Shown piece after piece: positions 1 through 64,000 of a stretch of DNA of 64,000 nucleotides. Origin of the DNA: Aspidapion aeneum (Eukaryota; Arthropoda; Insecta; Coleoptera; Brentidae); contig OY755038.1 in the NCBI GenBank assembly GCA_963576565.1, forward strand, positions 174,699,287-174,763,286. Reading direction: 5' to 3'. How positions within the stretch are numbered: the stretch's first letter is position 1; each line of letters begins with the position of its first letter. The notes beneath the pieces were generated by a model, which saw nothing but the letters and a program-made list of their open reading frames with translations, was not told the origin of the DNA and did no database searches. The position numbers and the translations under genes are program-made.

Positions 1-289
1 CTGATGATTTAGAAAAAATTATTTAACTTTGCTTATTTAAACGTTACTGATAGATTAATATTAACGGAGATACCTATTAAGTAAAATATGTTCAATTCAA
101 TCAAATCACCCGGTACGTAACATATGTCAACTTTTTTGACATTTTAAAAATATCTGTGTTTTGTTTACCGAGATGTCTTGTTTTTCCCAGTTTTTTTTGT
201 TAAATTTCGAAAAACTAAACAACAATGTTTTTTTTTTACTTTTTCGACCGCCATCTTTAACAAATAAATAAGAGTAATATAAAACTACA
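1..289. other. AT-rich flank, no gene
   Basis: No supportable coding sequence. It carries one CCGCCATCTT motif (248-257), the first of a series that resumes beyond the Tc1-like insertion, so this DNA and 1852-2500 were once contiguous. Confidence 0.6.
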
Positions 290-291
290 TA

Positions 292-1849
292 CACTGGTGG
301 CCAAAAGTAGATTGACAAAATGCAATTTTTATTGATGTATATCATTAAAAGTACAAAAAACAACAAAGTAGCTTGTTAGTGTATCGGTATGAAAACACAA
401 TGCTTTAAGTAAACAATATGCATAGTTTTATTCTTTAATGCTTTTATCTTATTTTTTAAATTAAATAAATTCCAATGTTTGAATCAATATCAGCTGACCA
501 AAAGTAGATTTACAGTCGAAGTTTTTATTAAGTCTGAGCTTCTTGCTTTGATTATATTTATTTATTTTCTGTATAACAAAAGATTCATAATGCCACGTGG
601 TATTGTTTTATCGACTGATATAAAAACACGAATAATCGATGATTACCGAAAAGGAGTTACGCAGGCGAATATTGCTAGAAAATATTCCCTTTTAAGGGCA
701 ACAGTTGGTCAAATAATAAAAAGATTTAATTTTCGTGGAAGTGTCGTTCCTCTGAAAAAAACCGGCCGGCCAAAAAAGACCTCTAGTGATGTGGATAAAT
801 TAATTTTGAAAAAAGCCAAATTTGATCCATTTGCTACTTCCAATGAAATTAAGCTGTATTTGGAAGAACATGGTGTTGGTTCAGTAAGTTCTCGTACCAT
901 TAGAAGGAGACTTCAAGACAGTGATTTAAAAACAAAACGCCCTGCAAAAAAACCAATGCTTAGTTTGCAAAATGTAAGGGCGCGACTAGCCTTCGCTGGA
1001 AAATATGGTCACTGGACGGCTTCTCAGTGGAAAAAAATTATTTTCAGTGATGATCAAAATTCAACTTGATTAATTCGGATGGCAAAAAATATGTTAGGCG
1101 TCCCGTAAATACAAGGTATGATCCCAAGTATACCATATCCACGGTAAAGCATGGAGGTGGCTCTGTGATGGTGTGGGGGTGCTTTTCGGGATATGGAATG
1201 GGTCCGCTACACCTGATAGAAGGCATCATGGACGCTATATGTACAAAGACATATTGCAAGATGTTTTGTCACCTTACGCTGATGAAGTCATGCCCTTGGA
1301 TCACTACTTCCAACACGATAATGATCCAAATCACGCATTCAAAGTTGTTAAGGATTGGTTAGCACAGGAAAAAATTAATGTACTGACTTGGCCTTAACAG
1401 TCACCAGACCTAAACCCGATAGAAAATATTTGCGACTACATTGACCGTCAAATCAGAACCAAAAATAGACAGGAACTTTTCGAAGCTTTAAGAATGGGTT
1501 GGGGATCGATTGATGAGTCTATGCCCAAGCGATTAATGGAAGTTGTAAGGAATAGAGGCTATGCAACACACTACTGAGTTAAAACATTTATTTTTGCTTT
1601 TGTTAATTATTTTGTTTAAAATATTAAATTGTCAATCTACTTTTGTCCACTGGAAAATGATTTAAGTTTTTAAATAAATTTGTAACAAATATGATTTTTG
1701 TGTAATAACACTACAAGTATGTCTACAAAGAGTAGATGTTCTGTCATTTTATATCTAAGTAACAGCACACCTAGTTTATCATTTCCTATCCGTTAAGGGG
1801 GAGACAATTTAAAAATTGTGGTTTGTCAATCTACTTTTGGCCACCAGTG
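292..1849 (+). mobile_element. Tc1/mariner-like DNA transposon with IR/DR ends
   Basis: A 1558-bp element flanked by TA (290-291 and 1850-1851), the target duplication of this superfamily. The ends are near-perfect inverted repeats: CACTGGTGGCCAAAAGTAGA at the left and its complement at the right. A second, inner pair of related sites lies at 495-514 and 1630-1653, giving an outer and an inner binding site at each end, the IR/DR layout known from Tc1-type elements. The transposase between them is broken, so the copy is probably non-autonomous, but its ends look well preserved. Confidence 0.93.
590..1577 (+). pseudogene. Tc1-like DD34E transposase, broken
   Basis: The start is the ATG at 590, which opens with MPRG, rather than any upstream in-frame codon, because homology begins there. 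The N-terminal part is a paired-type helix-turn-helix region (ARKYSLLRATVGQIIKRF) followed by a GRPKK basic motif and a second HTH-like segment ending at RRRL. The catalytic domain shows the first acidic residue in IIFSD, the second in QHDNDPNH and the Glu in SPDLNPIEN, with 34 residues between the last two (DD34E). Lesions: a frameshift near 1056 just after the first catalytic Asp, a second near 1230, and an in-frame TAA at 1395-1397. Three defects mean no functional product. About 328 codons, normal for the family. Confidence 0.92.
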
Positions 1850-1851
1850 TA

Positions 1852-2500
1852 TCTTGGTAAAAAATTACCAAACCAAGAAGATAATGTTGTTTTTATATTT
1901 TGAACGCCGCCATCTTAATTAATAATAGACATGTGTCATTTATGATGAAATATTTAAAATCGGCGACCCCTATTTAGTATAAATCGATATATTACACGGC
2001 AATACTAGTTCTGCCAAACAAGAACAAAAAAATAACTTTTTTATCTAAACATCGGCCGCCATCTTAAAATGTTTAATGTCAAATTGTAAATTTTTTTAAA
2101 TTTTTACAAAACTTGATAAAATCCAGAAAAAAATTTTTTTTTAGTTAATTTGGTCTACAGGTTATAAAGGTCTCTTTTATTTTTGACATATTAAACGCCA
2201 TCTTTGTGTCGGCTGAGAAACTAATAACTTTTTTTCATTAGGTTTAAAGAGCTGGTCAGTGGCTTTCATATGAGATATTAAAAATAAATATCGCGCAAAA
2301 AATAAAGAAAATATCGAAGAAAAACGATTTTTTTAAAAATATAGCCGCCATTTTGTTTTAAAGTGACAGGTGTATTTTTTTACATTTTTGAATTAAGTAG
2401 GTCCCACTTAAAGTAAGTTTATCAAAATTAATTTAATTTTTCTTAAAACAGGGACTTCATTTTTTTTCTTAACTTTGGCAGCCGCCATCTTGGATTCCGA
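1852..2500. repeat. Degenerate repeat with phased GCCGCCATCTT motifs
   Basis: No coding sequence. The motif CCGCCATCTT or a one-base variant recurs on the same strand at 1907, 2056, 2195, 2345 and 2482, spaced 137-150 bp. The sequence between motifs is AT-rich and only weakly alike, which suggests an old tandem repeat in which this GC-rich block has stayed recognisable. The core resembles the YY1/Pho-type GCCAT recognition motif; a regulatory role is speculation. Confidence 0.5.
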
Positions 2501-2769
2501 TGCCGGAAATCAGGGGATCCTCGATTGAAAATTTAGCTTTTGATGCTAGCTCCTACCATGCCAAATATAAAAAAATATACCCTTTTCGCAGCTTTTTATT
2601 GAAATACCCTACAAATTTACTTTACTATAAAACATCTATAAAAATCCTTTACGCAATTTTTTTGAAATTTGTTTTTGTTAAGTAAAGTTAGGTCCATTAG
2701 GTCGACTGTTGAATCTTGGTAGTTGTAGTGTTTGGTATCCTGGTAACACTAAAATTTACGTTTTTTATT

Positions 2770-3302
2770 CCAACAATGGCGGATCCAAAATGGCGGATTT
2801 CTTTATTTTTAAACCGATTTGTCTGAAACTTGAAAGTTTGCAGTGCCTGAGATCACTAAATACAGTTTTATCCTCAAACTTACAAAATTCAAAATGGCGA
2901 ATCATAAATGGCGGATTTTCTTATTTACTAACCGATTTGTCTCAAACTTAAAATATTACATTGCTTGAGGTCATTTAACAAAATTTTTTACCCAAACTTA
3001 AAAAAATTAAAATGGGGGATTTTTTTATTTACTAACCGATTTGTCTCAAACTTGAAATATTACATTGCTTGAGGTCATTTAACAAAATTTTTTACTCAAA
3101 CTTAAAAAAATCAAAATGGCGGATCCAAAATGGCGGATTTTCTTATTTACTAACCGATTTGTCTCAAACTTGAAATATTACATTGCTTGAGGTCATTTAA
3201 CAAAATTTTTTACTCAAACTTAAAAAAATCAAAATGGCGGATTTTCTTATTTACGAACCGATTTGCCTCAAACTTGAAATATTACATTGCTTGAGGTCAT
3301 TA
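2770..3302. repeat. Tandem repeat with alternating 118/104-bp units
   Basis: Units share a block reading CATTGCTTGAGGTCATTTAA, with anchors at 2841 (diverged), 2959, 3063, 3181 and 3285. The steps are 118, 104, 118 and 104 bp. The 14-bp difference is an extra copy of GGATCCAAAATGGC-type sequence next to AAAATGGCGGATT. The alternation implies a 222-bp dimer as the amplified unit. The short open frames here are repeat-derived. Confidence 0.8.
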
Positions 3303-3589
3303 TTAACCTTTGCACACAGACCCCTTTATATAGCTATAGACAGATTTTGTATAAGACGCAAAATTGTGCTGCCGCCTCGTGTAAATTCAAGTTAACATGT
3401 TCTCTAGACACCGCTTGCAGCGTTCGTTGATATCTGAATTAGTCGACCGTCAACTGTAAGATAAAGTGGTTGTGGGGTCCTCCTGACCCATAGGTGTCTT
3501 TAACGTTACATATTTTTCATTTACAAAAAGTGGTTAATATTCCAAATATTCTTTTTAGTCAGTAGTTTTATTTCGTTTTGATGTTTATT

Positions 3590-4135
3590 AGTTGTTCTGT
3601 CTATTTCTATTTACCCTTCTGCAATCCATCTCTTCTCTGTCTCTCGCCGTGTTCATCCATCTAGTTCCCGCCTGTTTCTTCAAATCGTCCGCTCATCTCA
3701 TTTGGGGTCTTCCCCGAGGGGTGGCTCGGTATTTCCTTTTGGTGTACAGGTTAGGGGAAATACCAGGAAAATGCTTGGGAAGTACTGGGAAATATACTCG
3801 GAAATACCGGGAAGTGCTTGGGAAATACTAAGAAAAACCATTGAAATTTGAGGAAATACTGGAAAATACCGTAGGTATTATATCGTAGGTATTTCCTTTT
3901 GGTGTACAAAAATCGGCGATCGAGCCACCTCTCGGTCTTCTCCTACTTCTTTTATATTTCCAAGGTCTCCATTTTACAATACATTTGTTCCATCGATTGT
4001 CTTTCTGTCTGATATTATGACCGGCAAATTTCCATTTAAATTTTGCTACTTCTCCTCTGACATCCCTTACTTTTGTTTTGTTTCTTATCCATTCATTCCT
4101 TTTTCTATATATATTTATTACTCGATTATATTTCA
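3590..4135 (-). mobile_element. RTE-like LINE 3' fragment, interrupted
   Basis: The minus strand encodes the C-terminal tail of a LINE reverse transcriptase: a FAGH/FAGQ-like segment, then RSRGRPQ, RWADD and finally TRW followed by DREEW-like residues, in broken frames. A sister fragment without the interruption lies at 21600-21905. This copy is split by a 220-bp insertion at 3715-3934. It is far too short to be active. Confidence 0.7.
3715..3934. mobile_element. hAT-type MITE inside the LINE fragment
   Basis: The inverted ends are CGAGGGGTGGCTCG and the complement CGAGCCACCTCTCG (one mismatch). It is flanked by 8-bp direct repeats GTCTTCCC (3707-3714) and GTCTTCTC (3935-3942). The uninterrupted LINE copy near 21720 has only one such site, which proves the insertion. 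The interior has repeated GGGAAATACC-like segments and two copies of GGTATTTCCTTTTGGTGTAC. The 8-bp duplication suggests hAT mobilisation. Confidence 0.82.
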
Positions 4136-4454
4136 GATTATGGATGAAGCCAGCACGTCATATGACCGCAAGCGGTATCTAACGGATCTTACATAATAAT
4201 TTTACTTTGTTTGTAGTTTGAAAATAAACCAATGTGGTTTTTTTTGATGGTACAGTATAACTCTTGGAAGCGACTGAACTTTAATTTAAAAATATGATGA
4301 AATAAATGTTTTTTTGTTAGTATGAAGTTTTATTTAATACAAACTTTTGTCATAAATAATTTTTCAAGCTCCTTAATCACTAAAAATATCTGGGGTGTCT
4401 GACCCCAGGGTGTCCTTCATGCTTGAAAAATTAACGGTGTCCAGTGAAGGTTAA

Positions 4455-5340
4455 TATATTTGGCTTTGAAATCAAATTGTTCGAATGGTGCATTAAACTC
4501 TACCGAAAGATAGTTGACTTTTGACCAAGACCAAAAATGATAAATTTTGAGTTAGAACTCGACAAACCTAACTGATTTGTACATTTTTGAGAAATAATGT
4601 TCACTTGACTGCAATTTTTTTGAAACAGCCTCTTTTATCAAGAATTCTAACCACAGCAGTGCAGGGTAGCATCATTTTGGGCAGGCATTGTATATTTTGA
4701 GAAGTAGCACTAGAAATCGCGCTGAATTGATTTGAATTGAAGTAGGTTGAATTGAATGAAGCTGAATTTGCATCCAACTGATTTAAATTGAATGGATTAG
4801 AGCTTAAATCGAATTGGTTGGAATAATTATCAAGACCTTGAGACGGTACAAGATGTTGAATCTATAACAAAACGGGATTTGAAAATAAATAGTATTTTTG
4901 CCATGTAGAAGTTTTTGCATATTTTTAATTAAATATTGTTTTCTAACACTGGGTTAAGAACAAAAACATTTATGACAACCAGCGACTTGTTTTTAGACAT
5001 GACTTTCAGGATGGCGTTATTTTAAAAAAACAATTCGGCTCACTTGTTCTTGCGCCACTAACATCATCATGATTTATATTTTGTAACTGAAAACAAATTA
5101 AGTAAATTATTTTCAATTTTTTCAAAACACACAGGGAAATTTTAACTTGTAACGGAACGCAAAGTCCGGGTATCCCTAGCTTACGTTGGTGTCTTGTTTT
5201 TTGATCCAGAGCATTTAAAGCACAATTCTCGTCTTTCTCCGCATAGCGCATAGGTTCAGGCCAATCAATGGTTTTTCGTAAGCATCACTTTGCTTGATCT
5301 AAGGGAAATGTTAACTTTTGTCAACTATTTTCATAAAATT
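4455..5340. other. AT-rich DNA, no gene recognised
   Basis: Contains a low-complexity stretch of GAATTGAATT-like repeats at about 4715-4830. The open frame at 5006-5251 (minus) has no recognisable features. Ends at the 12-bp direct repeat ATTATTTTTGTT (5341-5352) that borders the satellite structure. Confidence 0.5.
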
Positions 5341-5506
5341 ATTATTTTTGTTAACAAACGTGAAATTTCGTACCCGTGAATTTAAAAATCAAACAAGTTT
5401 AATGGCTAATCGGGCAAAAAGGAGTTTCTTGTTTCCCTTATATTTTTCCGTGGGTAGCTTGAAAGCTTAACCTCACGGGGGTCCAAGATCTAATGGACAC
5501 CTAATA

Positions 5507-5554
5507 AGTGTTGACAGTTAACCGTTTCGTCCTTATGGGACTCCTCAGAACACT
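5507..5554 (-). ncRNA. Hammerhead ribozyme, type I (left copy 1)
   Basis: Read on the minus strand, the 48 nt run: stem I AGTGTT; core CTGAGGA (C3 U4 G5 A6 N7 G8 A9, position 7 being free); stem II GTCC, loop CATAA, GGAC; core GAA (G12 A13 A14); stem III ACGG, loop TTAA, CTGT; cleavage residue C17 (the GTC triplet); and AACACT, which closes stem I perfectly. Stem III is 4 bp with one G-U pair. Stem I is the open stem, making this type I. Flanking ACC and GGT can extend stem I beyond an internal loop, as expected for loop I-loop II contacts. Every conserved core base is present. Cutting in tandem copies would release monomer RNAs. Confidence 0.93.
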
Positions 5555-6019
5555 GCTGGTCAAGTGACAAATCTTGCGAAGTTAATCAGACGGTTTTGTC
5601 TCTAATTAAATGTAATTAGTGAGCGAACTATAGCAAGAGGCGCCATCTACCGAGATACGAGAGTAACAAAAAACCAAAAGCAGGGAAAACACTGCTATAC
5701 AATATCGATCAATGAAAAGATCGAATGCAAATAATAGAAAACAAATATAGTCCGTGATCTACGACAGCTCTTTGTCTTTTCAGGCCGGATCAACGCATTT
5801 TGCATTTTTACCCGTCATCAAGACAGTGAGCGTCAATCAACGGAATTTTTAAGCCAAATAATACTAACAAACGTGAAATTTCGTACCCGTGAATTTAAAA
5901 ATCAAACAAGTTTAATGGCTAATCGGGCAAAAAGGAGTTTTTTGTTTCCCTTATATTTTTCCGTAGGTAGCTTGAAAGCTTAACCTCACGGGGGTCCAAG
6001 ATCTAATGGAAACCTAATA

Positions 6020-6067
6020 AGTGTTGACAGTTAACCGTTTCGTCCTTATGGGACTCCTCAGAACACT
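6020..6067 (-). ncRNA. Hammerhead ribozyme, left copy 2
   Basis: Identical to the consensus of left copy 1. It lies in the 497-bp monomer; the 16-bp deletion of that monomer is well away from the ribozyme. Confidence 0.92.
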
Positions 6068-6516
6068 GCTGGTCAAGTGACAAATCTTGCGAAGTTAATC
6101 AGACGGTTTTGTCTCTAATTAAATGTAATTAGTGAGCGAACTATAGCAAGAGGCGCCATCTACCGAGATACGAGAGAAACAAAAAACACTGCTATACAAT
6201 ATCGATCAATGAAAAGATCGAATGCAAATAAAAGAAAACAACTATAGTCCGTGACCTACGACAGCTCTTTGTCTTTTCAGGCCGGATCAACGCATTTGGC
6301 ATTTTTACCCGTCATCAAGACAGTGAGCGTCAATCAACGGAATTTTTAAGCCAAATAATACTAACAAACGTGAAATTTCGTACCCGTGAATTTAAAAATC
6401 AAACAAGTTTAATGGCTAATCGAGCAAAAAGGAGTTTTTTGTTTCCCTTATATTTTTCCGTGGGTAGCTTGAAAGCTTAACCTCACGGGGGTCCAAGATC
6501 TAATGGACACCTAATA

Positions 6517-6564
6517 AGTGTTGACAGTTAACCGTTTCGTCCTTATGGGACTCCTCAGAACACT
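6517..6564 (-). ncRNA. Hammerhead ribozyme, left copy 3
   Basis: Consensus core and all three stems intact. Confidence 0.92.
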
Positions 6565-7029
6565 GCTGGTCAAGTGACAAATCTTGCGAAGTTAATCAGA
6601 CGGTTTTGTCTCTAATTAAATGTAATTAGTGAGCGAACTATAGCAAGAGGCGCCATCTACCGAGATACGGGAGAAACAAAAAACCAAAAGCAGGGAAAAC
6701 ACTGCTGTACAATATCGATCAATGAAAAGATCGAATGCAAATAAAAGAAAACAACTATAGTCCGTGACCTACGACAGCTCTTTGTCTTTTCAGGCCGGAT
6801 CAACGCATTTTGCATTTTTACCCGTCATCAAGACAGTGAGCGTCAATCAACAGAATTTTTAAGCCAAATAATACTAACAAACGTGAAATTTCGTACCCGT
6901 GAATTTAAAAATCAAACATTTTTAATGGCTAATCGAGCAAAAAGGAGTTTTTTGTTTCCCTTATATTTTTCCGTGGGTAGCTTGAAAGCTTAACCTCACG
7001 GGGGTCCAAGATCTAATGGACACCTAATA

Positions 7030-7077
7030 AGTGTTGACAGTTAACCGTTTCGTCCTTATGGGACTCCTCAGAACACT
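7030..7077 (-). ncRNA. Hammerhead ribozyme, left copy 4
   Basis: Consensus core and all three stems intact. Confidence 0.92.
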
Positions 7078-7540
7078 GCTGGTCAAGTGACAAATCTTGC
7101 GAAGTTAATCAGACGGTTTTGTCTCTAATTAAATGTAATTAGTGAGCGAACTATAGCAAGAGGTGCCATCTACCGAGATACGAGAGAAACAAAAAACCAA
7201 AAGCAGGGAAAACACTGCTATACAATATCGATCAATGAAAAGATCGAATGCAAATAAAAGAAAACAACTATAGTCCGTGACCTACGACAGCTCTTTGTCT
7301 TTTCAGGCCGGATCAACGCATTTTGTATTTTTACCCGTCATCAAGACAGTGAGCGTCAATCAACGGAATTTTTAAGCCAAATAATACTAACAAACGTGAA
7401 ATTTCGTACCCGTGAATTTAAAAATCAAACAAGTTTAATGGCTAATCGGGCAAAAAGGAGTTTTTTGTTTCCCTTATATTTTTCCGTGGGTAGCTTGAAA
7501 TTAACCTCACGGGGGTCCAAGATCTAATGGACACCTAATA

Positions 7541-7588
7541 AGTGTTGACAGTTAACCGTTTTGTCCTTATGGGACTCCTCAGAACACT
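7541..7588 (-). ncRNA. Hammerhead ribozyme, left copy 5, core mutated
   Basis: The plus-strand C to T change at 7562 turns the catalytic G12 of the GAA core into A. G12 is the general base in hammerheads, so this copy should be inactive. The stems are intact. Confidence 0.88.
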
Positions 7589-8053
7589 GCTGGTCAAGTG
7601 ACAAATCTTGCGAAGTTAATCAGACGGTTTTGTCTCTAATTAAATGTAATTAGTGAGCGAACTATAGCAAGAGGCGCCATCTACTGAGATACCAGAGAAA
7701 CAAAAAACCAAAAGCAGGGAAAACACTGCTATACAATATCGATCAATGAAAAGATCGAATGCAAATAAAAGAAAACAACTATAGTCCGTGACCTACGACA
7801 GCTCTTTGTCTTTTCAGGCCGGATCAACGCATTTTGCATTTTTACCCGTCATCAAGACAGTGAGCGTCAATCAACGGAATTTTTAAGCCAAATAATACTA
7901 ACAAACGTGAAATTTCGTACCCGTGAATTTAAAAATCAAACAAGTTTAATGGCTAATCGGGCAAAAAGGAGTTTTTTGTTTCCCTTATATTTTTCCGTGG
8001 GTAGCTTGAAAGCTTAACCTCACGGGGGTCCAAGATCTAATGGACACCTAATA

Positions 8054-8101
8054 AGTGTTGACAGTTAACCGTTTCGTCCTTATGGGACTCCTCAGAACAC
8101 T
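8054..8101 (-). ncRNA. Hammerhead ribozyme, left copy 6
   Basis: Consensus core and all three stems intact. Confidence 0.92.
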
Positions 8102-8566
8102 GCTGGTCAAGTGACAAATCTTGCGAAGTTAATCAGACGGTTTTGTCTCTAATTAAATGTAATTAGTGAGCGAACTATAGCAAGAGGCGCCATCTACCGA
8201 GATACGAGAGAAACAAAAAACCAAAAGCAGGGAAAACACTGCTATACAATATCGATCAATGAAAAGATCGAATGCAAATAAAAGAAAACAACTATAGTCC
8301 GGGACCTACGACAGCTCTTTGTCTTTTCAGGCCGGATCAACGCATTTTGCATTTTTACCCGTCATCAAGACAGTGAGCGTCAATCAACGGAATTTTTAAG
8401 CCAAATAATACTAACAAACGTGAGATTTCGTACCCGTGAATTTAAAAATCAAACAAGTTTAATGGCTAATCGGGCAAAAAGGAGTTTTTTGTTTCCCTTA
8501 TATTTTTCCGTGGGTAGCTTGAAAGCTTAACCTCACGGGGGTCCAAGATCTAATGGACACCTAATA

Positions 8567-8614
8567 AGTGTTGACAGTTAACCGTTTCGTCCTTATGGAA
8601 CTTCTCAGAACACT
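8567..8614 (-). ncRNA. Hammerhead ribozyme, left copy 7, core mutated
   Basis: Two changes from the consensus. The one at 8603 converts the invariant G8 to A (CTGAGAA instead of CTGAGGA), which should abolish cleavage. The other, at 8599, leaves a U-G pair in stem II. Confidence 0.88.
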
Positions 8615-9079
8615 GCTGGTCAAGTGACAAATCTTGCGAAGTTAATCAGACGGTTTTGTCTCTAATTAAATGTAATTAGTGAGCGAACTATAGCAAGAGG
8701 CGCCATCTACCGAGATACGAGAGAAACAAAAAACCAAAAGCAGGGAAAACACTGCTATACAATATCGATCAATGAAAAGATCGAATGCAAATAAAAGAAA
8801 ACAACTATAGTCCGTGACCTACGACAGCTCTTTGTCTTTTCAGGCCGGATCAACGCATTTTGCATTTTTATCCGTCATCAAGACAGTGAGCGTCAATCAA
8901 CGGAATTTTTAAGCCAAATAATACTAACAAACGTAAAATTTCGTACCCGTGAATTTAAAAATCAAACAAGTTTAATGGCTAATTGGGCAAAAAGGAGTTT
9001 TTTGTTTCCCTTATATTTTTCCGTGGGTAGCTTGAAAGCTTAACCTCACGGGGGTCCAAGATCTAATGGACACCTAATA

Positions 9080-9127
9080 AGTGTTGACAGTTAACCGTTT
9101 CGTCCTTATGGGACTCCTCAGAACACT
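9080..9127 (-). ncRNA. Hammerhead ribozyme, left copy 8
   Basis: Consensus core and all three stems intact. Confidence 0.92.
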
Positions 9128-9592
9128 GCTGGTCAAGTGACAAATCTTGCGAAGTTAATCAGACGGTTTTGTCTCTAATTGAATGTAATTAGTGAGCGAA
9201 CTATAGCAAGAGGCGCCATCTACCGAGATACGAGAGAAACAAAAAACCAAAAGCAGGGAAAACACTGCTATACAATATCGATCAATGAAAAGATCGAATG
9301 CAAATAAAAGAAAACAACTATAGTCCGTGACCTACGACAGCTCTTTGTCTTTTCAGGCCGGATCAACGCATTTTGCATTTTTACCCGTCATCAAGACAGT
9401 GAGCGTCAATCAACGGAATTTTTAAGCCAAATAATACTAACAAACGTAAAATTTCGTACCCGTGAATTTAAAAATCAAACAAGTTTAATGGCTAATTGGG
9501 CAAAAAGGAGTTTTTTGTTTCCCTTATATTTTTCCGTGGGTAGCTTGAAAGCTTAACCTCACGGGGGTCCAAGATCTAATGGACACCTAATA

Positions 9593-9640
9593 AGTGTTGA
9601 CAGTTAACCGTTTCGTCCTTATGGGACTCCTCAGAACACT
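9593..9640 (-). ncRNA. Hammerhead ribozyme, left copy 9 (innermost)
   Basis: Consensus sequence in the partial monomer next to the spacer. It faces outward, away from right copy 1 at 9736. Confidence 0.92.
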
Positions 9641-9674
9641 GCTGGTCAAGTGACAAATCTTGCGAAGTTAATCA

Positions 9675-9701
9675 GACGGTTTTGTCTCTCTTTCTAAAAA
9701 T
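9675..9701. other. Spacer at the centre of the inverted arrays
   Basis: 27 bp between TTGCGAAGTTAATCA (ending 9674) and its complement (from 9702). The first part, up to about 9688, still follows the left-arm monomer; the rest, TTTCTAAAAAT, matches neither arm. This is the junction where array orientation flips. Confidence 0.9.
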
Positions 9702-9735
9702 TGATTAACTTCGCAAGATTTGTCACTTGACCAGC

Positions 9736-9783
9736 AGTGTTCTGAGGAGTCCCATAAGGACGAAACGGTTAACTGTCAACACT
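9736..9783 (+). ncRNA. Hammerhead ribozyme, right copy 1
   Basis: Consensus; predicted cleavage after C9777. Confidence 0.93.
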
Positions 9784-10248
9784 TATTAGGTGTCTATTAG
9801 ATCTTGGACCCCCGTGAGGTTAAGCTTTCAAGCTACCCACGGAAAAATATAAGGGAAACAAAAAACTCCTTTTTGCCCGATTAGCCATTAAACTTGTTTG
9901 ATTTTTAAATTCACGGGTACGAAATTTCACGTTTGTTAGTATTATTTGGCTTAAAAATTCCGTTGATTGACGCTCACTGTCTTGATGACGGGTAAAAATG
10001 CAAAATGCGTTGATCCGGCCTGAAAAGACAAAGAGCTGTCGTAGGTTACGGACTATAGTTGTTTTCTTTTATTTGCATTCGATCTTTTCATTGATCGATA
10101 TTGTATAGCAGTGTTTTCCCTGCTTTTGGTTTTTTGTTTCTCTCGTATCTCGGTAGATGGCGCCTCTTGCTATAGTTCGCTCACTAATTACATTTAATTA
10201 GAGACAAAACCATCTGATTAACTTCGCAAGATTTGTCACTTGACCAGC

Positions 10249-10296
10249 AGTGTTCTGAGGAGTCCCATAAGGACGAAACGGTTAACTGTCAACACT
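10249..10296 (+). ncRNA. Hammerhead ribozyme, right copy 2
   Basis: Consensus; predicted cleavage after C10290, 513 nt from the previous site. Confidence 0.92.
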
Positions 10297-10761
10297 TATT
10301 AGGTGTCCATTAGATCTTGGACCCCCGTGAGGTTAAGTTTTCAAGCTACCCACGGAAAAATATAAGGGAAACAAAAAACTCCTTTTTGCCCGATTAGCCA
10401 TTAAACTTGTTTGATTTTTAAATTCACGGGTACGAAATTTCACGTTTGTTAGTATTATTTGGCTTAAAAATTCCGTTGATTGACGCTCACTGTCTTGATG
10501 ACGGGTAAAAATGCAAAATGCGTTGATCCGGCCTGAAAAGACAAAGAGCTGTCGTAGGTCACGGACTATAGTTGTTTTCTTTTATTTGCATTCGATCTTT
10601 TCATTGATCGATATTGTATAGCAGTGTTTTCCCTGCTTTTGGTTTTTTGTTTCTCTCGTATCTCGGTAGAGGGCGCCTCTTGCAATAGTTCGCTCACTAA
10701 TTACATTTAATTAGAGACAAAACCGTCTGATTAACTTCGCAAGATTTGTCACTTGACCAGC

Positions 10762-10809
10762 AGTGTTCTGAGGAGTCCCATAAGGACGAAACGGTTAACT
10801 GTCAACACT
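10762..10809 (+). ncRNA. Hammerhead ribozyme, right copy 3
   Basis: Consensus; predicted cleavage after C10803. Confidence 0.92.
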
Positions 10810-11276
10810 TATTAGGTGTCCATTAGATCTTGGACCCCCGTGAGGTTAAGCTTTCAAGCTACCCACGGAAAAATATAAGGGAAACAAAAAACTCCTTTTT
10901 GCCCGATTAGCCATTAAACTTGTTTGATTTTTAAATTCACGGGTACGAAATTTCACGTTTGTTAGTATTATTTGGCTTAAAAAAATTCCGTTGATTGACG
11001 CTCACTGTCTTGATGACGGTTAAAAATGCAAAATGCGTTGATGCGGCCTGAAAAGACAAAGAGCTGTCGTAGGTCACGGACTATAGTTGTTTTCTTTTAT
11101 TTGCATTCGATTTTTTCATTGATCGATATTGTATAGCAGTGTTTTCCCTGCTTTTGGTTTTTTGTTTCTCTCGTATCTCGGTAGATGGCGCCTCTTGCTA
11201 TAGTTCGCTCACTAATTACATTTAATTAGAGACAAAACCGTCTGATTAACTTCACAAGATTTGTCACTTGACCAGC

Positions 11277-11324
11277 AGTGTTCTGAGGAGTCCCATAAGG
11301 ACGAAACGGTTAACTGTCAACACT
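11277..11324 (+). ncRNA. Hammerhead ribozyme, right copy 4
   Basis: Consensus; predicted cleavage after C11318, 515 nt from the previous site. Confidence 0.92.
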
Positions 11325-11786
11325 TATTAGGTGTCCATTAGATCTTGGACCCCCGTGAGGTTAAGCTTTCAAGCTACCCACGGAAAAATATAAGGGAAAC
11401 AAAAAACTCCTTTTTGCCCGATTAGCGATTAAACTTGTTTGATTTTTAAATTTACGGGTAGGAAATTTCACGTTTGTTAGTATTATTCGGCTTAAAAATT
11501 CCGTTGATTGACGCTCACTGTCTTGACGGGTAAAAATGCAAAATGCGTTGATCCGGCCTGAAAAGACAAAGAGCTGTCGTAGGTCACGGACTATAGTTGT
11601 TTTCTTTTATTTGCATTCGATCTTTTCATTGATCGATATTGTATAGCAGTGTTTTCCCTGCTTTTGGTTTTTTGTTTCTCTCGTATCTCGGTCGATGGCG
11701 CCTCTTGCTATAGTTCGCTCACTAATTACATTTAATTAGAGACAAAACCGTCTGATTAACTTCGCAAGATTTGTCACTTGACCAGC

Positions 11787-11834
11787 AGTGTTCTGAGGAG
11801 TCCCATAAGGACGAAACGGTTAACTGTCAACACT
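11787..11834 (+). ncRNA. Hammerhead ribozyme, right copy 5
   Basis: Consensus; predicted cleavage after C11828, 510 nt from the previous site. Confidence 0.92.
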
Positions 11835-12301
11835 TATTAGGTGTCCATTAGATCTTGGACCCCCGTGAGGTTAAACTTTCAAGCTACCCACGGAAAAATA
11901 TAAGGGAAACAAAAAACTCCTTTTTGCCCGATTAGCCATTAAACTTGTTTGATTTTTAAATTCACGGGTACGAAATTACACGTTTGTTAGTATTATTTGG
12001 CTTAAAAAAATTCCGTTGATTGACGCTCACTGTCTTGATGACGGGTAAAAATGCAAAATGCGGTGATCCGGCCTGAAAAGACAAAGAGCTGTCGTAGGTC
12101 ACGGACTATAGCTGTTTTCTTTTATTTGCATTCGATCTTTTCATTGATCGATATTGTATAGCAGTGTTTTCCCTGCTTTTGGTTTTTTGTTTCTCTCGTA
12201 TCTCGGTAGATGGCGCATCTTGCTATAGTTCGCTCACTAATTACATTTAGTTAGAGACAAAACCGTCTGATTAACTTCACAAGATTTGTCACTTGACCAG
12301 C

Positions 12302-12349
12302 AGTGTTCTGAGGAGTCCCATAAGGACGAAACGGTTAACTGTCAACACT
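12302..12349 (+). ncRNA. Hammerhead ribozyme, right copy 6
   Basis: Consensus; predicted cleavage after C12343. Confidence 0.92.
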
Positions 12350-12811
12350 TATTAGGTGTCCATTAGATCTTGGACCCCCGTGAGGTTAAGCTTTCAAGCT
12401 ACCCACGGAAAAATATAAGGGAAACAAAAAACTCCTTTTTGCCCGATTAGGCATTAAACTTGTTTGAATTTTAAATTTACGGGTACGAAATTTCACGTTT
12501 GTTAGTATTATTCGGCTTAAAAATTCCGTTGATTGACGCTCACTGTCTTGACGGGTAAAAATGCAAAATGCGTTGATCCGGCCTGAAAAGACAAAGAGCT
12601 GTCGTAGGTCACAGACTATAGTTGTTTTCTTTTATTTGCATTCGATCTTTTTATTGATCGATATTGTATAGCAATGTTTTCCCTGCTTTTGGTTTTTTGT
12701 TTCTCTCGTATCTCGGTAGATGGCGCCTCTTGCTATAGTTCGCTCACTAATTGCATTTAATTAGAGACAAAACCGTCTGATTAACTTCGCAAGATTTGTA
12801 ACTTGATCAGC

Positions 12812-12859
12812 AGTGTTCTGAGGAGTCCCATAAGGACGAAACGGTTAACTGTCAACATT
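12812..12859 (+). ncRNA. Hammerhead ribozyme, right copy 7
   Basis: Core intact. The closing strand of stem I reads AACATT instead of AACACT, replacing a G-C pair with G-U, so pairing is kept. The upstream flank also differs (GATCAG for GACCAG). Confidence 0.9.
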
Positions 12860-13326
12860 TATTAGGTGTCCATTAGATCTTGGACCCCCGTGAGGTTAAG
12901 CTTTCAAGCTACCCACGGAAAAATATAAGGGAAACAAAAAACTCCTTTTTGCCCGATTAGCCATTAAACTTGTTTGATTTTTAAATTCACGAGTACGAAA
13001 TTTCACGTTTGTTAGTATTATTTGGCTTAAAAAAATTCCGTTGATTGACGCTCACTGTCTTGATGACGGGTAAAAATGCAAAATACGTTGATCCGGCCTG
13101 AAAAGACAAAGAGCTGTCGTAGGTCACGGACTATAGTTGTTTTCTTTTATTTGCATTCGATCTTTTCATTGATCGATATTGTATAGCAGTGTTTTCCCTG
13201 CTTTTGGTTTTTTGTTTCTCTCGTATCTCGGTAGATGGCGCCTCTTGCTATAGTTCGCTCACTAATTACATTTAATTAGAGACAAAACCGTCTGATTAAC
13301 TTCGCAAGATTTGTCACTTGACCAGC

Positions 13327-13374
13327 AGTGTTCTGAGGAGTCCCATAAGGACGAAACGGTTAACTGTCAACACT
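13327..13374 (+). ncRNA. Hammerhead ribozyme, right copy 8
   Basis: Consensus; predicted cleavage after C13368. It is the last copy before the BEL/Pao insertion. Confidence 0.92.
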
Positions 13375-13530
13375 TATTAGGTGTTCATTAGATCTTGGAC
13401 CCCCGTGAGGTTAAGCTTTCAAGCTACCCACGGAAAAATATAAGGGAAACAAAAAACTCCTTTTTGCCCGATTAGCCATTAAACTTGTTTGATTTTTAAA
13501 TTCACGGGTACGAAATTTCACGTTTGTTAG

Positions 13531-14177
13531 TGAACAAGTTTCCCAACTTGTTTTTATTTTTGTAAATAATTATATTCTCTAATTTTCCCTTAAAATTAGA
13601 TAAGCTATCTCTCTTAGTTTTTAAATATTTTTGGGTTACATTTACTACGCTTACAAGCGTTTTTATTTACTTTACGCTATTTCTTTCCATATTTTAAATT
13701 TAAACTTCGCGCGCTTCTTCCAGCAATGAAGGATTTGAGATAAGCGGCTAAATTCGGCCTAGTAGACGAAAACGCCGATTGTCTGCGCGAACACAGAACC
13801 ACGCGCCTCGTGCAAGGAAAGTCACCGCACCGCTATCATTTTTATATTAAAACTGTGGAAACTATTAATTTTACGCTTTAGTTTATTAGATATTAGTGTT
13901 TGGAACATTTTGAACTATAGAACAATGGAGAGTCTGGTACTTCGCGTATAATCGGGCTGGCCAGCCAAGTAGCTACAAAAGACATCTAATGGTAAGTCGT
14001 TTCTTGATAATTTTTCATTGCTGCGCTCTTTTTAGTATTTAAGTTTTTAGGCTCTTTTTTCCCTGTTGGAGCCCTGTGGAAAGATACAGTCCCTCTTAAC
14101 TCCCCCACGTTTTTCTCGAGCTATCTCGAGTGGTCCTTCGGTATATTTTATTTTCTACAGAAGGCCTAACCTCACCA
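13531..14177 (+). repeat. BEL-1 5' LTR (647 bp)
   Basis: Begins TGAACAAG and ends CTCACCA. Differs from the 3' LTR at about five positions (around 13610, 13643, 13681, 13861 and 14003). A GGTAAGT splice-donor-like site lies at about 13991. Transcription presumably starts inside this LTR, but no TATA box stands out. Confidence 0.96.
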
Positions 14178-14178
14178 T

Positions 14179-14196
14179 TTGGTCCAGGTTCGAGCC
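14179..14196 (+). other. BEL-1 putative primer-binding site
   Basis: TTGGTCCAGGTTCGAGCC directly follows the 5' LTR. TGG would pair with the CCA end of a tRNA. BEL-2 also starts its leader with TTGGTCC. The spacing of the TTCGA block does not fit a normal tRNA T arm, so the primer tRNA was not assigned. Confidence 0.45.
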
Positions 14197-14558
14197 TGAT
14201 AACAGGACCCCGGGAAAAATTAAAGTCTAAATCGCATTTTGTTAAAAATAAAATTTTTAATAAATACGCATGACCTTGATCTTTTTGCTGTGCTAGCAGT
14301 AAAAATAACAAGTAAAAAAGTACCGAACGCGCATTGTTATTTCGCGCATTTCCTACCTCTTTTTGGCTTGGCGTCGCCTGCACGTAGGAAAAGTTTCAAC
14401 ACATACGCTGTAAACAATATTAGAGAGGTAAATGAGACTTGTTTACATTTTTTATCGCCTATTTTCTTTTCTTTTTAAACGCTTTTAATTTTTAAATATT
14501 AAAAATTTCGGAAACTAATCGTTCACCTGTTTTAACGGAGTTTTTTAAAAACATTACA

Positions 14559-15690
14559 ATGAGTACGCAACTTAAGAAGTTAGAAGCACTCCGTAATGTG
14601 CAACATAATCGCATTAATACTCTTCATAACTTAGCTAATGCTTGCCTAACGGATGATACAAAAAAACCGTGTTTACAGGTTCGACTTATCGACCTTGATG
14701 AAATGAAAGAATCATTTTTTATTTATCAAAATCAAATAATAGAGGCTTATTCGGCAAGTCCGGAGAGACTGGAAGAAGAAAATGAACGCCTTACTGAGTT
14801 TGACGACAGCTTCTATGATATTAAAAGAATTCAAAAACAACTATTTGAGGTGAAAATTGAAGCTCCTCAACCTCAAAACTTAACGCAAATTTCAAATTCT
14901 TCTGATCCAGACCGCTTTATGGCGTCTTTAATGCCAAGACTGCGCATTGTCGAATTTCATGGCGACATCACTAAGTTTCCAACCTTTCTAGATATGTACG
15001 ATAGTTCTGTACACAATAATCCTAGTATTCCTACAAACGCTAAATTTAATTTGTTACTGTCCTTCCTAAAAGGACCGCCTTTAAACGTAGTTAAACACTT
15101 ACAAATAACCGACGCTAATTATATAATCGCTTACAATACGCTTCTAAAACGCTATCATAACCCCCGCTTATCGGCTCAAACTTATTGGCGCTCCGTGTAT
15201 AATTTTCCCGCTCTCAAAGACGACAATCCAGAAACGCTGCGCACGCTGCTTGATGTTTTTTCAGAAAACATTGAGGCTTTAAAAACTCTAAATTACGACA
15301 CTGATCAATGGTGTTTTCCGCTCGCCAACATTTTACTAGATAAATTGCCTGAGGTACTACTTTCGCGCTTTGAACTAGCTAATTCTAGGTCTAATGAAAT
15401 GCCCAAATATCAAGAAATTTATAATTTCCTTGAAACTCAATGTAATTCGCTTTATTCGCTACAATCTAAAAATAGATTTAAAAATAATAAACAGTTTTAT
15501 AAAAATAACGCCTCGCTTTATTATACAAAAACGCTACTTGGTACGGAAAATACTCATTCTAAAGATAGATGCGCTTTTTGTGATTCTAACACACATTCAA
15601 TATATTTATGTCACGCATTTAAAGGTAAATCTGACTACGAACGCTATGCTTACGCTAAAAATAAAAAACTATGTTTAAATTGTTTAAGCT
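14559..15690 (+). pseudogene. BEL-1 gag region
   Basis: The ATG at 14559 opens a 401-codon frame. The first 90 or so residues are a helical, charged leader; residues 125-300 are a gag-like region of BEL/Pao type (LRIVEFHGDITKFPTFLDMY, then LLSFLKGPPLNVVKHL). Near residue 345 a zinc-knuckle-like CAFC...C...LCLNCL region begins. The frame is lost there: the second knuckle (RYCPGNQRHHSLIHF) continues in another frame from about 15685, and this frame runs on only to a stop at 15764. BEL elements normally encode gag-pol as one frame, so a 1-nt indel is more likely than programmed shifting. Confidence 0.88.
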
Positions 15691-16890
15691 TCATTCAACA
15701 AATTCTTGTCAAAGTCTACGCTCATGTCGCTATTGCCCTGGTAATCAAAGACATCACTCATTAATTCATTTTGAGCGAAATTCTAATTACGCTAATTCTC
15801 AAAATCAAAATAGATCACATTTTGATGCTAACGTGAATTTCTCACACAATCTCTCTAATATTTCTCCCAACGCGTCTCCAAGTAGTGCACCACGTGGTTA
15901 CTTGGCCAGCCAGCAAAGTTTTAGATCCCCGGCTACTGGTTGTCTGCTTCAAAATTACTCTACTCAAAATAATTTCCCTCAAAGTGCCTCTCCTCAAAAT
16001 AATAAAAATTTTACTTCGACGTCTTCTAATTCACAAGTACCAATCGCAACTCCTTCGGGTTCTAACCCCACGCATTGTGGTTTTATTTCCGCGCAATCGC
16101 AAGTTTTATTGTCAACTATCCTAGTAAAAATTCAAGATGTCCGCGGTAACTTTCAAACAGTTAGAGCCGTGTTGGACAGCGGTTCGCAAAACACTTTTTG
16201 TTCTCAAAAATTAGCGCAACAATTGGGCCTTCCCAAACAACCCTTATGTTCAAATATACAGGGGGTTGGAGGCAACTCTCTTACTTCTGATCTAGGATCG
16301 ATTTTTATTAAAATTTGTAATTTTCAAAAACCAGATATTTTTGTGTCTACGCAAGCGATTATTTTGCAAAAAGTTTGTACTGATTTACCGTCAGTAAAAA
16401 TAAATACAGAAAATTGGCATTTTATAAAAAATTTACTCTTAGCAGATCCCACTTTTTACAACCCTGCGCCTATAAATTTACTAATTGGTATGGATCTATT
16501 TCCACTAATTATACAGGGTGAAAAAATCGCTAGCGATGATCCAAATCATCCCTTTGCTATGGGAACTATTTTCGGCTATATTTTGATGGGACAAATAAAT
16601 CAACCCTTAATTTCTACCCCGCCAATTAATGCTCTTTTTTGTCAAAATGAAAATGACTCGCTTTCGCAATTAATTTCAAAATTTTGGGAAACCGACTGCG
16701 TCCCCCAAAAAACTCATTTGAAACCAGAGGATGAAATGTGTGAAAATTATTTTAAACAGAGCGTGTCGCGTAATCAAGACGGCCGGTATACAGTCTCCCT
16801 TCCCTTTCGCACATTTGAAAATCCACCGCAGTTTCCCGCAATAAAACAAGTCGCGCTAAATCGTTTCTTATCTTTAGAAAAAAACTGCTT
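15686..16890 (+). pseudogene. BEL-1 protease region
   Basis: Continues gag-pol in a shifted frame (open 15671-16930). It has the second CCHC-like knuckle, a Ser/Asn/Gln-rich linker of about 100 residues, then a retropepsin-like segment with VRAVLDSGSQNTF (catalytic DSG) and the downstream GMDLFPLI and FGYILMG segments usual between PR and RT in BEL elements. The frame is lost near 16880 in a run of A (KNCFATK...), 1 nt out of phase with the RT frame. Confidence 0.88.
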
Positions 16891-17454
16891 CGCGACAAAA
16901 ACTTGTATTGTGAATATTCTAAATTTATGAATGAATATTTGGAATTGGGTCATATGGACTATGACTCAGAAAAAGAAGACGATTCAGACAGCTATTTCAT
17001 TCCACATTTCGCTGTTGTTAAAAAGGAAGCTATCACTACTAAGACAAGGGTAGTTTTTAATGCGAGTATTATTGACCCTTTTACGCATATTTCGCTTAAT
17101 CAAGTATTATTATCGGGTCCAAAACTACAAAAAGATATTATTCAAATATTATTACATTTTCGCCTTAACCCTGTGACGCTCACCTGCGATATTCAAAAAA
17201 TGTATCGTGGTATAAATATCAACCCTGATCATCAAAAATACCAAAAAATATTTTGGCGGTTTAACCCTAATGAAAAAGTTTCCGTTTTTAAACTACGAAC
17301 TGTCACTTACGGAGTGAACTGTTCACCATATCTCGCTTTACGCACCCTTCAGCACTTAGCTAAGTCCGAATATGATAACTACCCTCACGCTGCTAAAGTT
17401 ATACTTAACGATACCTATATTGATGACGTCACTACTTCATGTAAAACGGTTTAA
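16885..17454 (+). pseudogene. BEL-1 reverse transcriptase, N-terminal part
   Basis: Fingers and palm: KTRVVFNAS, LNQVLLSGPKLQ, the first catalytic Asp in LTCDIQKMYRGI, TYGVNCSPYLALRTLQ and the active-site YIDD. It ends at an in-frame TAA (17452-17454) directly after the palm; the same frame continues beyond it, so a single nonsense mutation separates it from the next part. Confidence 0.9.
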
Positions 17455-19974
17455 GAGGCGTTAAATTTGCAGCATGAGCTTACGGAATTGTTAGGAAACG
17501 CTGGCTTGAAATTACACAAATGGTCTAGCAATCGCTCAGAAGTGATCTCTCATTTAGATCCCTCCTTAGTCAACCCCGCAGTTTTATCTCTCGATTCGGA
17601 TGACGTCACTAAGGTCTTAGGCCTGTGCTGGCATCCTTCCTATGACGAGTTTCGATTTAACATATTACCTAATCAGCAAAGCTGTACTAAAAGGACGCTT
17701 CTCTCTTTTTTAGCACGCTGCTATGACCCCCATGGGTATCTTACCCCAGTAACATTCACTTTAAAATATTTGATTCAACAAATTTGGTTACTTGGTATTT
17801 CCTGGGACGCCACGCCTACTTTAGAAATAGTTCGTCAGTGGACACTCTATCAATCTGAATTTCAAGTTTTAGAAAAATTTAGTTTACCCCGCCACATTGA
17901 CATCACCAACGCCGAATCCATCGATCTCTGTGGGTTTTGTGATGCGAGTGAACGAGGGTACGCATGCGTAATATACTTACGTGTCTTACGAAACGCTAAA
18001 TATCACATATATTTTGTTCTTGCGAAACGTCGCATCGCTCCACTTAAAAAATTTGTTAGTATTCCGAGAATAGAACTTCTAGCCGCTACTCTTTTATCTG
18101 AGGTCTTAAAATACACATATGATATATTCATAAAAAGGTTCACAATAAATAATATTTACGCTTTTTCGGACGCAATGGTTGTTTTACACTGGATAAAATC
18201 CCATCCAAGTAAATGGAAAACTTTTGTCGCAAATCGTGTTAGTCTTATCCAAGATAATATTAATCCAGAATGTTGGTTATATACCCCCACCTTTCTCAAT
18301 AGTGCCGATGTAGCCAGCCGCGGCTGCTCGCCGAGTGAGCTTTTAAATCATCCCCTATGGTGGGCCGCCCCTAGTTTTTTACAAGAATCTTTCGATAAAT
18401 GGCCAACAAAAATCCCGCAAGTCAAAATAAATGACAGTTTAGAGACTGAGGAACGAAAAAATGTTGCTCTGATTTCTTGTGACCGAATAACTGAAAATTT
18501 TTTAGATTCGCTTTTAAATAATAAATCCGATTTTTACGCTATTCAACTACTTTTAGCCCGCAGTTTGCGATTCATAAATAATTGTAGACTATCCGCAGAC
18601 TTCAGAAAAAAGACAAATATAGATTATATCGATCTCTTTAACGCTTTAAAATGTTTGGCTAAGCACGAACAACAAAAATACTTTTCTGAAGTAATTCTTA
18701 ACCTTCAAAACCAGAAAAAATGCATAAAACCCATACAAAAATTGAATCCCTTTTTAGACCAGGATGGTCTTATAAGAGTTGGAGGACGCATTCAACAAGC
18801 CATGACTATTTCTTACGGACAAAAACATCCTCTTCTTTTACCCAAGGAAAGTAGACTTTCTTATAATTTTATTGAATATATGCACAAAAAATATTTGCAT
18901 GTTGGAGTGCAAACAGTCCAATATCTCATTAGTCAAATTTTTTGGATTTTATCTGCCAAACGCTTAATTAAAACGGTTTTATCCAAATGTGTTCGTTGCT
19001 TTCGCGTCAAACCGCATTCTTATGAGCAAATCATGGGACAAATTCCGTCCTACCGCTTGATTCCACAAAAGCCTTTTACTTTTAGTGGAGTAGATTTTAG
19101 TGGTGCTATACCTATCACTCTCAGTAAACACAGAGGTGTAAAAACACAAAAAGCATATATCTGCCTTTTTATTTGTCTAAATACTAAAGCTTTACATCTC
19201 GAGTTAGTGTCAGATCTAACTTCGGACGCTTTTTTAGCTGCGCCACGTCGCTTTGTTGCCCGAAGAGGTTACATAAAAACTCTTTTTTCAGATAATGGCA
19301 CAAATTTCGTTAAATCAAGCAAAGAATTGCTTGATCTTGCAAGAAATGCTTGCACGCAACAAGCTATCGCCTGGAATTTTATCCCTCCATCAGCTCCCCA
19401 CTTCGGCGGCATTTGGGAGTCAGGGATAAAATCAGTAAAAACTCACTTAATTCGTACCACTGGCTCGCAAATTCTAAGTTATGAGGAGTTGTACACGGTT
19501 CTTTGTCAAATTGAGGCGATTTTAAATTCTCGCCCCTTGACCCCGCAATCTACCGACTGTAACGATCTACAGGTTTTAACACCGGGACATTTTTTAACAC
19601 ATGGACCTTTAGTTTCTGTTCCTGATGAAGATTTTTCAAGTAAACCTGAGAATCGGCTATCGCGATGGAACTTGGTCCAACGAATACAAGCCAATTTTTG
19701 GCGTCGTTGGAGCCAAGAATTTTTACATACCCTTCAAGTACGAAATAAATGGTTGGAACCATGCGCAGAGCCAAAAATAGGTACCCTCGTTCTTATCAAA
19801 GACGAGTTATCACCGCCCCTTCAATGGCGGGTAGGTCGCATTATTGAAATTTTTAAAGGGCCTGATGGGCACGCTAGGGTGGCAAATGTTCGTACCGCGT
19901 CCGGTATCTTTAAACGACCTTTAGTCAAGCTTTGCCCCCTTCCAATTGATTCAGATTCACCTACCGAAAAATGA
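17455..19974 (+). pseudogene. BEL-1 RT thumb, RNase H and integrase
   Basis: Open for 840 codons after the TAA. It holds the RT connection (GLKLHKWSSN, VLGLCWHP, KRTLLSFLARCYDPHGYLTP); an RNase H-like region (CGFCDASERGYACVIYL, PRIELLAATLL, AFSDAMVVLHWI, NSADVASRG); the integrase HHCC finger (H...H in YMHKKYLHVG, C...C in SKCVRCF); the DDE core (SGVDFSG, LFSDNGTNF, FGGIWESGIK); and a C-terminal DUF5641-like domain (PPLQWRVGRI ... FKRPLVKLCPLP). All catalytic residues are present. Confidence 0.93.
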
Positions 19975-19995
19975 TGCTCATTTTGGTGGGCCGAA

Positions 19996-20642
19996 TGAAC
20001 AAGTTTCCCAACTTGTTTTTATTTTTGTAAATAATTATATTCTCTAATTTTCCCTTAAAATTAGAGAAGCTATCTCTCTTAGTTTTTAAATATTTTTGGG
20101 TTACATTTTCTACGCTTACAAGCGTTTTTATTTACTTTACGCTATATCTTTCCATATTTTAAATTTAAACTTCGCGCGCTTCTTCCAGCAATGAAGGATT
20201 TGAGATAAGCGGCTAAATTCGGCCTAGTAGACGAAAACGCCGATTGTCTGCGCGAACACAGAACCACGCGCCTCGTGCAAGGAAAGTCACCGCACCGCTA
20301 TCATTTTTATATTAAAACTGTGGAAGCTATTAATTTTACGCTTTAGTTTATTAGATATTAGTGTTTGGAACATTTTGAACTATAGAACAATGGAGAGTCT
20401 GGTACTTCGCGTATAATCGGGCTGGCCAGCCAAGTAGCTACAAAAGACATCTAATGGTAAGTCGTTTGTTGATAATTTTTCATTGCTGCGCTCTTTTTAG
20501 TATTTAAGTTTTTAGGCTCTTTTTTCCCTGTTGGAGCCCTGTGGAAAGATACAGTCCCTCTTAACTCCCCCACGTTTTTCTCGAGCTATCTCGAGTGGTC
20601 CTTCGGTATATTTTATTTTCTACAGAAGGCCTAACCTCACCA
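19996..20642 (+). repeat. BEL-1 3' LTR (647 bp)
   Basis: Same length and ends as the 5' LTR. A short purine-rich tract, GGTGGGCCGAA (19986-19995 region), precedes it and may be the polypurine tract. Confidence 0.96.
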
Positions 20643-21124
20643 GTTAGTATTATTTGGCTTAAAAATTCCGTTGATTGACGCTCACTGTCTTGATGACGGG
20701 TAAAAATGCAAAATGCGTTGATCCGGCCTGAAAAGACAAAGAGCTCTCGTAGGTCACGGACTATAGTTGTTTTCTTTTATTTGCATTCGATCTTTTCATT
20801 GATCGATATTGTATAGCAGTGTTTTCCCTGCTTTTGGTTTTTTGTTTCTCTCGTATCTCGGTAGATGGCGCCTCTTGCTATAGTTCGCTCACTAATTACA
20901 TTTAATTAGAGACAAAACCGTCTGATTAACTTCGCAAGATTTGTCACTTGACCAGCAGTGTTCTGAGGAGTCCCATAAGTACGAAACGGTTAACTGTCAA
21001 CACTTATTAGGTGTCCATTAGATCTTGGACCCCCGTGAGGTTAAGCTTTCAAGCTACCCACGGAAAAATATAAGGGAAACAAAAAACTCCTTTTTGCCCG
21101 ATTAGCCATTAAACTTGTTTGATT
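20643..21124 (+). repeat. Ribozyme satellite, right array, distal part
   Basis: Continuation of the monomer interrupted by BEL-1, ending about 30 bp short of a full unit at TTGTTTGATT. Immediately after comes the 12-bp repeat ATTATTTTTGTT (21122-21133) also found at 5341-5352. Without BEL-1 the right arm is about 4306 bp, against 4323 bp for the left. Confidence 0.94.
20957..21004 (+). ncRNA. Hammerhead ribozyme, right copy 9, stem II mismatch
   Basis: Core intact, but GGAC of stem II reads GTAC, leaving a C-U mismatch in a 4-bp stem. Activity is probably reduced. Cleavage would fall after C20998. Confidence 0.88.
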
Positions 21125-21133
21125 ATTTTTGTT

Positions 21134-21599
21134 GTTCATATTTTGATCTTAACTTTTAGAGTTGACATTAATATTGAGTTTTTAATTAATAAAATCTATG
21201 AAAGAATGTTCAAAACTGACTTTCATGATGCCTATTCCCGATCACTTTTTACCTTTTGAATTTTTTCATTTGAAATGAATAAATTTCTATTTTTAATACT
21301 CAATTTGTGCAATTGCAAGTCTATCCCTGGTGGGTTTGCGATTTTTTTATGTTTTATTTGTTACAGGTCAGGAAGTGGCAGTTTTTTTTATGATAACCTA
21401 CATCCATTTTTATATCATATTTTATATCCGAATTGGATGAAATTTTGCATATCTAATTTGTTAAATTAAATCTTGTAATAGAAAGTGGAAGGAGGGTTAT
21501 TATTTTTTTTTTTTTGCTTTTTGGATAGAGCTAAATGGTCTATTACTAGTCGTGAGAGGGGGGAGGGGTAATTGTTTTGCACTCGTTAGATTTTGATCT
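21134..21599. other. AT-rich DNA, no gene recognised
   Basis: Nothing supportable. The frame at 21275-21469 is AT-driven and without motifs. Confidence 0.5.
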
Positions 21600-21905
21600 A
21601 TCTATCTATTTAGCCTTCTTCGATTCATAGATTCATATCTTCCACTCTTCTCTGTCTGTCGCTGTGTTCACCCATCTAGTCCCCATGTTTCTTCGAATCG
21701 TCCGCCCACCTTATTTGGGGTCTTCCCCTACTTCTTTTATTTTCCCAAGGTCTCCAGTTTACATTTGTTCAATCGATCTTCTTTCTGTCTGATATTTTGA
21801 CCGGCAAATATCAAGTGTAATTTTGCCACCTCTCCTCTGACATCGCTTGCTTTTGTATTATTTCTTATCCATTCATTCATTTTTCTATCTGTTAGCTTTA
21901 CATGA
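21600..21905 (-). mobile_element. RTE-like LINE 3' fragment, uninterrupted
   Basis: Sister of the fragment at 3590-4135. The minus strand reads through EWIRNNTKASDVRGEVA, FAGQNIRQK, RSRGRPQIRWADDSKK and TRWVNTATDREEWK-like segments with one frameshift. Its intact GGTCTTCCCCTAC junction documents the empty site for the MITE at 3715. Confidence 0.7.
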
Positions 21906-22047
21906 CGAAACACTGATCTTTGGGCTTTTTTAGATTTTGAAACTATTGTTTATTTATTTGTCATACCTATATCCCTATGTATCGTAGGTACAGCTAATTT
22001 CAAAAAAATCTGATACGACTGGAAGCACCCGTTTTTTATTTTAAGCA

Positions 22048-22048
<1 letters not shown>

Positions 22049-22106
<58 letters not shown>
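22049..22106. repeat. (TA)n microsatellite
   Basis: About 29 TA units. Confidence 0.97.
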
Positions 22107-22109
<3 letters not shown>

Positions 22110-22266
22110 GCTGTCCCAGAACTAATGGTACATAGTTAAACTGTAGATTCCCTGGGTCAGAATATTACGATTTAGCCACACTTACCTTAGTCCAAAAGTT
22201 CGTACTAACCGAGATACAGGGTGATAAACTTTATTTGTTCCATTCGATTTTCTTTAATAACTTTTT

Positions 22267-22426
22267 TACTAATTAATATTTTTGCAAAAAATAACCAGCG
22301 TGTAAGTTTTTTTGAAATTGGCAAGACGATTCCGTTGAAAATTTTGATGTATAGTGTACAGGGTGTTCCCCGGACCACTAGCATTGCATTAAAATCAGTG
22401 ACTTTTTTTGTGCCTCGGTGGATACC
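22267..22426 (+). repeat. Direct repeat copy 1 (about 160 bp)
   Basis: Matches 22590-22751 at roughly 85% by eye, from ACTAATTAATATTTTTGC to GTGCCTCGGTG. Contains a GTACAGGGTGTTCC-type phrase common in dispersed insect repeats. Function unknown. Confidence 0.75.
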
Positions 22427-22589
22427 AGTTTTTATGTAAAATAATGGTTTTCCCATCCTTTTTATGTAAAAAAGTTATACTGTTTTAAAGTCGCTCAGAG
22501 CAACGGTTTTTGAAATTTTTGCATTTAAAGTTTTTATTGCATGTGAGTTATATGCCTAATTTATGTATGATACTTTCTTCAATTCATTC

Positions 22590-22751
22590 TACTAATTAAT
22601 ATTTTTGCAAAAACTAACCAGCATGTAGGTTTTTCTGAAATTTGCAAGACGATTCCGTTGAAAAATTTGATGTACAATGTACATGGTGTTCTTTGGACCA
22701 CTACCATTGCATTAAAATCATCAGTGTATTTTTTTGTGCCTCGGTGTATAC
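22590..22751 (+). repeat. Direct repeat copy 2 (about 160 bp)
   Basis: Second copy, 323 bp downstream of the first in the same orientation. LINE A begins just after it. Confidence 0.75.
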
Positions 22752-22769
22752 TTAAGCAGGTTTTTAAAC

Positions 22770-23108
22770 AGAATGTTATTTTAATTATTAATAACAAAAA
22801 AAAATAAAAACTAATTATAAAAATTACACATATTTTATTGCAACAACATATTTTTAGATAGAAGGAAGAAGGGAGATTAAAGAATGCTCGGAAAAAATAA
22901 AAAATCATACTTGCGAAAAGAACAAATAGTGCAGAAATGTTAAAAAAGATAACTATGAAAGAAAGCAATACAAGAAGTTTCTCTCTAAATACAAAAAATC
23001 CATTAACGAAAACAAAATTGCAAATAGTAAGAACAAGGTTAAGAGTGTTTGGAGTATAATAAACCAACAAACAAACAAAAATTGTAGGAATGAAATTTAC
23101 CTTAATAC
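22770..23108 (+). mobile_element. LINE A, segment 1 (ahead of the RT domain)
   Basis: The plus strand carries, with frameshifts, the region between endonuclease and RT of a Jockey/CR1-like LINE: YKKFLSKYKKSINENK, then KNKVKSVWSIINQ. The frame enters the solo LTR at 23109 and resumes after it. The 183-residue minus-strand frame here is its shadow. Endonuclease and ORF1 are missing, so the LINE is 5'-truncated. Confidence 0.68.
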
Positions 23109-23539
23109 TGTTACGGGTTCTCCACAACAATTAAAAACTCGCAATTGTTGAAAACGATACGTCAATTTATTCCGACAAATTATGTACAAAAACACGCACT
23201 TAAACTTACTAATAACTTGCTAATAATTCACTACTTTAATACGCCTATTAACTTCGCGTTAACATCTAGCGATCACTACCATTGGTTATCTCTGACTGAC
23301 TGACTCACGACGTCCGGCCTTATATATAAGGGGCTGCCTACTATTCGAGAACCCTTCCATCCTTGTTCGATTCGGAACCATTCCAGCCTTTTCTAGACGG
23401 ACAGTTCGCATACCAGTTTGTCACAGATAACGCAACTAAAACCTAGATTAAGAATACAACCATAAAATACGTCAACCTAATACTACACTAAACCTAAATA
23501 AATTCTAACTATAAAATTTAAATACTTAAATTTGTAACA
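23109..23539. mobile_element. Solo LTR (431 bp) inside LINE A
   Basis: Begins TGTTACGGGT and ends TTTGTAACA, flanked by the 4-bp duplication ATAC (23105-23108 and 23540-23543). The short terminal inverted repeat TGTTAC/GTAACA and the 4-bp duplication suggest a Gypsy-type LTR left by recombination. There is no internal region. Excising it joins LINE A codons in frame. Confidence 0.82.
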
Positions 23540-23543
23540 ATAC

Positions 23544-23619
23544 AAACAATAGTGTTGTCACAAAAGACCCACAAACTATTGCTGATATGTTCGCATTCTT
23601 CGATGTACCCATAAGCCTC
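23544..23619 (+). mobile_element. LINE A, segment 2
   Basis: Encodes NNSVVTKDPQTIADMF, the usual stretch before LINE RT fingers, and ends at the BEL-2 target site GCCTC (23615-23619). Confidence 0.7.
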
Positions 23620-24123
23620 TGAATAAATAGCGGAAAATATGAAAAATCAAAACTTCGATATGAACTATAAATCCGAATTCGCTTTCCAAAAAAAAAATAA
23701 TAAATAGCGCACAGAAAAGAAGAAAAGTCCTACCTTATGTACGTGGCCACGTTAATCCTCTTTTCAGCTTATTTGAAGGCTACTTCGTTCACCCTCAACA
23801 CCTCCAGTTCGTCACTTAAAGTTAATTAACAGTTTAATTAAAAATCACTAATGCAATATAAAATAAAAGCTATTTTGTATTTTGGCATACACTTGCGCGA
23901 GATTCAATTTTCATCTGTCTTTTAATAACACTGGTGTTCGTTCACGGCGCGTTTATCAGTTTTATTAATCGCGCAAAAAACGGACCTTTTTCAAACCTGT
24001 ACGCTTTAAATAAAATTAATATCACCGAAATATTTGAAATATTGGAGCAAAATTTGTCATCACGTACTATTCTAAATTATTAAATAAAAAAAACTAAATT
24101 ATTTAAATACTGATTCCCAAACA
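23620..24123 (-). repeat. BEL-2 3' LTR
   Basis: 504 bp. On the minus strand it starts TGTTTGGG and ends TTATTCA. Differs from the other LTR by a base near 23922 (TTTTAA against TTTAAA) and by A-run length. Confidence 0.96.
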
Positions 24124-24136
24124 TTCTCCCCCTCAA
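24124..24136 (-). other. BEL-2 polypurine tract
   Basis: On the minus strand a purine run GAGGGGGAGAA lies directly against the 3' LTR, the expected site for plus-strand DNA priming. Confidence 0.8.
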
Positions 24137-24272
24137 AAACAAGTGTTTTTAAACTTAGTCTTACAGAAAACTAAGAAGAGAGAACGAAAAGGAGAGAAAA
24201 AAATAAATAAATAAAATTCTAAAATAACAGCACAAACATGTTGAGATTAAACAACACCAAAAAAAAAAACAA

Positions 24273-25229
24273 TTATTTTACCGGCAAAGGGCAAACCTTA
24301 ACAACAGGACGTTGAAGAATCCCATTGTTAGTTTTAATCGAGACCACTCGAGTTACACCATCCTTGCCGGGATGTAACTCAACAATGCGTCCTAACGACC
24401 ATTGAAGAGGAGGGCGTTGCTCATCTCGGATAAGTGCTAAATCTCCTACAGATATAGGTTTCGAAGGATTTGTCCACTTCTGTCTTTCTTGTAAAGTGGT
24501 GACATATTCGAGAGACCAACGTTTCCAGAATTCACTTTGAAGTCTCTGAATATACTGCCACCGGCTAAGACGATTTAAAGACAGATGATCCAAAGGTGGA
24601 TCGGGAATCGAACTATTTAAAGGTTCTAAAACTAGAAAATGACCAGGAGTCAAGGGTTGAAGGTCATTAGGATCTGAACTGATACTGCAAATGGGTCGTG
24701 AGTTTAGAACTGCCTCAATTTGCGTAAGAAGTGTTGTGAACTCCTCAAATGTTAGGTTCTGAGAGCCAACAGTACGATATAAATGACTTTTAAAAGATTT
24801 GACTCCCGCCTCAGCAAGGCCGTTAAAATGAGGAGACCCAGGTGCATTAAAAAACCAATTAATAGATAGGACTTCGGCGCAAGCCTTGGCCAAGGTCACA
24901 AGCTCATTGTAGGCACCTTTAAAGTTACTCCCCTGGTCTGAGGTAATCGAAGTACATGTACCGCGGCGAGCGACAAAACGTCTGAACGCGGCTAAGAACG
25001 ATTCTGAAGTTAAGTCAGAGGTGGCTTCAAGATGGATCGCTCTAGTGGCGGTGCACACAAAAATGCATGCATAACCTTTAAATATTTTGGCACCTCTATG
25101 CCGATGCATTAACATAGAAAAGGGACCTGCAAAGTCTATGCATACGGAAGAAAATGCCCTCAATTGTGACACTCTTACTGATGGCAAGTCAGCCATATAT
25201 GGGTTAACAAACTTAGGTTTGCATCTAAA
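24273..25229 (-). pseudogene. BEL-2 integrase
   Basis: In frame with the RT part upstream but separated by a TGA (25230-25232). That stop replaces the last zinc-ligand Cys of the HHCC finger (SKCIR, stop, FRCKP), where BEL-1 has SKCVRCF. Downstream, the catalytic residues are intact: CIDFAGPF, SITSDQGSNF and HFNGLAEAGVKSFKSH. It ends with a DUF5641-like tail (PPLQWSLGRIVELHPGKDG ... RPVVKVCPLPVK). Confidence 0.93.
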
Positions 25230-27345
25230 TCATCTAATACATTTTGAAAGGCACTGATAAATAGCACTACGAGGCGCTAGAACCCAAAACTGTTGTAGCA
25301 GTAGATAATGTGTTGTTTTAAAACCTGGATGCAAATTTGTTTGATGAATATGCTCAATAATAAGCTGAGTACGTCTGTGCGACTTTGGGAGTAATAATGG
25401 ATGTTTAACATCAAAAAGGAGTTGTGAGTTACGAAGTCTTCCTCCAACTCTGAGTAGCCCAAAGGAATCGACAAAGGGCGATAGCTTTCGAAAAGGTTTA
25501 GGTAGCAAAGCATTTTGAGAAATGTTAGAATAAATATCGGAAAATGCGTCATTTTGAACGCCCTTTATTAAGGAGTGAAAAGAGGCATCAATTTCCGCTG
25601 TTTCTAGATTACCTGAACGTTTAGACTTAGATTTGAGATTATGTAGAAATCTAATCACATATGCAAGTATTCGTTTAATTTTAGGCAAAGACGAAAATTT
25701 GTCTAATAAAACAGATATAAAGGACTTTTCTTCCAATGAAGTAGTCAACACTATTTGCCTTTCTTCAGACGAAATCACAGGACAAAGTTTAATACTTGGT
25801 TGCTTGGGCCAACTATCCTGGAGTCTCACGAGAAATTCAGGCCCCTTCCACCATATAGGTGTGGCTAGAAGTTGCGCTGGTGTTAAACCCCGACTGGCAC
25901 AATCGGCAGATACAATTTCCTGTATGTGAGTAACCCGATTGGCCACAAAGGTCTTCCATTTGTGAGGTGAGGAGGATATCCAGGCTAACGCAACCATGGA
26001 GTCCGTCCACGTGTATAAAGCATCAAAATTTAAAAAATCCGCATAACTTTGTTTAACAGCGGAAATAAGATCAGCAAGAAGAACGGCTGCCAAAAGTTCA
26101 AGTCTAGCGATGGATTGTGTCTTTAAAGGTGACACTCGACATTTTCCACATACGAGAAAAATGTTTGTATTTCCAGAAGTATCTAAAATCCGAAAATAAA
26201 TGACAGCTGCGTAGCCAATTTGAGAAGCGTCACAAAATCCGTGAAGTTCCAGTCGACTCATCGAATTAGAATTTACAAAACGAGAAATTTTTACCCTAGC
26301 TAATTCAGGAATTTCATCTTTGAACTTTGACCAGATATTGCATATATCTGGGGATGGGGAGTCATCCCACGAAATATTGGATGCCCAGAGACGTTGTAGA
26401 ATATATTTAGTAAATAATACGCATGGGGAAATAAAACCCAACGGGTCAAAAATACGACTTATCTCGGACAAAATAGTACGTTTGGTGCACGCACGATCCA
26501 AAGGAAGGCAAGAATAGGAAAAAACGTCTAAACGAGGATCCCATCGTAAGCCCAATATTTTTATAAAGGAAGGTTCACCTTTATCAAAAGCGCATGAATC
26601 TTGAATGTCTGTTAACGGAATATGTTCTAAAAGTTTAGGGTGATTGCTTGCCCATTTACTTAATTCAAAGCCTCCTGTTTTCATGATTTGAATCAGATCA
26701 GATTGAAGGGACAGAGCAGATTCCAAGGTAAAACTTCCAATTAAAGCGTCGTCAATGTATATTTGTTTGTGAATTACCTCTGCTGCCTCAGGAAAAGAAG
26801 AACTTTCCTGAGACGCGAGCTCTCGCAAAGTGCGAAGGGCTAAGTAAGGAGACGAGGAAATTCCATAAACTACAGTTTTTAAAAAATATTCTTGAAGTGG
26901 CTGATCAGAGGAGCAGCGCCATATTATTCTTTGATAGTTCCAAAATTGGGACTGTACATTAATTTGCCTATACATTTGTTTTATGTCACAAACAAAAACA
27001 TAAGGAAATGATCGGAACATCAAAAGCAAAGAAAATATGTTTTGTTGCAGCTTAGGCCCCACAAGCAACGTATCATTTAGCGACTTGCCTTGAACATCAC
27101 GTGCCCCAGCATCAAAAACTACCCTTATTTTTGAGGACACTTGGGAATCAATAATTTGTTCCTTAAAAACAGCATGATGCGAGATATAATAAGCCGTAGG
27201 TGATTTTTGTTCACTCGGAGGGATTGGAGTCATATGACCCTGATCCAAGTAATCCTGCATAAACTCGCAGTACTTTTTATGCATTTCAGGATTTTTAGCA
27301 AAACGTTTCTCTAACATATTAAATCGACGAAAAGCTTGAGAGTAG
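25230..27345 (-). pseudogene. BEL-2 reverse transcriptase and RNase H
   Basis: Long open frame with KIRVVFDAG, LLVGPKLQQN, FVCDIKQMYRQI, YGISSSPYLALRTLRE and the active-site YIDDALIGSF; then GFELSKWASN, ILGLRWDP, KRTILSEISRIFDPLGF, HGFCDASQIGYAAVIYF, ARLELLAAVLLAD and the finger start HPGFKTTHYL. Against BEL-1 it lacks about 16 residues between VTHIQEIV and ADCASRG, an in-frame deletion. The upstream frame is joined by a 1-nt frameshift near 27345. Confidence 0.93.
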
Positions 27346-28785
27346 GTATCTCAAATGTAGGATTAGAGTGCCGAAATGGCAACGGTACGGAAAATCGACC
27401 TGAAGAATCTCTACATGTATATTTTTTAAAAATTTCCTCACATTTTTTGTCTTCTGGGGACAGGGACGGGGGCTTGTCAATTTGCTCTACCTCCCAGAAC
27501 CTTTGTAACAATATATCAATGTTAGTTTCTAAGGCTGCATGACAACTGACTAGCGGTAAAGTCGTGGGGCATGCAGTGCTTACCCTGCCTTGAAGAATGT
27601 AACCAAAAATGGTTTCCAAAGCTATCGGTTGGTCAGCGTTACCAGCTATGCGACCTGATTTTAAAAACAATGGAAACAATTCAGCACCAATAAGCATGTC
27701 AACAGGACCGGGCCTATGAAAATTGGAGTCAGCGAGTTTAAGATTTTTAACATGCGTTAAATTATTAGGATTTATCGAAATTTTGGGCTGGTCAGAACAT
27801 ACCTGGGGAATAATGATTGCCTCAAAAGAAAATGTGGGATTATTCTGATCACATGGCTTAATAAAACACTGAGTTATGCCGTTGGTAGCTGCAGTAGACA
27901 TACCATTAAGTCCTTCAACGGGAATAGAACATGACTTTCGACATAAACCCAGGCGCCGAACACATCGTTCGGATATAAAACTAGCCATGGATGCAGTATC
28001 TAGCAAGGCTCTTATCTTCTGAAAATGACCTCTACCATCTTTAATATCCACTTCACATGTTGACAGTAAAATGGTTGATTGATGAAAAGATAAGGTGTTA
28101 GTAAGGCATTGAGGGTTTTGTATAATTTGGTTAGAGGCAGATGAAGTCTGAGAAATGTCTGCCACAGGCGAAGAAGTAAAACTACTTTGTTGCACGTTAG
28201 AAGCGGCTAGGGCTCTATTAAAATGCAAAGCAGTGTGGTGGGGGAACTTGCAAACACGACACTTGTGTGAAGAAGAACAATTTTTTAAGGAGTGGGGGGA
28301 AATTAAGCAGTTGACGCAAAGATTATGTTGCTTGGCTAAAGAAAAACGGTCCTGGGGACTTTTGGATAAAAATGTCTTACATTTGAAGACCGCGTGTGGT
28401 TGAGAACATAAAACACACTTTATGTTGCTAGAAGTGCTTGATAGTTCAGTAGTATTTGTAATGAAACTAGAAGTTACCCTTTTATTACCCTGTAAAAAAT
28501 TAGGTTTAGATTTTGGCTTCTCATGAGAGTTATCAAACCCAGAGGTATACTGTATAGATTCTAGGGCTATGCACTGACGTTCTAAAAAGGTGGTCAACTG
28601 CCGATATGTAGGTAACTCCTGATTTAAACTGTTATCGAGTTCAAAATCCGTTCTTGTTTTTGAGTCAAGTTTATTTAATAGCATATTAAATAATAAAAAG
28701 TCCCAATGGTCGACAGGTAACTGAAGAACCCTTAAAGCAGCGATATTTTCAAAAAATATATTTAAAAGTTGTCTAGGTCTTTTGA
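27311..28785 (-). pseudogene. BEL-2 gag C-terminal part and protease
   Basis: Begins in a frame 1 nt off the gag N-terminal part (LNIFFENIAALRVLQLP upstream of its first ATG). It has zinc knuckles (CVLCSQPHAVFKC, LCVNCL, CRVCKFPHHTALHF) and a protease segment IRALLDTASMASF, where the usual DSG/DTG triad reads DTA. Then GAELFPLFLKSG and FGYILQGRV. The DTA triad may be a variant or a lesion. Confidence 0.88.
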
Positions 28786-29439
28786 ATTAGCTTTTAAAAT
28801 TAAAGGCGCATTAGAAATTTCGTTATAATACTGTGTTGCCAAAATTCTTTTATTCTGGTAACGTTTTTCTAAAGTTTCATAAGCAATTTGATAATTGCAA
28901 TCGGTTAAGGGAATGCCTTTTATTAATGCCAATGGCTCCTTTTCTAAAGAAGTTAAAAGATATTGGAATTTTTCAACATCGCTTAAATCGCTGTTATGTA
29001 TTAAGCTATTAAATAAACTATAAAAACTTGGCCAATCTTTATAAAAACCACTAAATGTTGGTAGGTTTATTTTGGGAATTTTGGCCATAACTCTAGAAGA
29101 AGTACCCTGAGTAGAACCCGTTGAAGTGTTCAATTGCGCAACTGAGAGTAAAAAATCATGCTTAATGGCTTTTACCCCATAATAAGCTCGGTCAGCCGTA
29201 ATCCTCATAGCGTCATAAGAAGCGAACTGCTCATCAGTTATTAAAGAAATCACGGTATTATGGCCTGTTTGAAATTCCTGATATATGCCATCAATCTCCT
29301 CAGCCCTAGCTAAAAACGAAGAACGCAAGGACTCATCCTCAATGGCTTTTGTCCCGATTTCATGAGCCTCATTAAGGCGATTGTAAGCCACAGTGCGTTT
29401 TAAATTTGCCTTGTTTAGTTTATCTGACATTGTAATCAC
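28762..29439 (-). pseudogene. BEL-2 gag N-terminal part
   Basis: Starts at the ATG at 29439, in a MITMSDKLNKANL context. About 110 residues of helical leader, then a BEL gag-like region (INLPTFSGFYKDWPSFYSLF, LLTSLEKEPLALIKG, AYETLEKRYQNKR). A frameshift near 28775 after ANSKDL ends it at a premature stop. Confidence 0.9.
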
Positions 29440-30097
29440 GTTAAATAATTAAATATTTAATATTAAAGAAAATAAAAAAACGCAACAACAAAATTGTCTT
29501 ATTAAATATTTACTATTCGTTTTTATAATAATATAATTTGATTTGTAAATCAATAATGTGGAACCTCTGATGACCACAAATTGCCAGTAACATATAAATG
29601 CAAGCAGGGTAATATTTGAAGTGCAAGTTTGCCACTTATATTTGTCAACGCAGACAGACAAACAAAAAATTGATGTCAGATAAGGTCACAAATAGCCCTT
29701 AAAATATTACGCAGTACTTGTGGGTATAGGAGAAAAAATGTTTGTGTTTTTATTTATTATAAAAATCAGCTGTTGTGAAAAAATGCTTATTTTAAGTAAA
29801 ATGCGAAGAAAAATAAATAAGTTGTGAAGAAGCGCGTATTTTAAAATAAAATACGACAGAAAGAAAAAATAAATCAGCTGTGCATGAAAATATTTCTCGC
29901 GAAGTCTAAATAGGTAAGATTTGGTTTTTATTACAAAAAAAGGTGCAAAAAGCCGCTTAGTAACCGAGTGTTGATACAGCAAAAAATGCAACACTCCTAA
30001 AATTTAAACGACGTGATGTAGGTAGGTACCTTAAAATGGTGACAAACTTCGGTCCAATTTTTTAAGAAAAGCCTTCATCCGGGTGATAAAGGACCAA
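29440..30097 (-). other. BEL-2 leader and primer-binding site
   Basis: About 660 bp of non-coding leader. TTGGTCCTTTATCACCC (minus strand, ending near 30097) abuts the 5' LTR and is the putative primer-binding site, sharing TTGGTCC with BEL-1. The minus-strand frames at 29449-29994 show no recognisable domain. Confidence 0.6.
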
Positions 30098-30600
30098 TGA
30101 ATAAATAGCGGAAAATATGAAAAATCAAAACTTCGATATGAACTATAAATCCGAATTCGCTTTCCAAAAAAAAATAATAAATAGCGCACAGAAAAGAAGA
30201 AAAGTCCTACCTTATGTACGTGGCCACGTTAATCCTCTTTTCAGCTTATTTGAAGGCTACTTCGTTCACCCTCAACACCTCCAGTTCGTCACTTAAAGTT
30301 AATTAACAGTTTAATTAAAAATCACTAATGCAATATAAAATAAAAGCTATTTTGTATTTTGGCATACACTTGCGCGAGATTCAATTTTCATCTGTCTTTA
30401 AATAACACTGGTGTTCGTTCACGGCGCGTTTATCAGTTTTATTAATCGCGCAAAAAACGGACCTTTTTCAAACCTGTACGCTTTAAATAAAATTAATATC
30501 ACCGAAATATTTGAAATATTGGAGCAAAATTTGTCATCACGTACTATTCTAAATTATTAAATAAAAAAAACTAAATTATTTAAATACTGATTCCCAAACA
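30098..30600 (-). repeat. BEL-2 5' LTR
   Basis: 503 bp, the partner of 23620-24123, followed by the target repeat GCCTC. Confidence 0.96.
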
Positions 30601-30605
30601 GCCTC

Positions 30606-31272
30606 AAAAATAACACTCACCAAACAAACCTTATCAACGAACAAACCTTCCTAACGAAACACAAACACATTCACTTTTAGCATGGCGGTCATGCAAAATT
30701 AAATAGATTGATTACATTTTAAAAGCCCTACCTCAAAAAACATCAGCAGGAATTGATGAAGTACCGATATTTCTATTAAAGCATGTAGCTAAGCAGATAA
30801 TGAACCCACTATGCAATATCATAAACCACTGTCTCATCTCAGGAATGTTTCCGGATAAGCTCAAACTTGCAAAGATTACTCCCGTTTATAAAAACAGCGA
30901 AAAAACAAACATAAATAATTATCGGCCAATCTCCATTATGCCTGCTGTGTTGAAGGTTTTTCAGACGGTGATATACAGAAGAATTCTGGAGTATGTAGTC
31001 TTAAATAAGCTCCTGAGACACAGTTTGGATTTCTGCCTAACAAATCGACACAATTGGCAAGGAGCTAGATAAAAGACAAGCTGTGTCAGGACTTCTCTTT
31101 GACCTCTCAAAGGCCTTTGACACCGTAGACTATGAGCTGCTGTTAAATAAGCTAAACAGTTTTGAATTGGAGGTGTTTGCAAAAAACTCCTACAGTCTTA
31201 TTTGAGCGACCGGAAGCAGATTGTGAATGTAAGGCAGAATGGTTCCGATTGCTTCTCAAAGACCAATATAAA
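30606..31272 (+). mobile_element. LINE A, segment 3 (RT fingers and palm)
   Basis: With frameshifts it encodes LPQKTSAGIDEVPIFLLKH, FPDKLKLAKITPVYK, NNYRPISIMPAVLKVF and then, in another frame, FDLSKAFDTVDYELLLNKL with the first catalytic Asp, and SDRKQIVNV. It stops at ACCAATATAAA, where LINE B is inserted. The codons resume at 36026 to give the GVPQGS motif. Confidence 0.82.
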
Positions 31273-31581
31273 AAAAAGAGACAGATTTTAACATTTTAAC
31301 GTACCACGTGCAAATTTTTCTTTTGGTTTCAAAGTAATTTTATTAAGGTAAAAAGCGAGACATAAATAGCTGTGACTTCGGATTTGTGTTGTGCAATATT
31401 GGTGGAGAAAGCATTGTTAAGGGTACGTCAAAAACTGTTATAATTAACGAGCAATTAATTAATTTGTTTACCCTTAACCCAAAAATTGTTGCCAGCAATA
31501 AGGTCTATATTTGCTTGTGCGAAATCTCACACATTGATCGACCGGGTCGACGTAGTCGTATGATTAATACGAATATTTATA

Positions 31582-32293
31582 ATGACGGACAAACCCAAAA
31601 CTATAGAAGAACTGTACTCCAAGTTGATGGCAGCCAATGAGCAACAAACAGAGCATTTAACGCAAAAAAATTGAGGAATCTGCTGATCGTCTTGAGTCTC
31701 AATTTAGTGGATTTCAAGAGGATATTCGCAACCTGCAGCAAGTCACTCTTGAACACGACAGAAAAATCAGGCGCAATAACATCTTGATCTGGGGGTCGAA
31801 AATTGATAAAAACCTCCCTGAAGAGACGGTCAAACTATTAAACACGCATCTTGAAACATCTTTTACTTTGGATGACTTCAATAACATTTTTAAACTTGGG
31901 AAGAGCGCCGAAGCCCCTATCTGTGCTGAATTCTTATCATATCTGAAAAAAGCTGAAGCATACAGCAACGTGAGCAATCTAAAAGACACATGAATCTCTA
32001 TTTCGCACGACCTTAACGCGGAGGATAGAACAAACAATATACTTCTAGTAAAGCATTACAAAGACTGTAGATCCAAGAATATAGCTTGCAAAATCAAAGG
32101 TTTCGACAAACTGCAAGTTGGTGAAACTCTATATTCAATTGAAGACTTGAAAAGTCATAAACTGCCGTTATTCGAATTCCAAGAATCAGTGGAATCTACG
32201 GGTAGCACAAATAAAACTCTGAAAAAAAGCAAACTGGTGGGCGTGGCTAGTCAAGCAGCCAAGAACTTAGCAAGCAGAACCAGAGGAAAATAA
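31582..32293 (+). pseudogene. LINE B ORF1 protein
   Basis: The ATG at 31582 starts MTDKPKTIEELYSKLM, leading into a coiled-coil-like region (ADRLESQFSGFQEDIRNLQQ) and an RNA-binding-like region (RRNNILIWGS ... FKLGKS). An extra A in an A-run near 31668 shifts the frame, and an in-frame TGA lies at 31991-31993. The remainder (AEDRTNNILLVKHYKDCRSK ... LVGVASQAAKNLASRTRGK) ends at TAA 32291. No zinc knuckle is seen. This layout fits insect LINE ORF1 proteins that chaperone the RNA. Confidence 0.78.
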
Positions 32294-32473
32294 TTTAATT
32301 TTTTTTTCTCATGCATTATCTACTACTTAGCCTGTTATTAAATTATAAATATTAATTTTCCAATATTAAATAATTAGTTGTCTGTTTAGGTATAGCTACT
32401 ATAGTTTTTCCCTTATTAATTTTTCTTTTTAATCCTTTCTGATTTTTCTTATTAGTAAAATAAAAAAGTCAAT

Positions 32474-33540
32474 ATGAATTTCACATTATGTCATATCAAT
32501 ACCAGATCCATTTTATCTAATTTTCTTGAATTTAAGAACGCAGTGCAAAATTTTGATATAATAACGTTATCCGAAACCTGGCTGAATAACGATATTGAAA
32601 ATGAAATTTTAGAATTGGTTGGCTACCGACTATATCGACACGATCGAGCCGTACGCAGAGGTGGTGGGGTCGCCGCATACGTTAAAAATACAATCGAAGT
32701 GAGCATCTTAGGTGACATTGACTTTGAAAATTCAGAACAACTTTGGCTCGCGCTAAAAATTAACAAGCAGACTGCAGCGATCGGCATTTTGTACAAACCA
32801 CCGGATTTTCCACCGGCCGAGTTTATGCTAAATTTAGAAAACTCTCTGAGCATTGTCGCGCCGAGATACGATCACTTTATTGTTACAGGGGATCTTAATA
32901 TTGATATGCTCGATATAGGATCTTTCTTTTAACTCCTTATGCGATATCTTTGATGCTTGGGATCTAACACAGTGTATACAAGAACCTACTAGGTACAGTA
33001 AAAACAAAGCCAAATTACTTGATTAGCGCACACAAACAACTTTAAACCCTCTGAAGTTAAGGTCTGCCCCCTAATAATTTTACAGATTACTGTCTTGTTT
33101 CTTGTAAACTAGGATACAAAAAAGAAAAACCTCAGCCAATGTTTTACACATTTCGTGACTTTCGAAGAATTAAAATGAACGACCTTAACATAACCATGGA
33201 AAGCATTAATTTTAATGAAATATTTATTTCAAATAACATTAACAGAAAAGTTGAAATTTTAAATAATGCTTTATTGAAAACTTTTGATCATATTGCACCC
33301 TTAAAAACAATTAAAATAACAAAAAAATCCTCTCCGTGGTTAACTGATCAGATAAGACAAATGATGACTAGAAGGGATAGGTCGTTTACTAAGTACAAAA
33401 AAACCAGGTCAGCTGAAGCATGGGAAAACTATAAAAACCTAAAAAATCAAACCAATTACGAAATTAAACGGCAACAAAAAGCGTTTATGGAACAAAAAAT
33501 TAACTCTACAGAAAATACTCTGCTAATATATGGGCCCCTA
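32474..33540 (+). pseudogene. LINE B ORF2, endonuclease
   Basis: Starts MNFTLCHINTRS. APE-type endonuclease motifs: the Asn in INTRS, the Glu in LSETWL, RGGGVAAYV, GILYKPP, and GDLNID with the catalytic Asp-Asn pair. The frame breaks near 32930; later pieces (QPMFYTFRDFRRIKM, then SSPWLTDQIRQMM and KQTNYEIKRQQKAF-like sequence) are the linker to RT. The frame enters a foreign insertion after 33540. Confidence 0.85.
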
Positions 33541-34251
33541 AGCTCACACTTGGTACTATAGTTATAGTGTACGTGCGAGCTAATAAAACTAAAAACTGAA
33601 ATATATCTTAATCAACTTTAGACTAAATTACCTTTTGTTTGATACCACACAAGCCATGTATTGACTTAAACTCAAATTTTTTAAATCTACCCCCACCTTT
33701 AAAAAAACAAAAACTAAAATGTATTTTGTTTAACTCCGGACTCAATGACCTTTCGTTTGATATCACACACGCCATATTTTTACGTAAACTCTGATTTTTG
33801 AAATCTACCCCACCCTTTTTGAAGAAAAAAAACTAAAATGTATTTTGTTTAACTCCATACTCAATTACCTTTCGTTTGATATCACACACGCCATATTTTC
33901 ACATAAACTCTAATTTTTTAAATCTTCCCCCACCCTTTTATTTGGCTTGTGTTTGGTGGATTTTGTTCATTTTTAAATGGGACCATCTCGACCCAAGACC
34001 CAGCCTAGGTACCAAATTTCATTAAAATCGGCCAAGCGGTTTTTGAGTTATGCGCGTTGGTCGTTACAGACATACAGACAGACATACAGACAGACAGACA
34101 GACAGACAGACGGCGCGACAAAAAAGTTTCAAAATCATCTGAAACGCAAAGATATATAAAAATTTTTGGAATCGGAGCAACTTTTTTTTTCTCGAAAAAA
34201 TTAGGATCACCATAGCTCACACTACTATAGTATATAGTATATGTGTGAGCT
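33541..34251. mobile_element. Element with AGCTCACAC inverted ends
   Basis: 711 bp inserted in LINE B ORF2, bounded by AGCTCACAC and its complement GTGTGAGCT. Near each end is a second short palindrome around ACTATAGT. Inside are three tandem copies of about 117-120 bp carrying GTTTGATATCACACACGCCA-like sequence (33600-33945), then a phrase of the type AAATCGGCCAAGCGG followed by GAGTTATGCGCG, and a (CAGA)n tract. Non-coding. No clear target duplication, so the class is unknown. Confidence 0.62.
34066..34111 (+). repeat. (CAGA)n/(CATA) microsatellite
   Basis: Tetranucleotide run within the insertion at 33541-34251. Confidence 0.95.
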
Positions 34252-35634
34252 AAAAATAAAATGTGGAAGGTTCTACAATTATGGCATACACTCAAAACAA
34301 ACAAACACTCTTCCAGCGCAATTAAACAATCGGTTAGGATTGTTTAATTAATTAATAATTTCTTTGCGAGTAATTTTAGCAACGCGGAACCGCCGAATAT
34401 TGATCTATTAAACTTTTATATACTGAATAAAATATCGGATAGTATTCCTGTGCTTAATTTTCAAACAATCACACCAATTAAAATACATAAATCTCTCTTA
34501 AAAATTAAATCAAATGCAGTGGGTCCAGATGGAATAAGCATTAAAATGTTGCTTTTATGCTACCCTTATATTTTGCATATTTTAGAACACATTTTTAATT
34601 GGATTATTATACATAATTGTCTTCATGATATATGGAAGCAAGCAATTGTTTTACCACTGCCAAAAATAAATACCCCGACGCAACTCAAGGATCTACGACC
34701 TATTAGCATGTTGTGTACTCTGTCAAAGGCTTTTGAAAAAGTTTTGGAACGCCAGGTGAGGCTATTTTTAGACACTCATGAGATTTTACCTATAAACCAG
34801 TCTGGTTTTCGCCCAAACTACAGTTGTACCACAGCGCTGACCAATGTTACAGACAAGATATTAAGGGCCACTGATAAAAATATGCTGTCGGTACTGGTGT
34901 TGCTTGATTACTCTAAAGCCTTTGACAGAATCAATCACAAACTTCTCATCGCCTTACTTCACTATTTATGTTTTGGCAACTTATCAGCAAATCTAATTAG
35001 TAACTACTTAAGCAACCGGACTCAACGCGTTAAGACTAGTGCGGGAATCTCAACACAGGTATCCGTGCTCTCCGGAGTGCCACAAGGGTCAGTTCTGGGG
35101 CCCTTGATATTCACCCTGTATACGTCACAACTTTTTAAATGTTTAAAATTCATTACAGCTCACTTTTACTGTGATGATACACAGGGTCTGTATTCCTTTT
35201 TAGAACAAGACACAGAAATAGCGTGTCAAAGAATTATTGAAGACCTTAGCAGGCTAGTCCAGGTGTCAAATGATTTGTGTTTATCAATCAATAGCTCTAA
35301 ATCTAATGTAATACTTTTTGGTTCACAAATTGGCTGGCTCTCCATGGATAAAAGACGCCGTGCTCATGCTCTTCTTTCATATCACAAAATATTGAACACA
35401 AAAATGCCTCCCTACCTTTTTAACAAAATCAAGTTTTGTTCTCAGCTTCATAACCGAACACTTAGACAAAAAAACATGATTTCTGTGCCTGGTCATAGAA
35501 CTAATGCAATCAAAGGCTCATTTACATATCAGATTTCATATGCCTATAACCGAGTCCCCGATAGTCTCAAAAAGCTGAAAAATAATAATTTTAAATCAGA
35601 AGTAAAAAAGCTTTTACTACATGATTCCCTGTAA
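34252..35634 (+). pseudogene. LINE B ORF2, reverse transcriptase
   Basis: Resumes with KMWKVLQLW, then a 394-codon frame from 34450: SNAVGPDGISIKMLL, WKQAIVLPLPK, DLRPISMLCTLSKAFEKVLE, NQSGFRPNYSCTTAL, LLDYSKAFDRINH (catalytic Asp), LSGVPQGSVLGPLIF and HFYCDDTQGLY (active site; the usual YADD or FADD reads YCDD). After SKSNVILFG the sequence jumps straight to the distal C-terminal region (RRRAHALLSYHKILN), so about 100 residues of the thumb are missing. The frame ends at 35634, followed by a 3' UTR to 36020. Confidence 0.9.
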
Positions 35635-36025
35635 AATTTCAATACCGTTCTTACATCAATTAATGCACTGTTTGATAATCCTTTTTTGGATGCATTCTTA
35701 TATTAACTAGTCTATTTTTATAGAATCATAAATAAGTCATTTTTAAAAAAATGTGTTTGTTATTGCAACAATAAAATTGAAATGCAATACATTTTTTCTT
35801 AGGGTAATAGTAATATGTACTTAGGTATAGTTTACCAACTAATTTAGATTTAAAAAAGAAAGTTATATTTATTTCAAGGTTGAGTGGAAGAGCGCTGTTT
35901 TCTGCTTTGCGGTAAATGCGAACCCTGCCTTTTGTCAACACTCTTTTTTAGGATAATAGATTAGAATATTATATTGTTATTTTTCTTTGTTGTTGACAAT
36001 AAAAGCATTATTATTATTAAATAAA

Positions 36026-36490
36026 GCAGGGTGTGCCACAGGGTTCGATATTGGGTCCGGTTCTCTTTCTGCTGAACGTCAACGGCCTGTCGGCAGTGGT
36101 GGATGCAGATCTTGTGTCTCAATTTGCTGATGACACAGGCGTAATCGTAACTGCAGAATCGGTGTCGGCCCTATCGGCAGGTTGCTCGATAGCAGGAGAA
36201 CGAATAAAATATTGGAGTGAATGCAATCACTTAAAACTAAACGTGTTGAAAACAAAACTTATAAGCTTTAGAAAGATCGCTGTCTCTGACGTCCCTCTCT
36301 ATGTTCCCTTGAATGGCAAAACCATAGAACAAACCAATGACAATAAATTCCTAGGACTTATATTCGATTCGACCTTAAACTGGAGTGCACATATACAGTC
36401 CACCGCAGGTAGAATAAATAGCCACTGTGCTGCTATCCAGAGACTAAGAGAAATCTTATCTCTGGATAGTCTTCCCTATAAAAAATAATG
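36026..36490 (+). mobile_element. LINE A, segment 4 (RT active site)
   Basis: Continues LINE A after LINE B: QGVPQGSILGPVLFLLNVN, the active-site FADDTGVIV, then HLKLNVLKTKLISF, FLGLIFDSTLNWSAHI and INSHCAAIQRLRE, ending near 36488. LINE A stops here, at the start of a satellite, so its true 3' end is missing. Confidence 0.87.
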
Positions 36491-36499
36491 GATTCAATG

Positions 36500-38040
36500 G
36501 CATTAAAAAGTATTCAGTTTTTATACCTTTTAATAACTATGTATCCTGCTCAATTCCCTGAGCAGAGGATAGGCATTCAGAATTTATTCCAACCAATACT
36601 TTTTTATCCAAAACTGTTTTGGTTACATGTATATACCAAATTGTGAATTTATTTTTTATACATTTAAATATTTCTCAATATCTTTTGAAACCTATCCATT
36701 TAAATGACTTTTTTTGAATTCATTATTTATACCGTTGAATACTTTTCAATAACTTTCTTTATCAATACAATTGAATTAAGTTTTCAAGTATTCATTTTCT
36801 ATATATTTGAATATACATATTTATACTCTTTAAAGCAATCCAATTAAATACCTTTTTATGTAATCATTATTTATACCAATGAATATCTTTTAATGCCTTC
36901 CTTTCTCAATACAATCGAATAAACATACAAGGATTCATTTTTAATACATCTGAATACATACTAATACGCTATAAAACAATCTATTTAAATGACTTTTTAT
37001 GAATTCATTATTTATACCGTTGAATACTTTTCAAAACCTTCCTTTATCAATACAATTGAATAAACTTTGCAAGTATTAATTTTCTATATATTTGAATTCA
37101 TATTTATAATCTTTAAAGCAATCCAATTAAATACCTTTTTATGTAATCATTATTTATACCAATGAATACTTTTTAAATCCTTCCTTTCTCAATAAAACCG
37201 AATAAACATAAAATGATTCATTTTTAATACATCTGAATACATACTAATACGCTATAAAACAATCCATTTAAATGACTTTTTATGAATTCATTATTTATAC
37301 CGTTGAATACTTTTCAATACTTTCCTTTATCAATACAATTGAATGAACTTTGCAAGTATTCATTTTCTATATATTTGAATACATATTTATACTCTTTAAA
37401 GCAATCCAATGAAATACCTTTTTATGTATTCATTATTTATACCAATGAATACTTTTTAAATCTTTCCTTTCTCAATACAACCGAATAAACATAAAATGAT
37501 TCATTTTTAATACATCTGAATACATACTAATACGCTATAAAACAATCCATTTAAATGACTTTTTATGAATTCATTATTTATACCGTTGAATACTTTTTAA
37601 TACTTTCCTTTATCAATACAATTGAATGAACTTTGCAAGTATTCATTTTCTATATATTTGAATACATATTTATACTCTTTAAAGCAATCCAATTAAATAC
37701 CTTTTTATGTATTCATTATTTATACCAATGAATACTATTTAATTCCTTCCTTTCTCAATACAACCGAATAAACATAAAGGATTCATTTTTAGTACACCTG
37801 AATACATACTAATACGCTATAAAACAATCCATTTAAATGACATTTTATGAATTCATTATTTATACCGTTGAATACTTTTCAATAACTTATTTTATCAATA
37901 CAATTGAATGAACTTTTCAAGTATTTATTTTCTATATATTTGAATAAATATTTATACTGTTTAAAGCAATCCAATTAAATACCTTTTTATGTATTCATTA
38001 TTTATACCAATTAATACTCTTTAATTCCTTCCTTTCTCAA
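36500..38040. repeat. AT-rich satellite with 283-bp dimer repeat
   Basis: The anchor CATTATTTATACCGTTG occurs at 36721, 37006, 37289, 37572 and 37854 (steps 285, 283, 283, 282). A half-unit variant with ACCAATG lies midway (for example at 36865, a 144/141 split). The array is therefore about five copies of a dimer of two diverged 141-144-bp monomers. No coding. Confidence 0.93.
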
Positions 38041-38047
38041 GTCTAGA

Positions 38048-38385
38048 ATGGGTCCAATCAAAAGGACACATAAAACTTTAACCACAAAAGAGAGGTCAGA
38101 GATTTCGGATGCACTAAAAAGTAAGAGCGTTACTGGAAAAGCATTTAGCTCTGGAGTATGGTGGAGACATCAACAATCAGCTATGTTCGGAAAAATTAAA
38201 GGCTTTGTATTTAATTCTTTGGAAATCCATGTATGTTTTTTACTCGCGTGCGGAAAGTGCTACTTTTGAAGTGGTAAGTGGATGAGTGCGGATAGGACAA
38301 ACAAAAAATGTCCTTAACATTCCGGATTTCTTGATAATTCGGATCAGCCCGGTTTTAATTGATCCGGATTATCGAGTCACCACTG
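38048..38385 (+). mobile_element. Tigger/pogo remnant (N-terminal HTH and 3' end)
   Basis: Encodes MGPIKRTHKTLTTKERSEIS followed by DALKSKSV, like the N-terminal CENP-B-type HTH of Tigger/pogo transposases, then degenerates. The right end, GATCCGGATTATCGAGTCAC then CACTG before TA, is a typical pogo-type terminus. The catalytic core and the left end are missing. Confidence 0.65.
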
Positions 38386-38389
38386 TATA

Positions 38390-39120
38390 GAATAGTTGTG
38401 TGATATTTATGATATCCTCTTTCAACGTTAGTTTCTACGCCGTTACTATCCTTTATTTTAATTATTTCATATCTACCTAGAGTCGGCGTTAGACATTTCA
38501 TATTTCTGTTATTTTCTATAAGTCTCTCAACTTTAATTCCTTGGCTCTTTCTTTTATTTTCTTTTATCATTTTTCTTATAGTTTTATTTATTTCTGTGTA
38601 TTCCATAGATGTTCTTTTTCCTTCTCTCTCGAGGCTCCGCCTTTTTTCCATCAGTCTCTTTATTTCTTCTGATATACAATTTTCTCTCTTTTTATGCGAT
38701 ATCTTTTCCTACTTTGGTCATAGCTCTTATCAGCGCCTATCATATATTTTATCTATATCTTCATTTTCGCATCCCAAGTTTTGGGTAAGCCGTTCCTTTA
38801 GCCTTTCTTTATATATAGCTTTATTTTGTGTAAGATTATTCATGTCAAGTTGTTCATTGTTATTATTAATTTTTCTTTTCATTTCGAAATTGCTATTAAT
38901 GCAGATTTTTGTTCTGACCATCTTGTGATCACTGCCTGTTGTAAAGCTGTTTAGGACTGTTACATCTCTAACCATATTTTTATCAGTAGTCAGTATGTAA
39001 TAAATTTCGTTTTTCGTTGTTCTATTAGGGCTGAGCCATGTCCACTTTCGTTGCGGTTTCTTTCTATAGAACGAGTTCATTGCATAAAGGTATTTCTTCT
39101 CAAGATAATTCGTTAAGGTT
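38390..39120 (-). mobile_element. RTE-like LINE, endonuclease C-terminal fragment
   Basis: The minus strand reads KWTWLSPNRTTKNEIYYIL, then VLNSFTTGSDHKMVRTKI, the conserved end of an APE endonuclease (SDH motif), followed by a charged linker (NLTQNKAIYKERLKERL) and, after a frameshift, KRKSQGIKVERLIE and GRYEIIKIKDSNG. No RT remains. Confidence 0.78.
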
Positions 39121-39126
39121 GTACTA

Positions 39127-39243
39127 GCATATCACCAATGGGAATTAGCAAAAAACCTAGTCAATCTACTAAAGCCTTTAGAAGAAATCACAAAAATGTT
39201 AAGTAGGAACAGTGCATCTATATCAGAAGTATTACCTTTACTC
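39127..39243 (+). mobile_element. hAT transposase C-terminal scrap
   Basis: One open stretch encodes YHQWELAKNLVNLLKPLEEI then TKMLSRNSASISEVLPLL, matching the pre-dimerisation region of hAT transposases (W...L..LL.P....T..LS). It is cut by the tail of the next LINE. Confidence 0.55.
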
Positions 39244-42200
39244 AAGTTCAAGTTCATTTATTTCAAATGCCTAAATAATTTACAATACATTTGACTATCA
39301 TCCCTAAGTCCCAAGTGACTTGTCGGGATGCTAGTTTTTGTCAAAAATCTTAATTCTAACATAGGTAACAATAACAATATTATCACAGTCGAAAATCACA
39401 AGTAATAGTAGTTATAGAGAATATAGAAATAGAGGATATAATCACTACAAAGTGACAACAACCAGAGTGTTTTGCGGTTAATCGAGTCTGAACCGTGCCA
39501 GAATCCAATCCACTGTTCTCTGACAAACATACATGCTCACACACACATACATACCATACCATACATAGTTTTTATTTTTACAAAATATTTAGTTTATCTA
39601 TAATGTCAGAAGAGCAATTTTTTATCCAGTTTGTAATTTGATTATTAAATGTTTTTTTGTTACTCATTCATTTTATTTCGTTAGGTATCATGTTAAAGAG
39701 ACGAGGCCCAACAAATGCAATGTGTCGCTGGCAAGACCTGTAATCAATTCTGGATACAACCAAGTTTCGATTTGTTATAGACCTTGTTGTAATATTATGA
39801 TTTATCCTTGTTTTGTACTTATCATTGTTATATTATATTTTTTATGTATAGTTCTTTTATTGTTAATACATTACTTTCTATAAATAAGTTTGCTGTAGGG
39901 TATCTTTTTGGTTTTTTAAACATAATTTTTAGTATATATTTTTGAGTTATTATTAAATTATTTAGAGCTGATGTGCATGCACTGCCCCAGATCCTCACAC
40001 CATAACTTAGAATTGATTCAACCAAGGCTTGGTATACTATTTTTAGTAGTTTGTAGGACATAAACTCTCTTAGCTGATAAAATTTATCTATGGTTTTCTT
40101 AATTTTGTTTTTTATATAATTAATGTGTATATCATGTTTTAAGTTACTATCAATATATACTCCCAAGTACCTTATATTCTTTGTAGATTCTATATTCATA
40201 TTGCACTGGCAGTTTTGTGGTATGTGTTTTGACAAGCAATTAAAGTTATGTATTTTTATTGTATTTTTTTTTTGTTCATTTGAAATTGTATGAATTTTGT
40301 TTTTGTGTGATTAAGAGCTAATAGATTTTGATCCATCCAGAGTTTAATAATTGTGATATATTTTTCTGCCAATTCAAATACCTTTTCCCACGTTTTGGCT
40401 CTTATCAAGCAAACTGTGTCGTCACAGTAACAATCTATCCAGCTATTTTCTTTTGGAAGTATATTTGGGAGGTTATTTATGTAAATTGAGACGAGTATTG
40501 GCCATAACACGGCGCCCTGTGGCACACCAAACTCTATTTTACCCTTTTTGCTTAAGTGATTGTTTATTTTTACTTGTTGTGATCTAAAGTTTAAGTATGA
40601 TTATAAAAGGCTATATTCGTTATTGTGTAAACCTATGTTTTGTAAAATTTTTAACAGAATTGGATGCGCCACAGTGTCGAATGCTCGGGCCCAGTCAATG
40701 AATACTCCAATGGTTTTGTAACCATGATTAAAATTATTTAAGATTTGTTCTGTCATATCCTGTATGGCATCTTCTGTAGAAACTCCTTTACGAAACTCAA
40801 ATTGTGAGTCAGATAATATATTATTTGCATCAAGATAATTAGTTAGCCTTAGTTTTATACGTTTTTCTAAAAGTTTGTTTATTGTGCCCGTTACAGCAAT
40901 TGGTCTGAAGTTTTCTTTGTTTTGTCTATCTCCTGTTTTAAAAACAGGTGTTATGACAGAGTTTTTTAGTAATTTAGGATATTTTCCGGTTTTTATAATT
41001 AAATTTATAATATATAATATAGGTTTTAGCAAACTTTTTTGATTGTCTTTAATGATTTTTGCACTTAAGTTATCTGGCTCACAAGGTGATTTGTTTTTTA
41101 AGTTTTTTATTTCTGTAATGATCTCGGATTGAGTGATTTCTCTGAAGTGAGCCACTGAGTTAGTTTTTGGTACTGGAAACTTATAACCATTTTTTTGTAT
41201 TTTTTTACTTAATTTTTTGCCTACATTACAATAGTGTTCTAAAAATGTATTAGCAATTTCTGTAGTTTTTGAGATACTAATATTGTTTTCAGTTAAAGAA
41301 TTAATAATTGAGTTAGCTGCTTCTTTTACAATTTTCCAAAATTTCTTCATGTCATTGTTACTGTCAATTAGCGTTTCTTGTAGAATGCAAATTTAGTTTT
41401 TTTAATTATGTTGTTTAGGGTGTTTCTGTATTTTTTAAATCTGTATAGTAAGGTTAAGTTTAAAGGATCTTTTAGCGACTTTTGTTTTAATTTATCTCTA
41501 TTTTTTATAGACTGTATTATACCTGATGTAATCCAAGGTTTTTTTCTTGTTTTGCTTTTTACTGTTTTTATTTCTGTTGCTCCCTATATAATTTCAGAAA
41601 CGCTAGTTAAGAAGACCTCTGTGCTGAGATCTGGGTCAGTACACTGTATGACAGGTTCCCAGTTTATTGTATTAAGGTTATTTTTAATTTGTTCAAAATT
41701 TTTGATTTTTGTTTTTAAGTATTAGAGCAATTGGGAAGTGATCTGATAGTCCACTTTGTAAAACGAAAGATTTAGCTGTTACTTTATCATTGAAAGTATT
41801 TTTAAGAAAAAAATGGTCTAGACAGCTTTTTGTATCCTGAGTTACTCTAGTAGGAGTATTTATATAGCCAACATAACCATACTGGCTTAGACAGTTAAGA
41901 TAATTTGTGGTTGTTTGTTGTATATTATTACCTTCCAATATGTTTATGTTGGTGTCCCCACAAAATATTTCAACAGGAAGTGTACGATTTAATTCTAATG
42001 TATTTTTTAGATTGGAGATAAAAGTCTCTTTATCATGTTTGGGAGAGTTATAAATTGCGGTTAGTCCCATTTTAATACTATCTTTAACAAATGTTATTCT
42101 TAAGAATTTAGAAAAATTTTGATTTATTATATTTACTATAGGAAGTAAACTTGTTTTAATTAGGACAACAACCCCATCACACTTGTTAAGTTGACCTTCA

Positions 42201-42430
42201 GTATAAAATATCTCATAGTCCGGTATCCTAAAATTATTTATATCATGTACTCTACCTGTCTCTGATAACATTACTATATCAAACTCCATTTCACCTGTCT
42301 CCAAATATGCAATAAGGTCATCAAAGTGTGCATTTAAACTACAAATATTAAAATGGATCAGACTCAGCCACGATTCATTCCGCGGTATTATGATATCATT
42401 TAGATTGTCACATGTCAAGGTCTCCACACT
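39244..42430 (-). mobile_element. LINE C, Jockey/CR1-like, minus strand
   Basis: About 3.2 kb read right to left: an endonuclease (42427-41693: SLIHFNICSLNAHFDDL, VMLSETG, a GDTNIN-like site, GLSDHFPI), a linker, RT in two frames (41350-40601: SPCEPDNLSAKI, NFRPIAVTGTINKLLEK, VFIDWARAFDTVAH; 40525-40256: VPQGAVLWPIL, DCYCDDTVCLI) and a C-terminal region (40235-39828: LGVYIDSNLKHDIHIN, SYGVRIWGSA). Several frameshifts and stops. The 3' tail is a TGAACT-like hexamer repeat (39244-39262). Confidence 0.87.
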
Positions 42431-42447
42431 CTGGTAGTTATCAACAA

Positions 42448-43150
42448 ATAAATTTCTAGGAATACATATAAATCAGAATTTGCCATGGAATGAACACATT
42501 GATGAATTAAACAAAAAATTAAGTAGTGTTTGCTATAGCCTAAAAGTTCTAAAAAACTACACAAGTTCAGATACAGTCAAAGTAGTATATTATGCAAACT
42601 TTCTCAGTCACTGGTGAGATTTGGAATTATCTTTTGGGGAGGATCTAGTCGGTGTGAGAGCATATTTCTGACACAAAGAAGAGCTCTGAGGTTAATGTTA
42701 GGATTACGGTTTCTTGAGAGTTGTAGGGGCAAATTCAGGAAATTACAGGTATTGACAGTGTATGCAACCTCCATCTATGAATGTTTAGTATTCTTGTTTA
42801 AAAATAGAGACAAATTTAGTTCACTTCAACAACATGAATATAATTCTAGAACCTTAAATTACAACTTTCCAATACATAGATTAACTTTAACTGAAAAGAT
42901 GCGAACCTATGCTTGCATAACTTTTTTTAACAAATTGCCAGAAAATTTAAAAAAGCAAAATAGTTTTAATATCAAAACAAATTGCGCAATTTGCTTTTGG
43001 AAATCGAACCTTATAGTATCTCAGAGTTCCTTAACTATGCAATGTGATAAATTAACATCTGTGATAAAAAATAAAAATAGAAAAAATTGTGATATAAACT
43101 TGTTAAATAATAATATTAAAAAAAAGTTGCTAGTTGCCATTAAATGTTAA
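42448..43150 (+). mobile_element. LINE RT C-terminal fragment, plus strand
   Basis: Encodes FLGIHINQNLPWNEHIDELN, then a frameshift near 42615, RFGIIFWGGSSRCESIFLTQ, RALRLMLGL and HRLTLTEKMRTYACITFFNK, ending near 43149. This is the tail of a Jockey-type ORF2. Only this 3' piece is present, as expected for 5' truncation during insertion. Confidence 0.8.
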
Positions 43151-43574
43151 ATGTCTTATTTTAATTGTATTTTGTGGTTTTGGATGTCTACATTTACTTT
43201 TAAATTTTGATATATGTGTTTTAAATTACTGTTATGTTTTGTTACCTATAAGGAATGCAGTACTCATTATCAGTTACCTTAGTTTTTCCACAGATTATCA
43301 TATGATACTGTGTCATTTTACCTAAACAATTTTTATACAGTGACAGTTTTTTTCAGTATTTTAAAAATAATTCCTAAGGTATTTTTAAACATGTGTACAT
43401 TGATTGCCAAGGTGAAAATCCCCTTGGCCAATACCGATATGGCCGATATCGCATGTTTCATATCGGCCGATACCGATATCGGCCAAAACGGCCGATACCG
43501 ATCGATCCCTAGCTATGACGCTTTAATACAATATCAACTATAGTAGCCTGCATTATTCACGGGGTTAACAACTG
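43151..43574. other. AT-rich DNA with CGATATCGGCC repeats
   Basis: No gene. At 43436-43504 the words GGCCGATATCG and CGATACCGATATCGGCC recur five times in both orientations. Confidence 0.6.
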
Positions 43575-43589
43575 GTGGCAATACATGTA

Positions 43590-43760
43590 CAAATTGTGAG
43601 GCATTACGCCACATTACTTTGGCATTCCTGGAATTACACAGCATTAAATGGTATTACACAGCATTACAAGGTATTACACGGCATTACAAGGTATTACACA
43701 GCATTACGTTGGCAGTACCGGCATTACATTAGGATTACATGGCATTACTCTCGCATTGCA
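43590..43760. repeat. GGCATTAC minisatellite, copy 1
   Basis: Imperfect tandem words of 10-15 bp built on GGCATTAC, CAGCATTAC and GGTATTACA. Just upstream is GCAATACATGTACAAATT, which also borders the second copy near 54915. Confidence 0.8.
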
Positions 43761-44000
43761 TTTCACTGTGTGATGTGTTGTTTGAAGCACTGATCTTTGT
43801 TGTGAAATTCAAACTAAAATATTTTTTTATACTATTCAAATGTTACTTGAAGAAGTTTAAATAGATTTTTAAAAAACTTGATTTTGCTTAATTAAGTTTT
43901 TTTTATTCAGATTTTTCAATAAAAAACAAAAAGGATATTTTTGATCTTAATGCTATATTATCTATCCGCAAATAAGTGTGGTAAAGTACTACTTTCCCCG

Positions 44001-44227
44001 CACCGGCGGTTATATGGGGGGTAGAGGGGGTAATAACCCCCCCCCCCTCCAGACCCAGACCAAAATCTATTTTTTTTAATTTTGCCTAATGCGATTTTTT
44101 CCGAAAATGGTGTCTCTTTTCTAAAAGTTTTCGCTTGAAGCAAAAAACGTCAATTTTTTTCAAGAGTAAAAATTAGGTATCTTGAAAAGTGTTACCCGCC
44201 CAGAATTTCGCTCTAGAACCGCCGGTG
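44001..44227. mobile_element. hAT-type MITE (227 bp)
   Basis: Ends CACCGGCGGTT and AACCGCCGGTG, flanked by TTTCCCCG (43993-44000) and TTTCCCAG (44228-44235), an 8-bp duplication with one mismatch. Contains a G-run/C-run pair near its left end. Non-coding. Confidence 0.75.
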
Positions 44228-44235
44228 TTTCCCAG

Positions 44236-45167
44236 GGTGTCGACAATCCGGAGAAAACGGGAAATACACGAAAATAACGGGAATTTCTGAGACCCTTAAG
44301 AAAAACTAGGAAAATGACGGGAATTTTATTTAAAAACGTGATTTTTCTATTCTACCCTATTACAATTATAATAAATTTGAAGGCTGTTAAAAAATATAGC
44401 CAGCAGCTCGTGTGTACTTCGGCCGGTAAATAAATGATAGGCGGGGATTCTCATGCATTTTTTACGGGATTCCCATTTTGTTACCTTGTGTCATAACTTG
44501 TCTTTTAGTTATTTTTAACTACCGCACCGAGAGCACCGGAAGGTTTTAAAAGGTTTTAAGTTAGATTTTGAGAAAAAAATGAGATAGGTAAGCATGTATA
44601 GTAACTACAATTAGTGTACCTAAGTAGGTATCTACCTTTATTACAATTATGGTAAAAATGGAAGCGTAGTCTCTAGATACCAAACTTCTTTGACTACCTA
44701 GAGACTTGTTCTTTGGGTAAAGACGTAATGGTACACAAATTTGTCCAGGGAAGCGTATTTTTTTAGGATAGGTTATTGATATTTACCCTGTGGGTAAATA
44801 ACGTATCCGGTTTTCTTTTATTATAAGTTGTTTATGAAAAATTGTTTATGTGCCACCTCCTTACGCCCATCGAAATACAAATAATTATTGTATGCACTTC
44901 AGGGAATAAAAATGCACTTTTAATCCCTATTTTCCGGGAATAACGCGGGTCTTTTATTTCCTAGGGATTAAATTTTTACTTTTTCCCTTGAATTATGGTA
45001 TTCTCTGAACAGTTTTTTATAAATCTTCCGGGATTTCGATGGCAATAATTGACTTATAGCCTCTTCCGCAGCTTTCTCGACATCCATTTTTGTCAATTTA
45101 TACAACGCGAATATTGCCAAATTTTCACTCTGTTAGCGTCACATGCATTCTTTATTGTCATAGCAAC
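44236..45167. other. AT-rich DNA, no gene recognised
   Basis: Nothing coding. An inverted pair AATGCACTTTTAATCCC / GGGAATA at 44885-44960 resembles the small element at 46205. Confidence 0.45.
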
Positions 45168-45996
45168 CAGGCCCGGACTGGCCCGGGCGGGAGGGAGGCG
45201 ATCCCCGCCGGGGCCCCGGCTGTGTGGCAGGTGCCCTGGGGTTAATGGCCCTGGGGTGCTTAGAGCCCGGGGCTACTTTGGGCCTGAATGTACGCATCTA
45301 AAAGTAAACGTTAGGTCTTTCCCTGTGTTGGTCAGAGAATGTCATTATTTGGTAAAAGTTCAGGGCCCCTTCTTTAATCAAAGTTAGGACGATAATCTTA
45401 CTAAGATTATTACTTTAATTTATACTTAAAATATCTGTAGCTGTTGACTGATCTAGTAAGTAGCCTTAAGAAAACTACCTAAGTTTTGCTAAACGTTCAG
45501 TTCAACTGAAGAGATTGCTTCTGTAATAGTATGAACAGTGATAATTGATAGTTCAAACATGCTTTATTGTTCCAGAATATACAAACTCTTATTAACAAAG
45601 ATAAATAAATTCTGTTTACCAACACACTTTGTCTTCTTTCTGGCTACGAGCAGTAGAAGATTCAGGGGAGCAGAACCCCCCCCCCTCCTTGAGATAATGC
45701 TGATAATATTTAATGCCAGTGGATCCATGACGGATGATACCTTCCTAACCCATTAGCACACTTTACGCGAACTTCTCATCGACCTTGAAAACAGTTTTTA
45801 TAAATATCTTAAATCCGAAAGCTCCTGATTTGTTGTAATACAAATTGTTGAGCAAAATGAGTTCTACTACAAGGGCGCACCCAGGGGGGGGCTCGGGGCT
45901 CCCTCCCCCCGGACTTTCTGGATCCGTCACTGTTTACGGGGCCCTTGGTTCGGTTCGCTCTCCCGCCGGGGCCCCTACGTACCCAGTCCGGCCCTG
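45168..45996. mobile_element. hAT-like non-autonomous element (829 bp)
   Basis: Ends CAGGCCCGGACTGG and CCAGTCCGGCCCTG form an inverted repeat. Flanks ATAGCAAC and ATACCAAT agree at 6 of 8 positions, a decayed 8-bp duplication. The first 200 bp are GC-rich, unlike the surroundings. Runs of G/C with GGATCC phrases at 45660-45735 and 45875-45931 suggest a nested MITE of the family seen at 55971 and 63245. Confidence 0.6.
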
Positions 45997-47109
45997 ATAC
46001 CAATGCAGATGCATTGTTATTTTCATAGCAACGCATGTATTTTGAAGTCTATGCACAATTCGATGTTATCGACTTGACATTTAGTAATGTTGGTATTTGT
46101 TTTTACATTTAAGTTTATTAGAGTACCTACAGTTGAAGATTTTTTTAAAGATTTTTTACAATTTTTTTAATTTTTATTCTCCTGAAGTGCATAAAATACT
46201 GTATACACCTCAGGACTAAAGTGATTTTATGTCCCTTGAAAAACTTTTTGTCTCGGGATTAAAAGTGCCATTTTAGTCCCCAGGTGTATAATGTACTATT
46301 AAACTTTTAACCATTTACAAAAAGATTTTTGTAATAAAAAAAAACAGTTACTTTACAAAATAGTGTTTTTTATTTATTTTTTGCGACTAAATACATCAAA
46401 TTATCGTCTTTTTGTAAGGGGGTTCGGTTCGGTTCGGTTCGCACACAAAAATTTACAAAAAATGTCTACGCCATACAAAATAAATAAAATAAAGGAACTC
46501 CGTACACGACACTGGTATCAAATTTTTAAACAATAAAATTTCAAAATCCATTTTAAAGCATTGCTGCTTTTCTTGCTTTTTTAAATGTCTTGAAACCATG
46601 GTATGCTAAAACGAACTTGTAATTATCGGCGCAAAATGATCAATGGAATGACCTTCTCGAAATTTGAATAGCCTATCATGAAAAAAATTAATAATTCGCA
46701 ATTTGTGGGTTGATTAGTTTTATTTTATGTGGATTTAGATTGGGTTCTTAGAATAAGTTCTTACTCTAAGATTGGGTTAGACCAAATTTTAATTAAAATG
46801 ATTTAATTTTGTCACCATTTTTTTAAATAAAAATGTTAGCCGATTTACAGAACGAGAAAATGGTCGGTACTTTACAAAGATCGCAGGGTCCAAAATTTTT
46901 AAAACTTTGGTTCTGTCATTAGGGATTCATTGGAGATTTTTTTGCCAGTTTATTTTGAAAAATAGAACTTTAAAACACATCAGGAATCGAGGCTAAATTG
47001 ATTTACAAGTAAAAAAGTCACAAAATTTTAAGATTTTTAAAAACTAACATTTGGTCACGTGGTCTTTGTGATGTGATCGCCTGCTGCACAAAATTCATAG
47101 CTGGATTAG
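45997..47109. other. AT-rich DNA, no gene recognised
   Basis: Contains the small inverted-repeat element at 46205-46287 and a GGTTC pentamer run at 46423-46442; otherwise nothing supportable. Confidence 0.45.
46205..46287. repeat. Small inverted-repeat element
   Basis: ACACCTCAGGACTAAAGTG and its near complement CATTTTAGTCCCCAGGTGT (16 of 19) bracket 83 bp; both sides continue as TATA. Possibly a MITE with a TA-type target. Confidence 0.4.
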
Positions 47110-47612
47110 TTGAGGTGTAAAAGAGGAAGAAGAGGGAAATGAAGCCGCAGACCTAGCAGCGAGGGAAGCGGCATCTGCCGAATTTTTCGCCCTGAGCGAG
47201 CCCTGGGGATATCATACAATGCTGCTAAATCAACCATTTTAAAATGGATGGAGAATAGCTTCCAACAATACTGGATAAATATACCAGAACTGGCTCACTC
47301 TAAAGAGTTCATTAAAGGACCTTGTAGAAACAGAGCTGGGAACATTATTGGACTTAACAGACAGGAGATACGTATAGTGACAGGTTTTTTACGGGTCACT
47401 GTCGACTGAGAGTACAGAATGGGACTAACAGAAGAGACCGAATGTAGACTCTGTATGGAGGATGACGAAACAGTCTGTGCAAATGTCCGGCTATTGCACG
47501 TTTACGTCAGAACATTTTCGGTAAACCTCAGATTGACTCAGAAGATCTGAACAGTGTCTCACCCAAACTGATAGCCGGCCTTTTTGGAGGAGTAGGGATA
47601 CAGTGGTGAGAA
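47110..47612 (+). mobile_element. I/R1-like LINE, ORF2 C-terminal remnant
   Basis: Frames with breaks encode EGNEAADLAAREAAS (RNase H tail), a KEFIKGP-like stretch, RQEIRIVTGFLRVTVD and CRLCMEDDETV followed by AGLFGGVG, the RNase H and CCHC end of I/R1-type ORF2. Several stops. No RT is present. Confidence 0.7.
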
Positions 47613-48361
47613 ACCACTCAAAAGTGAGCCACAATAGGCCCACTGGTGGTCGCAGTGGAAGGGCTGCAAGGCCCACTTACATATGAATTATCAATCATCA
47701 TCAATCAAAGGGGGAAGAAATTTGCGGTTTTTATTTTGATACACCTACGTTCTTTTGATGTTTTATCGCTCTATCTCTCTCTAGCTCATGCTGACACTAA
47801 ATCAACTGGACATAAAATACAAGTTTTTTATCTTTTTCCTTATTTAAAGTTTCAAATATTTTTAAGCTAAAAATTTAATTAAAAAACTGATAATATTTAT
47901 TAATATTAATTTGAAAATTAAAAAAAAGTGATTGGTAGGATATTGTCCATTTTTCAAAACAAAACTTTTTTTTCCACTATACATTAATTTTATATAAACT
48001 TCCGCTAACCTATTACTGTAAAGTAAGATGGATATTTTGTTAAAATGGTAATGGCTTGGTCTAAAAAGCAAAAAACAATACATTTTTACGAATTTTTTGT
48101 TAAAATCACATACACTTATGTTAATAATTCTAGAAAATTTTATCGACACCCTGTTTCCGCACGCAAATAAGTGCAGTAAAGTGCACTTTATCACACGCGA
48201 GTAGGTAAAAAGTTTTTCTTAATATTTTAATGTATTTTGTATTTTCATATATAAGAAATGGGAATTTTTCAAGGGATTTTTATTTTCCACACACATTTCA
48301 CAAATTTTAGTTGACTTTTTAGTTTTTCTTATTCCTATGCAGATACTTTTTTATCTTTTAG
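47613..48361. other. AT-rich DNA, probable intron
   Basis: No gene recognised. Ends with a pyrimidine-rich stretch and TTTTAG (48356-48361), a good splice acceptor for the next feature. A palindromic phrase CAGTAAAGTGCACTTTATCA (around 48174-48193) also occurs in variant form near 43975. Confidence 0.45.
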
Positions 48362-50649
48362 AACGGCTTCATCATCAGAAATTTGTCCAATTGATGCCTG
48401 TATTCACAAAGGTATCGAGTATGATTTTCGGTTACCGGAATCTGTCAAAAAGTTAATGAATTATACTGGTTATGACAACATTCATTCCATTTCTAAAATC
48501 ACGGATAGTAATATAGATTATATAAACAAATTTGCTCAAAATGATCTCTTTGATCTCCTCGAACAAGATGAGCGATTCTCGGTATACGGTATCTACCACA
48601 GGAAACCAGCATCATTTAAAATTCCTCAGGGGCATGTTGAACTAATTAAAATATTAGTCGACTCTTGCTGTAATTACCTTAAACAAGAACAAAAAGCCTT
48701 GAGCACACCAACTAAAAAATCTAAAACCAAAACCAAACGTTCAGTTGAAGAGACATCATCCAGTAATAACAAAGTCGAAAAGAGAACGTCAAAAAATAAA
48801 TTAGTTGAGAATGACAATGGTCAAAAAGACGTTGAGGCTATTCAAAATATCGAAATTGAAGCATTTGGTAAGGATATTTCTAACCAAGCACATAAGATGA
48901 AAATTTCTGGGAAAATTCTGATAAAGCTGCAGAAATGTTGTGACAGCTTACCTCAGTAATTTTTGTCAAAACTTGCCAGAAACAATAAAGAGGTCACTGC
49001 TGTCAAAATTGCCAACAATTGAAGTAGAAGTACATAAAACTTTTGTTAATGTGAAATGTATCAAGAGTGACTGTATCAAAGTCTTTTTGCCAAACCCAAG
49101 AAAATGGTAAGAAAAAATGGGTGCTCTCAAACTTTAACAAACATTTTAAAACACATTTTAAATCTAACTCTAAATATTATTCCCAGCATAATTCTTCCGC
49201 GGAACAAAATAATCTATTTAACTACAATTTTTCCATGGGTCCCAGGCCTGCGCCAAGAGTGGTACTAAATGAGATTCAAAACAAAGAGCAGTACGTCGCT
49301 CAAAAGGTAGAGGCCTTGGTAGAGACAGTTCGAAGTCCAGATCTAAACTCTAGTGCCAGCATAGTTAATGAATTTTCGAATTTAGTTGGAAGTCCAGAAA
49401 AAATACAAGATAATGAGCTCCTAATATCCAGTACTAGTATAGTTAATAAACTTACGGATCTAGTTGGAAGTCCAGAAAAAACACAAGATAATGACCCCCC
49501 TAATATCTGATGCCAGTATAGTTAATGATCTTATGAATTTAGTTGAAAGTCCAGAAAAAATAGATAATAGGCCACCGACCTCTAGTTCCAGTATTGTTGA
49601 TGAACTTTCGAATTTTTGTTATGGCAGGGTGACAGATATGGAAAGTAACCCTGCCATAAAATCAAGTTCTATCCCGTCAAGATGTCATAGAAATCAAACG
49701 AAAATTCTCAATACTTTTGATGAAAGTCAAAAGAAAATTACGGAATTTTATGACGTCTATAATCGAGTTCAAGATGTCATTGGAACAAATGAAGAGCTAA
49801 AGAAGGTGTTTCAATAAGCCCCTATCTCTAATACCTTCGACCAAACCTTACAAGACCAGAACTATTTGTTGAAAATTTTACAAGCCCCTATCTCTAATAC
49901 CTTCGACCAAACCTTACAAGACCAGAACTATTTGTTGAAAATTTTACGCAACACGGCTCTTCAAAATAGCAAAAAAAATAAACATGGAAACAAATATGAA
50001 GAGCCACTGAAATTGTTTTGTGTCTATTTATTTTTAACAGGTGGACGGATGCTCTATGAAACATTACACGCCAATCTCAAGAATATTTTGCCAAGCCTAG
50101 ACAAAGAAACAAACGAGAGTAATCGAAGGATCTTTAGATATGGTCGGACTTAAAAAGTTTCTAGTTGAGAGAAACTACCCACTAAAAGTGTTTCTGTCAG
50201 AAGATCAGACATCCTGAATTAAGAGAATTAAATACGAAAGTCGCACTAATCAAATGATGGGATTTGTTTCACCATTAAACAAAAAAACTGGCTTTCCGGA
50301 ACAAGAGCATTTTACGGTAGAGTCTGTTGAAGATATCAAAATGGCTTTCCAAAAAGCACCTATGTCTTCTACAGCATATTGCTTCATGGCTCAACCTGCA
50401 GTGGAAAAAGCGCCAGCTTACTGTCTATCGGTATTTGGAAGTGACAGTAAGTTCAATTATCAAGATGTCCTAAAAAGATGGCAAACGATAAAAGCCGAGG
50501 CAGAGCTACATCAAATTAAAATTCTCGGTTTCTCCTCAGATGGTGACTGGCGCTGCTTAAAAGCCATGAGGAATATAATAGAATTTCCGTCCAGGCCAAA
50601 AGCTGAACAAGAACAAGATTGTCAACCTCAGTATTTACAATATTTTTGG
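48362..50649 (+). pseudogene. Unnamed transposase-like gene, first visible exon
   Basis: The frame starts at the acceptor (codons from 48363: TASSSEICPIDACIHKGIEY), so N-terminal exons must lie upstream. A Lys/Ser-rich linker follows, then a C2H2-like finger around 49050-49160 (C-x4-C in VKCIKSDC, later HFKTH), four degenerate IVNELxNLVxSPEK repeats, and from 50170 a domain with SED (Asp at 50203-50205), NQMMGFVSPL, MAQPAVEKAPAYCLSVFGSD and ILGFSSDGDWRCLKAM (Asp at 50539-50541). Lesions: frameshifts near 48957, 49090, 49493 and 50140 and stops at 49815 and 50215. I cannot name the family. Confidence 0.7.
49818..49949 (+). repeat. 66-bp exact tandem duplication
   Basis: GCCCCTATCTCTAATACC and the rest of a 66-bp unit occur twice in succession (49818-49883, 49884-49949), adding 22 residues in frame. 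The copies are essentially identical, so the event is recent, later than most lesions of the gene. Confidence 0.93.
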
Positions 50650-50918
50650 GTAGGTTTCTAGTTGTAGTACAATTTAAAATTAAGTTTACTCCAAGTGATC
50701 AGTTTATTTTTTATTTCTACGTTTATTCTTGGGTTTGTAAAATATGTAAAAATGTAAAATAATCAAATAAATTCTAAACCTCTGGGTACAACATTATCTT
50801 GGGATTGTTTCCATGAGGATACAAAACTTTCTATTTATTTTCCATTTTCATAAGCCAACTCCTAAAGGTCCAGTGGCCGCACGAGTGGAAGGCTTCTTAA
50901 TTTTAGATTTTGTTTCAG

Positions 50919-51676
50919 TGCCAGTATCTACCAGACAAACCAGTTCCGATACAGAACACTGTTCATATCGCAACAAAACTACGAACTCGAATTTTGAATT
51001 CCAAAATATCTTTAAAAATGGGAAATTTTACCATCAGTACAGAACATATTCATAATTTAATCAAAAAGCATTCAAAAGATCAACATTTTTTGAGTTCTTC
51101 AGACTTGGATGGTAAGTGTTGAATTGAACAGCTTGATGTTTTTTTTTTAATTATTATTTTTTTTGGTTTTAGCTACTGACAAAATGAACTTTGAAGCTAT
51201 AAATAAGTTAACAGCGTCACGTGTTACTGACATTTTGGTCAACATAGACAATGCGACTGGCACCAGACAAATACTCATGATTACGAGAAAAATTATAGAT
51301 TCCTTTCTGGATAAATCTCTTAGTCCTGAAATCCGGGTTTACAAAATTTGGTATTGCGTATTTTTTAACCGTCTCTGGAGATACTGGATTAAGGTCACTG
51401 GTCACAGTCTACAGAATAACTTTCTCACACTAAACGTTTTTCTGTGTATAGAAATCAACGCTCATAGCATACTGCTTTTGATCGAAAAATGTAGGAAATA
51501 TGGCACAATGAAACATTTTACTCCATGGCTATTCAGTAGTCAACCAACAGAAAAGATCTTTCGACAAACCAGAAGTATGACCACTACAAATAGTACCATA
51601 GTGAATTATGACATGGCTGAAATGATGGACAAATTAAGTAGAATAAAAACCATCAATGCTATAACTTCTGATATAG
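50919..51676 (+). pseudogene. Transposase-like gene, middle exons
   Basis: Two exons. The first (50919-51111) follows a 269-bp intron (GTAGGT...TTTCAG) and encodes CQYLPDKPVPIQNTVHIATK LRTRIL, ending at GATG. The second (51173-51676) follows a 61-bp intron (GTAAGT...TTTTAG). It encodes ATDKMNFEAINKLT, RKIIDSFLDKSLSPEIRVYK, CIEINAHSILLL and SQPTEKIFRQTRSMT, whose Glu (51550-51552) could be the third catalytic acidic residue. Joining at these sites keeps the frame, which is strong evidence for real introns. No lesion is seen in this part. Confidence 0.72.
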
Positions 51677-52209
51677 GTAATAAGCAATCATTTGCAGGAT
51701 CACTTGGTATTAGTTGGCTGAACAGTTTAAGTAAATATAACGACATGGATTTCTGAAGAATGTTCTGACAAATTGTCAGTTTAAAGGCAAAATTGACTAA
51801 GTCACTTTTATAATTTTATGGTAATGGTAATAAAAAAGCAAGTTCTCATTTGGTTTTCAATAAAGACTAATTTTATCTATATAAAATTGACAATCATCTA
51901 AAATAAAAAAAATATTTAAAGCAGCACTTTAAATTACTTAGTAACTTCGTCACTTTTGCCTTTAAATCGACGAAATATTATAGTGGCTTACAGATTTGTT
52001 ATTACATTTTACCTTATCAGTTCTGCTTTTCTCGAAAAGTTGTGTTACTGTGTGTTAAGATGTTAAAATACTTGTCTGTTAAGGGTGCTTTTAATAGCCA
52101 GTGTCACAATTTTTAAAGAAAAATTCTGGTCCGTGAGCGATACGACATTTTTGATCAAGTAGTTTTTGTAGTCTGCTGCTGTGTTAATAAAATACATTTT
52201 TATTTTCAG

Positions 52210-53301
52210 GAGATCAGTATACGAGACAAAGGGAGAGCGAGAAACTAGGCAGAAGTAAAATGATTAACTTGGATTCTGTCGAAGTACCAAGTTTTGCAGT
52301 TATAACTAATTTTCTAGAAAAAGCCAAGGAAGACGCAATACAAGACACTATTGAAATTGGAATTAGTTTAAATTTAGATGAAATCATTCAAGCCACTAGT
52401 GAATATCAAGCGTCCTTGACAATTGCAAGTACAGAAGATGTAAACTTAATTACAACTGGTATTATGACAGTTCCTGAAAGTGACAGCGAACATGAACCAG
52501 ATTTAGAAGCAGAGAATGCTGAAAATTTAAATCAAATGTCTGAAGAAATATTGGAAATAGATCAGGATCTTCAAGTTATTAGCAGTCAGTTTTCCTCTGT
52601 TCTCGATATTGAGAACATCAATATTAAAGATTATTCAAAGAAAGGTACAAAAAATGACATTAGATTCTTGAACGTGTCTGTAAATGGTAAAACGATGAAA
52701 CTCAGAAAATCGACACTTTGTTGGTTTTTCTCCGACAAAAAAGGGCGGCTATCGTCGGACCGTCTATTAAGTGTAAGAGGCATGAAAAGTAAAACCAAAA
52801 GTACAGAAAGTCAACAAAATATTTTGAAAAAAAGAAGGAATTCAATAGAAAATAAAAAGTTGATAAAAAGGAGGAAATCTTTTAAAAAAGATAGAAATGA
52901 CCTGATTGAAAATGAAATTACCACTACCGAGTCAGAATATGAGTCAGAAAGCGAATTTGAAAATGAATATTTTGATGATATTATTGAGGACAAAAATGAA
53001 CGAGACAAGGAAAAAAGTAAAGCAGTTGCACTGGAAATTGAAAATTATTATGCAGTGGCATACAATGACAATTGGCAGATTAATAAAAATTTATAATAAT
53101 GACTATACAATAAAATTCCTAAAACGCGACCTGGACCATTTCATATGGCCTCATGACACTGATGTGCAAGCAGTAGACATTAACTCTATTTTTTATGGTC
53201 CTATAAAAATTATTGGGTCCGAACCGTTTCAATTATCAAGGCATGATAAATTAGCCATTATTAAACTATACAAAGATGTTAAGAAAACCATGTTCACTTA
53301 G
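52210..53301 (+). pseudogene. Transposase-like gene, last exon
   Basis: The acceptor TTTTCAG ends at 52209; a donor at 51677 (GTAATA) would join a split Gly codon and continue GDQYTRQRESEKLGRSKMIN in frame. The exon encodes ITNFLEKAKEDAIQDTIEIG, an acidic stretch, a Lys/Arg-rich nuclear-localisation-like region (KKRRNSIENKKLIKRRKS), a Glu-rich segment, and a C-terminal module (IENYYAVAYNDNW, then in a shifted frame GRLIKIYNNDYTIKFLKRD, HFIWPHDTDVQAVD and IFYGPIKI). A small deletion near 53072 breaks the frame. The 278-codon open part could also be a separate gene, but splice phase and content favour one. Confidence 0.65.
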
Positions 53302-53321
53302 TCCAAATTCATACAATAGGT

Positions 53322-53804
53322 AACAAGGGCTTTTTCAGGTAGTTTTGAAAACATTTTGGAAAAATCCTCGCGTATGACTTTGTCTTTGGTTTAGCCTTAG
53401 CGTGCACTCCTTCTGAGGGATGTAAATAGGGAACATGAGTCGTGTGACACCTTTTTGAAAATGTTTGTTAATTTCTTTTTTAAAGCTGCTGACAAATCCT
53501 TTGATTCGTTTTCGAGATATTCCCGTTCAAAATCGCCATAGGTGAACAAAAATAAGCTTTATTTATTTATTATTTTTTTTTGTTAGCTCATGGTAATTTC
53601 AAACGAGAATATCTCGAATACTAATTGTTAAATTTCCCAGAAAGTCATTGCTGTGAAGGAAATTATAAAACCTTTTTAAAAAGGTGCAACACGACCCATG
53701 TTCCATATTTAAATTTCAAGGGTAATTTTACCCATCAGGTGCACTAAGAGCTAAACCAAAGATGTCCAAAATGTGTTAGAAAATACCCCAAAATGCCCTT
53801 GTTT
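53322..53804. repeat. Inverted-repeat element, about 480 bp
   Basis: Two arms of about 230 bp in opposite orientation: AACAAGGGC ... TTTGGTTTAGC ... GTGTGACACCTTTTTGAAAA on the left, matched by the complements of TTTTTAAAAAGGTGCAAC, GCTAAACCAAAG and GCCCTTGTTT on the right. A diverged relative of one arm is at about 61440-61620. Likely a MITE; no target duplication found. Confidence 0.6.
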
Positions 53805-54724
53805 CCTTTTTGTTGACAAACCTTGTATCTGGTACCTACCTAAGATCTTTTTGTATAATATTAAGAAATAATAAGAAAATATAAACATAATGTGAAAACA
53901 AATATTTCTTTTTATGGAATTTGACACAATACATTGACATTTAACAACTAATATAGAAATTCTGATATTTCTAAACTTACTATAACTTTTATTCTAGCTC
54001 AAAATTTAACATTTTTCAAAAATTTAAGTTGGCAGACAGTTTTTCTCCAGATATAAGCAAAAAAAAAACTGACAATGTCATTTTCCAGAACTTTGCCAGA
54101 GAGGCGAAGGAAAACTAAACATCAGAATTTGCTAAAAATTTTGCATGGTTGCTCATTTTCAATCTTAACAAAAATAGTTGAAGGACTTTTTAAAATTTTA
54201 AAACTTATTGAAAAAAATATTGAAAATTTGGAAAAATCCTTTGAGTAATTCTGATGCTTACATAGTTTTCCCTGGCCACCCTAACAAAGTTCTCGAAAAA
54301 GATGTTGCCAGTGTGCTTAAATATCTGGTCAGAAACTTTGGCCTTAAAAAGTAAGTTCTTTTTTAATACCCCTGAAAAAAAATTGAGCAACACATAGGTA
54401 AAAAAGGCTATTTCAAGGGTAATTTTCTTTCCAAAAGACAAACATTTTTAAAATTGAGCAGTTAGATAAAAAATTATAGCAAATTCTTAAAGGGCAACAT
54501 TTACAAATAGATTATTTCATAGTAGTGACTAAAGTCTGTTCAAATAGATAGGTAAAATTAACCTAAACCTGTAAATATAAACTCAATGGTAAGTACTCTA
54601 ACTATGACCCTAATGGTTCTACAGGGACATATTTGTGTTCTTTTCTCGCTTACTAAGGCAGAAAGAAACATGTTTTTTTTTTAAAAAGGGGTATAATATA
54701 TGAATTAACTCAATTTTGACTTGT
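53805..54724. other. AT-rich DNA, no gene recognised
   Basis: No motifs beyond A/T runs. The frame at 54205-54441 (minus) has no recognisable domain. Confidence 0.45.
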
Positions 54725-54734
54725 AATCTGGGCT

Positions 54735-54890
54735 TCATTGTAATGGTATTACACAGCATTACATGGTATTACCAGCAGTATGTTGGCATTACCGGCAGTA
54801 TGTTGGCAATATTGGCAGTATGTTGGCATTACCGGCAGTACATTGGCATTACTGACATTACACTAGAATTATGGGAATTACTGGCATTAC
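54735..54890. repeat. GGCATTAC minisatellite, copy 2
   Basis: Built on GGCATTACCGGCAGTATGTT and shorter variants, related to 43590-43760. GCAATACATGTACAAATT and CAGTTGTTAC lie beside it; the first copy has the same 18-mer and the complement GTTAACAACTG, so both are members of one dispersed family. Confidence 0.8.
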
Positions 54891-54899
54891 TATTAAAAA

Positions 54900-55970
54900 A
54901 GCATGTAATGTGCAATACATGTACAAATTTTGGCCCAGTTGTTACCCCCCTGGCATTATTAGAACACAAGTAAGGTCAAACACTATCCTTTAGTAAAGAA
55001 TAAGGTTTAAACCAGGTAGCTGCGCATGCCTCAAATAGAAGATAAGAGAAAAATTGGATTTACAAAAGGTCCCTAATGCCTAGAATTGTAGGACATAACC
55101 TTTTGGGTATACTGGCATTGTGGGCTCTGCAGCATATTGGCTAGACACCCACCACAGATTATATTCAAGAAAATTAGTTTACCCTCATTGTCGGCTCTTT
55201 AGATACTCCCTTACCCTACCAAAAACCACTTTTTTTAAAGATAAACCCACCTTCTTATAAAAAAGTTAGGACTTGATTAGCGCAATTGGTGAGGGTAGGT
55301 AGCATTAAATTAAATACTTAAATTTAGAACTTACCATTTTTAACTTTAAAATCTAAGTTTTTTAAATAAATTTTCCAAAACTCTCTGGTTAAAATTTACT
55401 AGTCATCTTTTGTTGTCAATTATAAAGGTTAGGAACTGTTTTGGTAAAAAATTATTAAGGGCTGTTTACACAACACTATGTAAAAAATCAATTTGGCAAC
55501 GTTGCATGTCTCTTTTTTTTTTGTTGGCCTTGGTTTGGCTTAAGGTGGTGGCGCCCTCTGTCAGAAGACAGTTGAACAGAGCGCTTTTGTTATGATGCTA
55601 TCACCCGTTAAACATCTGTGCAGAAACGAGTATTTATGATCTGTGCTAGGAAATTGTTGTCGTTGGTTATCGACCGTGTGGTAGCGTATTTTTCAACACA
55701 AAAGCCTTGAGCCAACGTTTTTAGTTTAGTTAGTAATCGCGCCGGTTTTGACCTTCATTGCCCCTGTTGTTTTGCAGACTTTCATTTGTTTAACTACCTA
55801 CCTACCTACTGTCGCTGCTATATTAAAATTATTTTATCCTATTTGATTTTTAAGTGCATAAGCACGGGGATGAATAACTGTAAGAATCATTAATATTATT
55901 TCAATAAATATTCCTGAGTATCGCATTTTATTTAATTTTCACATTTGTTTTAAATTTTAAATTCTGTTTT
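54900..55970. other. AT-rich DNA, no gene recognised
   Basis: Nothing coding is supportable; the frame at 55410-55595 lacks motifs. Confidence 0.4.
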
Positions 55971-56131
55971 CAGTGGCGCAACCAGGATAGCGCTTTGGGG
56001 GGGGGGGGCGGAGACGAGACCCCATGATGCCGCATTTTATGCATTTTTTTTATTCATGAAATATGTCAAAAATGCTTACAAAAACATAGGCTTCGGGGGG
56101 TTCCCCTCCAGACATCCTGGATCCGCCACTG
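55971..56131. mobile_element. CAGTGGCG...CGCCACTG MITE (161 bp)
   Basis: Ends CAGTGGCGCAACCAGG and the complement of CAGTGGCGGATCCAGG. G-run after the left end, CCCC before the right. Same family as 63245-63506. No target duplication seen, so the copy is old. Confidence 0.62.
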
Positions 56132-58924
56132 TAAATGTATATTTAAGATTCATAAGCTTTATAAAATAGCTTGCTTTAAAACGCCAGGTTTAAAGCACGT
56201 AGTTTAATGAAAGATTTTGCAAATTGAAAAGCAAGAAAAAGAGATTTTATTTTGCTATCATGGCCATACACAAAGTTTTGTTGACAAGTAGGTATTTTAT
56301 ATTCTTATCGACTTAAGTATGAGGGCCCCCAAAAAATTGTTTGCTCCGAGGCCCCATGACTTCTAGCTACGCCGCTGATTATACCTAGGTCATTGAAAAC
56401 GCATTTAGACTGAAACAAAGCTACAAACAGGTCAAAGGTAATTTTTTTTCTAAGCTAATTTTTTTTTAAATAGATTGTTATTAGGTATATGTGATATGAA
56501 ACTAGGCTATATGAAACCTACATTAAATTGCAGCGTTAAAAAAAAGAAGTGTAGTTTCGAGAAAATTTTATAACTTTTAATAAATATGCTTTCTCTAAAT
56601 AATTCCAATTTACGGACGCCACTGAAGATCTACTTTCTTCTTCGCACCTATCGACCAATACATTGTTGAGAATTTCAAAATTATATACTATTATATACCT
56701 ACAGTTCATATCATTATTTTTGAGACAACTTTTTACAACTTATTTTTGTTGGCCTATGCTATTTGTTATGGTAAACAGCTGATAACTGTCAAAAAGTTAT
56801 CTCAAAAATTATGATATAGAGTATATACGGGCTTAGCATCAAAGACAGTGGCGTGCAAACCATAATATAGGCAAAAATGCATGCCCTAGCCTAGCAATTA
56901 TTATTTTGACAATTGGTACTTGATATTCCCTGGCTACTTCAAACTATTCCAAAGCGTAAGCTGGCCTTATCATTACGATATCGTCGGGCAGGAATTTCGT
57001 GCGGATCATAAATCGATTTTGAAGTACCTTGTTTATATATTTTTTATTAAAAAATAAATATTAAAAATAATAATTCTATTTAGGCAGCTCATTTTTATCA
57101 TACCGATTTTCATTTTTGAAAATAGATACCAACAATCTTTATAAAATCCATTTTTTTTTGTAAATTTTATTAAGGTATGGTATGGTATGGTATGGTCCAT
57201 TCAGTTTATTTTAGGAGCACTTTTACCTGTTTTACACTGACCAAATTGACTAAATCCATGGATTTCTTCATGGATAAATTTATGACGCTGCAGTGTGTAA
57301 TACAGCTTACAATTTCTGTGGATTTATCTGTGAATTTATATTAGAAGACCGTTGATTTATTTATGTTTAGTAATTTGTGACTGGCAGTAATTTGTTTTGT
57401 ATTAAAACGTTAATCAAAATAAACCAAAACCCAAACGAAATTTTGCTAATTTTGTAAAAAAGAAAAGTGTTCGGCATTCGATTGACGTCAATAAATTCAT
57501 AAAGAAATTTGCAAATTTATTTGACGTGGATTTCTGTATAATCAAGCTCAACCTTTTTGATCATAAAGAAATCCATGAATTAATTGCCGTTTTAAAGCAG
57601 GTATACGATGTTGATCGCTTGACTTCTTCTTCACTTAGACTTTCTCACGTTTTTAGGAGACTTGACTTCTTATCGAAGTCACGTGCTTGAAAATCGCCAG
57701 TTTGACTTTTTTAGGAGAACGGACACAAGGTCTCCTTGTTCAAAAATAAACATAACATACACGACCAACCCATGGGCGTATCCGGGTGAGGCAAAGGAAC
57801 GTTAGCTGCCCTCTTTGCTTAGCAGTTCCTCGTACAGAAATTGACGATTGGTATCTTGGCTGTCAGAACTATTGTCGGCCATGGCCCTGTCAGATATGGA
57901 CGGCCGCACGGAGATCCAAGAACAAATCGGGTCGGCAACTTTTACCCAAAGTTAACAAATGGACCATAGTTATGAAATTATAAAATAAAGTCATCAGCAA
58001 CAATTTTTTCTTAGCGGGTCACAGTCCAGTATGAGCTCCCTTATTAGGTAGGTACTTATATCAATAGACAATTTTAGTACATACGCAGTTTTTATCGCAT
58101 CTTCGTTCTTTGAACCTTGACCTGCAATTTCACTATTATACTCGCGCGCCCTCAACTCGACAGGTCTGTTTCAGTTGCAATTAATAACGGATTGTATACC
58201 GTATCGTTCACCAACTTGTGTATCATCTAGTAAAAGTAGAGCCATTAAGTAAATTAAGGGTGCTTTGAATAGCCTAATAGAATTTGGATTTTTTACTTAT
58301 TTTATTACATAAGCATATAATGTGCTAGAATCAATTACTGAAAGTTTACGTGTCACTGCCAGGTTTATAGGTTTAAAGGCGATGGATCTGTTCTTTTGTA
58401 ACAAGTAAGTACCTCTAAATATAATTTGGTAGGTAATAATTTGCAAACTTTTAAATGTATGAAAAACCAACAAATTCCTGAACCTATATTATCATGTATG
58501 TAAAAAACTCTACAAATAAGAAAAATAAGAATTATATTAAAAAAAGGAAATTCCAACTTGCAGTTACTAATATCTTACTTTTAAGAACAAAAAATTATCA
58601 CATTCTTCAAAAAATACGTACATATGTTTTTGACAAATCAAAATGAAATATTAATAAAACTAACTTTGGATAACATCCTCAGGTCTATTAACAGTCTTAA
58701 GAACAACTAGACTTGCTAGCGGGTTATCGTGTTATCAGATACGCTACCCTACCAGAACCGATACGAGTCATCATAATCAAAATCCAGGCAAACCATAAAG
58801 TTATGTGTAAAATTATAACCCGCATAGAAATTTTGCTAACAGAAGATTACTGTCCAATCTTATGGCAACTTTCGACACAAAAATGCCGATTTAATAAGAA
58901 CGAAAAAGTTAAACATTATTTATT
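56132..58924. other. AT-rich DNA, no gene recognised
   Basis: Holds an imperfect hairpin at 56713-56822 (ATATCATTATTTTTGAGACA and its near complement), a GGTAT pentamer run (57173-57196) and scattered dispersed-repeat phrases. The small frames at 57786-57983 and 58713-58931 have no recognisable domains. The last part is the 3' flank of the zinc-finger gene. Confidence 0.45.
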
Positions 58925-58928
58925 TTAT
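58908..58928 (-). terminator. Polyadenylation signal of the zinc-finger gene
   Basis: On the minus strand the stop codon overlaps AATAAA (CAATAAAATAAATAATG), so the 3' UTR may be very short. Confidence 0.5.
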
Positions 58929-60979
58929 TGAAGTTCCTTGACACTCCTCACTCTAATCTTTGGCGTTTGGTTTGTCATTACTACATTATTAGTATTAGTA
59001 ACTGATGGATACATTACGGTACCGGCTGAAGTAACTACAATATTGGGCAGTTTAGATAAGTCACTATTTGGAGTGGCAGAGTTTGAAAAGTTTCCATTCA
59101 TTTGGTGATTTAACACTATTGGAACATTGTTTTCTGGGATCGCTAGCCGCGATGGGTTGTAGTTCACACTGGGTTTGGGAAATGATAATTGCGGAGTGAG
59201 GTTGTTGTTTGTAGAAGCTAGATACGGATTCGGTCTTGATTTAGCGGCCGACGTAATAATCTTAATCGATTGCACTGGTGGTACTGGTGCGGATATATTT
59301 TTGGGAATTACATATCCGGTAGAAATATTCTGAACAGTACCATATTGTAATTGTGTGTTCTCTTTCAAAGATAGAGAATCGTCCATTTGTTTTAGAGTTA
59401 TGCTGGATGCGGTCGATATAGGTTGCGATTCAAAGTAATTCCTGTTAGAAAACAATGCATTTAGATGATATGATGGTGTATCTTTAACAGGTAAATGCGA
59501 CCACAAATCAAATACAGAAGACTGCTTGTCTTCTCCGAATGTATAAATCGCATTCAATTCTGTGCCATTTTTAATTGTTAATGGAATTTTAAATACTTTT
59601 AAGTGTTCTTTTAAATATTTTAATTCGGCATTCCCATCAGCATTAACAATAATATCATGATTTGTTGGAAAAGCTGTTTGAGTCTCCAGATTTTTAGGTT
59701 TGGGTTTCGGCACTACAATACTTAAGAGTTCTTTGTTCACTTGGACATCTGAGGCATTAAGTGTTATATTATTAAGGACCAAATTATTTTTGATCCGCAC
59801 ATCAGGTTTCAACTTAGGATCAAAACCAGGGACTACTTCCTTTTTATTAGAATTGTATTCTTCATCATCAGAGAGAATTTCTATAATACCATCAGATACT
59901 GAGGGTTTTTCAACAGGAATGTTGTCTTCTAATCCAGGAATGGGATCCCATCCAATAAATGCAGTTTGATATTTTTGACGTACTTCGAGAATTTTATCCA
60001 CTTTTTGGAGCTTGACGGCTGGACCATTAGAATTCATTATCTGTTTAACTTCACATTTGTGATTAATATGTTCATCTTTTGCTTCTAGAGATTTAAATCT
60101 TTTTTTGCAAAACTGGCAAACCATATGTTTCTTTGCCATATGATTTTTTAGCATATAATTTGAATATTGTACAGAACCACAGAGGTCGCAAAGATAGATT
60201 GGCTGAGACTTTGCCTCATTGCTTAGCATGAGCAGCGATCCTGGTGTTCCAGGAGTCGATGTGTCTCCTTTGTTGGATATCTCTTGAACTGGAGTTTTTT
60301 CTCGAGCTTCCTGAAATTTATTCATTTCAGTATAATACTCTGATGTGCTTGCGTAACTTATAACAGTGCTTGAACTTGCAACAGATGAAGTAGATCGTTT
60401 GCGTTTACTACCATTATTTAAATTGCTATTATCCCAAAAATTAGCATCATGCTTTTCTAAGGCTCTTTTACTTATTTTGATCGGCGTTACAGTTTTATTT
60501 TTAGATACCAATTCAACTGATTCAGCGGTATGAGAAGTTTGCTTTTTGGCGATTTCTACGCTTTTCTTCATAAAGTAAGATTCTACGTCACCCATTTTAA
60601 TCCAAACTGTGGGTTTAAGGTTCATTCCAAAAGATCGTTTGGGTAATTTTAAAGTTGGATTATTTCGGAAAATCTCGTTAATGCTGGGATGTAACTGAAG
60701 CGGACTTTTTGTTTTAGTATCATCATTCGTTGATTCCTGCTTAACGGATTTTACTTTTCCAGACATTCCCTTTACTGATTTAGATAATTCTCTACTTGTA
60801 CTAAGATTTTCTACTGATGTTGTAGATTCTTTCGGTTTATGATCTTTTGCGTATTGTGCGTATTTATCTTTAAGAGTTTTGTCTTGTTTCTGGGCGTCCA
60901 GACGATACTTGTACATCTTTTGGACAATGTTGCAGCATCTTGTACAAACTTTTTGAGACACCTTGTCAGTCGATTCAAC
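58925..60979 (-). CDS. ZAD-C2H2 zinc-finger protein, last exon
   Basis: A 685-codon exon, open throughout. The start is set by a splice acceptor (polypyrimidine then CTAG, minus strand), giving VESTDKVSQKVCTRCC, not by an ATG; the first exon is outside what I can identify. The beginning is the second half of a ZAD domain (VCTRCCNIVQKMYKYR, a zinc-binding dimerisation module). About residues 255-305 hold two fingers: CDLCGSVQYSNYMLKNHMAK KH (C2H2) and CQFCKKRFKSLEAKDEHINH KC (C2HC-like). The rest is low-complexity Ser/Asn/Pro-rich. It probably acts as a nuclear DNA-binding regulator, as ZAD proteins do. Intact over 2 kb in a region full of decay, which argues for selection. Confidence 0.85.
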   Translation of the reverse strand, partial: VESTDKVSQKVCTRCCNIVQKMYKYRLDAQKQDKTLKDKYAQYAKDHKPKESTTSVENLSTSRELSKSVKGMSGKVKSVKQESTNDDTKTKSPLQLHPSINEIFRNNPTLKLPKRSFGMNLKPTVWIKMGDVESYFMKKSVEIAKKQTSHTAESVELVSKNKTVTPIKISKRALEKHDANFWDNSNLNNGSKRKRSTSSVASSSTVISYASTSEYYTEMNKFQEAREKTPVQEISNKGDTSTPGTPGSLLMLSNEAKSQPIYLCDLCGSVQYSNYMLKNHMAKKHMVCQFCKKRFKSLEAKDEHINHKCEVKQIMNSNGPAVKLQKVDKILEVRQKYQTAFIGWDPIPGLEDNIPVEKPSVSDGIIEILSDDEEYNSNKKEVVPGFDPKLKPDVRIKNNLVLNNITLNASDVQVNKELLSIVVPKPKPKNLETQTAFPTNHDIIVNADGNAELKYLKEHLKVFKIPLTIKNGTELNAIYTFGEDKQSSVFDLWSHLPVKDTPSYHLNALFSNRNYFESQPISTASSITLKQMDDSLSLKENTQLQYGTVQNISTGYVIPKNISAPVPPVQSIKIITSAAKSRPNPYLASTNNNLTPQLSFPKPSVNYNPSRLAIPENNVPIVLNHQMNGNFSNSATPNSDLSKLPNIVVTSAGTVMYPSVTNTNNVVMTNQTPKIRVRSVKELQ

Positions 60980-62002
60980 CTAGAAAAAAAAAATAAAATA
61001 AAAAATAATACTCCAACATTCTTTTTAATTAGTACTATTGGTTCCATCAAGCAATAAAATTAAGCGAGCATTTTTTTTACTTTTTTTATAAATTAGTTTT
61101 TAGAAAAACTACTTTTTGAAAAAGTATTATTTTTAAAATAATTTATTTCTAAAAAATATTGGTGTCTGGGTTATGTTTAACACAGATTTTGATCTCCCAA
61201 CAAAAGGACAGTTAAGTTGGATTAAAATTAAAAGTAAACAAAAATTCTAGCGCCAAATTTTCCCCGCGGCGAATCTGACCGCGGCGAATTGTCTTTTTTG
61301 TATTTATACGTGCAGTTTAATATACAAGGGGACAATTTAAAAAGGATCCACTTGGATTTTCTCGAAAATTATCAGAAAATTAAAAAAACGTCGAAACACG
61401 TCGATTTTGTTTACAAGGGGGGCACTTTTTGACTCTCTTGAAATTTTTGTAGCACAAACCCCCTTTGAGGGGTATACTTTACCCCTATAATTTGAATAGG
61501 GAACGTGGGTCTAGTGATACCTTGTTTTGAAGGCCTTTTGAATGTCCTTACAACCGTGTAAAAATTTCAAAAATCTATCCATTAGTTTTGAGATAATTGC
61601 CCTCAAACTTTCAAATTTAACATAGACTAATAAAATAAAAATTTAATTAGAATTTTATATTTTTCGGATTTAATTTTTATTTTATCTTTCTCATCATCAG
61701 CTCAGGTATATGTATTAATTAAACCTCATATAAAAACACATTTTGCCCCTTGTGTCTCCTTGGGGCCACATATATAAAAATTTTTGTGAATGCTGAAGAA
61801 TAACTACCTAAAGGCCGACATGCATGCCAAATTTCATTACTCTAGCTTAAGACTTTTAGAAGAGAAATACTGGGACTCTCTATTTTGATTTTATAAGCTT
61901 TTTATTTCTATAATGTTAATTATTATTGTATCATTTTTTTATAAACATATTTTTAAAGTATTGGCAGTTCGCTTGATTATTAAAATAATAAAATACGCTT
62001 AA
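60980..62002. other. AT-rich DNA, upstream intron or flank
   Basis: No further ZAD exon recognised. 61440-61620 resembles one arm of the inverted-repeat element at 53322. Confidence 0.45.
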
Positions 62003-62383
62003 AACTGTTTGGTTTTCACTATCTCAAACGTCGATCACAAGGATACGAATGATCTCCGTCTGGAACATGTCCTGACAATCAGGAACAAGTGATCCATGCC
62101 AATCCACGACCGGTTTCGGCCTTTTGGGCCATCCTCAGGTGAATGCAGGCGATAGCTCCGTGCAGAGCACAAGTTGTGTGAACCAACAGAAACAACTACT
62201 CCGAGGGAAAATACCCCTACCGGCATTGAATTATACTGATACTGTCATTCTTATCCTTGTGATCGACGTTGGAGATAGTGAAAACCAAACAGTTCTAACA
62301 AGTCCCAACGAAAGCATCAAACCATCAGTATAATTCAATGCCGGTAGGGGTATTTTCCATCGGAGTAGTTGTTTCTGTTGGTT
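62003..62383. repeat. Element with two interleaved inverted repeats
   Basis: Arm A 62003-62044 pairs with A' 62252-62294 (one or two mismatches); arm B 62181-62240 pairs with B' 62324-62383 (a few mismatches). The order A-B-A'-B' is interleaved, as in a pseudoknot. Between A and B lies a GACCGGTTTCGGCC phrase and CCTCAGGTGAATGC. Non-coding. Confidence 0.8.
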
Positions 62384-62690
62384 TTACACAAAATATGCTT
62401 AGTTTGTGATTTAAAGGGATGTTGAAACCTCGGCTGGAATCCCTATAGGTATATCGGTCGGGACCGACGCGACGTCACCTAAGTTGTCATTACTTGCCAC
62501 GTCACCACTGGGCGGTTAAAAAAATTGAAAGGCAAGACTAACCTTTAAATAATTCACCATAGAGAAAAATAGTTAATTGGAAAATAATGGGGAGTTTTTG
62601 AAATGCATCTTTGATACATCGTTGTGTACCATTATGTAGTGGTAAAAATAATCACTAAGTCTGTTAGACTCCTACTATGAAAAGAAGTTA

Positions 62691-63151
62691 CAGTGAAACC
62701 TCCTATAAGCGGACACTCACGGTTTGCTCGATTTTGTCCGCTTATGAGAGGGAACTGCGAAATTTTATATATATTTATTAACAATTTCCGCTGATAAGTT
62801 TTTCCGATATTAAATTTTTCAGCGATCTTTCGTGCTAATAGATGTTCCTTCTCCGAAATGTTACAAACTTCCATTTTATCACGTAAACTAAACGGAAACG
62901 GAACAATAAAAATAAAACACAGCAGTCCCGCCGAATAAAATATTTTGTAAATAAGTATTTAGTCTCCGCATTAAATCGAAAAAAGGTAATTCCCTGGCTC
63001 CAGAGTATTCTACATAATATTAATGCCCATGTCGTGTAGAGCTCCGTCCCGTTGTCAGGAGTTTCCGTCCGGTTAAGGGAGGTTTTAAAATGTTTTAACC
63101 AAAAAAAGTCCGCGTCCGGTTATTAGAGTGTCCGGTTATAGGAGTGAATTT
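62691..63151 (-). mobile_element. Pogo/Tigger-like element remnant
   Basis: Left end CAGTGAAACCTCCTATAAGC after TA; right end the complement of AAATTCACTCCTATAACC before TA. The minus strand encodes KMEVCNISEKEHLLARKIAE and KFNIGKTYQ, like the pogo-type HTH. The catalytic core is absent, so it is an internally deleted copy. Confidence 0.65.
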
Positions 63152-63244
63152 TACATGTAAAGAAATAGGGAAAAGCTTGGTTCTAACAAAATTATTTAAT
63201 TTTTTGTCATTTTTTTGTACATTTCCTAATAAAATATGATCTAC

Positions 63245-63506
63245 CAGTGGCGGATCCAGGGGAGGGGGCCAGAGGAGCACGGGCCCCCCTGTCCCAGACA
63301 TATAACTTATTTTATTAGTTTAGCAATATCACTTATTTAAAACTTGTCACAAATTTTACTTCATTTTTTTAAAAATTTCGCCTGCGGTACCATAAATCTC
63401 TTTTTACATTTCACACCTCAGATTTATCAAAAACCGCTTATAAAAAATATTTTGATGTTTGCTGCCACTTTGGCCCCTCACCCCCTGAATCCTGGATCCG
63501 CCACAG
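63245..63506. mobile_element. hAT MITE with perfect 8-bp duplication
   Basis: Ends CAGTGGCGGATCCAGG and CCTGGATCCGCCACAG (15 of 16 paired), flanked by TGATCTAC on both sides (63237-63244 and 63507-63514). Non-coding. A better-preserved relative of 55971-56131. Confidence 0.88.
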
Positions 63507-63514
63507 TGATCTAC

Positions 63515-64000
63515 ATATATGAAATATCACTATACAATTGATAAAACATCTTATAAAATTCATAAAAAAAATTCGATATTAATAGTGTAACAAAATTCTA
63601 CGGATTAAAAAAAAGTGATATAGATAAGAGGAGTCAGTGAGACTGCACGTTACCGGTTATGTCCCTAAAATGGACGTCACCAGTTACGGGTTAAATAAGG
63701 CTAAAACAAAGTTGAGGTTCTTATTATTTTGACTTTACAAGTAACAGTTTTAAATGTGTTCCAAAAACTCGGAGAAGAGCGGCCCGTAGTAGTTAATTAA
63801 GTAATTTTAAGTGTTTAATAAAACTCCCTAGTCACCATAACGTTAAAGAACTATCATCATTTTTTTACTTTTCCTAACAATTTTTGTAAAAACTTTTTCT
63901 TAAAAAAAATGATGACAGTTACACAAAATAAGCGTGTTCCAGTTTCAATTAAAAAGTTAAATTAGGCATATCCTGTATATAAAATCAAATCAGCCAGTGC
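63515..64000. other. AT-rich DNA to window end, no gene recognised
   Basis: No supportable feature. Confidence 0.4.

Follow-up and report, generated by a model that had tools for sequence, protein, structure and literature searches.

A dispersed hammerhead-bearing repeat of Aspidapion aeneum with an insertion anatomy that suggests Penelope-type copying

How do repeats that carry a hammerhead ribozyme spread through animal genomes? In the accessible retrozyme literature, the spread of hammerhead satellites and animal retrozymes is conjecture, with Penelope-like elements (PLEs) or LINEs named as candidates. The question is raised by a stretch of Aspidapion aeneum DNA (the window: 64,000 nt of the forward strand of GCA_963576565.1, contig OY755038.1, positions 174,699,287-174,763,286) in which 513-bp monomers carry 18 type I hammerhead motifs, one at each monomer junction. 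An earlier description based on the letters alone (the sequence-only reading) called the block at 5352..21124 satellite DNA; the block does consist of monomers, but that reading overlooked an inversion, a BEL/Pao element at 13531-20642, and a flanking 12-bp direct repeat. With these features included, the block does not look like an ordinary satellite; it looks like a single insertion with a 12-bp target-site duplication (TSD).

We searched the whole window with a 36-nt core pattern, allowing up to three mismatches; the search returns nine motifs on the minus strand (5513-9634) and nine on the plus strand (9742-20998), compared with a mean of 0.00 matches in 100 shuffled sequences. The representative core is located at 10255..10290 (plus strand); the other plus-strand cores are at 9742-9777, 10768-10803, 11283-11318, 11793-11828, 12308-12343, 12818-12853, 13333-13368, and 20963-20998 (core intact, with a broken stem II pair), and the minus-strand cores are at 5513-5548, 6026-6061, 6523-6558, 7036-7071, 7547-7582, 8060-8095, 8573-8608, 9086-9121, and 9599-9634. 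The motifs have the conserved core (CUGANGA, GAA, and a UH cleavage site) and three stems, with stem I open, that characterize hammerheads, and the earlier identification from the cores, stems I-III, and the GTC site is borne out. Its count of 16 copies in which every core base is kept is also correct, the exceptions being a G12-to-A change in 7547-7582 and a G8-to-A change in 8573-8608; the claim that stem I is perfect in all 18 copies is slightly too strong because this is true of 17, the copy at 12818-12853 having one G-U pair.

An Rfam search of the window at the gathering score gave no matches. When the search was rerun with E-values up to 10 (E counted over all 4227 families), RF00163 was reported full-length in 15 of the 18 copies (24.7 bits in 14 of them, 22.7 bits in the fifteenth; best E 0.035); one further copy was reported as RF00008 (20.9 bits), and two copies had no Rfam report. 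The sequence-only reading had held that a covariance score below the family threshold would count against it, and 24.7 bits compared with the RF00163 gathering score of 34 bits is formally such a score; the match, though under the gathering score, is far from chance. The gathering score is a score cut-off and does not describe a structural feature. The hammerhead is absent from the predicted minimum-energy fold. Inside the window array the ribozyme has no visible protection (0.65% vs 0.83%), and its conservation among loci is biased by the sampling. Matches of the palindromes to microRNA families, all below gathering scores, were rejected as inverted-repeat artefacts.

The monomers in the window form two inverted arrays that meet head to head around 9690-9701. 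The left arm (5353..9689; sense strand minus) has its outer end at monomer position 160 after TSD correction (site B, vide infra); the right arm (sense strand plus), located in two parts at 9702..13530 and 20648..21121, has its outer end at position 123 after the same correction (site A). The inner ends are at monomer positions 423 (left) and 438 (right), with a 12-bp filler (9690..9701) at the junction. The same 12 bp, ATTATTTTTGTT, are found at both outer borders (5341..5352 and 21122..21133) with exact identity; a 12-bp match occurs by chance in 1 of 20,000 random point pairs in the local flanks and in 12 of 20,000 in the whole window. The right arm is interrupted by a BEL/Pao LTR retrotransposon (13531..20642, plus strand), a later insertion that is not part of the retrozyme; its own TSD is GTTAG (13526-13530 and 20643-20647), and its LTRs have 7 differences in 653 aligned positions. 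The arms are nearly equal in length (4337 vs 4304 bases, about 8.4 units each), and the window copy is the extreme case among the loci seen. No substitution is common to both arms; neighboring monomers within the block have variants in common, and monomers R3-R7 of the right arm show a higher-order pattern with a period of two monomers. We give the near-equal lengths little weight because, to judge from the shared variants, parts of the arms were duplicated later; the array has been changed afterwards by local duplications and by the BEL/Pao insertion.

The host assembly contains 14,553 copies of the motif, compared with none for the reversed pattern used as a control. For the anatomy of the dispersed copies we sampled exact matches to the motif within the first 12 Mb of a single contig; these form 62 clusters over 11.5 Mb and provide 60 loci beyond the window. 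Among the matches listed, close neighbors have the minus-plus orientation 12 times and the plus-minus orientation never; by shape, 34 of 66 pieces are head-to-head, 32 are single-armed, and none is tail-to-tail. A TSD score of at least 10 was obtained for 34 of 68 pieces vs 15 of 1332 shuffled-flank controls. In the head-to-head pieces a score of at least 9 is usual (27 of 34); a TSD is present in only 9 of the 32 single-armed pieces. The duplications are mostly 11-13 bp in length and AT-rich (86% A+T vs 66% in the flanks; n = 34), and related empty sites were found for dispersed copies.

The outer ends of the arms are not distributed at random along the monomer. Two sites, A (~123) and B (~158), together 6.6% of positions, account for 89 of 100 outer 3' ends, with 11 ends located elsewhere. 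In 28 of the 34 head-to-head pieces one arm ends at A and the other at B, and no piece has two A arms or two B arms (chance probability of the A+B pairing, 3.5e-8); the pattern was repeated in 40 loci that were analyzed after its discovery (54 of 62 ends, 15 of 19 pieces). After TSD correction the peaks are at 123 and 158, 35 nt apart, and each is the last G of a GTTTG. We designate monomer positions 119-158 as a candidate initiation module, represented in the window by 10409..10448 (plus strand), with box A at 10409-10413 and box B at 10444-10448 (both plus strand); hairpins alongside the boxes are predicted by folding. The module overall shows no extra conservation (4.6% vs 2.0% overall); the boxes taken singly are at 1.1% and 1.9% (2.0% overall).

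The joints between arms have small gaps or overlaps, and the inner ends vary freely; in 11 of 30 A+B pieces the two inner ends lie within 30 nt of each other, vs 3.6 expected, and the lengths of the A and B arms are uncorrelated (Spearman -0.20, p 0.30). The two arms of one locus have 51 of 82 variants in common, whereas 300 re-pairings of arms across loci gave 34% on average and 52% at most. Self-priming of one cDNA was rejected because identical outer ends would be expected, and of the 28 pieces in which A or B accounts for both ends, none has them. The idea of a collision, in which a trailing enzyme always remains 10-30 nt behind a leading one, was also rejected, the inner-end difference being of mixed sign.

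This layout suggests that the genomic copies are reverse-transcribed into the target from their two ends simultaneously, as with Penelope-type elements. The window block is probably a large single insertion of an animal retrozyme, a ribozyme-bearing retroelement that is non-autonomous and depends on Penelope-type machinery. In the mechanism that we propose, the arrays would be transcribed, and the hammerhead would cut the RNA into 513-nt units that are ligated into circles. A PLE-type reverse transcriptase with a GIY-YIG endonuclease, probably a dimer, would bind the RNA at the structured module 119-158 nt past the cleavage site. AT-rich DNA would be cut on both strands about 12 bp apart, a stagger seen in the TSDs and related empty sites and attributed here to this putative enzyme. 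Each target strand would then prime its own cDNA at an internal position of the RNA, box A for one strand and box B for the other, as recorded in the footprints of the ends; each cDNA would run upstream through the old cleavage junction, which the arms cross, often for more than one lap on what may be a circular template; and joining of the two cDNA ends would give the divergent head-to-head arrays whose joints are observed. The proposed cutting, binding, and two-box priming steps are in agreement with the published in vitro behavior of PAc, a PLE of Anolis, as far as its accessible text describes it (PMC11167929). We slightly favor the specific form in which two cDNAs are made together on one RNA (from A and from B), possibly over several laps round a ribozyme-made circle, and are then joined. 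Use of the same box by both strands is never seen in the sample.

Other explanations account for parts of this anatomy. An ordinary satellite, with arrays grown by unequal crossing-over or extrachromosomal circles and the hammerhead as a passenger, would explain the period-two pattern of R3-R7 and the neighbor-shared variants, and it is still true of the later changes within the window array; for the dispersed copies this reading is contradicted by the 62 clusters, TSDs, preferred ends, and related empty sites, and as a general account it is highly improbable. A foldback-type DNA transposon with terminal inverted repeats built of monomers is, if anything, even harder to credit: it would explain why the arms are head-to-head and why the TSD length is fixed, but the outer ends differ by 35 nt in monomer position, which counts against it because a transposase would need like ends, and the arms are unlike in length and content, with inner ends that vary freely. 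Twin priming in L1 yields inversions, TSDs, and small joint gaps or overlaps, with one 3' end fixed and the second end free. Mobilization of the retrozyme by a LINE-type element in this way is compatible with the inverted arms, the TSDs of mostly 11-13 bp, and the small joint gaps and overlaps, and RVT_1 elements are present in the window and the genome; it is unlikely given that neither outer end is free: each lies at one of two internal sites under a strict one-of-each rule, and the accessible text of PMC11167929 presents a pair of adjacent internal start sites as a feature found in PLEs alone.

The same PLE machinery might instead copy a long linear multimer transcript, so that the laps are tandem units that already existed in the RNA; we regard this as possible but doubtful. 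The circle may not be needed because, according to the accessible PAc text, PAc inserts unprocessed RNA and the hammerhead is dispensable in vitro (PMC11167929). The agreement of the inner ends is as expected if both arms ran off one RNA end, and the near-equal window arms point in the same direction, weakened by the later duplications. Against it, variants in multi-lap arms often recur in all the laps (plus arm of locus L037, 12 of 18 variant positions; L060, 10 of 22), but with exceptions (L055, 10 of 62; L022, 1 of 17), and the absence of a substitution common to both window arms fits a uniform template; neither observation is decisive.

For the retrozyme as a class, the 513-bp repeat has low GC content (39.2%), is non-coding (the longest Met ORF in the tandem consensus is 36 aa), contains a hammerhead in every tandem unit, and occurs as dispersed copies with TSDs longer than 4 bp. 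The suggestion in the sequence-only reading that this may be a retrozyme-like lineage holds up. Animal non-LTR retrozymes likewise have one type I hammerhead per unit, few to many tandem copies, low GC content, no LTR, TSDs longer than 4 bp, and no coding capacity (Cervera & de la Pena 2020, PMC7229834); their reported unit size is 170-400 nt, a range that we take as descriptive and not as a definition, and the unit here, at 513 bp, lies outside it, and the paired A/B ends and head-to-head arms resolved here are not described in the accessible part of that report. The repeat also resembles the pDo500 satellite of Dolichopoda cave crickets, an insect repeat of ~500 bp with a type I hammerhead of ~49 nt, although this likeness is by description only and the accessible text reports no insertion anatomy for pDo500 (PMC2837043). 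Schistosoma W-elements are satellite-like repeats, some with type I hammerheads, for which mobility is suspected and one possible TSD is described; paired internal ends and twin arrays are not described in the text available (PMC8490949). "Satellite DNA" is too narrow a label: with thousands of copies, preferred ends, TSDs, and related empty sites, the repeat is a dispersed mobile element; the label still fits the later changes within the window array.

The 513-bp element works like a passenger of a PLE and is not itself a PLE. As in PLEs, the inserts are head-to-head with a TSD in AT-rich targets, one end has a tail of ~30-40 bp (the A and B peaks are 35 nt apart), and synthesis would start internally at two adjacent sites past the hammerhead with extension of both strands; the accessible descriptions are of PAc, in which two adjacent internal start sites downstream of the hammerhead explain a 30-40 bp tail and both target strands are extended in AT-rich targets (PMC11167929), and of rotifer Penelopes, with head-to-head inserts, a 31-bp tail on one end, and TSDs of 8-10 bp (PMC3846280), compared with mostly 11-13 bp here. 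The PAc start sites in vitro are the same for both strands, and the rule of one A and one B arm is not stated for PAc in the text available (PMC11167929). Unlike PLEs as described in these sources, the element has no RT/EN gene (an ORF for RT and GIY-YIG is absent from the tandem consensus), and monomer repeats stand where PLEs have the pLTR-ORF unit. The earlier statement that the window has no Penelope RT is not contradicted (GIY-YIG in none, and RVT_1 in four, of the 10 ORFs scanned of 24 listed); a lineage apart from Penelope elements is not implied by this absence because the insertion anatomy is Penelope-like. The same genome contains at least 91 GIY-YIG domains (150 scored of 633 candidates); no PLE that shares the module was found among three PLE copies whose 3' regions were inspected, all of which lack the GTTTG pair.

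Thousands of insertions in this genome preserve a record of the reaction, and their footprints point to PLE-type machinery and to two candidate initiation boxes in the RNA. The one-arm-per-box rule goes beyond the accessible PLE paper (PMC11167929), in a literature covered lightly for subscription papers and without preprints; a defined RNA module of ~40 nt now puts the question within reach of experiment. If the proposed mechanism is true, animal hammerhead satellites would be PLE products, long twin arrays could come from a single insertion, and the PLE 'tail' would record a reaction in which a dimeric enzyme uses two sites and two strands.

The window block (5341-21133) consists of two arms of a 513-bp monomer that run outward, head to head, from a centre at 9690-9701. 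The left arm (5353-9689) is a minus-strand array; the right arm is split into two parts (9702-13530 and 20648-21121) by a BEL/Pao element with a GTTAG duplication and an LTR pair that differs at 7 of 653 aligned positions. A 12-bp direct repeat (5341-5352 and 21122-21133) forms the outer borders; repeats of at least 12 bp were found in 1 of 20,000 random point pairs from the local flanks and in 12 of 20,000 from the whole window. The mean divergence of the monomers from their consensus (0.82%) exceeds the per-LTR divergence (0.54%, half of that of the pair), so it fits an array that predates the BEL/Pao element. In 16 monomers, 55 of 61 substitution variants are private, and the 6 shared ones are in each case confined to a single arm; the period-two pattern across right-arm monomers R3-R7 and the left-arm monomer pairs L1/L2 and L6/L7 suggest that local duplication followed the insertion.

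The sequence-only reading, that 18 copies in the window can be folded as a type I hammerhead and that 16 keep every core base, was confirmed: the 36-nt cores (nine on each strand) have CTGAGGA, a putative stem II GTCC/GGAC (loop CATAA), GAA, stem III ACGG/CTGT (loop TTAA), GTC, and a 6-bp stem I. Against the Rfam covariance models, none of the 18 copies reached the gathering score (34 for RF00163); 14 scored 24.7 bits and one 22.7 bits for RF00163, one was reported as RF00008 (20.9 bits), and two drew no report. The hammerhead is also absent from the minimum-energy prediction for an 86-nt stretch of the ribozyme region (−18.2 versus −14.4 kcal/mol with the stems enforced), and no protection of the ribozyme is visible inside the window array (0.65% for the ribozyme versus 0.83%). 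The predicted fold of the circle is more stable than those of shuffled sequences (−134 versus a mean of −113 in 60 shuffles; z −3.3). As read from the sequence, stem III carries the palindrome GTTAAC, which would make a dimeric ribozyme possible as well.

One dispersed repeat family flanks the block in the same orientation (3625-4108 and 21641-21888; 85-87% identity), and a perfect (TA)29 microsatellite (22049-22106) lies near its right border. Elsewhere in the window, a second BEL/Pao-like element (23620-30600, minus strand; ORFs at 24273-29448) is a very young insertion, its flanking 504-bp repeats (23620-24123 and 30098-30600) being 99.6% identical. A separate A+T-rich tandem array (36694-38040; 142-bp units in 283-bp pairs with 95% matches) bears no relation to the hammerhead monomer. 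For a zf-AD-like ORF (58925-60979; zf-AD 20 bits, below the cut-off of 28), the best of two proteins found comes from the weevil Cylas formicarius, with 29% identity over 96%; the host is therefore likely to be an insect, perhaps a beetle.

The window's own assembly (1.286 Gb) contains 14,553 copies of the motif with at most three mismatches; a reversed-pattern control over the same assembly gave 0 matches. Among the matches listed (100 places, all exact motif matches), 62 clusters span 11.5 Mb, and close neighbours are oriented ++ (16), −− (10), −+ (12), and +− (0). We fetched 60 loci (L009-L068), corresponding to 61 of the 62 clusters, with the last cluster and L001-L008 left out of the counts; pieces at most 30 bases from a locus end were excluded (e.g., L013:1-92 and L025:18-59). 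Because exact matches were sampled, the loci are biased to young copies and the ribozyme is reached in every one. Variants at monomer positions 111, 112, 150, 209, and 227-231, present either in about half or in nearly all of the dispersed loci, suggest subfamilies; at position 112 the window consensus is unlike 53 of 56 loci.

The 60 loci contain 66 pieces, that is, 34 head to head, 32 single-armed, and none tail to tail. Most outer 3′ ends (89 of 100) fall inside one of two ranges, 120-134 (A) or 154-172 (B), that together make up 6.6% of the monomer. In 28 of the 34 head-to-head pieces one end is A and the other B; none is A+A or B+B, and the remaining six have an end outside both ranges. 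If 28 A and 28 B ends were paired at random, the probability of obtaining only mixed pairs would be 3.5e-8. The pattern was noticed in the first 20 loci; the next 40 conform in 15 of their 19 head-to-head pieces and in 54 of their 62 ends. Once the part of the target-site duplication (TSD) shared with the monomer is allowed for, the peak of the A ends lies at 123 (11 of 32) and that of the B ends at 158 (10 of 30), each the final base of a GTTTG, with a second B peak at 160 (8); in the window block the corrected ends are 123 (A) and 160 (B). No paper describing paired A/B ends in a retrozyme was found in a literature search whose scope excluded most subscription papers and all preprints.

A TSD score of at least 10 was obtained for 34 of 68 pieces (two of which are halves of the window block that were parsed poorly) versus 15 of 1332 shuffled flank pairs. 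Scores of at least 9 characterize 27 of the 34 head-to-head pieces and 9 of the 32 single-armed ones; in 23 of these 36 the TSD is 11-13 bp long. The A+T content is 86% in 34 TSDs versus 66% in the flanks. For 37 sites (36 pieces plus the window), the two flanks were also put together and searched against the fetched sequences; among the matches listed, related sequence runs uninterrupted across the joined site for L009, L012 (with small gaps close to the joint), L016, L030, L034, and L044, and weakly for L031. These empty sites are paralogous, not allelic.

The two arms of a locus share 51 of 82 variants (62%; from the 26 of 29 A+B loci whose overlap was usable), versus a mean of 34% and a maximum of 52% when arms were re-paired between loci 300 times; paired arms diverge by 2.0%, re-paired arms by a mean of 3.1% (minimum 2.4%). 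Thus, the RNA behind both arms at one locus is the same or closely related. In all 30 A+B pieces examined (window included) the cDNAs cross the old cleavage junction, although one crossing is demanded by the sampling; in 18 of the 30 one arm is longer than one lap, and in 11, versus 3.6 expected, the inner ends of the paired arms are at most 30 nt apart. Many variants in multi-lap arms recur in every lap, those of L055 and L022 being mostly private. A single template for both cDNAs fits, whether circular or linear; we consider a circle the probable template, rather than a linear RNA.

Penelope-like elements (PLEs) occur in the same genome: the GIY-YIG domain was matched in 91 of 150 scored out of 633 candidates, and relatives of a PLE endonuclease fragment (L070) lie beside the retrozyme loci L015 and L031. 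Within a few kb of the L015 insertion, a PLE copy (L015:1-600 with L071) runs on past its endonuclease into a CTGAAGATGCC...GGCGAAACGTC stretch in which an ATG overlaps stem II, as in the published layout of the Anolis PLE PAc; on a likeness judged by eye, we read this stretch as a putative minimal PLE hammerhead of the PAc kind. It went unreported in a scan of L015, which may contain only part of the stretch, and the GTTTG pair is absent from the three PLE 3′ regions examined. It is as if the PLEs of this genome, too, were head to head. Several close −,+ GIY-YIG pairs are seen (e.g., C1:117918217− / 117919014+ and C1:85451996− / 85453325+), and an opposite +,− pair is also present (C1:101463746+ / 101464957−).

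Rotifer PLE inserts are head to head, with an optional 31-bp tail at one inverted end and TSDs of 8-10 bp (PMC3846280). Purified Anolis PLE acts on AT-rich DNA, cutting both strands and extending each, with the same start sites in vitro on both; its cDNA has two adjacent internal start sites, which explain the tail, downstream of a hammerhead that is dispensable for insertion (PMC11167929, in whose main text the terms 'retrozyme' and 'circular' do not occur). Unlike a PLE, the element here has no long ORF, so PLE identity is ruled out; it has most features of animal retrozymes (PMC7229834), for whose mobilisation the authors of that paper named PLEs a strong candidate and later reviews keep both PLEs and LINEs as candidates. 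The element shares with PLEs the head-to-head arms, the tail, the TSD, and the AT-rich targets; therefore, this retrozyme works like a PLE passenger.
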